In this document: one piece after another, positions 1 to 64,000 of the stretch
Layout of the letters: each line of letters begins with the position of its first letter
Numbering within the stretch: position 1 is the stretch's first letter
Translations under genes and position numbers: made by a program
Assembly (NCBI GenBank): GCA_903907865.1
Contig: CAIVPR010000099.1
Coordinates: forward strand, 60,194-124,193
From: an uncultured Acidobacteriia bacterium
GTDB lineage: Bacteria; Acidobacteriota; Terriglobia; Bryobacterales; Bryobacteraceae
Direction of reading: 5' to 3'
Length of the DNA stretch: 64,000 nucleotides
The notes under the pieces: generated by a model
Seen by the model: the letters and a program-made list of their open reading frames with translations, nothing else
What the model was told of the DNA's origin: nothing
Databases searched by the model: none

Positions 1-1
1 A

Positions 2-802
2 CTGGACACTCCGGGTCCGGCGAGCGCGACCGGGGTCTTCAGCGCCAAGGGGTCGACCAATTTCGTGCACGCCGGGTGGTCGGGCTTCGACATCCGGGCT
101 GCGCTGGAAGCCAAGTTGGGCAAGCCCGTGTCGTATTTGAACGACGGCAACGCGGGGGCACTCTGGGGACATTACGTCCTTTTCGGGGCCCGAAGCCAAG
201 CGACGTCGGTCTCGGCCATCATCGGAACGGGTTTGGGCGGCGGCGTGATCGTGGAGGGCAACCTCGTGATCCGGGGCCGCAAGGGATTCGGCGGGGAACT
301 CGGCCATGTGCTGATCCCGTACCAGTCGATTGCGGGGACCGACGGCATCCGCCCCGAGTGCAATTGCGGACGCACTGGCGATCTGGAATCGATGTGCTCT
401 CTGACCGCCATCGAAAAGACGCTGCTGCCATATTTCCTGGCGAAGAATCCAGATCATGAGTTGGCGAAACTGGGGGATCTGCGGAAAGCCGCCAAGCTGG
501 TCAGGGGCCTAGCCGAGAAGGGAGACCAACTCTGCCTCGACGTCTTCCGGGCCCAGGCGCACGCGCTCGGGCTCTTCTTCGACGAGATGATCAACACGTT
601 CGACCCCGACGCGCTGCTGGTCGGCGGCGGCGCCATCGAGACGGGGGCGGACTTCCAGGCGTGGTTCGTGGACGAAATCCGCGCCGGAATGCCGCCCCAA
701 CGCGCCGAGCAGGCTGATATCCCGATCCACATCATGCCCAATGGCGATACGGCCGGGGCGCGCGGGGCGGCGATCGAGGCGATGAAATTGATCGGGAGCT
801 AA
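2..802 (+). CDS. ROK-family sugar kinase / transcriptional regulator (5' end outside window)
   Basis: The reading frame is open to the left edge, so the N-terminus with the phosphate-binding loop is missing and at least 267 residues remain. The visible part begins with a TPGP segment and contains the ROK landmarks: a DGNAGALWGH segment carrying the sugar-contacting Asn and Asp region, a glycine-rich GTGLGGG nucleotide-binding stretch, and a CNCGRTGDLE segment that matches the zinc-binding CxCGxxG motif of the family. The C-terminus has the LVGGGAIE motif. Family knowledge suggests a cytoplasmic ATP-dependent glucokinase or related hexose kinase; without the N-terminus a DNA-binding ROK repressor cannot be excluded. 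Translation ends 21 bases before the next gene on the same strand. Confidence 0.85.
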   Translation: MDTPGPASATGVFSAKGSTNFVHAGWSGFDIRAALEAKLGKPVSYLNDGNAGALWGHYVLFGARSQATSVSAIIGTGLGGGVIVEGNLVIRGRKGFGGELGHVLIPYQSIAGTDGIRPECNCGRTGDLESMCSLTAIEKTLLPYFLAKNPDHELAKLGDLRKAAKLVRGLAEKGDQLCLDVFRAQAHALGLFFDEMINTFDPDALLVGGGAIETGADFQAWFVDEIRAGMPPQRAEQADIPIHIMPNGDTAGARGAAIEAMKLIGS

Positions 803-844
803 AGGCAGAAACGTTTCGCTACCATGGGACCAATAGGTTCCATC

Positions 845-2904
<2,060 letters not shown>

Positions 2905-2908
<4 letters not shown>

Positions 2909-3306
2909 TTCTCGCAGTGGTGCGGGATCTGATGTTCTCGGTGCAGATCGGGGACATGGCGAAGCGGTTGGGGGTCGCGGTTGTATATGCGGGCAGCCGG
3001 GATGTGGCGCTGGCGAAGCTGCGGGAGCACCCGAAGGTGGTGGTTCTGGACTTGAATCTGGAATCGGCGGACCCGGTGGGGATCTTGACGGCCATTGCGG
3101 CCGACACGGAGTTGAAGGGTGTGGCGACCATCGGTTTCGTCCCGCATGTGCGGGTGGACTTGAAGGCGAGGGCGTTGGAAGCCGGATGTGGGGTGGTGCT
3201 GGCACGGTCGGTATTCGCGGAAAAGCTGCCGGGACTGCTGGAGTCAAGCGTGAACAACACCGGGTCCGCCGCTGGGTCCGGCGTGTTGGACGCCACGATC
3301 CCATAA
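2905..3306 (+). CDS. Small degenerate receiver-like protein
   Basis: This 133-residue protein starts at a GTG that overlaps the TGA of the peptidase gene (GTGA), so translation is probably coupled. It looks like a single CheY-type receiver fold: a VVVLDLNLES strand with Asp49 where the phospho-acceptor should be, and alternating hydrophobic strands and helices. The N-terminal acidic pair of a normal receiver is absent (ILAVVRD), and the usual C-terminal KP motif is replaced by an ARS segment. It may therefore be a pseudo-receiver acting by protein contact. No output domain is present. The assignment rests on fold-like pattern only. Confidence 0.6.
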
Positions 3307-3319
3307 ACTGGAACGGAGC

Positions 3320-4699
3320 ATGAACCGCCGACAATTCCTCGCCAGCGCCGCCGGAACCGGCTTGGCCGCACGTGGCCTCAGCGCCGCCGACTCGACCACT
3401 CGTCCTCCCAACTTCGTCGTTATTCTCCTGGACGACTCGGGCTGGGCCGATTTCAAGCCGTTCGGGCATCCGCCCTATTCCACGCCCAACGTAGAACGCC
3501 TGGCTGCCGAAGGATGCCGGTTCAACAACTTTTACGTACCGCAGGCGATCTGTTCCGCGTCGCGGTCGGCGCTGCTGAGCGGCTGCTATCCGGGGCGGAC
3601 CAAGGTCTTCGGCGCGCATGGGCCGGGCGCGCGCGGGCTCGATCCAAGCTTCGCCACCATGGGCCAGGTGCTGCAGGCCAAGGGCTACAAGACCGCCGTG
3701 TTCGGCAAATGGCATATCGGCGACCAGCCGGACACACGTCCACCCGCGCGCGGCTTCGACGAATCCTGCGGGCTCATGTATTCCAACGACATGTGGGAGT
3801 TCCACCCGGAGGCTCCGCAGAACTACCCCACGCCGCTGCATTTCTGGGAAAACGGCAAGGTGAAGGTCGAGCGGATGACGCCGCAGCTCCAGCCCATGCT
3901 CACCACTTGGTACACCGAGCACGCCGTCGACTTCATCAACCGCAACAAGGCGAATCCGTTCCTGTTGTATGTCCCGCACTCGATGCCGCACGTGCCGCTC
4001 TTCCGCAGCGAGAAGTTCGCCGGGAAGTCGGGCACCGGGGTGTACGGAGACGTGATGATGGAAGTCGACTGGTCCATCGGCGAGATCTTGAAGGCGCTGA
4101 GGGACAACGGCCTCGACGACAACACGCTGGTGGTTTTCACGTCGGACAACGGGCCGTGGACCTCGTACGGCAACCATGCGGGCACGACGCCGTTCCGCGA
4201 GGCCAAAGGGACCGGTTTCGACGGGGGCACCCGCAGCGCCTGCATCATGCGTTATCCGGGTAAAATCCAACCCGGCGCGGCGTCGACCAAGGCGCTGTGC
4301 ACCATCGATCTGCTGCCAACATTCGCACGGCTGGCTGGCGCGTCCCTACCGAAGAATCCGATTGACGGCTTGGATGTCTGGGATCTGATCGTTGACAAGC
4401 CGGGCGCGGTGAATCCGCACGATTTTTACGCTTTCAGCACCGGGCCCAACTTCGAGGGGGTGCTATCGGCGGACGGTCACTGGAAGCTGCACGTGCCGCA
4501 CACTTACCGCACGCTGGTCGAAACAGGGAACAACGGGAAACCTGGCAAGTTCCGGGAAGCGAAGATCGAGCTTTCGCTATTCGACATGGAGAAGGACCCG
4601 TTCGAGACGATCAACGTGGTGGAAAAGTATCCGGAGGTGGCGTCGCGCTTGAAGATGTACTCCGAACAACACCGGAAACAGTTCTTTGAGCAGCAGTGA
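3320..4699 (+). CDS. Tat-exported sulfatase (arylsulfatase A-like)
   Basis: A 459-residue sulfatase of the alkaline-phosphatase superfamily that hydrolyses sulfate esters after export. The N-terminus MNRRQFLASAAG is a twin-arginine signal. The metal-binding LLDDSGW segment (Asp38, Asp39) follows. The formylglycine motif reads C78-S-A-S-R82 followed by ALLSG; the position that is usually Pro in CxPxR is Ala. CxAxR is accepted by the radical-SAM maturase anSME, while classical FGE prefers CxPxR. Neither maturase gene is visible in this window. Other family blocks are GKWHIGD, VFTSDNGPW and a C-terminal LFDMEKDPFE. The substrate is unknown; acidobacterial sulfatases often act on sulfated polysaccharides. 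Confidence 0.93.
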   Translation: MNRRQFLASAAGTGLAARGLSAADSTTRPPNFVVILLDDSGWADFKPFGHPPYSTPNVERLAAEGCRFNNFYVPQAICSASRSALLSGCYPGRTKVFGAHGPGARGLDPSFATMGQVLQAKGYKTAVFGKWHIGDQPDTRPPARGFDESCGLMYSNDMWEFHPEAPQNYPTPLHFWENGKVKVERMTPQLQPMLTTWYTEHAVDFINRNKANPFLLYVPHSMPHVPLFRSEKFAGKSGTGVYGDVMMEVDWSIGEILKALRDNGLDDNTLVVFTSDNGPWTSYGNHAGTTPFREAKGTGFDGGTRSACIMRYPGKIQPGAASTKALCTIDLLPTFARLAGASLPKNPIDGLDVWDLIVDKPGAVNPHDFYAFSTGPNFEGVLSADGHWKLHVPHTYRTLVETGNNGKPGKFREAKIELSLFDMEKDPFETINVVEKYPEVASRLKMYSEQHRKQFFEQQ

Positions 4700-4723
4700 T
4701 CCGGGTCTGGAGCCCCCGCGTAA

Positions 4724-5896
4724 TCAGAGGCGCGAATCCAACCATTGCCGGAACACGTCTGGCGGCATGGGGCGACCGAAGAGGTAGCCCTGCGCCCGTT
4801 CGCAACCGAGCTCGCGCAACATCTCCAACTGGCGGGGCGTCTCAACGCCTTCGGCAATCATGGGCAAATTGACGTTGCGAGCCATGTCGACCAAGCCCTG
4901 GAACAGGGCCAGGCTCGCGGCCCAGTTCGAATCCTTTGGCATGAACGATATGTCCAGCTTCATGGCCGAGATGGGTAGACGGCGCAGTTGCTCCATGGAC
5001 GAATAGCCTGTGCCGAAATCGTCCAGCCACAGCCCCACGCCTTTGATCCGCAGCCGGATCATGGTGTCGAGGGTGCGGGGCATGTCGTGGATCATGGAGC
5101 TCTCGGTCAACTCGATGTTGATCAGCTCGTTCTGGACGCCCGCGCTGTCCAGCATTCCGGCAAGGCGGTCGGGCAGCTCGAGCTCCGTGAAGTCGTGGGC
5201 CGAGAAGTTTACCGACAGGGGAACGACCCGTTTTGGGTCGGAGGCCTGCAGGTAGCCGACCGCCGAGGACAACACGGCCCAATTCACCTCGGAGATCAAC
5301 CCGTACCGCTCCGCAAGCGGAATGAACCGGCCCGGGACCAGGAGACCCCGCTTAGGGTGCCTCCAGCGGGCCAAGCATTCGGCGGCCACAACTTGGCCCG
5401 TTGCCACGCTGACGATCGGTTGAAAGGCTGCCTCAATCTCGAGACGTTCGATCGCCGACTCCAGTTCGCTGACATCAATATAGTCGGATGCCGACGAAGG
5501 CGATGGCGGGGGCCTGGACAACTCGCCTTTGACGGTGAGGAGCGATTCAAACAGGTCCTCGTAGGCGAAGGGCTTGCGCATGGCGCCCATGTAGCGCAAC
5601 CCATGGGCCACGGCCAATTCGGCAGCCGTGTCGAGCATCCTCTGCCCCAAACCGCTGACGAGGAAAACAGCCGTGCCTCTTCGGGACAAAGCCAAGTCGC
5701 GGATCAGCTCCACTCCGTCCTTGCCGGGCATGTGCAAATCAAGGACGATCAGATCGAGGTGGCCGCCCAACGTTGTGAAATCCACGCTGTCGGTCGCGGA
5801 CGAGGAAAAGCCGACGTCGGCGGCGGTCATGCAGATCAACTCAGCTACGGCTGGGTCGTCGTCTACAACCAAGAGGCAGGGAGCACCGTGGTTCAT
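4724..5896 (-). CDS. REC-EAL response regulator (c-di-GMP phosphodiesterase)
   Basis: A 390-residue two-domain protein. The N-terminal receiver has the acidic cluster VVDDDP (Asp12-14), phospho-acceptor Asp53 in VLDLHMPG, and Lys108 in RKPF. The C-terminal EAL domain hydrolyses cyclic-di-GMP. Its signature reads E173-C-L, not EAL, but the other catalytic blocks look intact: SVNFS, IELTES, LDDFGTGYSS, AMKLD and IAEGVE, followed by RAQGYLFGRP. I chose the ATG at 5896 because AGGTGGGAGA lies about 9 bases upstream; an in-frame GTG at 5935 would add 13 residues. It follows the hybrid kinase gene by about 40 bases, so the two probably form a cognate pair linking phosphorelay input to c-di-GMP turnover. 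Confidence 0.9.
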   Translation of the reverse strand: MNHGAPCLLVVDDDPAVAELICMTAADVGFSSSATDSVDFTTLGGHLDLIVLDLHMPGKDGVELIRDLALSRRGTAVFLVSGLGQRMLDTAAELAVAHGLRYMGAMRKPFAYEDLFESLLTVKGELSRPPPSPSSASDYIDVSELESAIERLEIEAAFQPIVSVATGQVVAAECLARWRHPKRGLLVPGRFIPLAERYGLISEVNWAVLSSAVGYLQASDPKRVVPLSVNFSAHDFTELELPDRLAGMLDSAGVQNELINIELTESSMIHDMPRTLDTMIRLRIKGVGLWLDDFGTGYSSMEQLRRLPISAMKLDISFMPKDSNWAASLALFQGLVDMARNVNLPMIAEGVETPRQLEMLRELGCERAQGYLFGRPMPPDVFRQWLDSRL

Positions 5897-5936
5897 CACT
5901 AGCGATCTCTCCCACCTTGCTTCAAGTTCTCCCACC

Positions 5937-8900
5937 CTATTTCAGGCTTTCGCCCAACAACCGACAGACACTCGACAACAACGCCTTTGGCTCGTAGGGC
6001 TTCGACAAGAACTCCGCCCCGGAAGTCTCCAAATCGCCCGGATGGATCGATCCATCCGCATAGCCTGAGACAAAAAGCGCCTTCAAACCGGGCCTCGACT
6101 GCTGCAGAGAGTGTATCAGTTCGGGACCCGTCATGCCCGGCATCATGACATCGCTCACAACCAAATCAATCCGACTTCTGTAACTCGCGGAGATGGCAAG
6201 AGCTGCGGGCCCGTCCGCGGCCGGCAGGACGCGGTGGCCGGCACCCTTCAAGATCTCGGATGCAAACCGGCGGACGTCATCCTGATCCTCCACAAGCAGG
6301 AGGGTGCCACGGCAGTTGGCGTCGCGGACAGGCAAGATTTGCGCCGTCCCGGGGGCGGGCGTTATATTTTCCACGAGGGGCAGGAACACATGAAATGCGG
6401 TGCCCCGCCCCAGTTCGGATTCGACTTCAATGAAACCGCGGCAAGACTCGACAATGGCGCGAACAGTAGCGAGGCCCAGACCGGTGCCAATACCCTTCGT
6501 TTTGGTGGTGAAGAACGGCTCAAAGAGGCGCAGTTGGACTTCCGGTGTGATACCGGTGCCAGTATCGGAGACCGAAAGCCGCACGAAGGCCCCGGTGCGG
6601 TCCACGCCGCCTTTGTCGCCCTTCAGATTCACAAGGAGGGTGGAAATCGATACCGTTCCCTCACGATGGATCGCATCGCGGGCATTGATGGCAAGGTTCA
6701 TCACGACCTGTTCGAGCCGGGTGGCGTCCGCCAGTACGAAGGTTGCTTCGGGGTCCAGATCGATGTCGAGCGCAAGGTTTCCCCCCATCAAACGGGTCAG
6801 CATTCCGTGGACTTCGGAGATCACTTTGTTGATACTCACGACCTCGTTCCGCTCGATGCCCTTGCGGCTGAAGCTGAGGAGCTGGCGCGTCAGGGCGGCG
6901 GATCGCTGTCCGGCGTCATGGATGGCCTCCAAGTGTTTGGAATAGGGGCTGTCTCCTGGCAGTTGCCCGAGTATCAGGGACGAGTAGCCGTTGATTACGG
7001 TCAGGAAATTGTTGAAGTCATGGGCCACGGCAGCTGCCAGACGTCCAACGGACTCCATCTTCTGGGCCTGCTGGAGCTCTTCCTCCAACAGTTTCCGTTT
7101 GCTGATGTCGATACGAGTGCCCACGATGCGCGTCGGCAAACCGGCGTTATCACGGGACGCAACCTTGGCAAAGCCTTCGATCCAGATATAGTGGCCCTGC
7201 TGGTGCCGGGCCCGGAACTCTACCGAGGACGTGGTCATTTCCCCACTGGCGACCAGAGAAAGACGCCGGGAAAGTTCCGCGGCATCGTCGGGATGGTTGC
7301 GTTCCTTTAGGACTTCCAAATTCAAGGCGAAGGCCCCGGGTTCGTACCCCAACATGGTGAAAAACCTGGGGCTGGCGTACCACTGGTCCGGCCCTATCAG
7401 CCAGTCCCAGTAACCTTCATTCGAGGCGTCCAACGCAAGCTCGAGCCGCTCGGAGGTGCTCAGCAACTGCTTCTGCGCGGCCTCGCGCTCATCCTGCAGG
7501 TCGAACCGGTCCAAGGCCAGGGAAAGCCCTTTTCCCACCTCGTCCGCCAGTGCTATTTCATCGGGGGTAAAGAAACCGGGCTGCGAGGAATACAGCCCGA
7601 ACACGTAGACGGTCTCTCCCCGGCGTTGAAGTGGAAGGCAGATGGATGATCGGAGACCGTGTCGGGATGCGGCCGCGCGAAAAACGGCCATGGTCTCGTC
7701 GACAGAAAAATCGGCGGAAGCAACGGCCCGGCCCTCACGAATGCAAGTGCCGGTTGGCCCCAAACTTGTGGGTCCGCCGTCTGCCGTGATCCTGATCTCA
7801 TGCAAGTACGAGGCTTCCGGACCGGCGATCGCGACCGGCACAACCTCCTTTGTTTGAGGATCAACCTTGCCGACCCAGGCGATGCGGAAGCCACCGGATT
7901 CGACGGAGATCGTACACACGTCCCGAACGAGATCCTCCTCCGAGGCGGCCCGGAAACAGGCCGCGTTGCACCGGCCCAGCACGGCGTAAAGGTGGTTGAG
8001 CTGAGCAATTTGCCGCTCTGTTTCCTTTCGCTCGGAGATGTCGCGGACAATTGCCTGGCACATGGTCTGGCCGTCGACCTGCACCAAGCAGGAACTGATC
8101 TCCGTGGGAAACGTGCGACCGTCTTTCCGCAGATTGACGGTCTCGAACAGCACGCTCCCCTCGGTGTAGATCCGTGCCATCAACTCAAAGTAAAGGGAGT
8201 CGCTACCTTCGGGCTTCAAAGCGGGTAGCGATAGGTTGAGCAATTCCTGCCGGGAATACCCAAACATGGACGAGGCCCGCTCGTTGGCCTCCACGATCCT
8301 ACCGTCGCGCGTGGATAGGAGAATCGCGTCGTTGGCATAACGGACGATGACCTTATACCGTTCGAGTAGTTCCTTTTGCGCCTGCTCGGCCAGGTACTTT
8401 TGGCGGTACATGGCCACATGGTGGCGTCGGAGCAAGAGCAGGCCCAGAGAGACAGTCATTCCAGCCAGCAAAAGGCAGACAATTCCCATCCGAATAGCGT
8501 CCCGAACCTGGGGCTCAAAAGCCTCGGCCCTGTCGATCTTCGCGACCACAAACCAGTCGGTACCGGCAATAGGGCGGGCGACGGCTAGCACGGCAACGCC
8601 CCGGTAGTCGGTCCCGTCCACTTCGGCAACACTGCCACTAGCCTTTGCGACGTGCAGGCCGGAAACAACCGGTCGTCGCTGCAGAAGCTGGACGCCACCC
8701 GCCATCCGGCTGGGGTTGAGAAACAGGACCGATTCGCCATCGCGACGCGCCAGACGCAATTCCCCGGATCGGCCCTCACCGGGCCAGTCCTGCAATGCGG
8801 GGTACAGTTCGTGGGTGGGGTCGATGCCGAGGACCAAGATGCCGATCGGCACCCCGGATTCGTTCACCACTTCGGCGCTGACACTGAGTCGTGCGCTCCC

Positions 8901-9401
8901 TCCGGAAGGTGCGGGGCTGAAATCGCTAAAGAAGACGTGGTCGGACCGACGGAGTGTTGCGGTCGTCAGGTCGCTGTAATATGCCGGATCTCCCTGCAGA
9001 GGGCCGGATGAGAGCTTGACGACACCTGTCAAGCCGGTTAAAACGACGTTCTCATAGTTGTACTGCACGCGGACGGTGTCGAGCAGATCGCTGACTTGCC
9101 GCAATTGTATTGGAGAGGCACCGCCCGTCAGAGCCCGCGCAACCGCGGGCATGAGCTTCGTGGCAGCGGCCAAACTGCGGACATCGCCGACGCGTCCGAG
9201 TCTCCATGCAATGAGACGGGCGGACTTGTTTTCCGCCGCCGTTGACAAGCGGAGGTGGATTTCGGAATCATAAGCCGCGTGTTCGTCCCGGACGTAGATG
9301 ATTCCGCAGAGGCAGATAACAGCCGTCAGGCCCACGACGGCCATCACAGCCAAGCGGGAAACGTTGGCATCCGTCTCGGAGTTCGGCTCAGGGCTCGGCA
9401 T
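5937..9401 (-). CDS. Hybrid sensor histidine kinase (Cache-PAS-GAF-PAS-HisKA-HATPase-REC)
   Basis: A membrane sensor kinase of about 1154 residues. I start it at the ATG at 9401 (MPSPEPNS), since the open frame to 9596 runs through an intergenic repeat. Order seen: first membrane helix (residues 16-36), a periplasmic Cache-like domain, second helix (IVCLLLAGMTVSLGLLLL), PAS (ANDAILLSTRDGRI), GAF (VCTISVESGGFRIAWVG), second PAS (SNEGYWDW), HisKA with phospho-His in VAHDFNNFLTV, HATPase with N box MNLAINARDAI, G1 VSDTGTGI and G2 GTGLGLATV, then a C-terminal receiver (VEDQDD, Asp in VVSDVMMPG, SKPYEP). It likely senses a small periplasmic ligand and passes phosphate to the downstream REC-EAL protein; that link is inferred from adjacency. 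Confidence 0.92.
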   Translation of the reverse strand: MPSPEPNSETDANVSRLAVMAVVGLTAVICLCGIIYVRDEHAAYDSEIHLRLSTAAENKSARLIAWRLGRVGDVRSLAAATKLMPAVARALTGGASPIQLRQVSDLLDTVRVQYNYENVVLTGLTGVVKLSSGPLQGDPAYYSDLTTATLRRSDHVFFSDFSPAPSGGSARLSVSAEVVNESGVPIGILVLGIDPTHELYPALQDWPGEGRSGELRLARRDGESVLFLNPSRMAGGVQLLQRRPVVSGLHVAKASGSVAEVDGTDYRGVAVLAVARPIAGTDWFVVAKIDRAEAFEPQVRDAIRMGIVCLLLAGMTVSLGLLLLRRHHVAMYRQKYLAEQAQKELLERYKVIVRYANDAILLSTRDGRIVEANERASSMFGYSRQELLNLSLPALKPEGSDSLYFELMARIYTEGSVLFETVNLRKDGRTFPTEISSCLVQVDGQTMCQAIVRDISERKETERQIAQLNHLYAVLGRCNAACFRAASEEDLVRDVCTISVESGGFRIAWVGKVDPQTKEVVPVAIAGPEASYLHEIRITADGGPTSLGPTGTCIREGRAVASADFSVDETMAVFRAAASRHGLRSSICLPLQRRGETVYVFGLYSSQPGFFTPDEIALADEVGKGLSLALDRFDLQDEREAAQKQLLSTSERLELALDASNEGYWDWLIGPDQWYASPRFFTMLGYEPGAFALNLEVLKERNHPDDAAELSRRLSLVASGEMTTSSVEFRARHQQGHYIWIEGFAKVASRDNAGLPTRIVGTRIDISKRKLLEEELQQAQKMESVGRLAAAVAHDFNNFLTVINGYSSLILGQLPGDSPYSKHLEAIHDAGQRSAALTRQLLSFSRKGIERNEVVSINKVISEVHGMLTRLMGGNLALDIDLDPEATFVLADATRLEQVVMNLAINARDAIHREGTVSISTLLVNLKGDKGGVDRTGAFVRLSVSDTGTGITPEVQLRLFEPFFTTKTKGIGTGLGLATVRAIVESCRGFIEVESELGRGTAFHVFLPLVENITPAPGTAQILPVRDANCRGTLLLVEDQDDVRRFASEILKGAGHRVLPAADGPAALAISASYRSRIDLVVSDVMMPGMTGPELIHSLQQSRPGLKALFVSGYADGSIHPGDLETSGAEFLSKPYEPKALLSSVCRLLGESLK

Positions 9402-9548
9402 CTTCCTAGACCTCGTGGTTCTTCCCGGCCCGCTTACTGCCAGAAAACTAAGTCTACTCCGCACCGTAAGACGACGCGGCCGCGTTTTTTTCTTATCCGG
9501 GTACAACCACCTCAGAATGCGCGGCACCTCCAGCCTGACTGAACCCAA

Positions 9549-9617
9549 GAAACGGCAGTTGGCCCTGCGACGGTGCATTTTCGGTTCCCCGAACAAACGC
9601 TCCCTCGCGGTCGCGGC
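9549..9617 (+). repeat. Dispersed intergenic repeat, copy 1
   Basis: The last 30 bases (9588-9617) are identical to 12403-12432, including CGCTCCCTCGCGGTCGCGG. The upstream part, from AGAAACGGCAGTTGG, is also recognisably similar to the second copy at 12373. Both copies lie on the same strand in non-coding DNA flanking the mgtA gene. The function is unknown. Confidence 0.8.
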
Positions 9618-9664
9618 TTGAAACGAATAGCGACCAATTCAACCGGTCGAAGACCTGGGCTGAA

Positions 9665-12259
9665 TTAGATCCAGTGCCGCCTCAAGAGCCAGACCTTGAT
9701 CGTCTGGGTCACAACCATATAACTCAGAAGCGTCCCCATCAGGATCGGCCAGTAGAGCGAAGGCAGGGCCGTAAGTCCCAACGCCGGTGCCAAGGGTGAC
9801 GACGGCAGCCAGGCCCCGAACGCCATAATCGAGAGCGATGTCGCAATCAACGGCAGACTGGCGCGGCTCTGGAGGAACGGGATTTTGTCCGTCCGGATCA
9901 CGTGGATGATCAGGGTCTGGGTCATCAACGATTCCACGAACCAGCCGGTCTGGAATACGGAAGCCCGCGACGGATCCCAGCAGTTGAAGACCCAGAGCAT
10001 CACAAAGAACGTCGTGTAGTCGAAGATCGAGCTGATCGGGCCGATGAAGAGGATGAACCGTTTGATCTCCGCTATGTTCCATGGCCGCGGTTTGGCGACC
10101 TGCTCCTCATCGACGTCGTCGACCGGAATCGGCAACTGCGAGAAATCGTAGAGCAGGTTGTTGGTCAGTACCTGGATCGGTGCCATGGGAATGAACGGCA
10201 GGAAGGCGCTGGCTCCCAGCACGCTGAACATGTTGCCGAAGTTGGAGCTTGCCCCCATGCGGATGTACTTGAGGATGTTGGCGAAGACCTTACGGCCTTC
10301 GGTGACGCCGCCATCCAAGACCATCAGGTCCTTCTCCAGCAGGATCAGGTCGGCGGATTCCTTGGCGATATCGGTCGCGGTGTCCACCGAAATGCCGATA
10401 TCGGCGGCGCGCAGGGCCGGGGCGTCGTTGATACCGTCGCCCATGAACCCGACGACGTGGCCCGCGGCGCGGAGGAGCTGGATCACGCGCTGCTTGTGGG
10501 CGGGCGTGAGGCGGGCGAACAGGACGGCCTTTGACGCGGCGGCCGACAGGTCCGCGTCCGACATCTTCTCGACATCGGGCCCCAGCAGCATCGGGTCCGG
10601 GGACATGCCGACGTCGCGGCAGACCTTGCGACTGACCAGGTCGTTGTCGCCAGTGAGGATCTTCACGGAAACGCCGTGGCGGTTCAGCGCTTGGATCGCA
10701 TGCGCGGCGGTCTCCTTCGGGGGATCGAGGAACGCGACATAGCCCTTCAGGACCAGGTCGCGTTCGTCGTCCTTGGTGCACAAGCGCTTGCCCACCAGTT
10801 CCTTCCCGGCGACCGCAAGGACCCGGAACCCGTCGTTGCTCAGGTTGGCGTACTGCTCCTTGAGGCCGACCATAAGCGCGGGGTCCATCGGGGACAGCTT
10901 GCCGTCCAGCTCGAACTGGGAACAGTGGCGGAAGATCTCCTCGGGCGCGCCCTTGGTGAGAAGGACCACGCGGCCTCCGGGCTCCTCCACCAGCACAGAC
11001 ATCATGCGCCGGGTGAAGTCGAAGGGGATCTCGTCCAGCTTCTTGTGTTGGGCGACAAGGGCATGGGCGTGGAAGTCGACGCATTCGAGGATGGCGCGAT
11101 CGAGCAGATTCTTCAAGCCGGTCTGGAAGTTGCTAATTAGATAGCCATGCAGCAGCACGACGTCGCTTTCGTGGCCAGCCACGTCGCAGTGTCGCTGCAA
11201 AACGACACGGTCCTCGGTGAGCGTGCCCGTCTTGTCGGTGCACAGGACGTCCATGCCGCCGAAGTTCTGGATTGCGTTGAGGCGCTTCACGATCACCTTC
11301 TTGCGGCTCATGGCGAGTGCCCCTTTGGAGAGGCAAACCGAGACGATCATCGGCAGCATCTCGGGCGTCAGGCCGACCGCCACCGCCATCGCGAAGAAGA
11401 AGGCATCCTTCCAATTGCCCTTGGTGGCGCCGTTGATGAGAAAAACGAGCGGCACCATGATGGCCATGAAGCGGATCATCAGCCATGTGAAGCGGTTCAG
11501 GCCCTCGTCGAAGCTGGTGGGCTGCTCGGTGGCGGTCACGGAGTCGGCCATGCCGCCGAGGTAGGTTTCGGCACCGGTAACCACCACGACGCTGGTGGCC
11601 GAACCGCTCTCGACGCTGGTGCCCATGAAACAGATGTTGGCAAGGTCGGTGGGGAGGGTGGCGCTGGCCGGGAGCGGATCGTGCGACTTGTCGACGGGCA
11701 GTGATTCGCCGGTCAGACTGCCCTGGCTGACAAAGAGGTCCTTGGACGCGAGCACCCGGACGTCACCCGGGATCATGTCGCCCGCGCCCAGGTGGACGAT
11801 GTCGCCGGGCACGAGGGCGGCCAGAGGCAACTCGCACATCTTGCCGTCGCGCATGACCGTGGCCGTGACGTGGATCATGGCCTTGAGTTTGGCCGAGGCG
11901 GCGTCGGCGCGGGCCTCCTGGAAGAACCGGAGGCTGACACTGAGGGCGACCATGGCCAGCATCACGGTGCCCGCGCGGGCGTCGCCGGTTGCAAATGAGA
12001 TCGCGGAAAGCGCGGAAAGCAGAATGACGAGCGGGTTGCGGAGGATCTTTAGGAGTCGGACAAACCACCCCTCCGGGAGTTCGCGGGCGATTTCATTCGG
12101 GCCGACCGTCTTGGCCCGGACTTCCGCCTCGGCCTGGGTCAGGCCGTCTGGTGTGGTTCCGAGGCGCTGCAGCAGGAGGACGCCGTCGGTCCGGGCGGCA
12201 TCCAGGATCGCTGGCGAAACTCGGATGCCGTGCGGGGAACCCGGTTCGTTGGATGCCAT
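9665..12259 (-). CDS. mgtA: Magnesium-translocating P-type ATPase
   Basis: An 864-residue P3B-type ATPase that imports Mg2+ across the inner membrane using ATP. Visible landmarks: actuator motif TGES (183-186), the membrane segment VGLTPEMLP (about 296-304) typical of MgtA/MgtB where many P-ATPases have PEGL, phosphorylation site Asp342 in CTDKTGTLTEDR, a KGAPEE nucleotide-binding loop, and a GDGINDAPALRAADIGI hinge. The LPIPVDDVD region near the C-terminus is also characteristic of MgtA. TGGAG precedes the ATG closely. It is monocistronic, between the kinase gene and the divergent subtilase. Low Mg2+ regulation is usual for the family, but I do not see a convincing Mg2+-sensing leader in the 314-base upstream region. 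Confidence 0.93.
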   Translation of the reverse strand: MASNEPGSPHGIRVSPAILDAARTDGVLLLQRLGTTPDGLTQAEAEVRAKTVGPNEIARELPEGWFVRLLKILRNPLVILLSALSAISFATGDARAGTVMLAMVALSVSLRFFQEARADAASAKLKAMIHVTATVMRDGKMCELPLAALVPGDIVHLGAGDMIPGDVRVLASKDLFVSQGSLTGESLPVDKSHDPLPASATLPTDLANICFMGTSVESGSATSVVVVTGAETYLGGMADSVTATEQPTSFDEGLNRFTWLMIRFMAIMVPLVFLINGATKGNWKDAFFFAMAVAVGLTPEMLPMIVSVCLSKGALAMSRKKVIVKRLNAIQNFGGMDVLCTDKTGTLTEDRVVLQRHCDVAGHESDVVLLHGYLISNFQTGLKNLLDRAILECVDFHAHALVAQHKKLDEIPFDFTRRMMSVLVEEPGGRVVLLTKGAPEEIFRHCSQFELDGKLSPMDPALMVGLKEQYANLSNDGFRVLAVAGKELVGKRLCTKDDERDLVLKGYVAFLDPPKETAAHAIQALNRHGVSVKILTGDNDLVSRKVCRDVGMSPDPMLLGPDVEKMSDADLSAAASKAVLFARLTPAHKQRVIQLLRAAGHVVGFMGDGINDAPALRAADIGISVDTATDIAKESADLILLEKDLMVLDGGVTEGRKVFANILKYIRMGASSNFGNMFSVLGASAFLPFIPMAPIQVLTNNLLYDFSQLPIPVDDVDEEQVAKPRPWNIAEIKRFILFIGPISSIFDYTTFFVMLWVFNCWDPSRASVFQTGWFVESLMTQTLIIHVIRTDKIPFLQSRASLPLIATSLSIMAFGAWLPSSPLAPALGLTALPSLYWPILMGTLLSYMVVTQTIKVWLLRRHWI

Positions 12260-12573
12260 GACTCCAGTGTGGCACGGGAAAAACTAAAGCATTCACTTAA
12301 TTTTCTCCCGGAGAGGAGGGATTTACATCGCATGTCGGGACAGTCGGTCAATGACCTCACGTTGGTCGTCCTAGAAATGGCAGTTGGGGCAAGTGTTCGG
12401 CTCCCGAACAAACGCTCCCTCGCGGTCGCGGCGCGGCTGGAACCAGCCAAGCTCGGCGACCGCCCGAACGGGACCGTGTTTGACAATGGTATGGAGCCCT
12501 TCGACGGCGCGGAAACCCAACCGAGGGCCGCGCCGTTCAAAGAACAGGCCACGAAAGTGGCGAGGAGAAGAGA
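12260..12573. other. Divergent intergenic region between mgtA and subtilase gene
   Basis: This 314-base region has no convincing gene. It holds the second copy of the dispersed repeat (12373-12432), a short palindrome GGCTGGAACCAGCC just after it, and the promoters and leaders of both flanking genes. The end next to the subtilase has GGAGAAGAGA before a TTG start. Open frames here translate to low-information arginine/alanine text and I do not support them. Confidence 0.6.
12373..12432 (+). repeat. Dispersed intergenic repeat, copy 2
   Basis: Bases 12403-12432 are identical to 9588-9617. The 30 bases before it (AGAAATGGCAGTTGG onward) match the first copy with substitutions and a gap of about 9 bases. 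Same strand as copy 1, and again non-coding. Confidence 0.8.
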
Positions 12574-15500
12574 TTGCGCCCACGCTTTACCGTTTCTGCC
12601 ATGATCGCCATCGGGTTCGCCATGGCGGCCCCGGCATTTCCCCAGTCCGCACGCTACGCGCTGATTCTGAAGGACGCCCCGCTGGCGCAGACTTTCGCCA
12701 CCCGTGAGGAAATGATGAGCGCCGCCGCGACGCCGGTACAGCTCAAGATTGGGGCTGCGCAGCAGATCTTGCGGCGCGAACTGGAGACCCGCAAGTTCAC
12801 GGTGACCGGATCGTCGGCGATGTTGCTGAATGCGGTTTTTGTCGCAGCCCCTCCCGATCGGGTGGACGAACTCAAGGCGCTGCCCGGCGTACTCGGCGTG
12901 GTGCGCATGAAGCGTTACAAGCCCAGCCTCGCAAAAGCCGTACAACTCATGGGCGCGTCGGCTGCTTGGAGCCAAGTGGGCGGCGCAGCCAACGGCGGAA
13001 AGGGGATCAAGATCGGCATCATCGATTCCGGCATCGACCAGAACCATCCTTCCTTGCAGGACCCCTCGCTCGGGCCGGTAACACTTCCAAGTGGAACACG
13101 GCACGTGGCCAGCGACCCCGCATTCACAAATTCGAAGGTCATCGTGGCGCGCAGTTATGTCCGCCAATTGGCACTCGGTACCGGTGCGATTGACCCGACG
13201 ACCTCGAGCCCCGACGATTATTCAGGCCGCGACCATGTCGGCCATGGGACAGCCGTCGCCACCGCCGCGGCTGGCAACCCCAGTTCGGACACGGTGCCCA
13301 TAACCGGCATGGCACCCAAGGCGTACGTGGGCAGCTACAAGATCTTCGGCTCGCCCGAGGTGAACAACGGTGCCAGCGAAGACGTGATCATTGCGGCGCT
13401 CGAAGACGCCATCGCCGACGGCATGGATGTGATCTCCTTCTCGGTCGGCAGCCCGGCGTTTTCGGGTCCGCTGGACACCGGAGCAGCGTGCGGCAATCCC
13501 ACCGGAGTGGTGTGCGATCTTTCGGCCTCGGCGTTCGAGGCAGCAGCCCTGAAAGGCGCGCTCATCGTCGTCGCCGCCGGAAACTACGGCACCCAGGGCT
13601 GGGTGAATTACCCGACTTTCGGGACGGTCACGTCCCCCGCCACCGCGCCGTCTATCCTTGCGGTAGGGGCGATCGCCAATACCCACGGCTTCCAGATTGG
13701 TGTGCGCCTGAACGGCCCGAGCGTTCCGGCCAACCTAACGAACATCGCCGGACAATTCACGGACAGCTATTACCCCTACTACGGGGCCTTGTCCGCGCCG
13801 CTGGTTGACGTGGCAACCCTTGGCAACGACGGGTATTTGTGCACAGCTGTTCCGAACGGCTCGTTGCACGGCGCGTTCGCCTTGGTCCAACGCGGGCCGC
13901 AGGGCACCGGGGCCTGCACCTTTGAGACGAAGATGAGCAATGCCACCAATGCGGGCGCGCTTGGTGTTGTTTATTACGACTACCCCGGTAGTCCCGACTA
14001 TCCGTTCTCCCCGAGTGGGCTGACGGCATTTTCGCAGCAAGCGGTCTTCATCTCGAACGGGGACGGGGTGAATTTGAAGACATTCCTCGCATCGAATCCC
14101 GGGTATACGGTTGCGATTGACCCCGCAGCGTCTGAAGTGGCTGTGACCGCGGCGCCGGAATTGTCCTCTTACTCCTCGATGGGCCCGTCCCTCGGTCTGA
14201 ACGCGATCAAGCCGGACGTCCTCGCAATCGGCGGAGGCAGCCAGAACGGCGATCTAATTTTCATGGGAGCGCAGAGCTACGATCCCCTCGGGGACGTCTA
14301 TAGCTCTACCGGCTACATCGCGGCGGCAGGCACCAGTTTCGCAACGCCGCTGACAGCCGGTGCCGCGGCTCTGGTGAAGCAGGCGCACCCAACCTATACT
14401 GCGGCGCAAATCCGGTCCGCATTGACGAACACGGCCGCGCAGGATGTGACGATTGACGATTCGGGCAATCCTGTGAGCATCCTGCAAACGGGCGCGGGAA
14501 GGGTGGCCGCGGACTTGGCGATCAAGACCAATGTGACGGTTGCGCCGATCTCGCTGTCATTCGGTGCCTTGGCCGCTGGAGCGGTCACCAAGTCGATTCC
14601 CATCACCCTGACGAACACGGGCACGTCATCCCTGAATCTGACACTGGCAGTTATCACGACAAGTGGGTCTTCGGCGGCGACGCTGGCAGTGGACAAGCCG
14701 ACGGTGGCGTTGGCCGCAGGGACCTCGACGACCGTCACGGCCAGTCTTTCCGGCACGGCACCCGTCGCCGGTTTGTACTATGGAGCCGTGACAGTAACAG
14801 GCGGTTCCGTGCCGTTGCGGATTCCGTGGATGTACCTGGTGGGCAATCCGAACAACATCGGGGACGGTTCGGGGAATCTTGTAGCCGTGTCGGGCGATCA
14901 GAACGACGCCGTGGTTGGCAAGGTACTCCCGGACGGCATGGTTTCGTTCCAAATCACGGATGCCAACGGCGTGCCTATTTCCGGTGCCACGGTGACCTTT
15001 ACTGTCAACGCCGGCAGCGTGCCCGTCACGCTGAGCCAGGTGTCCAAGACAACAGACCAGTACGGCTTTGCGTCCGCGGTGGTTACGCTGGGATCACAGG
15101 CTGGCACATATTCGATCGAGGGCTGCATCAACAGGTGCAGCACGCGGAACCTGTTCGAATACACGTTCAGCGGCAATGTCCGGCTACCCCCAACAATCAC
15201 GCCGGGTGGCGTGGTGAGCTCCGCTCCGGCGCTTAGTACAACATCGCCAATTGTTCCAGGGTCCTATGTTTCAATCTACGGAACCGGTTTGAGCGACCTA
15301 CTCGATTCGACCACGTCGGCCCGTCTGCCGTTGGCGATAGACTACGTGACGGTAAGTTTCGATGTTCCTTCGGCTGGGATCAGCGCGCCGGGACATATCG
15401 TCTTCGTCAGCAGCGGCCAGATCAACGTGCAAGTGCCGTGGGAACTGCAGGGCCAGACGTCGGTGCAAGTGAAGGTGACGTTGGATGGAGATCCGGGCCC

Positions 15501-15912
15501 GGTGGTCACCGTTCCTGTAGCCGACTACGCGCCGGGCTTGTTCGAGTACGGTACCGGCAACGCTGCCGCCGTCGATACAAGCAAGACGTCGAATTACATC
15601 ATCACGGCGACGAATCCGGTAAAGCGCGGCACGGTGATAGAACTGTTCGGCAACGGCTTGGGACCGACGAACAACCAACCGGCCTCGGGCGAGGTGGCTG
15701 GGGTATCGCCATTGGCAACCACCAAGAGCCCGGTTACGGTGACGGTCGGGGGACAACCCGCAACCGTAGGGTTCTCCGGTTTGACCCCGGGGTTGCCGGG
15801 GTTGTACCAGCTGAATGTCACCGTACCAACAAACATCCCCGCCGGGACGCAACCTGTCGTGGTCACGGTCGGCGGGGTGTCGTCGAAGCCAACTTCGATT
15901 ACGGTGAACTAA
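12574..15912 (+). CDS. Secreted subtilisin-like S8 protease with PA and C-terminal Ig/TIGR03437-like domains
   Basis: A 1112-residue exported serine protease. The TTG at 12574 is preceded by GGAGAAGAGA and opens a signal peptide ending near FPQS; an ATG at 12601 is a weaker alternative. An I9-like propeptide follows (to about 115). The S8 triad is complete: Asp151 in IIDSGID, His224 in GHGTAV, Ser588 in AGTSFATP. A PA-type insert (about 400-510, ALVQRGPQGTGACTFE) separates His from Ser. After about 650 come beta-sandwich segments with TNTGTSSL and a big-Ig-like part, then a C-terminal region with GQINVQVPWE, APGLFEYG and GNGLGPTN, typical of the TIGR03437 domain of Solibacter proteins. Role: extracellular protein degradation, with the tail probably for surface association. 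Confidence 0.92.
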   Translation: MRPRFTVSAMIAIGFAMAAPAFPQSARYALILKDAPLAQTFATREEMMSAAATPVQLKIGAAQQILRRELETRKFTVTGSSAMLLNAVFVAAPPDRVDELKALPGVLGVVRMKRYKPSLAKAVQLMGASAAWSQVGGAANGGKGIKIGIIDSGIDQNHPSLQDPSLGPVTLPSGTRHVASDPAFTNSKVIVARSYVRQLALGTGAIDPTTSSPDDYSGRDHVGHGTAVATAAAGNPSSDTVPITGMAPKAYVGSYKIFGSPEVNNGASEDVIIAALEDAIADGMDVISFSVGSPAFSGPLDTGAACGNPTGVVCDLSASAFEAAALKGALIVVAAGNYGTQGWVNYPTFGTVTSPATAPSILAVGAIANTHGFQIGVRLNGPSVPANLTNIAGQFTDSYYPYYGALSAPLVDVATLGNDGYLCTAVPNGSLHGAFALVQRGPQGTGACTFETKMSNATNAGALGVVYYDYPGSPDYPFSPSGLTAFSQQAVFISNGDGVNLKTFLASNPGYTVAIDPAASEVAVTAAPELSSYSSMGPSLGLNAIKPDVLAIGGGSQNGDLIFMGAQSYDPLGDVYSSTGYIAAAGTSFATPLTAGAAALVKQAHPTYTAAQIRSALTNTAAQDVTIDDSGNPVSILQTGAGRVAADLAIKTNVTVAPISLSFGALAAGAVTKSIPITLTNTGTSSLNLTLAVITTSGSSAATLAVDKPTVALAAGTSTTVTASLSGTAPVAGLYYGAVTVTGGSVPLRIPWMYLVGNPNNIGDGSGNLVAVSGDQNDAVVGKVLPDGMVSFQITDANGVPISGATVTFTVNAGSVPVTLSQVSKTTDQYGFASAVVTLGSQAGTYSIEGCINRCSTRNLFEYTFSGNVRLPPTITPGGVVSSAPALSTTSPIVPGSYVSIYGTGLSDLLDSTTSARLPLAIDYVTVSFDVPSAGISAPGHIVFVSSGQINVQVPWELQGQTSVQVKVTLDGDPGPVVTVPVADYAPGLFEYGTGNAAAVDTSKTSNYIITATNPVKRGTVIELFGNGLGPTNNQPASGEVAGVSPLATTKSPVTVTVGGQPATVGFSGLTPGLPGLYQLNVTVPTNIPAGTQPVVVTVGGVSSKPTSITVN

Positions 15913-15928
15913 CGGGAACTACTTCCCG
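15913..15928. terminator. Short hairpin between convergent genes
   Basis: A perfect 6-bp stem CGGGAA-CTAC-TTCCCG sits directly after the subtilase stop and contains the stop codon of the convergent propeller gene. There is no T-run, so termination is only a possibility. Confidence 0.35.
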
Positions 15929-16995
15929 ACAACGATGATCGAGAACGAGCCGGGGAGCATCGGGCCCCGGCCCGGCCCGCGGCCTCGTCCACCACCGGCG
16001 GGCGCACCAGCCGGAGGAGTCGCGGGAGCGGCAGCGGGTGGCGGCGGCGGACCGTATTCCGCCGCGATCAAGTAGACCAAGCCGGTCTTGGCATCCAAGG
16101 TCATGGTCTTTGCGCCAGGCAGCGTCTTAACGGTCTGCTCCACCTCAAAGCTCGTGGGAGAGTTCTCCTTGATCACGGTCAAGCTGCCTTCGCCTTGTCC
16201 TTGGGAGGTAAAGAGCTCCATGGTGGCCGGATTGAAAGCGGAACCGTCAACGCCCGCGCCGATGGGTAGGGTGGTGATGATCTTTCCGTCCTTGGCGCTC
16301 ATCACGACCACGACCGCAGGCTGGCGGCAGGCTACGAACAGGATGTCGTTCTTGGCGTCGATCGAAAGACCTGCGCAGGTGCCGCCCTTGCCGTCCAAGC
16401 CGAAGTGGTTCAAGACCTTCATGGTCTTGGCGTCGACAACCGCCACATTGTCCTTGTCCTCAATGGCGACATAGATCTTGCCCTTGCCATCGGTAGCGGC
16501 CTGTTCCGGCGCGCCTTCGAGGTCGATGGTGCCCAGGATCGCACCGTCGGCACCGTTGATCACGGTCGTGGTCGGGGCGCGGTGGCTGAAAATGTAGACG
16601 TGGTTGTTGAAGGAGTCGGCGAGTATGCCGTCCGGTCCGCCTTCGACGTCAATCGTCTTGATCGGGGCTAGCGTTTTGGCGTCCCACATCGCGGCGGGCT
16701 TGCTGGTGGCGAAACCGTGGTTGGACTTGGAGTCCACGGCTGCGCCGCGGGCGTTGGTGTTGGCAATCTCGCCAGACTTTTCCAGCGTGTCCAAGTTGTA
16801 CACGTCTATCCGCGGGGCGGGGCCGGTACGGGGAACATAGAGCTTGTGGTTGGGCGGATCGGCTTGCACATAGTCAAAACCGCCGTCTCCCCCGACTTTG
16901 ACCGTTTTCAAAACCTTGTAAGGTCCTTGGGCAAAGGCGGAAGTGGCGGCGGCGACAAACAGGGCGAATGTCGGAGCGAGGGCGGAGTATCTCAT
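15919..16995 (-). CDS. Secreted YncE/YVTN-type beta-propeller protein
   Basis: A 358-residue exported protein. The signal peptide is MRYSALAPTFALFVAAATSAFA. The body consists of repeating four-stranded blades with motifs such as VYNLDTLEKSGEI, VFDAKTMKVLNHF-like segments and NPATMELFTSQG, as in seven-bladed YncE proteins. Such proteins have no catalytic site and act by binding ligands or partners in the periplasm. The C-terminus is odd: a proline-rich stretch (PPPPPAAAPATPPAG) followed by GRGRGPGRG and then a hydrophobic strand SFSIIVVGK. A similar glycine/proline low-complexity segment occurs in the esterase at 32968, suggesting a shared linker style in this genome. Confidence 0.8.
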   Translation of the reverse strand: MRYSALAPTFALFVAAATSAFAQGPYKVLKTVKVGGDGGFDYVQADPPNHKLYVPRTGPAPRIDVYNLDTLEKSGEIANTNARGAAVDSKSNHGFATSKPAAMWDAKTLAPIKTIDVEGGPDGILADSFNNHVYIFSHRAPTTTVINGADGAILGTIDLEGAPEQAATDGKGKIYVAIEDKDNVAVVDAKTMKVLNHFGLDGKGGTCAGLSIDAKNDILFVACRQPAVVVVMSAKDGKIITTLPIGAGVDGSAFNPATMELFTSQGQGEGSLTVIKENSPTSFEVEQTVKTLPGAKTMTLDAKTGLVYLIAAEYGPPPPPAAAPATPPAGAPAGGGRGRGPGRGPMLPGSFSIIVVGK

Positions 16996-17036
16996 GGCTT
17001 GAGTATAAGCCGCCCGCGCACCCTGACAGGGGAAAT

Positions 17037-18302
17037 TTACATGATTTCAGAATCGTCGCGGACCGGCATCTTGCCTGTTACCCCATCCTTACGGTTGAGG
17101 TCGTCAGCCAGGATGACCGCTTCGGCGAGATCCCGCATGGAGCGGCGAAGTCGGCGGCTTTCATTGCGCAAGCGCAGGTAGGCCTCCTCCTCGGTGAGAT
17201 TGTGCTTGAACTGCAGGATGCCCTTGGCGCGCTCGACCAGCTTCCGCGCTTCCAGCGTCCGCTTCATTTCGAGCGTTTCCGACATCAGCCGCGCGTTCTG
17301 AATCGCGATGGCGGCCTGTCCGGCAACCACCTTGACGAAGCCCACTTCCTCGTCGCCAAAGGAACGCGGTTCCTTGGTGTAGATGTTGATGGATCCGATG
17401 ACCTTGCCCTGCGAGAGCAGGGGCGCGGCCAAGGCCGAGGCAAGTCCCGACTTGCGGGCCAATTCCGGATAGCGGTAGGTCTTCTCCTCGTGGATGTTCG
17501 GGATGATGACCGGTTGGCACTCGCGGATGACGTGTTCGATCAAAGAGCCTTCCATGCGGATCGGCATGCGGTGCATGTAGTCGGGCGACGAGCAACGCGC
17601 CGCGCTCACCGTGAGTTCGCGCTTTTCCTCGTCCACCAGCAGGATGGAGCAGACGGCCGAATCCAAGGTTTCCGCAACCATCTCGGAGATGGCCTGCAGA
17701 ATGCGTTCGAGGTAGCCTTCGGCGGAAATGGTCTGGGCGACGGCGGCCAATGTCTCCAGCCGACGTACCGCGCTCTGCGACTGCTCGACCAGCTTGGACC
17801 GACCGATGACGCCGCCCATCTGCTCGCCGATGAAGGTGAGCAGGGCCACCTCGTCGGACGAATGCGGGTGCGGATCGCGGTGGTGCACGTTGATGACCCC
17901 GATCAGTTCGCCGGAATCGACCAGCGGCACCGACAGGAACGCCTCGTAGCTGTCTTCCTGCAGGGAACTGAAGCGCTTGAAACGCGAATCCTGGGAGGCA
18001 TTCTTGGCAAGAGCCACGACAGAGTTGTGTACGGCGACCCAACCCGTGATGCCTTCGCCCATCTTGAGGCGGACCGTTCCGATTTCGGAGTCGTGCGGCA
18101 ACTGCGATGCCCGCAAAACGATCTCGTTGGTGCCGTGGTCGATGAGATAAACCAGGCAAGCATCGGAGTGCGTAACATTGATGGTCAGGCCTACCAAATC
18201 CCGCAGGATCGATTCGAGGTCCTGGTCTGAGCTAACGATGCTGCTAATCCGGTGCAGCAGTGCGACTTGGCTGCCAGCGTGTTCGGCCATGATGGTTGTC
18301 AT
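17037..18302 (-). CDS. GAF-GAF-ANTAR regulator (putative transcription antiterminator)
   Basis: A 421-residue protein started at the ATG at 18302, which has AAAGGAAA just upstream; the frame extends to 18536 but that part is not protein-like. Two GAF sensor domains (about 15-160 and 180-345) are followed by an ANTAR domain at the C-terminus: RKLVERAKGILQFKHNLTEE then AYLRLRNESRRLRRS. ANTAR domains bind paired RNA hairpins and prevent termination. No DNA-binding domain is present. The gene is divergent from the TonB receptor gene. GAF input suggests small-molecule or redox sensing. Targets are unknown, and I found no paired-hairpin leader next to it. Confidence 0.9.
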   Translation of the reverse strand: MTTIMAEHAGSQVALLHRISSIVSSDQDLESILRDLVGLTINVTHSDACLVYLIDHGTNEIVLRASQLPHDSEIGTVRLKMGEGITGWVAVHNSVVALAKNASQDSRFKRFSSLQEDSYEAFLSVPLVDSGELIGVINVHHRDPHPHSSDEVALLTFIGEQMGGVIGRSKLVEQSQSAVRRLETLAAVAQTISAEGYLERILQAISEMVAETLDSAVCSILLVDEEKRELTVSAARCSSPDYMHRMPIRMEGSLIEHVIRECQPVIIPNIHEEKTYRYPELARKSGLASALAAPLLSQGKVIGSINIYTKEPRSFGDEEVGFVKVVAGQAAIAIQNARLMSETLEMKRTLEARKLVERAKGILQFKHNLTEEEAYLRLRNESRRLRRSMRDLAEAVILADDLNRKDGVTGKMPVRDDSEIM

Positions 18303-18535
18303 TTTCCTTTGTGCTTCCCGTCTTAACTTTAAGTTTAGGAGCCTGGGAGGGGGATGGTCCAATTCATTTTTTGGATCGACGGGATGGGGCTCGTGCCGGG
18401 CCCGCAATGTTTCTTTGCATCCCGGGCTGGGATTTTGCATCCGTTTCGCCCCCACCGGCGCGGACTCCTTCGGGGAGTACCGGAACTTCTCGCCCCCCCA
18501 ACAACTACTGTCGCACATCCAACACCATAAATACA

Positions 18536-18563
18536 TTGACCTGAAACATTAAACTGCTACGTT
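18536..18563 (+). promoter_or_regulatory. Candidate sigma70 promoter of TonB receptor gene
   Basis: TTGACC (18536-18541) and TACGTT (18558-18563) are separated by 16 bases. Transcription would begin about 10 bases before the ATG at 18578. This is pattern-based and the -10 is only a partial match. Confidence 0.35.
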
Positions 18564-18577
18564 AGGTGAAACCTACC

Positions 18578-21500
18578 ATGAAATTACTACGCATTGCGAT
18601 ACCTTTGGCCACACTGCTGGCCACCTCGTCAGCGTGGGCGCAGGAGGGCCGGTTCACGGGGACCATTTCCGACCCCTCCGGAGCCGTCGTGCCCAACGCG
18701 TCTGTGAAAGTGACAGATCAAAAAACCGGTCGTATCCGCGAAGCCAAGACCAGCGAATCCGGAGTCTACTTCGTGCCGGGACTCGCCCCCTCCCCGCAAT
18801 ACACCATACTGGCCTCCGGGTCCGGCTTCACCAACGCCGAATTCAAGGACGTTTCCCTCGGCGCAGGGCAGGAGCGCACCATCGACATCACCCTGCAGGC
18901 AGCTGGAATGACCAGCTCGGTCACCGTGTCCGCGGGCGAGTTGGCGGTTGTGGAAACCGCATCCGCCTCGGTCGGCGCGAACGTCAACGCCCGTGAAGTG
19001 GCGCAGATGCCGATCAACGGCCGCCAGCTATCGCAGCTGTACCTATTGGCACCCGGCGCACAGACGGCCGGCAGCGGATCCTACGACAACATCCGCTTCT
19101 CGGGCCGCGCCAACCAGCAGAACGCGGTGCGCTTCGACGGTGTCGAGGCTTCATCGATCATCGACTCCTCGCCGGGCAACCTCAACGGACAGATCTCGTC
19201 GTCCTTCCGCCTGCAGGCCAGCCTCGAAACCGTACAGGAATTCCGGGTGGAATCCAGCAACTATCCGGCAGAATACGGCACGGGAACCGGCGGCCAGATC
19301 AGCATCGTGACCAAGTCCGGTGGCAACCAGTACCACGGCAGCCTGTTCGAATACCTCCGCAACAGCGACCTCGACGCCCGCAACTATTTCGACGGCCTGA
19401 ACAAGAGCCCGCTCAAGTTGAACCAGTTCGGCCTCTCGGTCGGTGGCCCGATCATCAAGGACAAGCTGTTCGTGTTCGGCCACTACGAAGGCCTGCGCCA
19501 GCGCGCCGGTTTCCCGCTTGTCGGCCAGGTGCCCTCCACCGCCGTGCGCAACCTGCCCACCTGCGGCGGCACCACGGTTGGACGCTGCGTGCAGGCGGCC
19601 ATCAAGCCGCTGTTCGGCGCGTTCCCGACCGGGAACCGGGGCGCTACCGCCAACCCCGACTTCGACCTCGCCCAGCTCGACGCGCGTTCCGTTGTCAACG
19701 AAGACTCGGGCAGCCTCCGCATCGACTACCAAGCCGATGACAAAAACACCATCTATGTCCGCTGGTTCCGCGACGCGGGCGTGTCCACATCGCCGTTCGA
19801 CGTCTCCGGCAGCGCCTTCCAGCAGAAGGCACTTTCACAGAACGGCGTCCTGAGCTGGCAGCGCACTATCGGCGCGAGCATCATCAACCAAGCCAAGTTC
19901 GGCTACAACGGACCCAAGAGCCGCACCAACGGCATTGCGCCGACGGTGAACGGCGTCGACCTGAGCGGCGTGACCTTGAACATAACCGGTGCCACCGTGC
20001 TTGTCGGCATCGGTGGCCAAGGCGCGAGCGCAGGCGTCTCGATTCCGTCCGGCCAAGTGCGCGCGAACAGCGCGACCAACGGCCGCGGCCAACCTTACAC
20101 GAACTACTCGCTCAGCTACGTGGACACCCTCAACTGGGTCAAGGGCAACCACAACTTCAAGTTTGGCGGCGAATTCCGGCAAGTCCGGCTCTATACCGAC
20201 CGCCTCGGCGGCACCACTTACGCCTTCAGCAACCTCGACGCGTTTCTGAACAACACGCCGACCATCAGCGTCAACGGCGACGTCAGCGCCCCGAGCCCGT
20301 TCAACAACGGTGCCACCGGCAACCGCGAGGGCAAGACCGAAATGTTCAGCGTCTACGGCCAGGACGAGTACCACATCAGCCCCAGCCTGACCCTCAGCTA
20401 CGGTCTCCGCTACGAGTACTACACGCCCATGCGTGAAGCCCGCAACCTCGTGGTCCTGTACAACGTTGTGACTGGCGGCCTCGACGCTCCTACAAGCCGT
20501 CCGTTCTACAAGTCGTCCAAGCTGGCTATCGGGCCGCGCCTCGGCATCAGCTATGCACCCAAGGCGCTCGGCGGCAAGACCGTTCTTCGCATCGGCAGCG
20601 GCTACTACTACGGCCCGGGCCAGGGCGAAGACCTGATCCAGCCCATCGAGAGCGACCGCGTCTCGGCCACGGCGACCGGCGTCTATCCCTTCGATTCGCT
20701 CGCTTACATCAAGAACTACAACATCAACACCGCCACCGGCATCGGCGTCCGGGCCTATGCCCCCGGCTACACGGTGCCCGAGAAGATCCTCTCCTACACC
20801 TTCTCGGTGCAGCAGACACTGCCGTTCAACACCATCCTCCAGATGGCGTATGTGGGCAGCCAGGGACGCAACCTCTTCCTCCGCAGCATCGCCAACAAGA
20901 TCGTTGGCGTGACCATGAACGCCACCACCGGCGCGGGCACGGCCGTCCGCGAGTTCGGCACCCGCTTCGGCGAAATCGACTACAAGACCACCGGCGGTAC
21001 CGACCACTACGACTCGCTCCAGACCACCCTCAACCGCCGCTTCAGCAAAGGTCTGACTTTGGGCATGCAGTGGACCTACGGGCACTCGATCGGCGACACC
21101 GGCGGCTCCAACGAAGCGAATACGGCCACCAATCCGTACAACTTCCGCGCCGACCGCGGCAACAACGCTTTCGACGTGCGCCACAGCGCGAACATCTCGA
21201 CCCTTTACGAACTGCCCTTCGGCCGCGGCAAGAGCTTTGGCAAGAACATCAGCAAGGCGGCCGACACGATTCTGGGCGGCTGGCAGCTGGGCGGCATCGT
21301 GAATGCCCGCACCGGCCTTCCGCTCGACATCCGCATCACCCGCCCGGATCTCGTCTACCGCGACACCCGCAACAACACGATCGTAAATTCCGCGATCGTC
21401 GTCAACGGTACCCCGGTTACGGTTCCGGTGATCAACGTTCTTGGCGGCGGAAACTCCCGCGACGTCCGCTTCCCGGATGTTGTTGCCGGCGTCAACCCGT

Positions 21501-21895
21501 TCCTCACCAACGCCAGCGACAAGCGCTTCATCGTAAACCCGGCGGCATTCACAACCCCGGCGCCCGGCACCTTCGGCAACCTCGGACGCGGTGCCCTGCA
21601 CGGCCCCGGTCTGAGCCAGCTCGACCTTACGCTGCACAAGCGCTTCGACATCACCGAGAAGGTGAACACGGAGTTCCGCTTCGAGGCGTACAACCTGTTC
21701 AACAAGGCGAACTTCGCGAATCCGGTCGTCCGTCTGAACAACGTTCTCGGCACTTCAGGGAACACGCTGCAACCCGGCCAGCCGTACACCACGGCGACGG
21801 GTGGCACATTCGGTTCCGTCACCTCGACGGTGGAATCGGCTGTCGGCCTCGGCGCACAGCGTCAGATCCAGATGTCACTTCGCGTGAACTTCTAA
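18578..21895 (+). CDS. Oar-like TonB-dependent receptor with carboxypeptidase-regulatory domain
   Basis: An outer-membrane receptor of 1105 residues. The ATG at 18578 has AGGTGA 8 bases upstream and begins a signal peptide ending SAWAQE; an in-frame GTG at 18566 is less likely. The first 90 residues after cleavage form a carboxypeptidase-regulatory/CNA-B-like fold (GTISDPSGAVVPNASVKV). A plug region with MPINGRQLSQLYLLAPG and a receptor motif EYGTGTGGQISIVTKSG follows, then a long beta-barrel ending in QIQMSLRVNF with a terminal Phe. This architecture is heavily duplicated in acidobacteria and is linked to uptake of oligosaccharides or peptides. No dedicated sugar or peptide genes adjoin it, so the substrate is open. 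Confidence 0.92.
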   Translation: MKLLRIAIPLATLLATSSAWAQEGRFTGTISDPSGAVVPNASVKVTDQKTGRIREAKTSESGVYFVPGLAPSPQYTILASGSGFTNAEFKDVSLGAGQERTIDITLQAAGMTSSVTVSAGELAVVETASASVGANVNAREVAQMPINGRQLSQLYLLAPGAQTAGSGSYDNIRFSGRANQQNAVRFDGVEASSIIDSSPGNLNGQISSSFRLQASLETVQEFRVESSNYPAEYGTGTGGQISIVTKSGGNQYHGSLFEYLRNSDLDARNYFDGLNKSPLKLNQFGLSVGGPIIKDKLFVFGHYEGLRQRAGFPLVGQVPSTAVRNLPTCGGTTVGRCVQAAIKPLFGAFPTGNRGATANPDFDLAQLDARSVVNEDSGSLRIDYQADDKNTIYVRWFRDAGVSTSPFDVSGSAFQQKALSQNGVLSWQRTIGASIINQAKFGYNGPKSRTNGIAPTVNGVDLSGVTLNITGATVLVGIGGQGASAGVSIPSGQVRANSATNGRGQPYTNYSLSYVDTLNWVKGNHNFKFGGEFRQVRLYTDRLGGTTYAFSNLDAFLNNTPTISVNGDVSAPSPFNNGATGNREGKTEMFSVYGQDEYHISPSLTLSYGLRYEYYTPMREARNLVVLYNVVTGGLDAPTSRPFYKSSKLAIGPRLGISYAPKALGGKTVLRIGSGYYYGPGQGEDLIQPIESDRVSATATGVYPFDSLAYIKNYNINTATGIGVRAYAPGYTVPEKILSYTFSVQQTLPFNTILQMAYVGSQGRNLFLRSIANKIVGVTMNATTGAGTAVREFGTRFGEIDYKTTGGTDHYDSLQTTLNRRFSKGLTLGMQWTYGHSIGDTGGSNEANTATNPYNFRADRGNNAFDVRHSANISTLYELPFGRGKSFGKNISKAADTILGGWQLGGIVNARTGLPLDIRITRPDLVYRDTRNNTIVNSAIVVNGTPVTVPVINVLGGGNSRDVRFPDVVAGVNPFLTNASDKRFIVNPAAFTTPAPGTFGNLGRGALHGPGLSQLDLTLHKRFDITEKVNTEFRFEAYNLFNKANFANPVVRLNNVLGTSGNTLQPGQPYTTATGGTFGSVTSTVESAVGLGAQRQIQMSLRVNF

Positions 21896-21920
21896 TCTGG
21901 TCCGTAAGGATCGTTGAAAC

Positions 21921-21951
21921 GGGCGGGCACCTTCGGGTGTCCGCCCTTTTT
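21921..21951 (+). terminator. Rho-independent terminator after TonB receptor
   Basis: An 11-bp GC-rich stem (GGGCGGGCACC / GGTGTCCGCCC, one G-T pair) with a TTCG tetraloop is followed by TTTTT, 25 bases after the stop codon. Confidence 0.9.
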
Positions 21952-22067
21952 GTTGGTACACCGACTGGGACAGTTTGAGGGTGGCATTCCGCTAGGGCCA
22001 TGGCGCTGTCCGGCGGGCGTACCGGCGCTCGGCGGGGACCATACTGGAGGGGCCATACTGAAAACTG

Positions 22068-22880
22068 ATGCGCCGCGCCATCACTTTGCTCGTAGCAACC
22101 CTCTCCGCTTTGAACGCTCCGGCCGAGGGTAAAACCTTCGCGCTGCTGGTAGGCGTCTCCCAATACGCCAAGCTCCCCAACGACCTCTGGCTCCAGTACC
22201 CCGACGCCGACGTCCGTGCCTTCGCCGCATTCCTCGCCAGCCCGCGCGGCGGCAACGTGGCACCCGACGCCGTCGTTTCTTTGGTGAACGAGCGCGCCAC
22301 CACCTCCGCAGTGCGGTCGGCGTTTGACATGCTCCTCAAGGACCGGGCCGGTCGCGAAGACACGGTCTACATCCTGGTGGCGGCGCACGGGACGGTAGAC
22401 GGGAGCGGTGCCTACATCCTGACGTATGACAGCGACCCCGCGAATCTGGCTGCAACCGCGCTCCCGATGGGAGAACTGCGGGCGCTGGTGGAACGCGAGG
22501 TCGGACGGGCGGGTCGGGTGATCCTGTTCGCGGACGTTTGCCGGGCAGCCGCCATCGCGGGGCAGAAAACTACGGCATTGGGCGGCCTGGTGGAGAAGAT
22601 TGGCGAGATTCCGGGCGAGATGCTGGGCCTGATGGCGGCGCGACCGAAGGAATTGTCGTCCGAGGGTCCGGAATTCGGCGGCGGACATGGCGCGTTCACC
22701 TATTCGGTGCTGGAGGGGCTGCAGGGGGCCGCCGATTCCGATCACGACGGCTTCGTGACAGCCGGGGAACTGATCGACTTCGTGACCACCGGAGTGCCCA
22801 AGCTCACGGGCGGCCGGCAGCACCCGAGGGACTTCGGGAACATGGACAACGCTGCGCGACTGGCGGGCGTGGCGCGGTAA
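22068..22880 (+). CDS. Exported caspase-like (C14 family) protein
   Basis: A 270-residue single-domain protein with a signal peptide (MRRAITLLVATLSALNAPAEG) and a caspase fold. The catalytic dyad is visible: His107 in LVAAHGTVDG and Cys158 in LFADVCRA. The start of the domain, FALLVGVSQYA, matches the first strand of metacaspase-like proteins. The last third contains a DSDHDGFVTAGELIDFV segment resembling an EF-hand-like calcium loop, consistent with calcium-dependent metacaspases. Unlike many bacterial caspase-like proteins it has no NACHT, TPR or effector partner fused. Cleavage is expected after basic residues for metacaspases, but this is not shown. It lies between the receptor terminator and a tRNA gene, apparently on its own. 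Confidence 0.85.
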   Translation: MRRAITLLVATLSALNAPAEGKTFALLVGVSQYAKLPNDLWLQYPDADVRAFAAFLASPRGGNVAPDAVVSLVNERATTSAVRSAFDMLLKDRAGREDTVYILVAAHGTVDGSGAYILTYDSDPANLAATALPMGELRALVEREVGRAGRVILFADVCRAAAIAGQKTTALGGLVEKIGEIPGEMLGLMAARPKELSSEGPEFGGGHGAFTYSVLEGLQGAADSDHDGFVTAGELIDFVTTGVPKLTGGRQHPRDFGNMDNAARLAGVAR

Positions 22881-22924
22881 AAAGGGCCGTGGTATAAAGA
22901 AACAAGAGCGTTTCCCTCCCCAAG

Positions 22925-23000
22925 GCCACCCTAGCTCAGTTGGTAGAGCGGCTGATTCGTAATCAGCAGGTCGCCGGTTCGATCCCGGCGGGTGGCTCCA
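22925..23000 (+). tRNA. tRNA-Thr (anticodon CGT)
   Basis: The cloverleaf folds completely: acceptor GCCACCC/GGGTGGC, D-stem GCTC/GAGC, anticodon stem GCTGA/TCAGC with loop TTCGTAA, T-stem GCCGG/CCGGC with loop TTCGATC, and an encoded CCA end. Anticodon CGT reads ACG (Thr). A TATAAA at 22893-22898 is placed suitably for a -10 box. Confidence 0.95.
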
Positions 23001-23005
23001 GGCTT

Positions 23006-23680
23006 TTATTTCCCAACCCTATACGCCTTCATCAAGGCCACTACGTAAGGCTCGTATTCGAAATCCGACGCCTTGTGGCCCGGCATGAAGTACCACACGG
23101 TCCCGCGCTCCGTCTTCCGCGTCCAAGCGGCGATCGCCTGATCGAAATGCTCCCCTGTCTTAGGATCGGTGAACCGCAGTCCGTACAGCACCGTCCGGTC
23201 GGCGTCATCCACGTGGTTGAGGTAGATTTCGGTCTCATGCATGGTGATGGGCGCTCCACCGGTGGCGGCTGTCGGCACAATATCCCAAGTCATGTCGTCG
23301 ATGTATTTGTAGGCGGGCGGCAGAGTGACGCCTAGAAACGGCAGCCACGACTTGTTCTTGCGCTTGCCCGAGCTGATCGTGTGGTGCAGCAGGACCAGGT
23401 TGCCCCCGTTCTTCGCGTAGTCGATGAAGGCGTTTTCCGCTGGTTCGTGCAGGTCGCCGTGGATGTAGACCGTGACGTTGCGGTACGTGCCGAGACTGGA
23501 CGGTAGCTGGTCCTGGTTGACGATCTCGCTGGTCTGGTGGAGGCGGGTTTCGATCTGACGGGCGAGGTTCCGCATGGCTGGGAACTCGTCGCAAACGATC
23601 AGGTTGTCGGCGGGCGGGGCTGCGGCTGCACACACGGCACCAGCCAGGGCGAGAAAGACGGAGACGATTCGACAGGTCAC
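23006..23680 (-). CDS. Exported ThuA-like domain protein
   Basis: A 224-residue protein with a signal peptide (MTCRIVSVFLALAGAVCAAAA). The core has the class I glutamine-amidotransferase-like fold used by ThuA proteins: an opening strand LIVCDEFPAMRNLA, the NLVLLHHTIS block, WLPFLGV, a metal/ligand HETEIYLN segment and the late GTVWYFMPGHKASDFE block. ThuA-domain proteins are tied to trehalose or related sugar metabolism, but the reaction is unknown for most. It is the last gene of the leftward operon, 27 bases after the preceding gene, and converges on tRNA-Thr with 5 bases between them. Confidence 0.8.
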   Translation of the reverse strand: MTCRIVSVFLALAGAVCAAAAPPADNLIVCDEFPAMRNLARQIETRLHQTSEIVNQDQLPSSLGTYRNVTVYIHGDLHEPAENAFIDYAKNGGNLVLLHHTISSGKRKNKSWLPFLGVTLPPAYKYIDDMTWDIVPTAATGGAPITMHETEIYLNHVDDADRTVLYGLRFTDPKTGEHFDQAIAAWTRKTERGTVWYFMPGHKASDFEYEPYVVALMKAYRVGK

Positions 23681-23707
23681 ATCTTGGATTATGTCAGGCC
23701 CGGGATG

Positions 23708-24505
23708 TCACGGCTTGGCCGGGGCCTCGGGTAGTTCGTCCTCGAACTTGATTGAGGTATCCGCGTCGTACTTCCGATAGTTTTCGAAGCGCATCTCAGC
23801 CTTGGTCAGCGTGCGGTCGAAGCCGGAGATGTTTTCGACTGTGGTGGGCAGGAAAAACTCCCGGTCGGAAATAGTGACGGGGCCGTAGCGGATGGCGGTG
23901 TGGATGAGGAAGCCGGAGCGGTCCGGCTCTGAATCGCTGGCGATGCGAAGGATCTGCCCGGTGGCGCAGTCGGCGGAGACGTAGCCGCCGTAGGACAGCA
24001 TGATCCGCCGGAATTCGGTGCGCAGGCCCATGGAGGAGTTTTCCCTGTCGACATGGAAGTTGAAGACGCAGACGTTGCGCTCGGAGGTGGGCGTCATGTG
24101 GTCCCACTGGAAGTCGGCGCGCGACCGGGCCTCGAACACGGCGCGCATCATGGAACCGAATTCGCCGCTGGTGCGGGTATAGCCCGATTTGACCTTCTTC
24201 TCCGGGTTCTTGGAGTCGCCGTTGACCTTGAGGAGTCGGTAGTGTTCGCGGTGCCCGACGAAATTGAGTTCGATCTCCTGGGTCTCCAGCGTCTTCCATT
24301 TCGGCTGGACATTGGGCCTGTTCTCCGCCTTCGCGCCGCTTCGGGTCATGATCTGGGTGCAGGTGAAGTCTTGGAGCTGCTGGGTGTAGGTATCTGCGTA
24401 GTGCTGGATCTTGGCGAGGAGCGCGCGCTGTTCGGGACGCGGTGGTTGCTGGGCGGGGGCGGGCGCCGCAGCCAGAAGGATTACGAAGATGCACCGCACG
24501 CTCAT
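23708..24505 (-). CDS. Secreted protein of unknown function, tandem paralogue A
   Basis: I do not recognise a named family. The 265-residue protein has a signal peptide ending at PAPAQ, then a helical YADTYTQQLQDFTCTQ segment and a predominantly beta-stranded body. It is clearly paralogous to the next gene upstream: both share YTQQLQDFTC or YTEQLQDFTC, ELNFVGHREHYRLLKVNG, YTRTSGEFGS, SDREFFLPT and KYDADTS-like blocks in the same order. Conserved cysteines occur in DFTCTQ, NVCVFN and SADCATG. The layout of strands recalls LolA/LppX-type lipid-carrier folds, but that is a guess. Its start overlaps the paralogue's stop by 4 bases. Confidence 0.7.
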   Translation of the reverse strand: MSVRCIFVILLAAAPAPAQQPPRPEQRALLAKIQHYADTYTQQLQDFTCTQIMTRSGAKAENRPNVQPKWKTLETQEIELNFVGHREHYRLLKVNGDSKNPEKKVKSGYTRTSGEFGSMMRAVFEARSRADFQWDHMTPTSERNVCVFNFHVDRENSSMGLRTEFRRIMLSYGGYVSADCATGQILRIASDSEPDRSGFLIHTAIRYGPVTISDREFFLPTTVENISGFDRTLTKAEMRFENYRKYDADTSIKFEDELPEAPAKP

Positions 24506-25254
24506 TTGGGGTCGACCTCGTCGAACTTCAACGTGGTGGAAGCGTCGTACTTGCGATAGTTGCTGAATTTGATCTCGGCCTTGGTGATGGTGCTGCCATG
24601 CCTCGAGGTGTTTTCGGCGCGTGTCGGAAGGAAGAACTCTCGGTCTCCAATCTTCGTCGGACCGTAGTAGACGTCGGCGCTCAGGCCTTCCTCGCCGGCG
24701 GTATCGCGCGAGACCGCGTTGATTCGGGTGATCTTGCCTGTCTCGCAGTTGGCGTACACCGTGCCGCCAAAGGCGAGCGGGATGCGCTTCTTGCCATTTG
24801 TCATGGCCATGGTGGAGTTTGCGACCAGGATTTCATAGTTGAAGGCGCAAACGTTGCCGTCCCGGCTCCTCCACTCGAACTTGGCCCTGGATTCGGGGCG
24901 GAACACGGACCTCATCAGCGACCCAAACTCTCCGCTGGTCCGGGTGTAGTTCTTGGAAACCCTCGTCTCCGGGTGGTCGGCGCTCCCGTTGACCTTCAGG
25001 AGCCGGTAGTGCTCCTTGTGGCCGACGAAGTTCAATTCGTTCTCTTGCGTATCGACCGGCTTCCATTTACCTGGACTCGACGTTTTGGCCGCGGTGCGGA
25101 CCGTGGTCTGCCTACAGGTGAAATCCTGGAGTTGCTCTGTGTAGGAGATCGCAGTTCGCCCGATTCGCTCCAGAATCGCCGGAGCGGACTGGTCGGACGG
25201 CGGGGCGTGCTGCGATAGGGCGAGCAGCGGAAGCAGACCGGCAAGAAGGCGCAT
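24502..25254 (-). CDS. Secreted protein of unknown function, tandem paralogue B
   Basis: A 250-residue exported protein (signal MRLLAGLLPLLALSQHA) and sister of the downstream gene. Shared landmarks are YTEQLQDFTCRQT, ELNFVGHKEHYRLLKVNG, YTRTSGEFGSLMR, NVCAFNYE, NCETGKITRI, DREFFLPTRAENTSRHG and NYRKYDASTTLKFDE. Three cysteines occupy equivalent positions in both copies. No catalytic motif is evident. It begins 4 bases after the VWA gene stop, so the pair and the VWA protein are co-transcribed. A role in the envelope or periplasm together with the VWA protein is plausible but unproven. Confidence 0.7.
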   Translation of the reverse strand: MRLLAGLLPLLALSQHAPPSDQSAPAILERIGRTAISYTEQLQDFTCRQTTVRTAAKTSSPGKWKPVDTQENELNFVGHKEHYRLLKVNGSADHPETRVSKNYTRTSGEFGSLMRSVFRPESRAKFEWRSRDGNVCAFNYEILVANSTMAMTNGKKRIPLAFGGTVYANCETGKITRINAVSRDTAGEEGLSADVYYGPTKIGDREFFLPTRAENTSRHGSTITKAEIKFSNYRKYDASTTLKFDEVDPK

Positions 25255-25258
25255 GTTG

Positions 25259-26677
25259 TTATTTGCCGATGGGAATGGTTAGAGTTCCGACGCGCCCGGT
25301 ACCGTGGTCACGGATCGCGATTGTGAGCTTGTCCGCATCTTTGGCAAGCGGCATCGTCTGGGTGAACTTGGGAAACATTCCGGGCTTGAGGTCCGACAGC
25401 TTGGCCTCCTCCTTCTGCTGTCCAACGATCTGCCCCGTCACGCTGGTTTGGACGAACATTTCCTCGAAGTTGGCGTAGGTGCCATCCAGCAACATCGTGA
25501 GGCTCAGGTTTTTCCCCTGCCGCTCCACCTTGGCGTCGATTCCGATGGCGGTTGCGTTCACCGGATCCAGCAGTTCAGCCGCAAGGTCCTCGTCCTTCTT
25601 CGGCATCAGTTCCTTCACGGCCGTGTAGCCCTTGCGGTAGTGGAGTTCCAGTTCGGGCCGATCGGCAACCGAGAGCTTGAGGTTGTGGAACTGCCCGTCG
25701 AGATCCTTGTCGGTTAGGTAGAAGCCGAGGGAGTAGGAAGTGCTGGAGTCCTCCAAGGCCTCAACGACCGCAGTGCCTATGTCGTTCCGGTTGTAATAAG
25801 CGCGACCACCGGTCGCCGCGGCAAACTCCTGCATGAGCATGATGTTGTCAATGGCGTCGGAGGCCGGGATGAGGCCACGCGCGTCGACGGGATAGATCGC
25901 GACATTGGCGTCGTTGACGCGGTTGAGCGAGCCTCGCATGATGGAGCGCAGATCCTGGTCGTGGGCGAAACCGCCTGTGATCCAGATGATGCTCTTGCGA
26001 CCCGTCGCCCCGGCCATGTGTTCGGCGACGATGTTCAGCGATTCCATGGCTGCGGTCACACGGCGACGGAGTTGGTATTCGGAGAGCGCGGGCGGAGTGC
26101 CGGACACGTCGCCGCCCATTTTCTGGTGCTGGGCACCGAACGGGTTCTTGACCTGGGTGGGCAGGTACATCGGGATGCCGGGCCGGTAGCGCTTGATCGC
26201 GGCGCGGAGAAGGTCTCGGTCGGCGGTGTAGGTCTGGAGCACCGAAAGTTCGTTCTTGAGCGAGTACACGGCGACGGATTCGCCTCCCACCATGCGGTCC
26301 ACAGCAGCCATGGCCTGCTGGCGGGAGTGGCTCTGGTCCTCAAAATCAGTGTTGAGTCCGTCGATGAGGATGGCTGTGATGCGTCCGGGGCCGTTGCCCA
26401 GCGAGAAACGGTTGGTGTAGACGCCGGGGCCGATGTCGGGTTGGGGACGCGGCGGCGGAGATTTGGCGTCGTCGGGCGAAAAGAATTGGACCTCGCGGCG
26501 CTTGCCGTTGTCGCTGACCCGGAAATCCTCGCGCTTGAGGTTGCCAATGTGCGCGCCTTCCTTGTTGCGGACGGAGACGCTGATCTGGACCGCGCGGGTT
26601 TCGGTGCGGATGGTGGGCGCCTCCTGGGCGAAGGACGATGCCACCAACGTCACAGTCAAAACCGTGATTCTAGTCAT
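25259..26677 (-). CDS. Exported VWA protein (VWFA-related acidobacterial domain, TIGR03436-like)
   Basis: A 472-residue protein. The ATG at 26677 overlaps the upstream gene's TGA (ATGA) and starts a signal peptide (MTRITVLTVTLVASSFAQ); the longer open frame to 26767 is out-of-gene. After a beta-rich N-terminal part (VQISVSVRNKEGAHIGNLKR) comes a von Willebrand A-like domain with AILIDGLNTDF in place of the classic DxSxS metal site, GRKSIIWITGGFAHD, and VAIYPVDARGL. The C-terminal 130 residues form another beta domain. TIGR03436-type proteins are highly expanded in Acidobacteria and of unknown function, probably adhesive or partner-binding. It sits mid-operon between a PLC-like phosphodiesterase and the two paralogous secreted proteins. 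Confidence 0.88.
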   Translation of the reverse strand: MTRITVLTVTLVASSFAQEAPTIRTETRAVQISVSVRNKEGAHIGNLKREDFRVSDNGKRREVQFFSPDDAKSPPPRPQPDIGPGVYTNRFSLGNGPGRITAILIDGLNTDFEDQSHSRQQAMAAVDRMVGGESVAVYSLKNELSVLQTYTADRDLLRAAIKRYRPGIPMYLPTQVKNPFGAQHQKMGGDVSGTPPALSEYQLRRRVTAAMESLNIVAEHMAGATGRKSIIWITGGFAHDQDLRSIMRGSLNRVNDANVAIYPVDARGLIPASDAIDNIMLMQEFAAATGGRAYYNRNDIGTAVVEALEDSSTSYSLGFYLTDKDLDGQFHNLKLSVADRPELELHYRKGYTAVKELMPKKDEDLAAELLDPVNATAIGIDAKVERQGKNLSLTMLLDGTYANFEEMFVQTSVTGQIVGQQKEEAKLSDLKPGMFPKFTQTMPLAKDADKLTIAIRDHGTGRVGTLTIPIGK

Positions 26678-27585
26678 TGCCTGTCTCCTTGCCTCATCAA
26701 CGCCGACAGCACTTCGTATTGGTCGCTGGCGATCAGATCGACGCCCGCCTGGATCTCGGCGTTCCACCTGATTTCCGCAGCCGCCCGCGACGGGAAGTTG
26801 TACGTCTGGAACCAGCCCTGGTTTTCCGCCTCGGTGAAACCGTCAACGGTGTAGAAGCGCATCCAGTAACCCAAGCGGTGGGCGTTTTCGACGATGGATT
26901 TCAGCTTCGCCGCCTTCGCCGGGGTCCACTCAGTCGCCTTGGGCTGGCCCTCGGGCTCGACCTCGCGCCAGGAATAGTTCAGCCAGCGGCGGTAGTTGCT
27001 GGCGGGGGCGGTCAGATCCTTGGTATAGGCCGACCCGAAGACCCGCAGCTTGCCATCCACGGGGACTTCCCCGTAGAAAACGGCCTCCTGTTCGTCAGCA
27101 TCCTCAGTCAGAACGAGGATCGGCCTCATCGAGATGGGGGATAGCTTGGCAGGATCCGCATATTTGACACCGGTCGCCAACCACGGCTCGTACTGCTCCA
27201 AGACCTTCCACACTGCATGGAGGGTGTCTGGCTTCAGATCCTTGAAATCGAAATGCAGGACTATAAGCGGCCACTGGTCGCGCCGGTTGTCCTTCAACGC
27301 CTGCTCGATGATGGGCCGGACGCGCTCGAAGAAGTGCTGCTTCAGTGTCGGCTCGGTGCCTGTGGTCTTGTCGGTGTGGGTAACAACGGCCTCGCCGTTG
27401 AAGAAACCGATGTCTTGCTCGATCGCAACCGGAAATCCGGTCCCGAGCGCGCGGTCGATCCGGTTGGCATACTTGCCCTCGTAGGGGTAGCAGTTGTGGG
27501 CGTCGAAAAGAGGGGCTTTGAAGGGTGCCGGGGACTGCGCGGTTAAGACCGCGCAGCCCAGCGCCAATGCAACTAAGAGTTTCAC
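26674..27585 (-). CDS. Exported PI-PLC/GDPD-like phosphodiesterase
   Basis: A 303-residue protein with signal MKLLVALALGCAVLTAQ. The sequence fits the PLC-like TIM-barrel phosphodiesterase superfamily: LFDAHNCYPYEGKY near the start with a His in the first catalytic position, then FPVAIEQDIGF with an acidic pair, VVTHTDKTTG with a second His, and late VDLIASDQYE. These match the general two-histidine, metal-acidic pattern of glycerophosphodiester phosphodiesterases and calcium-dependent PI-PLCs. The substrate is not predictable; a phosphodiester lipid head group is the family norm. Both ends overlap neighbouring genes by 4 bases, marking a tight operon. Confidence 0.75.
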   Translation of the reverse strand: MKLLVALALGCAVLTAQSPAPFKAPLFDAHNCYPYEGKYANRIDRALGTGFPVAIEQDIGFFNGEAVVTHTDKTTGTEPTLKQHFFERVRPIIEQALKDNRRDQWPLIVLHFDFKDLKPDTLHAVWKVLEQYEPWLATGVKYADPAKLSPISMRPILVLTEDADEQEAVFYGEVPVDGKLRVFGSAYTKDLTAPASNYRRWLNYSWREVEPEGQPKATEWTPAKAAKLKSIVENAHRLGYWMRFYTVDGFTEAENQGWFQTYNFPSRAAAEIRWNAEIQAGVDLIASDQYEVLSALMRQGDRQ

Positions 27586-28385
27586 GCTTTAGGCGCGACG
27601 GTTGCCTTCGTCGCGCCCGTGGAAATGCCGCCGTCGACCAACAACGTCTGGCCCGTGACATACTCGCTCGCCTCGGAGGCTAGGAACACTACAGCCCCGT
27701 CGAGGTCGTTCGGCTTGCCCGGACGGCGCATCGGGATCCGGTCGATGATGTACTCGAGCCACTCCTTGTTCTCATACAGGACCGCGTTCTGCTTGGTCTT
27801 GAACCAACCCGGCGCGAGGCAGTTCACGGTGATGCCGTTCTTGCCCCAGTCGTCGGCTAGGCTCATGGTCATCTGGCGGACGCCGCCACGGCTCGCCGTA
27901 TACGGGGTCAAACCCGCATAGCCGAACACGCTCGTGACGGAACCGATGTTGATGATCCGCCCGTACTGCTGCGGAATCATGGTCTCCCTCGCAACTGCCT
28001 GGGCAACGAAAAACTCGCCGCGCAGATTGGTGTCGAGGACGAGGTTCCATTCGTCCCAGGTCAAATCGACCGCCGGCTTGCGGACGTTCAGGCCCGCGTT
28101 GTTCACTAGGATGTCGATCTTGCCGTAGTGGCCGACTGCCGACTTCACGGCAGCCTGAATGCTGTCGTAGTTGCGGACATCTAGCTCCACGGGGAACGCC
28201 TTGCGGCCCAGCGCTTCCACCTCGGCTTGAAAATCGGCCAGATCAGCCAGCTTGCGGCTGGTGATGACCAGATCGGCACCCGCCTTGGCCAAGGCCCGAC
28301 CCATGTATTGGCCCAGGCCGCGGCTGGTGCCAGTGACCATGGCAACGCGCCCGGTCAGGTCGAAGAAGTTATGCACTGCGCTCAC
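27582..28385 (-). CDS. SDR-family oxidoreductase (gluconate 5-dehydrogenase-like)
   Basis: A 267-residue classical short-chain dehydrogenase, cytoplasmic and NAD(P)-dependent. The Rossmann motif is TGTSRGLG (18-25), NNAG occurs at 95-98, catalytic Ser149 lies in INIGSVTS and Tyr162 in PYTASRGG. The lysine of the YxxxK catalytic pair is replaced by Arg166, which is unusual. C-terminal PGWFKT and the ending VTGQTLLVDGG are typical of gluconate/keto-sugar reductases. It overlaps the upstream dehydrogenase and the downstream phosphodiesterase by 4 bases each, so the two dehydrogenases probably act consecutively on a sugar alcohol or keto-acid. Confidence 0.88.
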   Translation of the reverse strand: MSAVHNFFDLTGRVAMVTGTSRGLGQYMGRALAKAGADLVITSRKLADLADFQAEVEALGRKAFPVELDVRNYDSIQAAVKSAVGHYGKIDILVNNAGLNVRKPAVDLTWDEWNLVLDTNLRGEFFVAQAVARETMIPQQYGRIINIGSVTSVFGYAGLTPYTASRGGVRQMTMSLADDWGKNGITVNCLAPGWFKTKQNAVLYENKEWLEYIIDRIPMRRPGKPNDLDGAVVFLASEASEYVTGQTLLVDGGISTGATKATVAPKA

Positions 28386-29413
28386 GGGACTAGCACCACC
28401 TTCATCACATTGGCCTCATGGTTGTAGAGGCGATTGAACCAAGCCGCGCCTTCCGACAGGGGCGCAACTGCCGAAATCAGCGGGGCGACCTTGATGATCC
28501 CGCGGTTCATCATGTCGATGCACTGCGGATACTCACCGTTGGACGCGCAGGAGCCTTGGAGCCGGATTTGCCGCGTCACCACGTACTGCAGGGGAATTTC
28601 GATGTTCGGCTGCAGGTTGCCGACCAGAGTCACCGTGCCGCCCTTGCGCACCGAGTGGATGGCGCTCACCACGGGGACCGTGTAGCCGACGCACTCGAAC
28701 GCAACATCCGCACCGCGCCCGTTGGTCATTTCCTTCACGGTCTCGGGCACGTTGGCGCGCTTGGGGTTGATCGTATCGGTGGCACCGAGCGAAACGGCGG
28801 CCTCGAGCTTGTTGTCCTCCATGTCGACCACGATGATCCGGGTGCAACCGGCAGCCTTCGCGGCCTGCAAGGTGACCAAGCCGATCATGCCCGCGCCCAC
28901 GACCAACGCCGTGTCGCCAAGCTTCACCGGGGTGATGGAGACGGCGTGCACGCCGATGGAAACAGCCTCGATCAGCGCGGCCTGCTCGAACGGAAAGGTG
29001 TCCGGCAGCCGGTACATGATGCGACGGGGCACCGCGACGTACTCGGCGAAGGCCCCGTGCCGCTTGAATTCCTTGGGGGCGACGCCGACCACCTGGCGGT
29101 TGTCGCACAGGTTCACGTCGCCGGCGACGCAGAACTGGCACTTGCCGCAGTAGACCGTCGAGTCGAAGGTCACGCGGTCGCCCGGCTGGAGGTCGGTGAC
29201 GTTGGCCCCGAGTTGCGAGACCTCGCCAGAGGCCTCGTGGCCCATGATCAGTGGTGGGTGGCGGCGACCGGACGACCCGTCGAAGCCGTGGACGTCGCTG
29301 CCGCAGATGCCGCAGGCGCGCACACGGACCAAAACGTCGTCGGGACCGATCTCCGGCATGGGGAAATCGACCAGTTCGAGCTTCTTGTATTCCGTCAGTA
29401 GGAGCGCATTCAT
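28382..29413 (-). CDS. Zinc-dependent medium-chain alcohol/polyol dehydrogenase
   Basis: A 343-residue MDR-family enzyme that oxidises alcohols or polyols with NAD(P). Catalytic zinc ligands are seen at Cys37 (GICGSD), His59 and Glu60 (GHEASGEV). The structural zinc has four cysteines at 89, 92, 95 and 103 in the block CGKCQFCVAG and NLCDN. The coenzyme site is VVGAGMIGL, followed by VVDMEDNKLE, whose acidic residue favours NAD. Best relatives by pattern are sorbitol/threonine/galactitol-phosphate dehydrogenases. It is the first gene of the leftward seven-gene operon, and its promoter should lie in the 59 bases shared with the divergent gene at 29473. Confidence 0.9.
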   Translation of the reverse strand: MNALLLTEYKKLELVDFPMPEIGPDDVLVRVRACGICGSDVHGFDGSSGRRHPPLIMGHEASGEVSQLGANVTDLQPGDRVTFDSTVYCGKCQFCVAGDVNLCDNRQVVGVAPKEFKRHGAFAEYVAVPRRIMYRLPDTFPFEQAALIEAVSIGVHAVSITPVKLGDTALVVGAGMIGLVTLQAAKAAGCTRIIVVDMEDNKLEAAVSLGATDTINPKRANVPETVKEMTNGRGADVAFECVGYTVPVVSAIHSVRKGGTVTLVGNLQPNIEIPLQYVVTRQIRLQGSCASNGEYPQCIDMMNRGIIKVAPLISAVAPLSEGAAWFNRLYNHEANVMKVVLVP

Positions 29414-29472
29414 AATACGTCTGTAATTCTATCGGATGGGATGCGTCAAAACTTTAGGGTGCAAATCGAGGC

Positions 29473-31248
29473 ATGGTGATTCCGCCCGCATACGTCGGTC
29501 CAGGAGCGGGTTTCGCGTTCCTCGGATCGTTCCTAGCTCTGATCGTTTCGATCCTCGGCGGCCTGCTGACCGCGCTGCTGTGGCCGCTACGCGCGCTGCG
29601 GAATGCGCTGAAACGGCCGCGCGGGGCGGTCAAGAAGCTGATCTTCCTCGGCTTCGACGGCCTCGACCCCGGCGTCGCCGAGCGCATGATGGCCGAGGGG
29701 AAGCTGCCGAACTTTGAGCGCCTGCGCAAGATGGGCGGCTATTCGCGCCTGCGCACCACGTTCCCCGCGCTTTCGCCCGTTGCGTGGTCCACCTTTGCGA
29801 CGGGCGTCAACCCGGGCCGCCACAACATCTTCGACTTCCTCAACCGCGACCTCCGCACCTACCTGCCCGAACTTTCGTCGGCCAAGGTGACCAAGACCTC
29901 GGTCGAGATGCGGCGCAAAAGCGAGACCTTCTGGAAGATCCTCGGGCGGCACGGAATTTCGAGCACCATCCTGCGGGTTCCGATCACGTTCCCGCCCGAG
30001 GAGTTTAACGGGAGGCTGCTCTCGGCCATGTGCACGCCGGATCTGCGCGGCACCCAGGGCACGCACTCGAAGTTCATGCAAGCGGAAGGCCTGCTGGAGG
30101 GACCGCCGGGCGAGAGCCTGCCGTTCCGCTCGCACAGCGGCGTGCTGGAAATTCAGGACCAGCGGATTTCCTGGCGGCAGGGCGAATACACGCCGTGGAT
30201 CCAACTGAAGTTCCGGTCGGCACGCGGCATCGTGCGGTTCCTGCCGATGGCGGACGGCTCGCTCTACGCCACGCCGGTCCAGATCGACCCCGAGAGCCCG
30301 GCGCTGCCGATCAGCCATCCGCGCTACTACGCGATGTACCTGGCCAAGCTGTTGGGCACGTTCTCCACGCTCGGCATGGCCGAGGATACCCACGCGCTCA
30401 ATGAGGGCGCGATCGACCAAGCGGCGTTCCTGCGACAGGCCGCAGACATCCAGAAGGAGCGCGAGGCGATGTATTTCTCGGCGCTGGACCGGCTTCGGCA
30501 TGGCGTGCTCGCGTGCGTCTTCGACACAACAGACCGCGTCCAACACATGTGTTTCGGGCAGACCGACGTCATCGAACGGCTGTACCAAGACATGGACGGC
30601 ATCGTCGCGCGCACACTGGAGGCCGTGGACAAGGACACGGCGATCTACGTCCTGTCCGACCACGGCTTCTGCGGTTTTCGGCGCGGGGTGAACCTCAACA
30701 CGTGGCTGGAGCGCGAAGGGTATTTGGCGCTTTCAGGCGAATCCGGCGACTACTTCGCGGGAGTGGACTGGTCGCGGACCAAGGCGTACACCTTCGGACT
30801 GGGAGGGTTATACCTCAATCTGAAGGGCCGGGAGGCGCAGGGGATTGTCGATCCCGCCGACGCGGCCAAACTGCGGACGGAACTTTGCGCGAGGCTTTCG
30901 GGGTTCAAGGACGGTGCCGACACCGCCATTAACGATGTATGGCAATCCCGCAACCTCTACAAAGGTCCGTATCTCGAAGCCGCGCCGGACCTGATCGTGG
31001 GCTACGCGGAAGGCTACCGGACATCCTGGGCCGCCGCCGTGGGACGCGTGTCGGCGGATGTCTTCGAAGAAAATACAAAGCCATGGTGCGGCGACCACTG
31101 CGTCGATCCGCGACTGGTACCGGGGGTCCTGTTCTCGAACAGGCCGATAACTGCGACCGACCCCGGCATCGAGGACATGGCACCGACGGCATTGAAACTG
31201 TTCGGAGTCGCGCCACCAAGCTGGATGGAAGGGGCTCCGCTCGATTGA
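29473..31248 (+). CDS. Membrane-anchored type I phosphodiesterase (alkaline-phosphatase superfamily)
   Basis: A 591-residue protein with an N-terminal glycine-rich membrane helix (FAFLGSFLALIVSILGGLLT, residues 14-33) and an alkaline-phosphatase-superfamily catalytic domain. Metal ligand Asp62 lies in FLGFDGLDPG; the probable nucleophile is Ser101 in ALSPVAWSTFATG. Later metal ligands occur in DTTDRVQH and LSDHGFCGF, with a final WCGDHCVDP block. Relatives include nucleotide pyrophosphatases and phosphonoacetate hydrolases; the substrate is unknown. It is followed by a clear paralogue whose start codon overlaps this stop. Confidence 0.85.
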   Translation: MVIPPAYVGPGAGFAFLGSFLALIVSILGGLLTALLWPLRALRNALKRPRGAVKKLIFLGFDGLDPGVAERMMAEGKLPNFERLRKMGGYSRLRTTFPALSPVAWSTFATGVNPGRHNIFDFLNRDLRTYLPELSSAKVTKTSVEMRRKSETFWKILGRHGISSTILRVPITFPPEEFNGRLLSAMCTPDLRGTQGTHSKFMQAEGLLEGPPGESLPFRSHSGVLEIQDQRISWRQGEYTPWIQLKFRSARGIVRFLPMADGSLYATPVQIDPESPALPISHPRYYAMYLAKLLGTFSTLGMAEDTHALNEGAIDQAAFLRQAADIQKEREAMYFSALDRLRHGVLACVFDTTDRVQHMCFGQTDVIERLYQDMDGIVARTLEAVDKDTAIYVLSDHGFCGFRRGVNLNTWLEREGYLALSGESGDYFAGVDWSRTKAYTFGLGGLYLNLKGREAQGIVDPADAAKLRTELCARLSGFKDGADTAINDVWQSRNLYKGPYLEAAPDLIVGYAEGYRTSWAAAVGRVSADVFEENTKPWCGDHCVDPRLVPGVLFSNRPITATDPGIEDMAPTALKLFGVAPPSWMEGAPLD

Positions 31249-32918
31249 GACGTCTCGCCCTCTTGCCGCTACTGGCCCTAACCGCCTGCCACCACCCCGC
31301 CCCGCCCCGCGTGATCGTCATCGGCGTGGACGGCATGGACCCCGGCTTCGTCGAACGCCACTGGTCCGACCTCCCCAACCTCGACCGACTCCGCCACCAA
31401 GGAAGCTTCTCCCGCCTCGCCACCACCACGCCGCCGCAGAGCCCGGTGGCGTGGTCCACCTTCATCACCGGCCTCGACCCCGCCGACCACGGCATCCTCG
31501 ACTTCGTCCACCGCGACCCCGCCACCCGCCAGCCCTACCTCTCTGCCACCCGCACCGTCGAGCCAAAGTTCCAACTCCGCCTGGGCCCCTACCTCCTGCC
31601 GCTCTCCAGCCCCCGGGTCGAATCGCTACGCAAGGGCCGTCCGTTTTGGCAGACCCTCGACGAACGCGGAATCCCGGCCACCGTGATCCGGATGCCGACC
31701 AACTACCCGCCCCTGCCCGTCGGGCGCGCCATCTCCGGCATGGGAACGCCGGACCTGCGTGGCACCCAGGGCACCTTCACCTATTTCACCGATGACCCTG
31801 GCGAAACCGAGCGCACCGTGCCCGGCGGCACGATCCGCCGCCTAACGGTTTCTAACGGCCACATTGACTTGCAACTCGACGGTCCCGCCAACCCCCTGCG
31901 CACCGATGGAGCCACAACGTCGGCAACCATTGCGGTCGACATCGACGCCGAGCGCGGCGGAGCGCTGCTTGAAACCGGCGGACGGAAGTCCATCCTGATG
32001 CAGGGCGAGTGGTCGGACTGGGTCCCGGTCGAATTCCCTCTGATCCCTCACGTCACATCGACGCGCGGCATGGTGCGGATCTACGCGAAACTGCTGCGCG
32101 GCGGACTACGGCTGTACATGTCGCCAGTCAACATCGACCCGCTGGACCCGGCGCTCCCCGTCGCTTACCCACCATCGTTCGCCAAGGAATTCGGGCGCTT
32201 CTTCACCCTCGGAATCCCGGAAGACACCGCCGCTTTGCGACAGGGCGTTTTCGACCTCCCCGAATTCCTCACGCAAGTCCGGCTGGTTTTGGAAGGCGAG
32301 CGGCGGATGCTCCGGCAGGCCCTCGACACGTACCAGGGCGGCTTCCTGTTCTTCTACTTCTCGGCGGTGGACCAGCATTCCCACATCCTTTGGGGACGCC
32401 ACGACGCCGAGTTACTGGAGGTCTACCGGGCCGTCGACGCCTCCATCGGGGAAGTGATGCGGCGCGAGCCGGCCGCAAAGCTGATGGTCATGTCCGACCA
32501 CGGATTCACCGGATTCGACCGCGCCGTGAATCTCAACGCCGCGCTGGAAGGCACCGGAGCCACGGCGATGGGCTTGAACGGGGTCTACCTCGACGGGGCG
32601 GACGAGTCCCAAGTCCGCCGCCGATTACTGGAACTGCGCGACCCGGTGAACGGCGCGGTAGTCGTCGCGAAGGTCTCGAAGGGTGCCAAGCCCGGCCCGG
32701 ACCTGGTGGTGGGCTACGCCGCGGGATACCGGGCATCTTGGCGGACCGGAGTCGGTGAAACGGCCCAGGTCGTGTTCGAGGACAATACGGATGCATGGGA
32801 GGCCGACCACTGCGTGGATGCGGCGGAGGTGCCCGGCGTGTTGTTCGCGAACTGGGTGATCGCACCGGGGCAGTCGCTCCGCACCCTGCCGGACGCAATT
32901 GTGCGGATGTTTCGATAG
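31245..32918 (+). CDS. Lipoprotein type I phosphodiesterase, paralogue of the preceding gene
   Basis: I place the start at a TTG (31245) that overlaps the previous stop (TTGA), with GGAAGGGG upstream; the open frame to 30939 is out-of-gene. The 557-residue product begins MRRLALLPLLALTAC, a lipoprotein signal with Cys15 as the lipidated residue. The catalytic core repeats that of its neighbour: Asp29 in VIGVDGMDPG, Ser66 in PQSPVAWSTFITG, SAVDQHSH, MSDHGFTGF and ADHCVD. The two enzymes thus differ mainly in anchoring, one by a membrane helix and one by lipid. They probably arose by tandem duplication and act on related phosphate esters in the periplasm. Confidence 0.87.
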   Translation: MRRLALLPLLALTACHHPAPPRVIVIGVDGMDPGFVERHWSDLPNLDRLRHQGSFSRLATTTPPQSPVAWSTFITGLDPADHGILDFVHRDPATRQPYLSATRTVEPKFQLRLGPYLLPLSSPRVESLRKGRPFWQTLDERGIPATVIRMPTNYPPLPVGRAISGMGTPDLRGTQGTFTYFTDDPGETERTVPGGTIRRLTVSNGHIDLQLDGPANPLRTDGATTSATIAVDIDAERGGALLETGGRKSILMQGEWSDWVPVEFPLIPHVTSTRGMVRIYAKLLRGGLRLYMSPVNIDPLDPALPVAYPPSFAKEFGRFFTLGIPEDTAALRQGVFDLPEFLTQVRLVLEGERRMLRQALDTYQGGFLFFYFSAVDQHSHILWGRHDAELLEVYRAVDASIGEVMRREPAAKLMVMSDHGFTGFDRAVNLNAALEGTGATAMGLNGVYLDGADESQVRRRLLELRDPVNGAVVVAKVSKGAKPGPDLVVGYAAGYRASWRTGVGETAQVVFEDNTDAWEADHCVDAAEVPGVLFANWVIAPGQSLRTLPDAIVRMFR

Positions 32919-32967
32919 CGGATGACATATGATCTAGGATGTCCAGTCCACTCAGCAAGGTGAACCT

Positions 32968-34092
32968 ATGAAACGTCCATCCACTTCAGCAGCCCTGTTC
33001 CTTTCCGCCTCAATCTTGGCCACAGCTCTATCTGCCCAGACTCCCCCTCCCCAGACCGTAAACTCCGGCCAGCTCCCCGCAGCCGGACAGCAGCCCGGTC
33101 CCGGTCGCCAAGGCCAACCCGGCGGACCTGGCGGACGCGGCGGTCGCGGCGGCGCGCCCCAACCGATGCCTCCCGGTCCAGCGCCCAACTCCCAATACCG
33201 GCTCGGCCCCGATTCGCTGCCCCAGGACGGCGTTCCGAAGGGTGAAATCCGCGGACCATTCACACTGCCCAGCAAGGTCTACCCCGGCACCCAGCACACC
33301 TATTGGGTCTACGTTCCCGCCCAGTACGACCCCAAAGTTCCCGCAGCCCTGATGGTTTACCAGGACGGGCAGGCATTCAAGGACGAAAACGGCGACCTAC
33401 GCGCCCAAAACGTGATGGACAACCTGATCTACCGGCGCGAAATCCCCATCATGCTCGGAGTCTTCATCAATCCCGGCCGCACACCCGAACAGCCCGAGCC
33501 GACCCCCGCCGAATGGGGCGACCGCACCACCAACCGTCCCACCGAATACAACACGCCCGACGACAAATACGCCCGCGTGGTCACCGAGGAGCTCATGCCA
33601 GCCCTCAACAAGGACTACAACATCTCCAAGGATCCCGAAATGCGCGGCATCGGCGGCTCCAGCTCCGGTGCCATCGCGGCCTTCGCCGTGGCATGGGAGC
33701 GCCCCAACGAGTTCCGCAAGGTGCTCAGCAACGTCGGCAGCTTCGTCGATCTCCGCGGCGGCTACGTCTACCCCGACCGCGTCCTCGCGACCGATAAGAA
33801 GCCCCTGCGCGTTTTCCTCTGCGACGGACGCAACGACAACCGCGCACTCCGCGCCGACGGCACCTACGAGGAGAAGCGCGACTGGTTCTTCCAGAATGTC
33901 CGCCTGATGAAGGCGCTCACCCAGAAGGGCTACGACGTCAACTACGCCTTCGGCATCAACCTGCACGGCCAGAAGTTCGGCGGCGCGATCATGCCGGAAA
34001 TGATGCGCTGGCTGTGGCGGGACCATCAGATCAACACCGATCCGAAGGACTTGGCCGCGCGCGGCTTCGTCATGCCGGCGGAAAAAAGGTAA
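32968..34092 (+). CDS. Exported CE1/esterase D-like hydrolase
   Basis: A 374-residue protein with a signal peptide ([24 protein letters not shown]) and AGGTGA 5 bases before the ATG. Residues 38-72 are a glycine/proline low-complexity linker ([19 protein letters not shown]). The alpha/beta-hydrolase domain follows: VYVPAQYDP, then [13 protein letters not shown] with nucleophile Ser232, an acidic [10 protein letters not shown] block, and a late [14 protein letters not shown] that supplies the likely His. The fold resembles acetyl-xylan/feruloyl esterases of CE family 1 and enterobactin-esterase-like proteins. Substrates are probably acylated plant polysaccharides, but this is family-level inference. 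Confidence 0.85.
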
Positions 34093-34113
34093 GACGCTCT
34101 TACCTCGAACAAC

Positions 34114-34160
34114 GGTCCGTTGCGCAACGTTATACTCCAAGTAACGTTTCGCAACGGACC
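34114..34160. promoter_or_regulatory. Long inverted repeat upstream of the cytochrome c/monooxygenase gene (putative operator)
   Basis: Two 19-base arms, 34114-34132 and 34142-34160, match as inverted repeats at 18 of 19 positions and are separated by 9 bases. Each arm contains a TTGCGCAAC-like or TTTCGCAAC core. TATACT (34131-34136) overlaps the spacer and could be a -10 box. The repeat ends 6 bases before the ATG at 34167. No T-run follows, so an operator or a structured leader fits better than a terminator. Confidence 0.6.
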
Positions 34161-34166
34161 AGAATC

Positions 34167-35501
34167 ATGCGCCTCCTCGCCATTCCCCTATTCACCTCGA
34201 TGCTGGCCGCCGCGCCCGCTTCCACCGCAACGCCGACCTTCTACAAGGACGTCCTACCCATCCTGCAGAACCGCTGCCAGGAGTGCCACCGCTCCGGCGA
34301 GGCCGCTCCGATGGCGTTCGGGAGCTATGCCGAGGTCCGGCCATGGGCCAAGGCGATCCAGCAGGCAGTACTGAAGCACCAGATGCCGCCATGGTACGCC
34401 GATCCCCACTTCGGCAAGTTCGCCAACGACCGTTCGATGCCGGAGTCGGAAATCAAGACGCTCTCCGACTGGGCGACATCCGGCGCGCCGCAGGGCAACG
34501 CCAAGGACGCCCCGAAACCCGCCACATTTCCCACCGGCTGGACTATGGGCAAGCCCGACGCGATCTTCGACATCGGCATGGACTACAAGATTCCGGCGAG
34601 CGGCAAGATCGACTATACCTACTTCATCGTTCCGACCAATTTCACCGAGGACAAGTGGGTGAAGGATTTGGAAGTGCGGCCCGGAGACCGCGCCGTGGTG
34701 CACCACCTCGTACTGTACGCGCGACCCAAGACCTCAAAGTTCCTCTCGTTCGCCAAGCCGGGCATGCCTTTCGTGGCACCCGAGGAGCAGGCCCCGGACC
34801 CGAGCAAGCGCCCACCCCAGAACGACCGCGCGTCGTTCTACGGCATCAACGCCAATGGGTATGAAATGGTCGGCGTCTATGTGCCCGGCGGACTGGCGTA
34901 CAAGACGCTGGACGGCCAGGCCCGCCTGATTCCCGCTGGAGCGGATCTGGTTTTCCAAGTCCACTACACCACGAACGGCAAGGAGACGACGGACCGCAGC
35001 AAGGTTGGAATCATCTTCGCCAAGGAGCCGCCGAAGGAGCGCGTCGTGAACACATTCCTCGTGAACGCGTCGCTGCGGATCCCTCCGGGCGCACCGGACC
35101 ACAAGGTCTTCGGACGGATCACGTTGGCCCAGGACACCAAGATCCAATCGTTCTTCCCGCACATGCACGTTCGCGGCAAGGCGTACGAGTATGTTGCGAC
35201 CTATCCGACAGGCGAGAAGCAGACGCTGTTGAAGGTTCCGGCCTACGACTTCAACTGGCAGTTGACTTATTACCTCGACAAGCCTGTGGTGCTGCCGAAG
35301 GGCACAGTTTTGGAGGGCATCGCGACCTACGACAACTCGCCGAACAACAAGTCCAACCCCGACCCTTCGAAGGAAGTCTTCTGGGGCGAGCAGACTTGGG
35401 AGGAGATGTTTGCCGGGTTCCTCGACATCGCGATTCCAGCGGATATGAACCCGACCGAGATCGTCAGACCGAAAAAGCCCGCCACCGGGGCGTTGGAATA
35501 G
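34167..35501 (+). CDS. Exported cytochrome c fused to copper type II monooxygenase-like domain
   Basis: A 444-residue protein begun at the ATG at 34167 (signal MRLLAIPLFTSMLAAAPAS). A haem c site C37-QE-C40-H41 lies in an N-terminal cytochrome-like domain with a distal Met in HQMPPWYADP. The rest resembles the two beta-sandwich domains of ascorbate-dependent copper monooxygenases (PHM/DBH): VVHHLVLY, FQVHYTTNG and SFFPHMHVRGK supply His pairs at the positions expected for the two copper centres. Such bacterial fusions are common in Acidobacteria and Planctomycetes and have no confirmed substrate. The haem may deliver electrons to copper. It stands alone behind a long inverted repeat. Confidence 0.8.
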   Translation: MRLLAIPLFTSMLAAAPASTATPTFYKDVLPILQNRCQECHRSGEAAPMAFGSYAEVRPWAKAIQQAVLKHQMPPWYADPHFGKFANDRSMPESEIKTLSDWATSGAPQGNAKDAPKPATFPTGWTMGKPDAIFDIGMDYKIPASGKIDYTYFIVPTNFTEDKWVKDLEVRPGDRAVVHHLVLYARPKTSKFLSFAKPGMPFVAPEEQAPDPSKRPPQNDRASFYGINANGYEMVGVYVPGGLAYKTLDGQARLIPAGADLVFQVHYTTNGKETTDRSKVGIIFAKEPPKERVVNTFLVNASLRIPPGAPDHKVFGRITLAQDTKIQSFFPHMHVRGKAYEYVATYPTGEKQTLLKVPAYDFNWQLTYYLDKPVVLPKGTVLEGIATYDNSPNNKSNPDPSKEVFWGEQTWEEMFAGFLDIAIPADMNPTEIVRPKKPATGALE

Positions 35502-35512
35502 CCACCAGATGC

Positions 35513-35547
35513 GCGTGACCCCGTAGTTTTCGAATACGGGGTCACGC
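35513..35547. terminator. Bidirectional hairpin between convergent genes
   Basis: A perfect 13-bp stem (GCGTGACCCCGTA / TACGGGGTCACGC) with a 9-base loop lies between the convergent ends at 35501 and 35558. No T-run borders the stem, so termination is likely but not certain. Confidence 0.6.
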
Positions 35548-35557
35548 AAGACATCGG

Positions 35558-37525
35558 TCAATCCAGAACGACCACCTCATAGTCCCTCAAACGCGGCACC
35601 GTGAATTCACTGCGCCCGTCCAGGGCCCGGATCGGCACATTGCCAACATTCCGCAAAGCCCGGCCCGTTCGATACCGCCCCTTCAGCGACACCTTGATTC
35701 CCGCCATCGGGATCGGCGCAAAATAGCCCGTTTGGGAATGGCCCGATAGATTGACCAAGTGCACTTGGGTGTGTCCGTCCTGCAGTAGAACCGTCACTTC
35801 CACCAGCGGGTGCGCGTCGGTCTTCAACTGACGCTCCGGCATCAGGCGGTCCACCACGTCGCGGAACAACGCCGCGTGTGCGGGCAGGCTGTGCCGGTAA
35901 TAGAGCCCGCCCAGATTCCAGGGAATCCAAGCCACACTTCCCTTCCCCTCGGGCTGAACGAAAATGGCCGGGATGTCCGTGTCCCGCATGTCGATATGGA
36001 TGAATTCCGGCGGTCCGATCATCGACGGCGGAACCAGCGTCAGTGGCGGCTGGCCGTTCGCCTTGAGCTCCGTGAAAGGCCCGTCGAGCATCAGCAGGTC
36101 TGTGGCCTTGAGCGATGGAAACGCGGCGTGGTCTCGGACCCGCACATATCCCTTCACGTCCTTTTCCGTCCGCACGACTTGGGCGACATCGAAGTCCGGC
36201 TTCAACGCCGATGCGATCAGAACCTTCCCCCCGCGGCGGGCATATTCCTTGAGCCCCGCAGGAGCCCAGTCCGTCGCCACCACAAGGTCAAACTCCCGCC
36301 GCCCCATCCAATCCATGTTGTCCGAAACGGCGAACGGAATATGCTCCTCGCTGAGTAACCGGAACATCCCGCGATACGGCTCGGTCGCATACGTCCTGCC
36401 TGTATTGGCCGGCGCACCCAGCAACAGCACGCGCGCCGCCGACTGCGAACCTCCAAAATACTGTTCATTTTCCGCCGCCCATCGGAAAATCGGCTTCATG
36501 GTCTCCAAGGCCTGTCGATCCTGGAGGTCCAACGTCCCGTTGACCTCAAACGTCAGGGCACCTCCGTGCGCCAGATTCTGCCATGCCCGAAGCGCGATTT
36601 CATGCCCCGGCACCGTCGCGAATCGCCACCAGTAGTCGACAAACTGCATGTTCAGATTCACCGACGCCTTGCCTGGCTGGCTGTTACGCGCCCGGTCGAC
36701 GTTGTCGCTCGCCGAATACGGCCACAGCGGCAACGGGCGCGCCACCGCCGTGTTGGACTCCGACATGATCCCGTCGGTCGATTCCTGAATGTAGTTGAAG
36801 TATCCGGCCTCGGGACGCTTGGACCGGATCAACGCACCGATTGCCGCCGCCACCTCGCGGGAGGAGTCGAACATGAACTTGCGGTAGTCCTCGTCGGGGT
36901 CAACCGGAATATCCCGGTTGTAGCGCGCCCGGTACTTGGCGCGGCAAACATCGCAATGGCATAGCCCCACCGGCTTGCCCCCGTAATCGCGCGACTGGTT
37001 GCCGAACATGTTGAAGAAGAGGCCGTCAACCGGGTGCGTCTCCAACGCCTCGGACAGGATGCGCATCACCTGCTCCCGGTAGTAGCCACCGTTGATGCAG
37101 GTGGAATACAAGCCGTTGTAGATGACCGGCTGGCCGTCCGCCTGACGGAAGAACCACTCGGGATGGGCGTCGAACGCGGCCTGTCGGGTCTTGGAGAAAT
37201 CGAAACGGCCCACAACTCGGATGTGTTTCGAGTGCGCCGCAGTGATCACGTCGCCAAACATGTCGTGGTCGGATGGCAACTGCGGACTCGGGTAGTGGAA
37301 CGGCACCTTCGTCGGGTAGTAGGCCGAAATCCCGCCCATGCCCATCAGGACCACGTTGGCGCGCATGTCGGCCAGTTGTTCGACCAGTCGGCGGGCGTCG
37401 AGCGTGGCATCCGTTTCGCGAAGGTTGGTCTGGACCCAGCGCATCGGCTCGCGGGTCCACCAGCCCGGATCGGCCTGCAGCCCAACAATCCCAACCAACG
37501 CTAGAAGAATCGCTCGAATCCGCAT
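35558..37525 (-). CDS. Exported glycoside-hydrolase-like protein (GHL6-like TIM barrel)
   Basis: A 655-residue protein. I use the ATG at 37525, which gives a signal peptide (MRIRAILLALVGIVGLQA); 5 more residues are possible from 37540. The N-terminal half fits a TIM-barrel glycosidase related to hypothetical glycosyl hydrolase family 6: VGRFDFSKTRQAAFDAHPEW, NGLYSTCINGGYYREQ, VDGLFFNMFG and GLCHCDVCRAKY. A middle region (about 340-480) looks like a beta-galactosidase trimerisation-type Rossmann domain (PANTGRTYATEPYRGMFRLL). The C-terminal part is beta-rich (VPRLRDYEVVVLD). Catalytic acids cannot be fixed. It starts 39 bases after tadC on the same strand and might receive read-through from the pilus operon. 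Confidence 0.7.
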   Translation of the reverse strand: MRIRAILLALVGIVGLQADPGWWTREPMRWVQTNLRETDATLDARRLVEQLADMRANVVLMGMGGISAYYPTKVPFHYPSPQLPSDHDMFGDVITAAHSKHIRVVGRFDFSKTRQAAFDAHPEWFFRQADGQPVIYNGLYSTCINGGYYREQVMRILSEALETHPVDGLFFNMFGNQSRDYGGKPVGLCHCDVCRAKYRARYNRDIPVDPDEDYRKFMFDSSREVAAAIGALIRSKRPEAGYFNYIQESTDGIMSESNTAVARPLPLWPYSASDNVDRARNSQPGKASVNLNMQFVDYWWRFATVPGHEIALRAWQNLAHGGALTFEVNGTLDLQDRQALETMKPIFRWAAENEQYFGGSQSAARVLLLGAPANTGRTYATEPYRGMFRLLSEEHIPFAVSDNMDWMGRREFDLVVATDWAPAGLKEYARRGGKVLIASALKPDFDVAQVVRTEKDVKGYVRVRDHAAFPSLKATDLLMLDGPFTELKANGQPPLTLVPPSMIGPPEFIHIDMRDTDIPAIFVQPEGKGSVAWIPWNLGGLYYRHSLPAHAALFRDVVDRLMPERQLKTDAHPLVEVTVLLQDGHTQVHLVNLSGHSQTGYFAPIPMAGIKVSLKGRYRTGRALRNVGNVPIRALDGRSEFTVPRLRDYEVVVLD

Positions 37526-37564
37526 GTCGTGCCCCAGCATATCGCGGGAGCCGACGCGGGCCCG

Positions 37565-38509
37565 TTACTTGCCGGTGCCCAGCAACTGCATGTCGTGCAT
37601 GGTCTTGATCACCGCCGGAACCAGCGTGATCACGAAGAGTACAGGCAGAATGAACAGTACGATAGGGAACAGCATCTTGATGCCCGCCTTGCCGACCGCC
37701 TCCTCCGCCCGCAGCTTCCGCTTGTCCCGCAAGTCCTTGGCGAACGCGTTGAGCGCAGTCGAGAGCGGCGTACCGAAACGCTCGCTCTGGATGATCATGG
37801 CCGAGAGCGACTTGATGTCCTCCAGACCCGTCCGGCGTTCCATGCCCTTGAACGCCTTGGCGCGCTCCTGGCCGGCGCGGACCTGCATCGTGACCGTGGA
37901 AAACTCGCTCGCCAAATCTGGATAGATGAATTCCATCTCGGCGGAAACGCGCGTCATCGCCTGGTCGAGCGCCAAGCCTGTGCCCAGGACGATGCCGAGC
38001 ATGTCGATGGTATCCGGCAGCCCTTCCTGCATGCGCTTGCGGCGGTTGGTGGCCATCTTGCCGAGGACGAACTGCGGTCCGATGAACCCGATGATTCCGG
38101 CGGCCACGAAGCCCCCGAACGCGTTCGAGAAATCGTTGTTGCGCTGGCTCCACGCCATGCCCAGCATGCAAAAGAGGAAGAATCCGACCGCGATTGTGAC
38201 GTACCGTCCCAACGCCTCCTCGCCGCGGTAACCGGCGTAGCGGAGGCGCTTTTCGCTCCCCTTGACCCAGTCGTCGCCGCCTGGCACGGAGGAAACGAAA
38301 TTCAAGACCTGGCCCGTGAACCCGCGTGCCTTGCGCTTGGCAGAGCCGCCGCCAATCATGGAACTCCCGTTGACCACTCCGCCACTGCGCAGCGCCTCCA
38401 AGCGGTCGCCAATGGCGTCCTCCTGTGGTTGCAGCAACTGCAGTCCCGCCCAAACGATCACGATGATGGTGGCAAACGCCGCAATGAAAACGAGTATCGC
38501 GCTGAGCAT
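37565..38509 (-). CDS. tadC: Tad pilus inner-membrane platform protein TadC
   Basis: A 314-residue GspF-family membrane protein, one of the two platform subunits through which the TadA/CpaF ATPase drives Flp pilus assembly. Hydrophobic segments are visible at the N-terminus (ILVFIAAFATIIVIVWAGL), in the middle (VTIAVGFFLFCMLGMAW and FVAAGIIGFIGPQFVLG), and at the C-terminus (LFPIVLFILPVLFVITLVPAVI). The GspF domain contains LPDTIDMLGIVLGTGLALDQA and ERFGTPLSTALNAFAKDLR. It follows tadB by 9 bases and is the last pilus gene of the operon. Confidence 0.92.
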   Translation of the reverse strand: MLSAILVFIAAFATIIVIVWAGLQLLQPQEDAIGDRLEALRSGGVVNGSSMIGGGSAKRKARGFTGQVLNFVSSVPGGDDWVKGSEKRLRYAGYRGEEALGRYVTIAVGFFLFCMLGMAWSQRNNDFSNAFGGFVAAGIIGFIGPQFVLGKMATNRRKRMQEGLPDTIDMLGIVLGTGLALDQAMTRVSAEMEFIYPDLASEFSTVTMQVRAGQERAKAFKGMERRTGLEDIKSLSAMIIQSERFGTPLSTALNAFAKDLRDKRKLRAEEAVGKAGIKMLFPIVLFILPVLFVITLVPAVIKTMHDMQLLGTGK

Positions 38510-38518
38510 GTTTGGCTC

Positions 38519-39499
38519 CTAAACCTTCACGTTCGCAATCTGGCGGATGACAATAATCCCGATGATTTCCGAGATGATGCCGTAGGTGAGGAACTTCGTG
38601 CCGAGGGGGTCGGTCCACAGCAGCCTCACATATTCCGGCTTGAGGAACCAGAAGCCCAGACCCACCACACCCGGCAGCGCGCACAGCAGGCCCGCCGAAA
38701 AGCGCTGCGACGCGGTGTGCGCCTTTAGCTTGCCCGCCATGCCGATGCGCTCGCGGATCAGGATGGAGAGGTCGGCCAGTACTTCGACCATGTTGGCACC
38801 GGTTTGGCGCTGCAGGATCAGGCCGGTGATGAAGAACTTGAGATCGATGACGGGCATCCGTTCGCCCAGCTTGTGGAGCGCCGCGTCGATCGACGAACCG
38901 AGCGCCAACTCCTCGGTCACCTTGCGGAACTCCATCCGCATCGGATCCGAGGTCTCCTCGGCGATGGTTTCGAGGCCGGAGTGGATGTTGTGGCCCGCGC
39001 GCATGGTGCGGGTGAAGAGGTCGATGGCGTCGGGGAGTTGCTCCTCGAACTTGGCGATGCGGCTCGAACGCTTATTCATCACGTAGGCGATGGGGATGGA
39101 GCCGATCAGCAGCGCAAATGCAATCTGCAACATCGGAATGGGCACGAAAATGGTCGAGACCAGGTAGATGCCAACTGTGATCGCCAAGCTGACGCCCACC
39201 ACGTCCGCGGCGCGGTAAGGCAGATTGCCCTGCTTGATGTATTCCTGCAGTTTACGGACAAAGCCGAGCCACGTGAAGAAATCGCCGAGGAAGGCAAACG
39301 AGCCACGCTTCTCGCGTTGGAGGAGGTCGGTGGCGCCGCGTTCGCGGGTAGCGCGGGTGTTGGTGCGGACCCCGCGCAGCCGTTCGTCCAGCATGCGCGC
39401 GGCCTGCTGCTGCGGCACCACCCAGACGTAGTAGGCGACGCCGAACAGGACGGCGGAGAAGAACAGGAAGAACAGGATGAAGGGGATTGCGAATGCCAT
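38519..39499 (-). CDS. tadB: Tad pilus inner-membrane platform protein TadB
   Basis: A 326-residue GspF-family partner of TadC. Membrane segments: FILFFLFFSAVLFGVAYYVWV at the start, a pair around residues 105-145 (VSLAITVGIYLVSTIFVPI), and two at the C-terminus. The GspF core is QLPDAIDLFTRTMRAGHNIHSGLE followed by GLILQRQTGANMVEVLADLS. In most Tad loci tadB follows the tadA/cpaF gene directly. Here it follows a two-gene ATPase/TOPRIM insertion, with only 3 bases between the TOPRIM stop and the tadB start, so tadB expression is presumably coupled to the insert. Confidence 0.92.
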   Translation of the reverse strand: MAFAIPFILFFLFFSAVLFGVAYYVWVVPQQQAARMLDERLRGVRTNTRATRERGATDLLQREKRGSFAFLGDFFTWLGFVRKLQEYIKQGNLPYRAADVVGVSLAITVGIYLVSTIFVPIPMLQIAFALLIGSIPIAYVMNKRSSRIAKFEEQLPDAIDLFTRTMRAGHNIHSGLETIAEETSDPMRMEFRKVTEELALGSSIDAALHKLGERMPVIDLKFFITGLILQRQTGANMVEVLADLSILIRERIGMAGKLKAHTASQRFSAGLLCALPGVVGLGFWFLKPEYVRLLWTDPLGTKFLTYGIISEIIGIIVIRQIANVKV

Positions 39500-39502
39500 G
39501 GA

Positions 39503-40162
39503 TTAAACCTCGTACAACCTTCGGAACCAAGTTACAAATGGGGTGGCGGCGGGAAGGAAGGGGTCCAGAGCCTTACGGTTCAATGACCAGCCAGCCGACG
39601 GGCTCGGGAGATCCTGCCACGCCAGCCAAGTGTGCATCTCGGCCTTGGCGGTGTGGGCTTCCTTATAGGTCGCGCCAACTTGACGAGCAGTCCGTGTGGA
39701 TTGTTGAGCATGGTCCCACACCGGTTTGGCCCCACCGGGGATTAGGGTGCTAAGGAAATCCTCCAAGTAACCGGGAGATTCATTATTGGGCATCATCCAG
39801 ATCCCGAGGCGCATCGGGGAACCGAGGGTTTTGACCGAAACCGTGCTGACGAATCCCTCCGCCGGAAGGAATGCCGGCAGCTCCGGACATTCGGAACTCA
39901 GTGCATCCCGCAACTCTCCGTAGCGGTCTGAGGGTGTGCCGTCTGCATCCAGCAGGATACCCAGACGCTTGATATCAGGGTTCGTCAGTCGCGTCTCTAG
40001 AATGTCGGATTTCAACAGGTTGTTGACACCGTTGAGAGAGTCTATCCAGACGGGCACCCTATGTTCCGGCCATCCGATGTGGTGGGCCATCAACTCGACT
40101 ACCGCAAATTTGTCGTCAGGCCCTTCCACCAACAGATGGTTCGGGTTCTTCGGAGACGCCAT
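39503..40162 (-). CDS. TOPRIM-like putative nuclease (DUF3226-type), partner of the upstream ATPase
   Basis: A 219-residue protein with TOPRIM-type metal-binding landmarks: Glu13 in LLVEGPDDKFAV, matching the ExxxD-like first motif, and Asp72/Asp74 in GILLDADG, the DxD motif. The length and pattern fit DUF3226, a small TOPRIM-fold family that accompanies OLD-type ATPases. The start shares one base with the ATPase stop (TGATG), so translation is coupled. Separate ATPase and TOPRIM genes are the layout of PARIS defence (AriA/AriB), and fused forms are OLD nucleases. The role here, presumably DNA or RNA cleavage triggered through the ATPase, is inferred. It has nothing known to do with pilus assembly. 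Confidence 0.7.
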   Translation of the reverse strand: MASPKNPNHLLVEGPDDKFAVVELMAHHIGWPEHRVPVWIDSLNGVNNLLKSDILETRLTNPDIKRLGILLDADGTPSDRYGELRDALSSECPELPAFLPAEGFVSTVSVKTLGSPMRLGIWMMPNNESPGYLEDFLSTLIPGGAKPVWDHAQQSTRTARQVGATYKEAHTAKAEMHTWLAWQDLPSPSAGWSLNRKALDPFLPAATPFVTWFRRLYEV

Positions 40163-41154
40163 CAGCGGACTTCGACCCCCTGTTCGGCCACGATTCTGAT
40201 CTTTGGCTGGTTGTAGGCAATCGACTTAGCCCGTTGGCGCTCGATCCTGTGCAGCGTCACCTGTTCGGATTGCGGAGCCTGATCGTTCTCTTCCGGGCAG
40301 ATGGCGGCCAAGCTTTGGACGCAATCAAAACTGTGCGTGGTGGCGAAAACTTGGACGTCCAGCTCCTTGGCCGTCTTGAAAATCAGCGACCACAGGGGAT
40401 CGAGGACGGTCCGGTGGAGACCGTTGTCGACTTCGTCGACAAGCAACGTCCCCCCCCTGCACTGGGTCAGAGCGATCAGCAGGCAAAGCGCCCGCCAAAT
40501 ACCGTCGCCGAAGCTGCCTACGGGAACCGGACTGGCATCCCCGCGACGCTTCACAATAAAGCCCCCCCGGTCACCGACCGGAACGTGTGCCGCAATCCGT
40601 TCAATCTCGGGATCGAGGAGACGCAGCGACTCGAGCACCAAGTCCTCATCGGGTGTCAGCACAACCTTGTTCCACAGTTCGACTAAGTCTTCGGACTTCA
40701 GGGAGTCCGCTGGCAGAAACTGGATGTTCCTGGGCGGCTTGCTCAACAACCCAGCGAAGGGGGCGATCGTCTCGGACGAGAGGCTGCCGCTGGGTTCCAG
40801 TTGCAACACCACTGGTTGCTTTGGGAAGCGTTCCATTCGAAGGCTGCTAGCCGCTACCGACAGGACAACGGTTTGTTCCTCCGATCCAAGTGAGACGACA
40901 ATTCCTTCACTTATCTCATGCCCAAAGAATAGATGCCGCACGTCAAACGAGTCGCGCACCTTGCCTTCATCGCGCATGGACAGCAAATCCCAAAGCATCT
41001 TGGGATGCCCCTGGGCCGCCAACAGATACACCGCCTCCAGAACCGACGTCTTCCCGCCATTATTCGGACCCACCAACAAGTTCACGCGCCCCAGCCCCTC
41101 CATCCGGAAGTCCTGGAATCCGCGATACCCCTCGATATGGATCGACGAAATCAT
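40162..41154 (-). CDS. OLD/RecF-like AAA ATPase (AAA_15/AAA_21 type)
   Basis: A 330-residue ABC-class ATPase of the SMC/RecF/OLD type without a long coiled coil. Walker A is GPNNGGKT (29-36), the signature motif is SFGDG (214-218), Walker B is TLLVDEVDNGLH (236-247) with Asp240 and Glu241, and the H-loop His274 lies in FATTHS. The N-terminal IHIEGYRGF strand is the hallmark of the family. Such ATPases are sensors or motors in OLD, PARIS, Septu and related anti-phage systems. It lies 32 bases after cpaF and directly precedes the TOPRIM gene, in the same direction as the pilus genes. No MITE, tRNA or transposase borders the pair. Confidence 0.88.
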   Translation of the reverse strand: MISSIHIEGYRGFQDFRMEGLGRVNLLVGPNNGGKTSVLEAVYLLAAQGHPKMLWDLLSMRDEGKVRDSFDVRHLFFGHEISEGIVVSLGSEEQTVVLSVAASSLRMERFPKQPVVLQLEPSGSLSSETIAPFAGLLSKPPRNIQFLPADSLKSEDLVELWNKVVLTPDEDLVLESLRLLDPEIERIAAHVPVGDRGGFIVKRRGDASPVPVGSFGDGIWRALCLLIALTQCRGGTLLVDEVDNGLHRTVLDPLWSLIFKTAKELDVQVFATTHSFDCVQSLAAICPEENDQAPQSEQVTLHRIERQRAKSIAYNQPKIRIVAEQGVEVR

Positions 41155-41186
41155 CTGTGCCTGCTCGGTCTGCCTACTCGGTCTAC

Positions 41187-42503
41187 CTACTTATCAGCCA
41201 CTTCCACAACCTCGTTGAAGATCGTCTTCGACAAATGAATCCCATACCCCCGCAGTTTATCCAAACACTGCGGCTGGTTGCCCATCCCTCGGAACTTGCC
41301 CACCACCTTGCCGCGCGGGCTGATGCCGACCCGCTCAAACTCGAAGATATCCTGCATCTCGACTTGGTCGTTGTGCACGCCGGTCACTTCCGCGATGCCC
41401 GTGATCTTGCGCGTACCGTCGCTCATACGCCCGCACTGTACCACCAAATGGATTGCCGACGCCAGTTGCTGCCGGATCACGCGGTCCGGCACATTCTGGC
41501 TCGCCATCATCACCATCGTCTCAAGCCGCGAGAACGCGTCGCGCACCGTGTTGGCGTGCAACGTCGTCATCGACCCGTCGTGGCCCGTGTTCATCGCCTG
41601 CAGCATGTCCAGCGCTTCCGGTCCCCGCGATTCACCGACGATGATCCGGTCGGGACGCATACGCAGGGTATTGATCACCAAGTCGCGCGCCGTCACCGCG
41701 CCCGAGCCTTCGATGTTCGCCGGTCGCGTTTCGAGCCGCACCACGTGTGGCTGCTGCATCTGCAATTCGGCGGTGTCCTCGATGGTTACCACACGCTCGT
41801 TCTCCGGGATGAACCGCGAAAGCGTATTCAAAATCGTCGTCTTGCCGGAACCCGACCCGCCCGAGATCACGATGTTCAACCGCGCCTCGACGCACCCACT
41901 CAGGAAGTCCAAGATCCCGTGCGAGAACGTCTGGTTCTTCAGCAGTTCCTCGGTGGTCAGCAGCTTCTTGCCGTACCGACGGATTGACATCACCGGCCCG
42001 ATCAACGACAACGGTGGAATCACGGCGCAAACACGCGAGCCGTCATCCAAGCGGGCGTCCACGATCGGCGACGAATCGTCGATGCGCCGACCAACGTTGG
42101 ACACGATGCGGTCGATGATCATCCGCAAATGCGCCTGGTCCTTGAACCGGACGTTGGTCTCCACGAGTCGGCCGTGGCGCTCGACATACACGTTGTCGTA
42201 GCCGTTCACCATGATGTCGGAAATCGACGAATCCTTCAGCAACGGCTCCAAGGGGCCCAGTCCGAAGACTTCGTCCTGGATCTCCTCGGCGACGCGGTCG
42301 CGTTCGGCGAGGGTCATCGGCAGACCCTCGTCCGCCACCAGCCGTTCCACCAACTGGGCGATTTGGGCGCGCACGCCCTCCTTGCTCAGAGTCCTCAACT
42401 GCTCCGGCGTGAGCGTGTTGAGGAGCTTTAGGTGTACCTGGCTCTTGATCTCAAACCATCGGTCGGCCCCGGAACCGGGCCGTCCCATCGGACGTGTGCT
42501 CAA
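41187..42503 (-). CDS. cpaF: Tad pilus assembly/retraction ATPase TadA (CpaF)
   Basis: A 438-residue secretion ATPase of the VirB11/GspE superfamily that powers Flp pilus dynamics. Landmarks: an N-terminal all-helical part (residues 20-90), a Walker A ISGGSGSGKTTI, an Asp-box region VVTIEDTAELQMQQPHVVRLE, a Walker B-type IIVGESRGPEALDMLQAMNTGHDGSMTTLHAN, and a C-terminal FEFERVG. The protein ends in a VVEVADK tail. It overlaps cpaE by 4 bases. The gene order breaks after it: the next two genes are not pilus genes. Confidence 0.95.
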   Translation of the reverse strand: MSTRPMGRPGSGADRWFEIKSQVHLKLLNTLTPEQLRTLSKEGVRAQIAQLVERLVADEGLPMTLAERDRVAEEIQDEVFGLGPLEPLLKDSSISDIMVNGYDNVYVERHGRLVETNVRFKDQAHLRMIIDRIVSNVGRRIDDSSPIVDARLDDGSRVCAVIPPLSLIGPVMSIRRYGKKLLTTEELLKNQTFSHGILDFLSGCVEARLNIVISGGSGSGKTTILNTLSRFIPENERVVTIEDTAELQMQQPHVVRLETRPANIEGSGAVTARDLVINTLRMRPDRIIVGESRGPEALDMLQAMNTGHDGSMTTLHANTVRDAFSRLETMVMMASQNVPDRVIRQQLASAIHLVVQCGRMSDGTRKITGIAEVTGVHNDQVEMQDIFEFERVGISPRGKVVGKFRGMGNQPQCLDKLRGYGIHLSKTIFNEVVEVADK

Positions 42504-43681
42504 GCTGCCTTCCCTTCAACCGCTGATAACGGCTTGGTGGCCTTGTCGACCATCGCGCGGATGGCCTTGTCGATCTCCGGAGCCGCCTGCCGGTTGGCCA
42601 CCAGCGGTCGCGCCTGGTTCAGCGCCGAGAGGAACTCGGGGCTCTCGGGCACCCCATAGAAAATCGGCTGATTCAACGTCTGCTTGATCTGGTCCAAGCT
42701 GGCGTAGTTGGGCCCCGCCTTCTTCTGGTAGCGGTTCACCACAACCTTGATCTGATCTTGCGAGAACCCGGTCCGCATCAACATCGCCAAGTAGCGCTGC
42801 GCATTGCGGATCGACGCATATTCCTGCGTGACCACCAAGAACATCATCGCGGATACCTGGCAGGCACCCGCAACGACTTCGTCGTTCAGGTTCTTGCCGC
42901 CGTCCACGATCGTGGCGTCGTACTTTTCGATCAGGAAGGTGGAAAAGTCGCGGAACATCGGCTCGGTGAAATACCCGCGGTGTTCCAGCGAATCCGACGG
43001 GCCGATCATATGGAGGCCGAGTTGGTCGCGCACGGCCAAGCTTTCAAACAGCGCTTGGTCAAGCCGCGCCAAGTTGTCGGCGACATCCGAAAGGCTCGAC
43101 TGCGGGTTGGCGCCGAACTGCACCGCCATGTCGTTACCCGTCCAATCGAGGTCGACGGTGACCACCGACTGCTTCCTCTGTGCCAAGACCGCTGCGAAGT
43201 TGGAGGCCAGTGTGGTCGTCCCGACGCCGCCCTTGGTGCCGAGGAAGGTGTAGACCTTGCCGAGCTTGCTCTCGGTCGTGACAATCCGCTTCGGAGCCCG
43301 CTCGAAACGCGCCATAGCATCGCGGAAATCGGTCCGACGCAGCGGCTGGAGTACGAAATCGTTGGCACCCATCCGCATCGCCTGGATCACGGTCTCACCG
43401 TCGGCGTGGTAGTGCGACACGATCACGTAAAGGTCGGGCACGGCCTGCTTGAGGCGCTCCAAGGACTTGAGTCCCGCCTCGGTGTCGCCCGCCAGATCGA
43501 CGATCACCGCCGAGTTCGGGTGGCGCTCAATGTCCTGCATGACGCGGACATAGAGATTGCCGGACACCTCCTGGTATTCCGACCCGACCTTGGAGTTCGG
43601 AACGTTGAGCAGGTTGTCCCGGACCATCTCCCGGAAATGTTCGTCGCTCGAGGCGACCATCAGGACGAAGGGCGTAGACAT
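42500..43681 (-). CDS. cpaE: Tad pilus localisation ATPase CpaE/TadZ
   Basis: A 393-residue MinD/ParA-like ATPase with an N-terminal receiver-like domain (VIVDLAGDTEAGLKSLERLK, MGANDFVLQPLRR). The ATPase domain starts with the deviant Walker A GTKGGVGTTTLASNFA and continues with VDLDWTGNDMAVQFG and the Walker B-like DATIVDGGKNLNDE. CpaE/TadZ proteins direct the pilus machine to the pole. The receiver lacks the full phosphorylation site, as is usual for the family. It follows the tadE-like gene by 38 bases. Confidence 0.92.
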   Translation of the reverse strand: MSTPFVLMVASSDEHFREMVRDNLLNVPNSKVGSEYQEVSGNLYVRVMQDIERHPNSAVIVDLAGDTEAGLKSLERLKQAVPDLYVIVSHYHADGETVIQAMRMGANDFVLQPLRRTDFRDAMARFERAPKRIVTTESKLGKVYTFLGTKGGVGTTTLASNFAAVLAQRKQSVVTVDLDWTGNDMAVQFGANPQSSLSDVADNLARLDQALFESLAVRDQLGLHMIGPSDSLEHRGYFTEPMFRDFSTFLIEKYDATIVDGGKNLNDEVVAGACQVSAMMFLVVTQEYASIRNAQRYLAMLMRTGFSQDQIKVVVNRYQKKAGPNYASLDQIKQTLNQPIFYGVPESPEFLSALNQARPLVANRQAAPEIDKAIRAMVDKATKPLSAVEGKAA

Positions 43682-43719
43682 GGACTAGTAGACCTTTCCA
43701 AAACTCATTGGAATCAAAC

Positions 43720-44235
43720 TCATGGATTGCATGTCCCCTGTTCGGGGTCGCAGCCGTTGCCCTGCGTCGACACCGAGGTCGAAAACGACGGCATCGGAAT
43801 GGTCGGCAGCTTCAGATACGTGACGAAACGGCGAAACTCGTAGTTTGTCACGCTCACCGTGACAGTGTCGGGGACACAAGTCGTCGAGCAGTCCCCCTGG
43901 CACTCGAACGCACCCAGCGCACCTGTTGACGGGTCGCGGCTGAAGTAGTCGATGTTGATCGTCGCACTACCGCCGGACTGGAACTGGGCCTTGTCGATAT
44001 TGACGGGAATGTGCGACTGCATGTAGTCGCGGACATTCGTGCTGCTGGCTTCCCAGCAGTGGGTCGCCGCGTATTGCGCGCCCAAGCGGGTGAATTCCGT
44101 CATGCTGTGCCACACCCAATACATCTCGGACACATAGACGATGCCGAAAGTGAGCGGCAGGATCACGCCGGCGTACATGAAGGCGAATTCGAGAATGGCC
44201 TGTCCGGACCGCCGGTTCCGTTTACGTTCCGCCAT
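43720..44235 (-). CDS. TadE-like minor pseudopilin
   Basis: A 171-residue protein with a basic N-terminus followed by RRSGQAILEFAFMYAGVILPL, the TadE/TadF pattern in which the prepilin peptidase cuts after Gly and leaves a Glu at position +5. A single membrane helix follows, then a periplasmic domain with several cysteines (THCWEAS, ECQGDCSTTCVP, NGCDPEQGTCNP) that could form disulfides. Minor pseudopilins prime or cap the Flp fibre. It overlaps the preceding gene by 14 bases. Confidence 0.85.
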   Translation of the reverse strand: MAERKRNRRSGQAILEFAFMYAGVILPLTFGIVYVSEMYWVWHSMTEFTRLGAQYAATHCWEASSTNVRDYMQSHIPVNIDKAQFQSGGSATINIDYFSRDPSTGALGAFECQGDCSTTCVPDTVTVSVTNYEFRRFVTYLKLPTIPMPSFSTSVSTQGNGCDPEQGTCNP

Positions 44236-44728
44236 AAGGCACCTTCACCTGTGGTTTCAATGGAATCGCGAGGAGCGGCAGGAACGGAATCCGGGGCGTG
44301 ATCATGTAGCCGTTCGGAATCGAGACGAGAATAAACCCCGGTGCCTTGCCTCCTGCCGCCAAGTCGCAACCTGTTACCGAGCAGTCGCACGGGCCGATGG
44401 CACCCGTTACGGAATCGACGACCTGCGGGCTGACCGTGATCATGTCCGGCGTCAGGCCGGTAATCAGGGTTGGCTGAGTGTTGTCGGTGGTGCCGGTCAA
44501 GCCGAAACTGATCGCCTGTTGGACATTTGCATCCGTGGGATCACAGAAATTCGTCCCCTGCTGGGCGCTCAGGTACGACCCAACCGAGTAGATGGCCTTA
44601 CGCAGATTGTAGTAGGTGTACGTGATCTTGGCAATCTGGCCCATGCCGACCAGCAGGAGCACGATCACTGGGATCAGCATCGCCGATTCCAACAACACAT
44701 TCCCGCGCCGGCGTCCTAAGATCCTCAT
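44222..44728 (-). CDS. TadE/TadF-like minor pseudopilin
   Basis: A 168-residue protein: RRRGNVLLESAMLIPVIVLLL is a pseudopilin start with Gly before the hydrophobic helix and Glu at +5. The periplasmic part has cysteine-containing loops (NFCDPT, GPCDCSVTGCD). It pairs with the tadE-like gene downstream (overlap) and overlaps tadG by 4 bases (ATGA). Which of the two corresponds to TadE and which to TadF cannot be settled from the sequence alone. Confidence 0.83.
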   Translation of the reverse strand: MRILGRRRGNVLLESAMLIPVIVLLLVGMGQIAKITYTYYNLRKAIYSVGSYLSAQQGTNFCDPTDANVQQAISFGLTGTTDNTQPTLITGLTPDMITVSPQVVDSVTGAIGPCDCSVTGCDLAAGGKAPGFILVSIPNGYMITPRIPFLPLLAIPLKPQVKVPYGGT

Positions 44729-46035
44729 TGGTGCAGGACCACCTTTCCCGGACCGCTGGAAATGGAACAGGAGGGTGCCGAGATGCTGCCCTGCTTCACC
44801 GGCTTCACAACTCCGATGTACATGGCGGTGAAGCGTCCTCCGGCGTCGGTCGGATCGTTGGCGACCGGGGTCACGTTGGGCGTGGGCTCCAGCAGGAATT
44901 GGCGGAAACCGAGGACGGTCATCGACCCATCCGTAGCCAGCGCAGCCACAATCGGAACGGTCATGACACGGGTATTATTCCCGGCGTAGGAAGTGTAGTC
45001 GGTGATGGCCGGGGTCAAATCGGTATCGCCCGTGTAGGCCGAGGCGACGGTTCCAACATCGGTGATGTTCTGGCACGCGGTGATCTGCGTCGGATCGGCC
45101 ATGCGCGAACTCAGACCACACACAGCATCCGTAACCCGGGTGTCCACCGCAGCACCCGTGGCGCGACATGCAGCTACGGCAATCACGCTGGAGTTTGCGG
45201 ACCAAACGGCCTCGGTGCCGCCAATCGTCGAACAAGCGAAACCGGGAGTGGATGCCGAGGGAATCAGACCCTGCGCCCCCACGCGGAACAGCTGCTGGTC
45301 CTCTGCGAAGGTACTGCCGGTGTCGTAGCGGTCCAGAAGCAAATACTTCAACGCGGGTGCGGTGGAGCCTGCCAGCAGCGTGACGTTGTTCGTGCAGTCG
45401 AAGGCAAAGGTATAGATCTGGCCGTTGACGAGGCCGAAATCGTTGGGATCGGAAGTATCCACGGCCGCGATGGCAAACGGCTCAATACCGCAAGCGGTGC
45501 AGACCGGGGCACTCACCCCCGCAATCGCAGCCGCCGCGATTGAGGCTTTCCGGCTCTGGCCCAACGAAAGCAGCCCCCAAAACGTCAGCGGAGCATCCGC
45601 GTTGAGGTTCACCAGAACGTGGCGTGCCGTGGTGCCGTCGGCAGTCGAGCCCCCGGTTGTCCCAAACGCGGCCATGGCGTCGGCCAAGGCAGCAAAGAAG
45701 CTAGGCGACTGGACGGTACTGGTGAGCAAGGCGCTGCCCTGTCCCACGACCAATGACCCGAAATTGAACTTGTTCCCGTCCTGCAACGAATTGTCCAAAG
45801 TCACCTGGCCCGCCGCCGTGGCCGTATCGAGCGCGCCGGAAGTGCCGTTCAACTGTGCGGCTGCGGAAAGCGCGATGGCGCTCGCCGCTTGGTTGAGCTC
45901 GGCGCGGACCAAATACATCCGGCCAAGGTCCACCGCGAACCCCATGAACCCCAGCACCACCGGCACCATGATCACGAGGAACTGGAGGGACATCGTCCCC
46001 GAACGACCGCTACTGTTTCGGTTGCTGTTCACCAC
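44725..46035 (-). CDS. TadG-like pilus protein with N-terminal Tad domain
   Basis: A 436-residue protein. The N-terminal segment SGRSGTMSLQFLVIMVPVVLG and DLGRMYLVRAELNQAASAIAL is the Flp pilus-assembly TadG-like N-terminal domain, a single membrane helix followed by a helical stretch. The large periplasmic part is low in recognisable motifs, with paired cysteines (VCTACGIEP, FACST, VCGLSSRM, CQNITD). The 46035 GTG start keeps the basic RSG motif before the helix; an ATG at 45993 would remove it. It overlaps cpaC by 26 bases. Confidence 0.82.
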   Translation of the reverse strand: MVNSNRNSSGRSGTMSLQFLVIMVPVVLGFMGFAVDLGRMYLVRAELNQAASAIALSAAAQLNGTSGALDTATAAGQVTLDNSLQDGNKFNFGSLVVGQGSALLTSTVQSPSFFAALADAMAAFGTTGGSTADGTTARHVLVNLNADAPLTFWGLLSLGQSRKASIAAAAIAGVSAPVCTACGIEPFAIAAVDTSDPNDFGLVNGQIYTFAFDCTNNVTLLAGSTAPALKYLLLDRYDTGSTFAEDQQLFRVGAQGLIPSASTPGFACSTIGGTEAVWSANSSVIAVAACRATGAAVDTRVTDAVCGLSSRMADPTQITACQNITDVGTVASAYTGDTDLTPAITDYTSYAGNNTRVMTVPIVAALATDGSMTVLGFRQFLLEPTPNVTPVANDPTDAGGRFTAMYIGVVKPVKQGSISAPSCSISSGPGKVVLHQ

Positions 46036-47383
46036 GAGGCCCCACGAACTGCGCCCCTTTTTTCTTGTCCTTCTTCGCCTTCACTTGGGCGTTGTTGGGC
46101 AGGAAGGTCATCGGGAAATCGGGCAATGCGCCCTTTTCGCCGACCGGGATCGGCTTCACGAAGTGCGGAGTGATCAACACCAGAAGCTCGGAATTCGACT
46201 TCTTGGTGGACCGGCTCTTGAACAGTTGGCCCAGGATCGGGATGTCGCCGAGGATCGGGAACTTCATGACCTCTTCGGTAACACGGTTGTCGATGAGGCC
46301 CGCAATGGCGAAGCTCTCACCGTCCTTGAGAATCACCTCAGTCTCGGCCCGGCGCTGCGAGATAGCCGGTATCAGGAAGCCCTGAAGGGTCACGGCATTG
46401 GCGAAGTCGAGGGAGCTGACTTCCGGCGAGACCTGCAAATTGATCAGGCCGTTGGGAGTGATCGTCGGGGTGAAGTCCAATTTGACGCCGAACGGCTTGA
46501 ACTGCACCGTGATGACGGGAGCGACGGAACCGCCGGTCGAGGTCGTCGTCAGCACTGGGAACGGGAACGAGCCGCCTGCAAGGAAACTTGCGGTTTTGCC
46601 TTCCACCGTCATCAGATTCGGTTCCGCGAGAACTTGGAGGACATCGCGCTGCTGCATCGCCTCGATGGTCGCGCCGATGTTGAGGTCGGGGCGGTAGACG
46701 AAGAGGTTCAGGAGATCGGCGAAATTGACCGTCTGCTGGCCGGTCGGCTGCAACTGGCTGAAGCGGGGCGACTGGAACTGGCCGGTGCTCAATTCGCCAA
46801 TCGCCACGCCGTTCCGGCTGAAGAGGTTGAAGCCGAGTTGTTCGAGCGCCGTGCGGTCGATGCTGGCAAATTTGACCTGGAGGACGATTTGCCGTGGCTC
46901 CGGGGCTGGTGGCGCGGTGACCTCGTTCAAGACGGTCTTGGCGCGGGTGGCCGCCAAAGCTCCGGCGAGCTTGATCTGCTTCTGGTCGGCGGCGGTGCCC
47001 TTCAGGACGATGGTTTCGCCCTTGCCCGTGATTTCGATATTGCTGCCCGGAAGTTGAGCCTTGAAAGAGGCCTTGAAGGCCTCGTATTCGCTGTTGTCCA
47101 GCGTGACATCCACATCGTACCGGATCGGAGTAGTACCTTCCCAAATGACGACCGTGGTCTTGCCCGGCTCCTTGCCGTTCACCATCACATCGCGAGGGGA
47201 AACGACAACCACGTCCGCAATCTTCGGTTCCGAGGCGGCAACCTGCTTGACGTCCGTCGAAAACTGCAACAGTTCGCCGCGACCGGCAGTGAGCACCAAG
47301 GTCCGGCGCACGGGCGGAGTTTGGGCGCATAGCACCACCGTGGCTGCGGTTGCGAGGATGGCGGAAAACCCGAATTTAGTCAT
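46010..47383 (-). CDS. cpaC: Tad pilus outer-membrane secretin CpaC (RcpA)
   Basis: A 457-residue secretin that forms the outer-membrane pore for the Flp pilus. I choose the ATG at 47383 (MTKFGFSAIL), which has AGGAAG six bases upstream and overlaps cpaB by 8 bases; a start at 47401 is possible but lacks a site. N-terminal pilus/BON-like modules (AASEPKIADVVVVSPRDVMV, IEITGKGETIVLKGTA) precede the secretin domain (ALEQLGFNLFSRNG, QVLAEPNLMTVEGKTASFLAGG, VKLDFTPTITPNGLINLQVSPEVS, LDIPILGQLFKS-like end). The C-terminus is lysine-rich. Confidence 0.93.
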   Translation of the reverse strand: MTKFGFSAILATAATVVLCAQTPPVRRTLVLTAGRGELLQFSTDVKQVAASEPKIADVVVVSPRDVMVNGKEPGKTTVVIWEGTTPIRYDVDVTLDNSEYEAFKASFKAQLPGSNIEITGKGETIVLKGTAADQKQIKLAGALAATRAKTVLNEVTAPPAPEPRQIVLQVKFASIDRTALEQLGFNLFSRNGVAIGELSTGQFQSPRFSQLQPTGQQTVNFADLLNLFVYRPDLNIGATIEAMQQRDVLQVLAEPNLMTVEGKTASFLAGGSFPFPVLTTTSTGGSVAPVITVQFKPFGVKLDFTPTITPNGLINLQVSPEVSSLDFANAVTLQGFLIPAISQRRAETEVILKDGESFAIAGLIDNRVTEEVMKFPILGDIPILGQLFKSRSTKKSNSELLVLITPHFVKPIPVGEKGALPDFPMTFLPNNAQVKAKKDKKKGAQFVGPRGEQQPKQ

Positions 47384-48290
47384 GGAAAACTTCCTGGACA
47401 TGCTTGTCCCCGCGGAAAACGTCTACGACGGCGCGCGGCGGGGGCGGCGGCGCGGGCTTTTCTTTCACAACCGGAACTGGCGGCACTGGCGGGTCCTTCG
47501 GTTTGACGCCAGCCAGAGCGTCCCAAGCCTTGGGATCGGTGAGATTGGGCGAACTGCGCAACTTCTCGGTCACCGCAAGTTTCGCCCGCATTGCAGGATC
47601 CAAGGTGTCGGTGGCGATGGGCTTGCCGTCCAAATCCGTCCCGGAGTCGAGCGGATTGCGCAACGAGAGGCTAATCCGACCTTGGTTCTTGGCCAGCTCC
47701 AACTTCTGGGCGTCTGAGGGGGTGACCAGCAGGGTGGCAACCGGAATCTTCTGGGCCTTGGGGTCCACCGGCGCACCGGGAACCACGTTGTGGCCGATGG
47801 CCAGCACCTTGACGTTCTGGAGGATGGTCGAAGTGATCGCCTCCGCCATCGAGCCGGGGCGGGTAAAGAGGACATCGACGTGGCCGCCCGGCTGAATCAG
47901 TCCGGCGACCCCGCTGACGTCGGTGATCGTCACCGCGACGGCGCGATAGCCCGGGGCGATGGTGGAAGGCAGCCCTTCGGGGCCCGATTGGGCCGCCAGT
48001 GCATTCTTGACCAGGGGCGTATTGGCAGCCAACGGGAACAGGGCGACGTGGTCGACCGCGTCCTTGTCCGCGAGTACCGCGCCCGACGGAATGTCGCGCG
48101 CCAGAACCTGGACCTTCTTCAGGTCCGACTTGTGCACGGCCTGGCCGATGGCGATGTCGTGGGTCAGGGCGAACACCGGCGTGCGGGGTTCCTGTTTCGG
48201 GGTGATTGCGGTCTTGTAGACGAACCCCGCCAGCAACATCGCGGAAAGCAATGCGGCGGCGAACAGGATGATGATGCGTTGACGATCCAT
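47376..48290 (-). CDS. cpaB: Flp pilus assembly protein CpaB
   Basis: A 304-residue periplasmic protein anchored by an N-terminal helix (RIIILFAAALLSAMLLAGFVY). It contains the SAF domain used by CpaB (VFALTHDIAIGQAVHKSDLK, VLARDIPSGAVL) and the RcpC-like region (VTITDVSGVAGLIQPGGHVDVLFTR, VKVLAIGHNVV, LLVTPSDAQKLELAKNQGRISLSLRN). The last 40 residues are proline-rich. CpaB is thought to stabilise the secretin and bind peptidoglycan. The start shares one base with the upstream stop (TGATG). Confidence 0.92.
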   Translation of the reverse strand: MDRQRIIILFAAALLSAMLLAGFVYKTAITPKQEPRTPVFALTHDIAIGQAVHKSDLKKVQVLARDIPSGAVLADKDAVDHVALFPLAANTPLVKNALAAQSGPEGLPSTIAPGYRAVAVTITDVSGVAGLIQPGGHVDVLFTRPGSMAEAITSTILQNVKVLAIGHNVVPGAPVDPKAQKIPVATLLVTPSDAQKLELAKNQGRISLSLRNPLDSGTDLDGKPIATDTLDPAMRAKLAVTEKLRSSPNLTDPKAWDALAGVKPKDPPVPPVPVVKEKPAPPPPPRAVVDVFRGDKHVQEVFHD

Positions 48291-49906
48291 CAGGCTCGAC
48301 GTCCTTCCTTGGTATTAGATTTTTCCGGTGCGGCCCCTACCGGCGAGGCAAGCAGCACGGCGACGCCGTCGCGGTAAGTCTCGGTCCAGCCGCGCGCCTT
48401 GAGCGCTGGAACCAGTGAATAGTCGAGCGGCAGCAGGGCATGGGTGAAATTCCACTTGTCGAACAAGTCGGTCCAGCCGGGCCGGACCTGCACCATGCGG
48501 GAGTACGATTGCAGAAACGCGGCTCCATAGAAGTCGCTGCGCCCGTCGAAGAAGACTTTGCGGGCACCCTGGAAACGGTAGATCAGGTAGCCGCCGAACT
48601 TGTCGGAGGAGAAGATCCGGGCATCCGGCGGAAGTTTGGCGATTGTGGAGGAGGCCGCGACAGGAAACTGGTCGGCCGGGAAGCCGGGGTGCAAGGCGGG
48701 AAGCAGTGTGAAAATCGCCACAGCCACCAGCGGCAGCAGAACGAGACCCGAGAGCCTGGAATCCTGTTTCCGCAGACCCTCCCCATAGGCGAGGAAGCCG
48801 TCAAGCCACCGGCGAAAATTCAAAGCCAGTCCGGTTGCCGAGGCTAGTCCCGCGGTAATGGAGCCGTTCGCGAGGGGCAGCAGAATCAGGGCCGCCACGG
48901 GCAGCATCCGGGCCGACCGCAACGCGCCCGCCGTGACCACAACCGCGAGTAGGAAGCGTTCGATCCGTTGGTCGAGCAACGCCGCCAAGCCACCGGCGAA
49001 ACCGATGAGGAGCGCCAGCATGATCTGCGCGGAACCCTCGGCGTGGAAATTGAAGCTCTGGAATTCGCCGATGCGGTCCAGCAGTTGGGCATCGACCATG
49101 TAGGCGAAGACATGCCTGTGGAGGTTCCAGCCCTGGGGATTTGCCAAGGTCCCGAGCGCCGCCGCCATCAAGATCATCAGCGCATTGCGCCACGACCGCG
49201 AAAAGTTCCCGAAAACCTGCCCATTGGCCCACGCACCCAGCGCATAGACCGCTGCGACCAAGGGTCCGAGGAAGAAACTGCCGTGGACGTTGGCCCAGAA
49301 GGCGGAGAGCGCGACGACGCCGACGAAGTGCGTCCAGTGCAGACGGGCCGGCATCCGCTCAAAAAACCAAACAAACCCAAGCAGGAACAGCCAGCCGAAA
49401 ACGTGGGGTCGGGCGAGCCAATGGAGGTTGGTGGTCGACAACATCGGGGCCGCGAAGAGGCAGGCCAGGAGGAAATTGCCGCCAGCCGCCCAGTTCAGCC
49501 GGAACCATAGCCAGACGGACGTTGCGATGGCCAAGCAGTAGAGAGCCGCCACGCCGCCAAGCCCCGACATCCGGTGCACGGCCGCCACGGCGACATCGGC
49601 ACCCCATTCCCAAGCCACCCACGCAGCCCCCGGTTTTGAGAACGAAAATGGATCCCCGTGGGGCAGCGAGCGGGTCGCGATCATCTGCTCCCCGGCGCGA
49701 ATGTGCCACCCGGCGTCGGCATCCCGAAACAAAGCTTTGGGGGCACCGAAGAACGCAATCAGATACAAGACCGCCACCAGCGCGCCCGAAAGCGCAAGGT
49801 CCGGGGCGAGACTCGCCAAGGCCAGCGATCCCGTCGAGCGGGTAGAGGTATACCCGGCGAGCCCGGACGCTAGTCCGGGCCGGGCGATGGTGTCGAGGGT
49901 GTGCAA
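48290..49906 (-). CDS. Polytopic membrane protein in Tad locus (GT-C-like pattern), function unknown
   Basis: A 538-residue integral membrane protein with about ten hydrophobic segments. Near the N-terminus, after the first helix, it has RDADAGWHIRAGEQMI and DPFSFSKPGAAW-WEWG blocks, an acidic loop arrangement similar to GT-C glycosyltransferases and oligosaccharide-transfer proteins. The C-terminus ends with a soluble part (FSSDKFGGYLIYRFQGARK, FFDGRSDFYG). I do not recognise a named family. Its place between flp and cpaB, with one-base overlap to cpaB, suggests a role in pilus biogenesis, for example glycosylation of pilin or another envelope protein, but this is inference. Confidence 0.75.
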   Translation of the reverse strand: MHTLDTIARPGLASGLAGYTSTRSTGSLALASLAPDLALSGALVAVLYLIAFFGAPKALFRDADAGWHIRAGEQMIATRSLPHGDPFSFSKPGAAWVAWEWGADVAVAAVHRMSGLGGVAALYCLAIATSVWLWFRLNWAAGGNFLLACLFAAPMLSTTNLHWLARPHVFGWLFLLGFVWFFERMPARLHWTHFVGVVALSAFWANVHGSFFLGPLVAAVYALGAWANGQVFGNFSRSWRNALMILMAAALGTLANPQGWNLHRHVFAYMVDAQLLDRIGEFQSFNFHAEGSAQIMLALLIGFAGGLAALLDQRIERFLLAVVVTAGALRSARMLPVAALILLPLANGSITAGLASATGLALNFRRWLDGFLAYGEGLRKQDSRLSGLVLLPLVAVAIFTLLPALHPGFPADQFPVAASSTIAKLPPDARIFSSDKFGGYLIYRFQGARKVFFDGRSDFYGAAFLQSYSRMVQVRPGWTDLFDKWNFTHALLPLDYSLVPALKARGWTETYRDGVAVLLASPVGAAPEKSNTKEGRRA

Positions 49907-49931
49907 ACCGTCCCGCTGGCCTTTTGCTGAA

Positions 49932-50147
49932 CTACTGCTGGGTCGCGCCGATGCTCGAAAGGTCGGCCGTGATGCTGGAGTACAGGCTGGCGATTCCCTG
50001 CGAGAGGGTGTTGACGGTGGTGATCAGCGCAAGGCCCACCGCCGCGACGATCAACGCGTACTCGACCAAGTCCTGGCCCTGTTCATCCCGGACGAACCGG
50101 TTGGTTGCCGCCGCGAGGCGCAAGAACGTTTGTTTCATAGTAGGCAT
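49932..50147 (-). CDS. flp: Flp major pilin
   Basis: A 71-residue type IVb prepilin. The leader ends at Gly24, followed by Q-D-L-V-E-Y (Glu29 at +5, Tyr30), then a hydrophobic helix ALIVAAVGLALITTV. This GxxxxEY pattern is the Flp signature cut by a TadV/CpaA-type prepilin peptidase; no such peptidase gene lies in the window. AGGAG precedes the ATG at 50147 by only 2 bases, so the ATG at 50138 (MKQTF) is a real alternative. It is followed after 25 bases by the polytopic membrane gene. Confidence 0.93.
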   Translation of the reverse strand: MPTMKQTFLRLAAATNRFVRDEQGQDLVEYALIVAAVGLALITTVNTLSQGIASLYSSITADLSSIGATQQ

Positions 50148-50155
50148 GTCTCCTT

Positions 50156-51226
50156 TTAGTTCGATCCCTGACGCTGGCTCGATCCCTGGTCGCGGGGGGC
50201 GATGGCGCTACCCGCTCCGTTGGCTGCTTCAACGCCAGTATTTGTAAATCCGTTGGCGGTAGGGCGGACGCCTCTCAGGTGCCGCCAAGTCCGGGCGACC
50301 CACGATCCGCCCCGCTTTCCCGACCTGCCCGCAACGGCCCCGTCCGGGGCATCCTTGCGGGGTAAGAGTTTGATATCCGCAGGCTTGCCGTCGAGTTTCG
50401 AAACCAGTTCCAGATTGCTCAAGGCTGCGGGGTGTTGACGATTATAACGCAGGGCCTCGTCGAGTTCATGGCGGGCCTCGGCATACTTTCCAGCCTCGAT
50501 GAACGCCGCGGCGAGGTTGTTGTGCGCAGTGGCGGGGTCGCTGACCGACTGGAGGTTGGCGACGGCTTCCGATGGATTCGACGTCAGGACGGAACCCAGA
50601 TTGTTGCGGGCCACGACGGACTGCGGATTCAGTTGGACCGCCGACCGGAACTCCGCCTCCGCCTCTTTGCGCTTGCCCTGACGCAGCAGGCAGTAGCCAA
50701 GATTGTTGTGCAGGTCATCGCGGTCGGGAGCGATGGCCAGTGCCTTGCGATACGCAGCCTCGCCGCCCTTCCAGTCGCCGGAATCATCGCGGACCAGGCC
50801 GAGCCACGCCCAGCCTGTGGCACCGAGTTCCCGTGTCTTGCCGAATTCACCGAGGGATTTGGCCGCCTCGCCGGAACGTTCCGCGCGCCAGAGGAGCTTC
50901 GCGAGCTCGACGTGCGCTTCCTCGGATTCGGGGACGCGCTCGATCGCCAGTCGGCCGTGTTCAATCGCGACCTCATGGAAGCCAAGTGCCTCGTAGCGGT
51001 GGGCGAGGGCGAAACGTGCCTGAAGGTCGCCGGGATTGGCGTCCAGTTTGGCGCGAAGTTGGCGCAGGTCATAATCGCCGTCGCCGGCATCCACTGCGTT
51101 CACGGCCTCGCGCTGGACGATCCGGTGCGGGGTCGGTTGAACCGACCGCGATACCAGCGAGGAGTGCCGCGAACACGAGCACAGGACCAAGCTGGCCGCG
51201 AAAACCTGGATTGCGCCTTTTGTCAT
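50156..51226 (-). CDS. TPR lipoprotein, TadD-like
   Basis: A 356-residue protein with a lipoprotein-type signal (AASLVLCSC; lipobox Cys near residue 16) and about six TPR repeats between residues 50 and 280 (ARFALAHRYEALGFHEVAIEHG, DDLHNNLGYCLLRQGKRKEAEAEF, ATAHNNLAAAFIEAGKYAEARHEL). The C-terminal 70 residues are basic and glycine-rich. TadD in other Tad loci is a TPR lipoprotein needed for secretin assembly, and position next to flp supports the same role. The start overlaps the DUF192 stop (ATGA), and it ends 8 bases before flp. Confidence 0.85.
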   Translation of the reverse strand: MTKGAIQVFAASLVLCSCSRHSSLVSRSVQPTPHRIVQREAVNAVDAGDGDYDLRQLRAKLDANPGDLQARFALAHRYEALGFHEVAIEHGRLAIERVPESEEAHVELAKLLWRAERSGEAAKSLGEFGKTRELGATGWAWLGLVRDDSGDWKGGEAAYRKALAIAPDRDDLHNNLGYCLLRQGKRKEAEAEFRSAVQLNPQSVVARNNLGSVLTSNPSEAVANLQSVSDPATAHNNLAAAFIEAGKYAEARHELDEALRYNRQHPAALSNLELVSKLDGKPADIKLLPRKDAPDGAVAGRSGKRGGSWVARTWRHLRGVRPTANGFTNTGVEAANGAGSAIAPRDQGSSQRQGSN

Positions 51227-51597
51227 GCCGTTTCGAGTTCCTGTTCGCTTGCCTTTCGGATTTCCAACTGGTCGCCCTTCCGGGTTCCCGACTCGTTCAC
51301 CGTGCCGACGGACAATTCAATTACGGAATGCGCCGAAAGGCATCCCGAGAGCCGCCAGGGTGGAACAGAGCTGAGAGCCTTACAGACGCGCCGCTTGCGG
51401 TCCACGTATACAAGATCTATCGGAAACCGCATAAAGAATGTATGAATAGCCTCGCAGGGCACGATCCACAATCCGTGGCCCCGCTCCAAGGAACGGTGGT
51501 TCAGCAGGCCTGTGCGACGGGCCGCTCCCGTGTTCGCCAATTCAATGGCGTGACCGAGGGTGGTGCCGCGGGTCGCGTTTCGCACTTGGTAGGACAA
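51223..51597 (-). CDS. DUF192-family protein
   Basis: A small protein of about 124 residues matching DUF192: GHAIELANTGAARRTGLLNHRSL, then GHGLWIVPCEAIHTFFMRFPIDLVYVDRKRRV and the closing VIELSVGTVNES. The start is uncertain. No ATG is suitably placed; I use a TTG at 51597 with AAAGAGAG just upstream. Longer frames up to 52770 are antisense to real genes. It heads the leftward Tad operon, but a link between DUF192 and pili is unknown; the family is widespread and its function unclear. Confidence 0.8.
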   Translation of the reverse strand: MSYQVRNATRGTTLGHAIELANTGAARRTGLLNHRSLERGHGLWIVPCEAIHTFFMRFPIDLVYVDRKRRVCKALSSVPPWRLSGCLSAHSVIELSVGTVNESGTRKGDQLEIRKASEQELETA

Positions 51598-51687
51598 GCT
51601 CTCTTTTATAACACGCGGGCTACCGGGAAGTCGCGGAAAAGGCGATTGCGCGGTGGGGTACAATGCAGGTGTGGAGTATCCCACGCA

Positions 51688-52059
51688 ATGAACGATTCGC
51701 AGATCGTCGCCATATCGATCACGGTCCTGGCCATCCTGGCAGGCATCTTGGTCAACAACGGTCGCCTGACCGACTTCAAGGAACTCTTCCGCGCGGAGAT
51801 CGGTGCCACGGAGGCGCGGATGGAGGTTCGGTTCACCGTCATCGAAACCAAGATGGAAACCCGGTTTGCCTCCATGGAAAACCACATGGAAGCCCGCTTC
51901 GCCGCCATGGACGCCAAGATCGACGCCAAGCTGGCCGCTATGGACGCCAAGATGGAGACCCGGTTCGAGTCGATGGACCGCAAACTGGACGCCATCCTCC
52001 AACTCGTGGCCGGACACGAGACCCGGATCCAGAAACTCGAACACCCCGTCGAGACCTGA
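51688..52059 (+). CDS. Small membrane-anchored coiled-coil protein with 11-residue repeats
   Basis: A 123-residue protein beginning with a membrane helix (IVAISITVLAILAGILVNN) and then a long helix built of about six consecutive 11-residue units: MEVRFTVIETK, METRFASMENH, MEARFAAMDAK, IDAKLAAMDAK, METRFESMDRK, LDAILQLVAGH. This hendecad periodicity gives a right-handed or nearly straight coiled coil. The C-terminus reverts to normal helix (RIQKLEHPVET). I recognise no named family. Similar short tethered coiled coils act as scaffolds or spacers. The gene is divergent from the Tad operon head and is followed by the YVTN protein gene. Confidence 0.75.
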   Translation: MNDSQIVAISITVLAILAGILVNNGRLTDFKELFRAEIGATEARMEVRFTVIETKMETRFASMENHMEARFAAMDAKIDAKLAAMDAKMETRFESMDRKLDAILQLVAGHETRIQKLEHPVET

Positions 52060-52120
52060 CGGGTTCCACTCGGTTGAAACCCAACGCGGGTTATAATTGT
52101 CAATCGCTTTGAGCCGCCGA

Positions 52121-55102
52121 ATGACATCCAACCGTTCACTATCCGTTTTTGCAGTGGCTGCGCTCTGTTCGGCCTCGTCAGTGTTCGCCCAGACAACCGG
52201 TGCAACCTTCGGGACTGTGATTTCGTTGGGTGCCACACCGTCAGACATGGTGCTGGACGAATCGCGGGGCAAAATATATCTGGTCAACACCGCAGCCAGC
52301 CGCGTCGACATCCTCAGCACATCCGGCAACGCGGTGGTCGGCAACTTCGCCGTCGGCACGTCACCGCTGTCGGCGGCGATGTCGATGGACAACGCGTACC
52401 TGTACGTCACCAACGGTGGCAGCCTCAGCCTCAGCGTGATCGACCTGACGCAGGGCAAGGTGGTGAAGACAGTGACACTGCCGGCAGCGCCGCAGGGGGT
52501 CGAAGTGGGAGCGGACGGCCTCGCCTTGGTGAGCACGCTCGGCACTACCGGTGGGGCAAACACCCTGATGGCTTTCGACTTCACCCAGCCGGACGGAAGC
52601 CCGAACCAGTTGATCGCCATTGCCACGCCGCCGTCACCGACCACGCCATCCCCCCTCCCTGGACAGACCTTGACCCGTCCCGATGTCGCCTTCACCGGTC
52701 GCTTGGTCCGAACACCCGACGGCTCGTACATTATCGGCATCAACACCCCGACTGCGGCCCCGACCACCACCTACATGTTCGTATACGAGGTGGCCTCCCA
52801 CACGATCCTGCGCAGCCGCAACGTGACAGGCCAATCGACCGTACTCGCAATGTCGCCCGACGGCTCGCGTTTCATGGCGGGCTACACCCTGTATGACGTT
52901 TCGACACTCTCGATCCTCGGCCAGATGAACGTTGCGAACGCTCCGTTCCCGGTTGGCACTACGTCCACCACCACTTTCAGCTCGCGTCAGAACCTGGGCG
53001 GCAGCGTGTTTTCCCGCGACGGCAAGACGATCTACGGTGCGTTCAACGTTGCCCCCTTCACCACCCCGCAACCGCCTTCGAATTCATCGACCCTGCTGCT
53101 GAGCGATTCACTGAACCTCGGCATCCAACTGGGGATCAAGATGCCGGAAAGCATCGTGTCGAAGATGGTCATGTCTTCGGATGGCTCGAACGCCTGGAGC
53201 TTGTCGCTTTCGGGCTTGGTCTACCTGCCACTCTCAACGCTCTACAAGTACCCGATCCTGATGCCGTCCGCGACGCAGGTGTTCCTCTCGCAGAACCCCT
53301 GCAATCCGGGGCTGGCGCAGGGCACGGTGACGATGAACAACCTCGGTGCCGGCAAGCTGACGTTCGCCATCACGACGATATCGTCGGCGCTGGTGACATC
53401 GGTGACGACCGGGGTGGCACCTTCCACCGTGACATTCACTATGGAGCCGGGCCGCTTGAACGTGGTCCGGCAGCCGGGCACCAATTTGACGACTGGCGGC
53501 GCGACGCTGCAGGGTCAGTCCCTCGACGTTTCCATGGCGTCCCCGGAAGCGATCAACATCCCGCCCGTGGTCCGGGTCTACATGAACTACCGGCAGTCCG
53601 ACATGCGCGGTCTGATTTTCCCGATCCCGGTCACGGCCAATAATTCGCCCAACGCCAATATCATCAACGCGACCACCGGCCTGATCGCCGGGGACCAGGG
53701 CTTGCAGGATATCGTTCTCGACCAAAACCGCAACCGGGTCTACATCACCAACGCGGGCTACAACCGGATCGAAGTCTTCGATACCGTCAACCAGGTCTTC
53801 CTGCCGCCAATTGCGGTCGGCCAGTTGCCGCACCAGATGGCCCTCAGTACGGACGGCAACACGCTGTACGTGGCCAACACCGGCGGCGAGTTGATCGACA
53901 TGGTGGATTTGACCATCAATCGCGACGTGGGGCACATCAGCTTCCCGCCGATTCCGCGACAGGCTGCGGGCCAGACCGCGGCGCTACTTTATCCGCAGGC
54001 GATGGCGGTCGGCAACGCCGGTCTTGAATTCGTGCTCTCGAACGGAACCCAGTGGAAGGTAGTCTCGGGCACGGCGATTCCGCGCCCGGCCGACACCGCC
54101 ACCCGCAACGCGGCGAATACAAACAACACTCTGACCACTCCCGTAACAATGCTGGCCTCGCCCGACTACACGAGGATCGTCACCCTTGGCGGCAACGGCA
54201 CCGGCTATCTTTACGACGCCGCGTCGGACACGTATCTTTCGCAGGCTTCATTGTTCCCGGCCCCGATCCAGAGCTTTTTCGGACCCTTGGCTGCGGGTCC
54301 CGCCCAGAGCTGGTACGGGTTTGGCGGCCTTTACACCAACGCGTCGTTGTCGATACTCGGTGGGGCAGCCACGCCATCGGCCTCCACCGGCGCGCAGCGG
54401 AATGTGGTCGCCTTGGCCCCCTATGACAGCACCAGCTTCGTGCGCCTCACAACTCCGGTTCGTGCGAACATCACCGCCACGGCGACGACCGACTCGCGGC
54501 CCACACTGGAACTGGTGAACATCGGCATCAACACGACCCGCCTCTTGGCCGTCGCGCCCGAGAATCTGCGGTTCACGCTCTTCGGCACCACCCGCTTCAA
54601 CGTCCAGCCGCGGTCGATGGTGATTGACAGCAACAACGTCGCCTACATCATCAGCATTTCGGGCCTGAGCGTGGTGCCACTAACCCCGAACGGAGTGCAG
54701 ACGCCGGCCATCGCCAGCGGCGCGCGCGCGATCGTGAACACGGCGGATGGTTCCACGAACCTGAAGATCGGCGGGGTGATCAACATCAACGGGACCAATT
54801 TGGCGACCAGTTCGACGGCCCAGACCCTGCCGCCACCCACCGTGCTGGGCGGAAGCTGCGTTACCTTCAACGATGTGGCGCTGCCGCTGCTTTCCGCTTC
54901 CGGTGGAACGATCCAAGCGCAAATCCCGCCGACAGTGACGCCCGGTACGAACGTGGTCCAGGTGCGGTCGTTGGCTACCGGCCAGCAAAGCACGTCGGTG
55001 GTAGTGACCGTGCAGGCACCGTCGGGAAGCGGCGGGTCGAACAACAGCACATCGCCGTCGCTGGGACAGGGACGGAACAGCCTTCCCGTGGCCCCGAAAT
55101 AG
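52121..55102 (+). CDS. Secreted YVTN beta-propeller protein with C-terminal TIGR03437/IPT-like domain
   Basis: About 993 residues from the ATG at 52121, which starts a signal peptide (MTSNRSLSVFAVAALCSASSVFAQ); a TTG at 52097 is the upstream alternative. The body has many YVTN-type blades: YLYVTNGGSLSLSVIDLTQGK, IYLVNTAASRVDIL, NRVYITNAGYNRIEVFD and TLYVANTGGELIDMVDL. The C-terminal 120 residues (INGTNLA, PPPTVLGGSCVTFNDVALPL, QIPPTVTPGTNVVQVRS) form an IPT/TIGR03437-like domain as in the subtilase at 12574. A perfect TATAAT at 52092-52097 lies 24 bases before the ATG. Probable surface-exposed structural or binding protein; no enzyme motif. Confidence 0.85.
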   Translation: MTSNRSLSVFAVAALCSASSVFAQTTGATFGTVISLGATPSDMVLDESRGKIYLVNTAASRVDILSTSGNAVVGNFAVGTSPLSAAMSMDNAYLYVTNGGSLSLSVIDLTQGKVVKTVTLPAAPQGVEVGADGLALVSTLGTTGGANTLMAFDFTQPDGSPNQLIAIATPPSPTTPSPLPGQTLTRPDVAFTGRLVRTPDGSYIIGINTPTAAPTTTYMFVYEVASHTILRSRNVTGQSTVLAMSPDGSRFMAGYTLYDVSTLSILGQMNVANAPFPVGTTSTTTFSSRQNLGGSVFSRDGKTIYGAFNVAPFTTPQPPSNSSTLLLSDSLNLGIQLGIKMPESIVSKMVMSSDGSNAWSLSLSGLVYLPLSTLYKYPILMPSATQVFLSQNPCNPGLAQGTVTMNNLGAGKLTFAITTISSALVTSVTTGVAPSTVTFTMEPGRLNVVRQPGTNLTTGGATLQGQSLDVSMASPEAINIPPVVRVYMNYRQSDMRGLIFPIPVTANNSPNANIINATTGLIAGDQGLQDIVLDQNRNRVYITNAGYNRIEVFDTVNQVFLPPIAVGQLPHQMALSTDGNTLYVANTGGELIDMVDLTINRDVGHISFPPIPRQAAGQTAALLYPQAMAVGNAGLEFVLSNGTQWKVVSGTAIPRPADTATRNAANTNNTLTTPVTMLASPDYTRIVTLGGNGTGYLYDAASDTYLSQASLFPAPIQSFFGPLAAGPAQSWYGFGGLYTNASLSILGGAATPSASTGAQRNVVALAPYDSTSFVRLTTPVRANITATATTDSRPTLELVNIGINTTRLLAVAPENLRFTLFGTTRFNVQPRSMVIDSNNVAYIISISGLSVVPLTPNGVQTPAIASGARAIVNTADGSTNLKIGGVININGTNLATSSTAQTLPPPTVLGGSCVTFNDVALPLLSASGGTIQAQIPPTVTPGTNVVQVRSLATGQQSTSVVVTVQAPSGSGGSNNSTSPSLGQGRNSLPVAPK

Positions 55103-55134
55103 GCGAATTGCTACAATGGTGTTGTCACCAGCGA

Positions 55135-55209
55135 GCGGGAGTAACTCAATGGTAGAGTCACAGCCTTCCAAGCTGTTGGTTGCGAGTTCGATCCTCGTCT
55201 CCCGCTCCA
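55135..55209 (+). tRNA. tRNA-Gly (anticodon TCC)
   Basis: Full cloverleaf: acceptor GCGGGAG/CTCCCGC, D-stem ACTC/GAGT, anticodon stem ACAGC/GCTGT with loop CTTCCAA, T-stem GCGAG/CTCGT with loop TTCGATC, encoded CCA. Anticodon TCC reads GGA/GGG. TACAAT at 55112-55117 is a candidate -10 box. Confidence 0.95.
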
Positions 55210-55336
55210 AAATCCTCGCCCGCCCCCCGGTAACGACGGTCCCCCGGCATTGAATCAACGCTTCGGTTGCGACTCGCCTTTGCCAAGCCCCAAAATTTCC
55301 GCCGCCTCCACCTCCCGGTTAAGATAACAGGAACTG

Positions 55337-57370
55337 ATGCCACGCACCCGTACCGGATGGGACGCGTACCTCTACGCGCTCACCATCTTCGTTTCCGCAT
55401 TCCTGCTTTTCCAAGTCCAGCCGATCATCGCCAAGATGATCCTCCCATGGTTTGGAGGAACGTCCGCGGTGTGGAGCACTTGCATGCTCTTCTTCCAGTT
55501 GACGTTGCTCATGGGGTACCTGTATGCGCACCTCCTCCACCGGATGCCGAGCACCCGACAAGCCGTCGTCCATTCGGCACTGCTGGTGGCAAGCTTGATC
55601 GTGCTTCCGATCCTGCCCAACCCCGCGTGGAAGCCTGCCGAGGGCAGCAACCCGTCACTTCTGATCCTGGGCCTGCTGGCGGTCACGATTGGACTGCCCT
55701 ACATGATCCTGTCCGCCACGAGCCCCCTGCTGCAATCGTGGTACGCGGCGCGGTCTGGAGCGGTACCCTACCGGTTGTTCGCGCTGTCAAACCTCGCCTC
55801 GATGATGGCGCTGCTGACGTATCCGGTTTTGATCGAGCCCAATCTGTCTGTGCGGACGCAGAGCTATGTCTGGTCCACCCTGTATGTCTGCTTCGCGGTC
55901 GCATGCGTTGCAACGGCGTGGATGGCCGCGCGCACCCAGGTGTCGCCGACGTCGGAAGGGGGGGAACCCGAGGGTGCGGCCCCGACGGTCGGACTACGAC
56001 TGCTTTGGATCGGGTTGGCCGCCTGTGCGTCGACTCTTTTGCTTGCCGTTACGACGTTTCTCACCCAAGACATCGCGCCGATCCCATTCCTCTGGGTCCT
56101 GCCGTTGGCCGCATATCTGCTGAGCTTCATCGTCTGCTTCGAATCGCCCGGGCTCTACCATCGGGCGGTCTTCCTGCCGCTGCTGGTCCTATCCCTGTTT
56201 GGCCTCGCATACCTGCTAGCCCGCGACGCCGACTTCGGGATGAAGACGGAGATCGGTCTCGTGGCCGCAGCCTTCTTTGTCTGTTGTATGGTCTGCCATG
56301 GGGAGTTGGCCCGATTGAAGCCCCATCCGAGCCGGTTGACCGGTTTCTACGTCATGGTGTCGGTCGGCGGTGCGGTGGGCGGACTGTTCGCCGGACTGCT
56401 CGCGCCGCACGTCTTCAACTCCAACTACGAATACCCTGTGGCGCTGGTGGCTTGTGCGGCCCTGGCCGCCTGGGTTGTGGTCCGAGCCAGCCGCAACAGG
56501 ATTCTGCAAGCTACGCTGGCCGCCGCCGTGCTCGCCTATGCCTACAAGCTCGGCACGGTAACGCGCGCCCAAGTGACGGGTTACCGGGCGGTGGCGCGCA
56601 ACTTCTACGGGGAACTGCGGGTGGAAGACGTCCCGGCCCGTGACGAAGAACACGCGTATCGGACCCTGCTGCATGGAACTACCGACCACGGCGTGCAAAT
56701 GCTGGCCGCGAAATACCGGCGCACGCCGGTGGCGTATTTCTGCCCGGCGAGCGGGATCGGACGCGCGATGGCTGCAAGGCCCGCCGGAGCGCGTTGGCGC
56801 GTCGCGATACTCGGGCTCGGCGCGGGGGCGCTTGCACCCTACGGCCAAGCCGGAGACGTGATTCGGATTTACGAGATCAACCCGGTCGTGCTAGACCTCG
56901 CCAACAGCGATTTCACCTATCTGAAGGACACGCCGGCCAAGGTCGAGGTGTCGCTGGGGGACGGTCGACTGAGTTTGGAGCGCGAAACGGGCGGGCCGTT
57001 CGACATGCTGGTCGTCGACGCCTTCTCCGGAGATTCGGTACCCGTCCATCTGCTCACCAAGGAAGCCTTCGCGCTGTATTTCCAGCATCTGAAGCCCGGC
57101 GGGATGTTGGTGGCGAACATATCGAACGCGTACCTGAACTTGGAGCCGGTGATGGCGCAGGCCGCCAGCTACTTCGCCAAGCGCGGACTGATCTTCGACG
57201 TTTCGGTCAACAGCAAGGAGGTCCTTTGCTATTCCTCGACGTGGGCGGTGCTGGTCGACCCCGCCGGGGAGTTGCCGGAATCGCTGAGGACCGGCCGTCT
57301 AGCCAAGTCCCCGCCGGGCTTCCGCATGTGGACTGACGATTTCTCGAACATGTTCAGCGTCCTGTGGTGA
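55337..57370 (+). CDS. Membrane spermidine-synthase-like fusion protein
   Basis: A 677-residue protein. Residues 10-400 hold about ten membrane segments (LYALTIFVSAFLLFQVQPII, FFQLTLLMGYLYAHLLH, YRAVFLPLLVLSLFGLAYLL). The C-terminal part is a spermidine-synthase-type Rossmann domain: ILGLGAGALAPYGQAGD, YEINPVVLDLAN, VSLGDGRLSLE and DMLVVDAFSGDSVPVHLLTKEAF. These fusions are frequent in soil bacteria, and spermidine synthesis has not been shown for them. The putrescine-binding Asp residues cannot be confirmed. AGGAAC lies just before the ATG. The downstream binding-protein gene begins 45 bases later, probably with its own promoter. Confidence 0.88.
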   Translation: MPRTRTGWDAYLYALTIFVSAFLLFQVQPIIAKMILPWFGGTSAVWSTCMLFFQLTLLMGYLYAHLLHRMPSTRQAVVHSALLVASLIVLPILPNPAWKPAEGSNPSLLILGLLAVTIGLPYMILSATSPLLQSWYAARSGAVPYRLFALSNLASMMALLTYPVLIEPNLSVRTQSYVWSTLYVCFAVACVATAWMAARTQVSPTSEGGEPEGAAPTVGLRLLWIGLAACASTLLLAVTTFLTQDIAPIPFLWVLPLAAYLLSFIVCFESPGLYHRAVFLPLLVLSLFGLAYLLARDADFGMKTEIGLVAAAFFVCCMVCHGELARLKPHPSRLTGFYVMVSVGGAVGGLFAGLLAPHVFNSNYEYPVALVACAALAAWVVVRASRNRILQATLAAAVLAYAYKLGTVTRAQVTGYRAVARNFYGELRVEDVPARDEEHAYRTLLHGTTDHGVQMLAAKYRRTPVAYFCPASGIGRAMAARPAGARWRVAILGLGAGALAPYGQAGDVIRIYEINPVVLDLANSDFTYLKDTPAKVEVSLGDGRLSLERETGGPFDMLVVDAFSGDSVPVHLLTKEAFALYFQHLKPGGMLVANISNAYLNLEPVMAQAASYFAKRGLIFDVSVNSKEVLCYSSTWAVLVDPAGELPESLRTGRLAKSPPGFRMWTDDFSNMFSVLW

Positions 57371-57378
57371 TCGGCGGC

Positions 57379-57406
57379 TTGAGAACTGCAGGACTTCTTG
57401 TACAAT
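57379..57406 (+). promoter_or_regulatory. Candidate sigma70 promoter of ModA-like gene
   Basis: TTGAGA (57379-57384) and TACAAT (57401-57406) with a 16-base spacer. Transcription would start near 57413, only a few bases before the ATG at 57415, implying a leaderless or very short-leader mRNA. Confidence 0.5.
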
Positions 57407-57414
57407 CGAGGCCT

Positions 57415-58200
57415 ATGAAGCCTCGACGCAGCTCACTGCCGCGACTGGCGCTAGTAATTTTGGCCGTCCTGCTGGCCGCAATGCAGGCCCTTGGCGCGGA
57501 TCTGCACGTCCTCGTTTCCGGCGCGTTCACGGAGGCCTTTGACCGCTTGGCACCCCAATACGAAAAAGCAACCGGCCAGAGGATCGTCATAGGACACGGC
57601 GCCTCCATGGGAGGAGCGGCGGATTCGATTCCGAGCAGGCTCGACCGCAAAGAAACCGTCGATATCGTGATCCTTGCTGCGCCCGCGCTGGAGGATCTCA
57701 TCCGCAAGGGGCAGGTGGTGGCCGATAGCCGTATGGACCTCGTTCGCTCCAGCATCGGCATGGCGGTGCGTGCTGGAGCACCGAAACCCGATATCAGCAC
57801 TGTCGACGCTCTCAAGAAGACGCTGCTCGCCGCAAAATCGATCGCCTATTCGGAGAGCGCCAGCGGTGCCTATTTGGCAAATGAGCTCTTCCCGAGACTT
57901 GGACTCGCCGAGGCGCTGAAGGGCAAGGCAAGGCGGATTGTGGGCGAGAGGACCGGAACAGTTGTCGCGCGCGGCGAAGCTGAACTGGGCTTCCAGCAGG
58001 TGAGCGAGTTGCTGCCGATTCCGGGAATTGACTACGTGGGAAAGATCCCGGACGAGGTGCAACAGGTGACCGTATTTTCGGCGGGAATCGTGGACGGGTC
58101 GAAGGAGACCGTGGCCGCGTGGGCGCTCCTCAAGTTTCTGATATCGCCGGAAGCGCGGCCCTTCATTGCGAAGACCGGTCTGGACCCGGTTGCGCGTTAA
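57415..58200 (+). CDS. ModA-like periplasmic substrate-binding protein
   Basis: A 261-residue exported protein starting at the ATG at 57415 (signal ending MQALGA). The fold is that of molybdate/tungstate-type binding proteins: LHVLVSGAFTEAFDRLAPQYEKATG, IGHGASMGGAADSIPSRLDRKETVDIVI, IAYSESASGAYLANELFPRLGL, ELGFQQVSELL and ALLKFLISPEARPFIAKTGLDP. No permease or ATPase gene (modB, modC) is nearby, so it is an orphan; molybdate specificity is not certain. Its stop codon abuts the stop of the convergent DUF3052 gene with no spacing. Confidence 0.82.
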   Translation: MKPRRSSLPRLALVILAVLLAAMQALGADLHVLVSGAFTEAFDRLAPQYEKATGQRIVIGHGASMGGAADSIPSRLDRKETVDIVILAAPALEDLIRKGQVVADSRMDLVRSSIGMAVRAGAPKPDISTVDALKKTLLAAKSIAYSESASGAYLANELFPRLGLAEALKGKARRIVGERTGTVVARGEAELGFQQVSELLPIPGIDYVGKIPDEVQQVTVFSAGIVDGSKETVAAWALLKFLISPEARPFIAKTGLDPVAR

Positions 58201-58599
58201 CTAGGCTCTATCGGCCCTGCGAAAGACGAAGCGCATTGCAGAATGGGTCGCCGAGAAGCTGGCAACCTTGTTGTCGACAAGTCCCGCAGCCAAGCCGAAC
58301 TGCATCACGTGGGCCTGTGTGACGTGCTTGACCCCCTTGGGATAGACGACCCACAGCCCGCCAGCCGGTTTCAGGCACGCCTTCCCTTCTGTGATCCGCG
58401 CCAAGCCAGCCTGATCCTCGACACCGACGAGGACAACATCGCAATCGCATTCCAGACGGTCGGCAAAGCGGTTTTCCGTTCGGTCGGCGACTTGGTCGAG
58501 GAACAAGGGGTCGTCGATGCCGGTCCAGCAAACGCGGGCACCGGGCTTGACGCCGAGCTTGTCAATCAGGAGGCGGTGGGAGTAGTCTTTGTCGGGCAT
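58201..58599 (-). CDS. DUF3052-family protein
   Basis: A 132-residue cytosolic protein matching DUF3052: YSHRLLIDKLGVKPGARVCW at the start, a middle VVLVGVEDQAGL segment and PAGGLWVVYPKGVKHVTQAHVM near the end. The family is widespread in actinobacteria and acidobacteria; its function is unknown. GAAGGG lies 8 bases before the ATG. The first 34 bases lie inside the previous gene (58566-58751), giving an unusually large overlap. Confidence 0.82.
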   Translation of the reverse strand: MPDKDYSHRLLIDKLGVKPGARVCWTGIDDPLFLDQVADRTENRFADRLECDCDVVLVGVEDQAGLARITEGKACLKPAGGLWVVYPKGVKHVTQAHVMQFGLAAGLVDNKVASFSATHSAMRFVFRRADRA

Positions 58600-58751
58600 G
58601 GTTCAAACCCTTCGCAGCGTCGGACGGGCAGGTGCGGATACTTCGGATACTCCGGCTCTCGCAAGCCGCGTTCGCACAAGACGAAGACGGAGCCACGGTC
58701 GTTGTGGAGCTCACGCCGGTGCAGGCAAGTTTTGCACAGTCCTTGCGTCAA
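58566..58751 (-). CDS. Small cysteine-rich protein, putative zinc ribbon
   Basis: A 61-residue protein with the pattern LCKTCLHRRELHNDRGSVFV, LCERG and VRRCEGFEP. The spacing C-x2-C plus two later cysteines is that of a small metal-binding ribbon. Related short proteins of this layout occur in acidobacterial genomes, and function is unknown. It overlaps the upstream gene by 4 bases and the downstream DUF3052 gene by 34, which supports coupled translation and argues it is real despite its size. Confidence 0.7.
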   Translation of the reverse strand: MTQGLCKTCLHRRELHNDRGSVFVLCERGLREPEYPKYPHLPVRRCEGFEPCPTKTTPTAS

Positions 58752-59077
58752 CGGACCAGCTTGACCCGTTTGAAGAAGTACGCCGGGTAGGTCTGGGTGA
58801 CGACCGGCTTGGGCCCGTGCATCTGCCCGTTGTCGTGCTCCTCATTGCGGTAGATGTACGGCATGGTGGAGACCAGTTCCCAGCCTTGGTCCGAAAGCAT
58901 GTCGACCATGCCCTTGTCCACCTGCTGGTAGACTCCCGGCTGGGTCTCCCTCGGGTACAGGGCTGTGACTTCGAATTGGGTGCGTGACACGGGTTGCGGG
59001 GCTCGGATCGCCTGTCCCCAGACTAGGACCACTGCCAGCAAGAGTCCGCAAAGCGCCAACAGGCTGAAACGTCGCAT
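58748..59077 (-). CDS. Exported or membrane-anchored small protein, DUF4177-like
   Basis: A 109-residue protein started at the ATG at 59077, which has GGAGGAG 10 bases upstream. A TTG at 59158 would add 27 residues that do not look like signal sequence. The N-terminus (LLALCGLLLAVVLVWGQ) is a signal peptide or anchor. The rest, VTALYPRETQPGVYQQVDKGM and LSDQGWELVSTMP with a C-terminal FFKRVKL, fits the DUF4177-like pattern (GWELVSV). Function unknown. It is divergent from the PQQ dehydrogenase gene and heads a three-gene overlapping unit. Confidence 0.7.
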   Translation of the reverse strand: MRRFSLLALCGLLLAVVLVWGQAIRAPQPVSRTQFEVTALYPRETQPGVYQQVDKGMVDMLSDQGWELVSTMPYIYRNEEHDNGQMHGPKPVVTQTYPAYFFKRVKLVR

Positions 59078-59160
59078 GTGAATTCGGCTCCTCCATCGGT
59101 GACGATCCGGGGTCGTGCCGCGTGCAAGACCGACCATGATATAGCTAGCCGTAGACAAAC

Positions 59161-61272
59161 ATGTTCCGATTCGCGTTTCTCGCCTTCCCCGCCCTTCTGG
59201 CAGCCCAACAGACTCCCGGCCCGTTCACCGCCGCGCAAGCACAATCCGGTCGCGCAATCTACTTCGGCAACTGCGCGTCCTGCCACCTCCCCGACCTCTC
59301 GGGGCGGAATGAGGCCCCCCAGCTCTCCGGCAACAACTTCCTCTCGGCTTGGGGCGACCGTTCCCCCGCCGCGCTTGCCGACCTGATCCAGAAGACCATG
59401 CCCCCGGCCAACGCGGGCGGCATCACGTCCGAGGCGTCGCTTGCCATCGCGGCGTTCCTGCTCGAGGCCAACGGGGCGCAAGCCGGTCAGAACGCCTTAA
59501 CCGCCGCTGCCGCCGCGCCGATCCGGTCCATGGCGAACGGCCAGATGCCCGCCGCCCTGCGCGAGGCCCTGCTCGACCCCCGCACCGACCAGGCCGCCGT
59601 CACACAGATGGCCGTCCGGGCGACTGGGCTGACCGTCACCGGGACCGTCAAGAACTTCCACCCGCTTACCGCCGCCGAACTCCGCAATCCACTACCGGGC
59701 GATTGGCCCATGATCCGTCGGAACTATGAGGCTTGGAGCTACAGCCCGCTCGACGAGATCACCACAGCCAACGTCAAGGGACTGCGCTTGGCATGGGTAT
59801 GGTCGATGAACGACGGTGGGGCCAACCAGCCCACGCCGCTGGTGCACGACGGCGTCATCTACTTGGCTAACCCGTCGAACACGATCCAGGCGCTCGACGC
59901 CAAGACCGGCGAGTTGATCTGGGAGAACCGGATCGGGCCGGAGTCCTTGCGCGCGTACGGGGCCACCCGCACAATCGCGATGTATGGCGACAAGATCTTC
60001 CACACCTCCACGGACGGTAAACTGCATGCACTGGATGCCAAGACCGGACGCATCGTATGGACTTCGGCCCTGGGCGAGGGCCGAGGCTACTCCAATACCG
60101 CCGGACCGATGGTGGCCAACGGCAAGGTGATCACCGGCCTGACCGGCTGCGGGTCGTTCAAGAAGGAGAAGTGCTTCATCAGCGCGTGGGACACCGAAAC
60201 CGGCAAGCAGGTCTGGAAGTTCGAGACCATCGCCCGCGACGGCCAGCCCGGCGGCGAGAGCTGGGGAGCCATTCCGGAGCTGTTCCGGGCGGGCGGCGAC
60301 ACGTGGATCACCGGCAGCTTCGACCCCAATCTGAATACCCTGTACTGGGGCGTCTCGCAGGCCAAGCCGTGGATGCGGGTCAGCCGGGGGGCCAAGCCGG
60401 GCGACCGCGGGCTGTACACCAATTCCACCTTGGCGCTCGACGCCGACACGGGGAAGCTGAAGTGGTACTTCCAGCACGCGCCGGGCGAGTCGCTCGATCT
60501 GGACGAGGTCTTCGAGCGTGTTTTGATCGATGTGGACGGTCGTCCGTTGGTCTTCACGATCGGCAAGCCGGGCATCCTGTGGAAGCTGGACCGCAAGACG
60601 GGCCAATACCTCGGCCACAAGGAGACCGTATTCCAGAACGTGTTCTCGTCGATCGACCCCAAGACCGGTGAGCCCACATACCGGGCCGACATCCTGGAAC
60701 AAAAGATCGGCCAGTGGATTCAGGCCTGCCCCAGCACCGAGGGCGGCCACAACTGGCAGCCGATGAGCTACCACCCGGGCACGCAGCAGTTGGTGATCCC
60801 GCTGAGCCAGAGCTGTATGGAGATGGTGGGGCGGGCGGTGGAGTTCAAGGAGGGGTCGGGCGGCGGCGCGGGCAGCCGGCACTTCCTGGAGATGCCGGGC
60901 AAGAACGGGAAGATCGGCAAGCTGGCTGCGTACGACGTGCGGACGATGAAGGAGATGTGGTCGGTGGAGCAGCGGGCCCCGTTCCTGACCGGCGTGCTAT
61001 CGACGGCGGGCGGGCTGGCGTTCGTGGGCGATCTGGACCGCTATTTCAAGGCCTTCGACGTGAAGACGGGCAAGCAGGTGTGGAGCACGCGGCTGGGGAC
61101 GTCGGTGCAGGGGCATCCGGTGTCGTTTTCGGTTGGGGGAAAGCAGTATATCGCGGTGACGACCGGGTTGGGCGGGGGAAGTCCGAGGGATGTGCCGAAG
61201 GTGATTGCGCCGGAGATACATCATCCGGGTAACGGGAACGCGTTGTATGTGTTTGAGTTGGGGGAGAATTAG
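59161..61272 (+). CDS. PQQ-dependent dehydrogenase with N-terminal cytochrome c domain
   Basis: A 703-residue exported quinoprotein. After a signal peptide ([17 protein letters not shown]) comes a cytochrome c domain with haem site C38-AS-C41-H42 and distal Met in [10 protein letters not shown]. The eight-bladed PQQ domain begins near residue 180 ([17 protein letters not shown]) and shows W-motifs such as [31 protein letters not shown] and [18 protein letters not shown]. Alcohol or sugar oxidation in the periplasm, with electrons passing PQQ to haem c, is the family role. The haem domain is N-terminal, opposite to many quinohaemoprotein alcohol dehydrogenases. It has its own 83-base divergent promoter region. 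Confidence 0.92.
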
Positions 61273-61387
61273 GGGTTTAGCGATACCCCGAGTGGCGCAA
61301 AGACGATGACCTTCAGAACGCGTCCCGACAGCTAAGCAGCATTTGCCGCGTGGGAGTCCGTACAAGTCAGTTCCGGTCGCACAAGGG
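61273..61387. other. Intergenic stretch before the IS3-like element
   Basis: Between the PQQ dehydrogenase stop and the left IS end (115 bases) I see no gene and no clear terminator. The adjoining 245 bases (61388-61632), inside the element but after its transposase, contain only a 10-bp GC hairpin at 61563-61584 without a T-run. Confidence 0.5.
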
Positions 61388-61632
61388 TGGAGTGGACCCT
61401 TTGGCGGCGACAGCGAATTAACCCACAGCGTCCATTCAATGAAAATAGCTGGCCAGCGATGCGTTTTGATGCCACGATGGCCCTATCCGGCGAAACGGAG
61501 GCGGGCTCTGCTGGAGAGCAACCCGCCGAGGGATAGCCGGTGCGACTCATCGCGGACGATGGCGGGGGTGCCCCGGCACCCCCGGCATGCCGCCCGGCAT
61601 CGGACCGGTAGATCGTCCATGCCTGAAGAAAC

Positions 61633-62413
61633 TCATGCCGCATTCTTTCCCTCCGTCGCGGGCTCCAAGTTCCGCTCGAACTCCTCCGGCGACCGGTATC
61701 CGAGCGCCGAATGGAGCCGCCTTGCGTTGTACACCGACTCCAGGAACCTGCCGATCCGCGTCCTCGGATCCGCAACGTCGCGGTATTCGCTCCTGTTCGC
61801 CTCCTCGGCCTTCAGAGTCTTCATGAACGATTCGCAGGCCGCGTTGTCCCACGGGTTGCCCTTCCGGCTCATATTCACCGTGATCCCGTTGCGCTCCAGC
61901 AGGCATGTGTATGCCCGCGCGGCGTACTGCACCCCGCGGTCTGAATGGGGCACCAGCCCGGGCTGCGGCCCGCGGCGCGCCAAGGCCATTTCCAACGCGC
62001 CCACCGTCAGGGGCCCGGCAAGCGTCCGGTCCAGGTTCCAGCCCACGAGGCGGCGCGAATGCGCATCCAGCACCACGGCCAAGTATACAAACTCATCCTC
62101 CAGCCGGATGCAGGTAATGTCGGCGACCCACAACTGGTTGATTCCATTCACCTGCAGGGTCGGAGGCAGGTTCGGGTACACCGGCAGCGGATGCGCCGAG
62201 TCGGTGGTGGGGACGAATTTCCGTCTTGCCACGCACAGCAGGTTGTCCTCCCGCATCAGCCGCCGCAGCGCGCAGATCCATGTCGTCCGCTGCCGGCTGC
62301 CGGTCCCCACATAGCCACCGGTAGTAGCCAGCGCGGCACAGGCCGCCCAGTTCGCACATCCGGGCCACCGTGAGGCGTGTTCCGTTGCTCACTTCCTTTT
62401 CGACCTGCTGGAA
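61633..62413 (-). pseudogene. IS3-family transposase orfB, disrupted
   Basis: The DDE integrase part is intact in one frame (62310-61633): LWVADITCIRLEDEFVYLAVV, a second Asp in HSDRGVQYA, and Glu in NPWDNAACESFMKTLKAEE. The N-terminal helix-turn-helix part (LTVARMCELGGLCRAGYYRWL) lies in another frame, ending near 62270 with DDMDLR. Joining the two requires a frameshift, and about 30 residues usually found between them are missing. An internal deletion of non-triplet length explains both. The gene cannot make a full transposase as it stands. Confidence 0.85.
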
Positions 62414-62477
62414 GAAGGCGCGCCGCTGTCCAGGGCCCGCAGCAGGCGCTGCTCCTCGACATACTGCAAGGCCCGCT

Positions 62478-62729
62478 TTAAAAATCGATCTCCCGCGCCT
62501 GTTGGCCGACCTTCCGTTCCAGTTCCGCCTCACGGTCCTCCCCGGCCCGCTTCCGGCCCCCGCCCGTGAAGGCGCTGGAGCCGTGCTCCTCCAGCTCCCT
62601 CCGCCACCGGTACAGGTCGCTGGTGTCGATCTCCAACGACCTCGCCACCTCCGCCGCGCTCTTGCCCGCCGCCATCTGGCGGATCGCCGTCTCCTTCAAC
62701 TCCTTGCTGAACTTCCTTCTTGTGCCCAT
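62478..62729 (-). pseudogene. IS3-family orfA, truncated at a T5 run
   Basis: 83 residues with the orfA helix-turn-helix (KFSKELKETAIRQMAAGKSA, VARSLEIDTSDLYRWRRELEE) and the start of the leucine-zipper region (ELERKVGQQAREIDF). The frame stops at TAA formed by a run of five T (62480-62484 on the complement). One more T, or a -1 shift there, continues the family-typical zipper LKRALQYVEEQRLLRALDSG for about 30 residues. This copy is thus either a one-base deletion mutant or uses slippage. Confidence 0.75.
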
Positions 62730-62773
62730 TTTTCGGTCCTTCCCCTTTCGATGATTTTTAGGGGTTAACCGCT

Positions 62774-62850
62774 TGTCTCACTTTGGGGGTCCACTCCATG
62801 TCTCACTTTTGGGGGTCCACTCCATGTCTCACTTTTGGGGGTCCACTCCA
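62774..62850. repeat. Three tandem copies of the IS3-like terminal sequence
   Basis: Units of 25, 26 and 26 bases (62774-62798, 62799-62824, 62825-62850), each TGTCTCACTTTTGGGGGTCC plus ACTCCA; the first lacks one T. Reverse-complemented, the unit begins with the same TGGAGTGGACCC found at the other IS end (61388). Confidence 0.9.
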
Positions 62851-62888
62851 CATCGCGTACTTCACAAAGGAACGGGCTAAATCTGCTG

Positions 62889-63189
62889 AACGAGGTGCGC
62901 CACAAACGGGTCTCCGTCTCGGATAAGATCATCGAATACTTTCGTAGGAACGTTGGCGAGAAGATCACCGGCGAGGAGTTGAAATACCTTGCCGCCGACA
63001 AGAAGGAATGGGCCCGTCGGGTTCGGGAACTTAGGGACAGAGCACCGTTGGCTGATCACCACGCGCAATAGTGGCCGTGACCACCTCGATATTGGCGTCT
63101 ACGTTCTGGAAGAAGATCGGCAGACCTATGAGCATGATCGGACGATTTCTGATGCGGTCCGGATCGTGCTCCAGCGGGATGGATTCCGA
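62889..63189 (+). pseudogene. HNH-endonuclease-like gene remnant, frameshifted and interrupted
   Basis: One frame reads NEVRHKRVSVSDKIIEYFRR and ELKYLAADKKEWARRVRELR; after a one-base shift at the GGG at 63034-63036 the next frame reads TEHRWLITTRNSG, GVYVLEEDRQTYEHDRTISD and AVRIVLQRDGFR. Together they match the N-terminal region of HNH restriction-like endonucleases, which normally continue GFRC.xCG into the zinc/HNH motif. Homology stops at Arg in 63187-63189, exactly where the IS256-like end begins. The 5' start is lost toward the tandem repeats. Not functional. Confidence 0.65.
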
Positions 63190-64000
63190 GGGTGTCCAGA
63201 AAACGGTGTAAGCGTTCTCCGGGAGAAAATAGAGGAGAACGAGATGAGGAAGCAGAAGAAGGACACAAGGGAAAACGACGAGGCGTTGGACCGTCTGATG
63301 GGGAACGCCAGGACGTACGAGGAGGTGCAGGGGGTGATCGCCCAGCTGACCAAGGCCGTGGTGGAGCGCGCGCTTCGCGGGGACGGCGCGCCTGGGGTAC
63401 TCGAGGCACGATCCGTCGGGGGGCCAACAGCGGCAACAGCCGGAACGGCACCACGAAAAAGACGCTGAAGGGGCCGCTGGGCGAGATGGAGATCGAGACG
63501 CCCCGGGACCGCAACGGCGACTTCGAGCCGCAGCTGGTGAGGAAGGGCCAACGGCGCTGGCCGGAACTGGACGGCCAGATGCTTTCCCTCTATGCGGGGC
63601 TTGACCACGCGCGAGATCCAGGGACACTTGGAGGAGATTTACCACACCGAAGTCAGCCCGGCTCTGATCAGCGAGGTGACCGACGAGGTCACCGACCTGG
63701 TGCGCGCGTGGCAGAACCGGCCTTTGGAACCGTTCTACGGGGTGGTGTTCCTGGACGCGCTGTACGTCAAGATGCGGCACGAGGGCCGGGTGGAGAACCG
63801 GGCGGTGTACGTGGCTCTGGGCATCGACCTGGATGGGCGCAAGGATGTGCTGGGCCTGTGGACCTCGGCCAACGAGGGGGCCAAGTTCTGGCTGGGGGTG
63901 TTGACGGAACTGCGCAACCGGGGCGTCAGGGACATCTACCTGGCCTGCGTCGACGGCCTGAAAGGCTTTCCGCAAGCAATAGAGACAGTGTTTCCGAAGA
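63190..64000 (+). mobile_element. IS256-family insertion sequence (3' end outside window)
   Basis: The element seems to start about 63188-63190 with GGGTGTCCAGAAAACGGTGT, where the HNH homology breaks, and contains a Mutator-type transposase. The right end lies beyond the window, so its inverted repeat cannot be checked. Confidence 0.65.
63244..64000 (+). pseudogene. IS256/Mutator-family transposase, frameshifted, partial
   Basis: From the ATG at 63244 the first frame gives LMGNARTYEEVQGVIAQLTK and VVERALRGD. Near 63385 the reading changes frame; fragments LGYSRHDPSGG, then NSRNGTTKKTLKGPLGEMEI and RDRNGDFEPQLVRKGQRRWP, then after about 63597 GLTTREIQGHLEEIYHTEVS and FLDALYVKMRHEGRVENRAV appear in successive frames. 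The catalytic Asp of FLDALYVK and the Asp of ACVDGLKGFP are present. At least three indels disrupt it, and it runs off the window end. Either the element is decayed or this stretch carries sequencing indels. Confidence 0.8.

Follow-up and report, generated by a model that had tools for sequence, protein, structure and literature searches.

A split OLD-like ATPase/TOPRIM gene pair between cpaF and tadB of an acidobacterial Tad pilus operon

The same type of ATPase and TOPRIM modules occurs in OLD nucleases, in GajA of Gabija and in retron effectors, where, in the published passages on which we draw, the modules are fused or come with helicase or retron parts. In PARIS (AriA/AriB; class 4 OLD), as outlined in the excerpt cited, an AriA hexamer holds AriB until a phage protein is sensed, upon which AriB is released and tRNA is cut (PMC12409363). 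The PARIS rule, as given in the cited part of its source, calls for an ATPase with AAA_15 (32 bits) or AAA_21 (27 bits) and a partner with DUF4435 (27 bits) (PMC9122126). The pair described here lies in the window (the whole 64,000-nucleotide stretch of DNA analysed) and consists of two proteins encoded by two genes with a stop codon between them, unlike the fused OLD class. Its direct neighbours are cpaF and tadB, not the UvrD-like helicase GajB that stands beside GajA in Gabija. Its ATPase agrees with the PARIS rule, scoring 63.6 bits for AAA_15 and 65 bits for AAA_21, both over the cut-off. In contrast, the TOPRIM protein carries DUF3226 (E 1.9e-52, 178.5 bits) where PARIS has DUF4435; neither DUF4435 at E 1 nor an AriB model at E 10 or below was found in it. 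Since the second gene has no DUF4435, the pair is PARIS-like in build, yet it is not PARIS.

The gene pair and its protein families

The ATPase gene (40162..41154, minus strand) encodes an OLD/SMC/Rad50-type ABC ATPase of 330 aa, and the TOPRIM gene (39503..40162, minus strand) a DUF3226 protein of 219 aa; the stop of the former and the start of the latter have one base in common (TGATG). In the ATPase sequence, Walker A reads GPNNGGKT (residues 29-36; 41047..41070, minus strand), and its K35 is kept in 108 of 109 aligned pairs, the remaining one having a gap. The further motifs are SFGDG (residues 214-218), D240-E241 and H274. The TOPRIM sequence opens with motif 1, EGPDD (E13 and D17; 40112..40126, minus strand), where position 13 is E in 104 of the 109 aligned pairs (four gaps, one K) and position 17 is D in 86 and E in 18. 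It is followed by the DAD motif (39941..39949, minus strand), in which D72 is invariant (109/109) and position 74 is D in 88 pairs and N in 21. A third acid, E134 (39761..39763, minus strand), is E in all 109.

The predicted fold of the small protein is TOPRIM, with the E, the DxD and the third acid in keeping with OLD-like chemistry, and these acids would be expected to bind metal. The best structural match of this model was 2p62, an archaeal protein with no stated function, while nothing better than E 0.085 came from a library of viral structures; a protein search with the window TOPRIM protein returned itself as the sole match. Besides DUF3226, the sole Pfam hit at E 1 or below was DUF5343, which stayed under the threshold. 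Among the PADLOC models, the TOPRIM protein matched PDC-M38B (2.4e-45), with those models alone appearing at E 10 or below, and the ATPase matched PDC-M38A best (4.6e-72), ahead of AbiLi (7.5e-50) and AriA (3.7e-23). The DUF3226 TOPRIM proteins, a candidate defence family, thereby gain a predicted active site and a relation to OLD folds.

The two genes are not chance neighbours. In 78 of the 80 named genome loci, which are the best 80 of 558 matches, DUF3226 has an ATPase match directly upstream, as it does in 5/5 viral contigs; the two exceptions are L113, near a contig end, and L149, whose match begins at residue 40. The titles of the 80 loci include many cyanobacteria, and also Planctomycetes, Desulfobulbus-like bacteria, Acidobacteria and others.

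The Tad operon and its cpaF-tadB junction

The pair sits between cpaF (41187..42503; Pfam T2SSE 2.2e-59) upstream and tadB (38519..39499; T2SSF 3.1e-16) downstream, all four genes being on the minus strand. After tadB follows tadC (37565..38509, minus strand; T2SSF 2.9e-20). The remaining Tad operon (42500..48290, minus strand), assigned from the ORF list and Pfam matches to secretin, RcpC/CpaB and Tad domains, comprises tadZ (42500-43681), two small TadE/F-like ORFs named from their position alone (43720-44235 and 44222-44728), a TadG-like gene (44725-46035), the secretin gene (46010-47401) and cpaB (47376-48290), again all on the minus strand. Beyond tadC, on the same strand, lies GHL6, a glycosyl-hydrolase-like gene (35558-37540). 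Elsewhere in the window, two tRNA genes are found on the plus strand (22925-22997 and 55135-55206), and two long ORFs (52097-55102, 1001 aa; 55337-57370, 677 aa) are without a Pfam match at 1e-8.

Both junctions are compact. The left one (41155..41186, minus strand, with the cpaF stop at its edge) separates cpaF from the ATPase gene by 32 bases, mostly filled by a tandem 13-base repeat (41158-41170 and 41171-41183). The right one (39500..39511, minus strand) consists of a GAGG within the last TOPRIM codons, a TAA stop, a 3-base gap and the tadB ATG. The GAGG lies eight bases ahead of the tadB start and, judged by sequence, is a likely ribosome site that would keep tadB translated; in G101, a relative with no insert here, a ribosome-site-like AGGAG overlaps the cpaF stop. 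Third-position GC is lowest of the 12 operon genes in the DUF3226 gene (0.67) and the ATPase gene (0.72), compared with 0.83-0.86 in cpaF, tadZ, tadB and tadC and 0.76-0.81 in the remaining six. Transposon ends around the pair were considered and rejected: within 39350-41330, repeats of at least 10 bases were limited to the tandem 13-base repeat and short pairs, with none bracketing the insert. A consensus scan of 37400-50300 gave one sigma-70-like site, away from the pair (2.4 expected), and 8 terminator-like sites (12.0 expected), two of them within the ATPase gene; such a scan says little about whether the pair has its own promoter.

To see the junction in relatives, we collected the best cpaF matches only: 30 loci (123 of 150 genomes matched) plus three more, 33 in all, one of which is the window's own. 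Among the 32 others, 28 hold both cpaF and tadB, and the two genes are adjacent in 28/28, with an estimated gap of -12 to +13 bases. The other four were left out; three (L043, L046 and L167) end at a contig end after cpaF. The fourth, L042 (G126:C186), where cpaF is followed by a tadZ-like match and tadB could not be matched within 1.5 kb, is either a rearranged Tad operon or a contig artefact. In the nearest relatives, G101 and G154, whose cpaF is 96% identical, nine bases separate the cpaF stop from the tadB start, compared with 1,687 bases in the window. The pair is therefore likely an insertion of this lineage. Its position is probably not an assembly error or chimaera, as both pair proteins are listed on five contigs, the longest of 128,358 bases.

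The initial annotation had described a split OLD-like ATPase/TOPRIM pair in a Tad operon, either hitch-hiking in the operon or guarding the pilus. Its ORFs, motifs, one-base overlap and gaps of 32 and 3 bases were all recovered on re-measurement, and Pfam, PADLOC and gene order bear out the split pair itself. Because cpaF and tadB are contiguous in every relative carrying both, hitch-hiking fits. Guarding is not supported: around the pair in 85 other loci, with flanks of up to 10 kb and often less, queries with cpaF, tadB, tadC and tadZ matched nothing, nor did they in 20 further family regions with a pair, and related pairs lie in unrelated operons (see below). Among 29 loci of the order, a single distant cpaF-like match (29% identical) was seen in L073, 1.4 kb from the pair on the opposite strand, which we did not score as a Tad operon. 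It had also been suggested that lost TOPRIM acids combined with conservation in Tad operons would speak for a pilus-related role; instead, the acids are retained and the pair is no feature of Tad operons.

Related pairs in other operon junctions

Three further junctions within the family show the same arrangement. In G103 (L061), a related pair (42.5% and 48.3% identical) lies between folD and coaE, 43 and 17 bases off; CoaE was called from Pfam and FolD read by eye. For comparison, loci were taken for the 30 best among 91 folD matches from 101 genomes. In all 29 of these that belong to other genomes, coaE follows folD on the same strand with an estimated gap of -12 to 75 bases, one partial alignment being unclear. 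In G101 and G154, a distant pair (~25% identical) occupies 1,858 bases between prfA and prmC, and the two loci, being near-identical, were scored as one event. From 19 genomes of the genus searched, 17 prfA loci were obtained: prmC lies at an estimated distance of -2 to 27 bases in 12, two have the pair, the window's own genome has 2,879 bases there, in G024 the 5.9 kb behind prfA gave no match to prmC, and G047 stops at a contig end. Finally, G034 (L078) has a pair flanked by an epimerase gene 28 bases off and a glycosyltransferase gene 6 bases off, and in seven other genomes with both genes these two are adjacent or ~0.1 kb apart (one more locus, L277, is cut). At all four junctions, that of the Tad operon included, a pair is present in one lineage and relatives are empty; from the majority state we infer that pairs entered these junctions rather than being lost elsewhere.

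Other genes are found in the prfA-prmC junction as well. In the window's own genome (G000:C166; L267:6750-9647) it contains genes, oriented opposite to prfA, for a GmrSD_N protein, a HEPN protein and a C5 DNA methylase. In PADLOC, the GmrSD_N protein matched NsnA and PD-T4-2_A, the methylase matched DrmMII and type II methylase models, and the HEPN protein had no match. A single junction thus holds a restriction-like cassette in one species and an ATPase/TOPRIM pair in the sister genomes G101 and G154.

How general is such embedding? Among 40 loci of the order, 31 had both flanks resolved, and the gene caller, a simple script checked by eye on the window only, placed four as embedded on both sides: the window, L061, L078 and L206. 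The last (G246) has co-directional genes on both sides of its pair. The loci of G101 and G154 (L210 and L215) are also embedded, the gene caller having missed prmC. For the named loci, 68 of the 80 could be compared with 74 control gene pairs, 12 being dropped where the pair or a flank was unresolved. A close co-directional gene lies upstream in 21/68 loci (24/74 controls), downstream in 8/68 (27/74 controls; Fisher p 8e-4) and on both sides in 3/68 (9/74 controls). Given the deficit downstream, the pairs tend to end a transcription unit, and operon embedding as a general rule was rejected by these counts.

The pair is patchily distributed. A DUF3226 match was found in 19/150 genomes of the order when searching with a single protein, and in 25/237 family genomes and 13/76 genera when searching with an alignment; within the genus, the window's genome, G101 and G154 have one (3/19). 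The sequences closest to the window pair are 42-48% identical. A very different second pair (~30% identical) is present in the window's own genome (G000:C141:15483-16154; L076), close behind a 903-aa gene whose product, by eye, resembles a deacetylase/caspase-type protein. For the tree, a usable pair was available from 112 of the 121 loci, and three duplicates were removed. The window pair groups with six loci of the same family (L109, L061, L204, L198, L199 and L060), with poor support: 0 with L109, 0.45 for the seven-member group and 0.91 for the ten-member group. The L109 pair is identical to that of L205. In several cyanobacterial species, the gene directly ahead of the pair agrees in size and family with metH or alaS, as judged from length and family tallies rather than gene by gene; this suggests long residence.

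Pairs also occur on mobile elements. A mobilizable Citrobacter plasmid of 6.4 kb and an Acinetobacter plasmid of 9.7 kb each have a DUF3226 pair, and on a Plesiomonas shigelloides plasmid (L266) the pair comes after genes for phage tails (tape measure, tail protein X and VgrG-like), as if carried by a prophage. At 1e-5, the window TOPRIM protein matched 8 of 72,556 plasmid records and 0 of 50,697 phage records. The neighbourhoods were compared in the 34 named loci spanning at least 20.5 kb. PADLOC listed 142 families for 136 genes near the pair and 14 for 132 genes far from it, figures from which we draw no count, as families overlap per gene and the near genes add up to more sequence (49,383 versus 36,285 residues). 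The commonest Pfam family near the pairs is Uma2 (8 genes), which is common in cyanobacteria.

Proposed role, alternatives and known systems

We hold with moderate confidence that the pair, of the PDC-M38 candidate type, was horizontally acquired and acts against phages, that it was placed seamlessly between cpaF and tadB and is, by prediction, co-transcribed with the pilus operon, and that it takes no part in the pilus. By analogy with PARIS, the ATPase would be sensor and scaffold, with the TOPRIM protein kept in an inactive state; in response to a phage product or a phage-caused change, the ATPase might then release or activate the TOPRIM protein, a putative metal-dependent nuclease, which could cut nucleic acid (tRNA or DNA) so that growth stops. 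Here the pair would lack its own promoter and depend on that of the Tad operon, and with its last codons serving as the likely tadB ribosome site, the downstream pilus genes would still be made. Since other operons of the family contain related pairs, the host operon would matter as a transcription unit and not for pili; it is likely that such pairs spread by moving into existing operons and that nothing ties them to pili in particular.

What goes beyond the initial annotation is that operon junctions are used recurrently and seamlessly. More tentatively, and with rather less conviction than for the role of the window pair, we propose that PDC-M38 pairs could be operon passengers: compact two-gene immune cassettes inserted seamlessly between neighbouring genes of conserved operons (Tad pilus, folD-coaE, prfA-prmC and sugar-nucleotide genes), transcribed from the host operon, returning a ribosome site for the next gene, and sharing junctions such as prfA-prmC with restriction-like cassettes. 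As the empty junctions in relatives show, pairs of this kind take up places between co-directional genes in conserved operons. If the operon-passenger proposal is true, defence genes would spread without an island, an integrase or a promoter, and would be missed by island-based searches; if the pairs do defend against phages, operon junctions such as prfA-prmC would be places to seek defence genes outside islands.

Several other explanations were weighed. The strongest, which we still regard as unlikely, is that the pair is a cellular factor for nucleic-acid maintenance or the cell cycle, as proposed for Cran1, moving between operons by chance. Cran1, an archaeal OLD ATPase, is reported in the cited excerpt to be apparently essential and to have no part in virus defence (PMC12796447). 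As a non-defence OLD protein is known in archaea, a cellular role has to be reckoned with, and both the metH- and alaS-like genes preceding the pair in cyanobacteria and the archaeal structure 2p62 as best match speak for it. Against it stand the patchy occurrence in the family (25 of 237 genomes), which speaks against a core function there, the pairs on small plasmids and beside phage tail genes, and the junction common to the pair and the GmrSD/HEPN/methylase cassette. The initial annotation had made its defence idea depend on defence genes near the pair elsewhere, and here the outcome is mixed: clear defence neighbours are few, but the shared prfA-prmC junction points towards defence.

A toxin-antitoxin or addiction pair, chiefly serving its own maintenance, is a less probable reading again and appears to us quite improbable. 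Carriage by small plasmids would suit it, as would the AbiLi match of the window ATPase, given that E. coli growth is inhibited by Fusobacterium AbiLii, which is paired with an AbiLi protein; in the same cited passages, however, AbiLii is not neutralised by AbiLi (PMC3985639), and PARIS, according to the portion cited, is non-toxic when either gene is deleted (PMC9122126).

A role in guarding or regulating Tad pilus assembly is very improbable: the position between cpaF and tadB and the operon spacing agree with it, but it is opposed by the empty junction in relatives, for which the pair was also rejected as a Tad component, by the missing Tad matches near other pairs, and by pairs in the folD-coaE, prfA-prmC and epimerase-glycosyltransferase junctions. 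Equally remote is a PARIS system with a diverged AriB, the membership hinted at in the initial annotation, which is opposed by DUF3226 standing where the published rule, in the part cited above, needs DUF4435 and by the lead of PDC-M38A over AriA for the ATPase.

Among known systems, the closest is the PADLOC-DB candidate system PDC-M38, whose models both window proteins match strongly and in adjacent genes. The literature searched yielded no paper on DUF3226 or on PDC-M38 by name, no description of PDC-M38 placed inside Tad or other conserved operons, and nothing on defence genes placed in Tad or housekeeping operons. AbiL (AbiLi/AbiLii) is bicistronic like the window pair, as stated in the cited passage (PMC3985639), and its AbiLi model is the second-best for our ATPase; the second window protein, in contrast, matched PDC-M38B models only at E 10 or below. 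Cran1 (class 5 OLD, archaea) has OLD-type ATPase and TOPRIM domains as the window pair does, but in the excerpt cited above it is a fused protein with a cell-cycle role, whereas ours are two proteins. With respect to placement, the core defence hotspots of Pseudomonas aeruginosa, in the part of the report cited, are islands with medians of 26 and 6 kb (PMC10250203). Like the prfA-prmC junction, they hold different defence systems in one place between core genes; here, in contrast to those islands, we find single cassettes of two or three genes between neighbouring genes.
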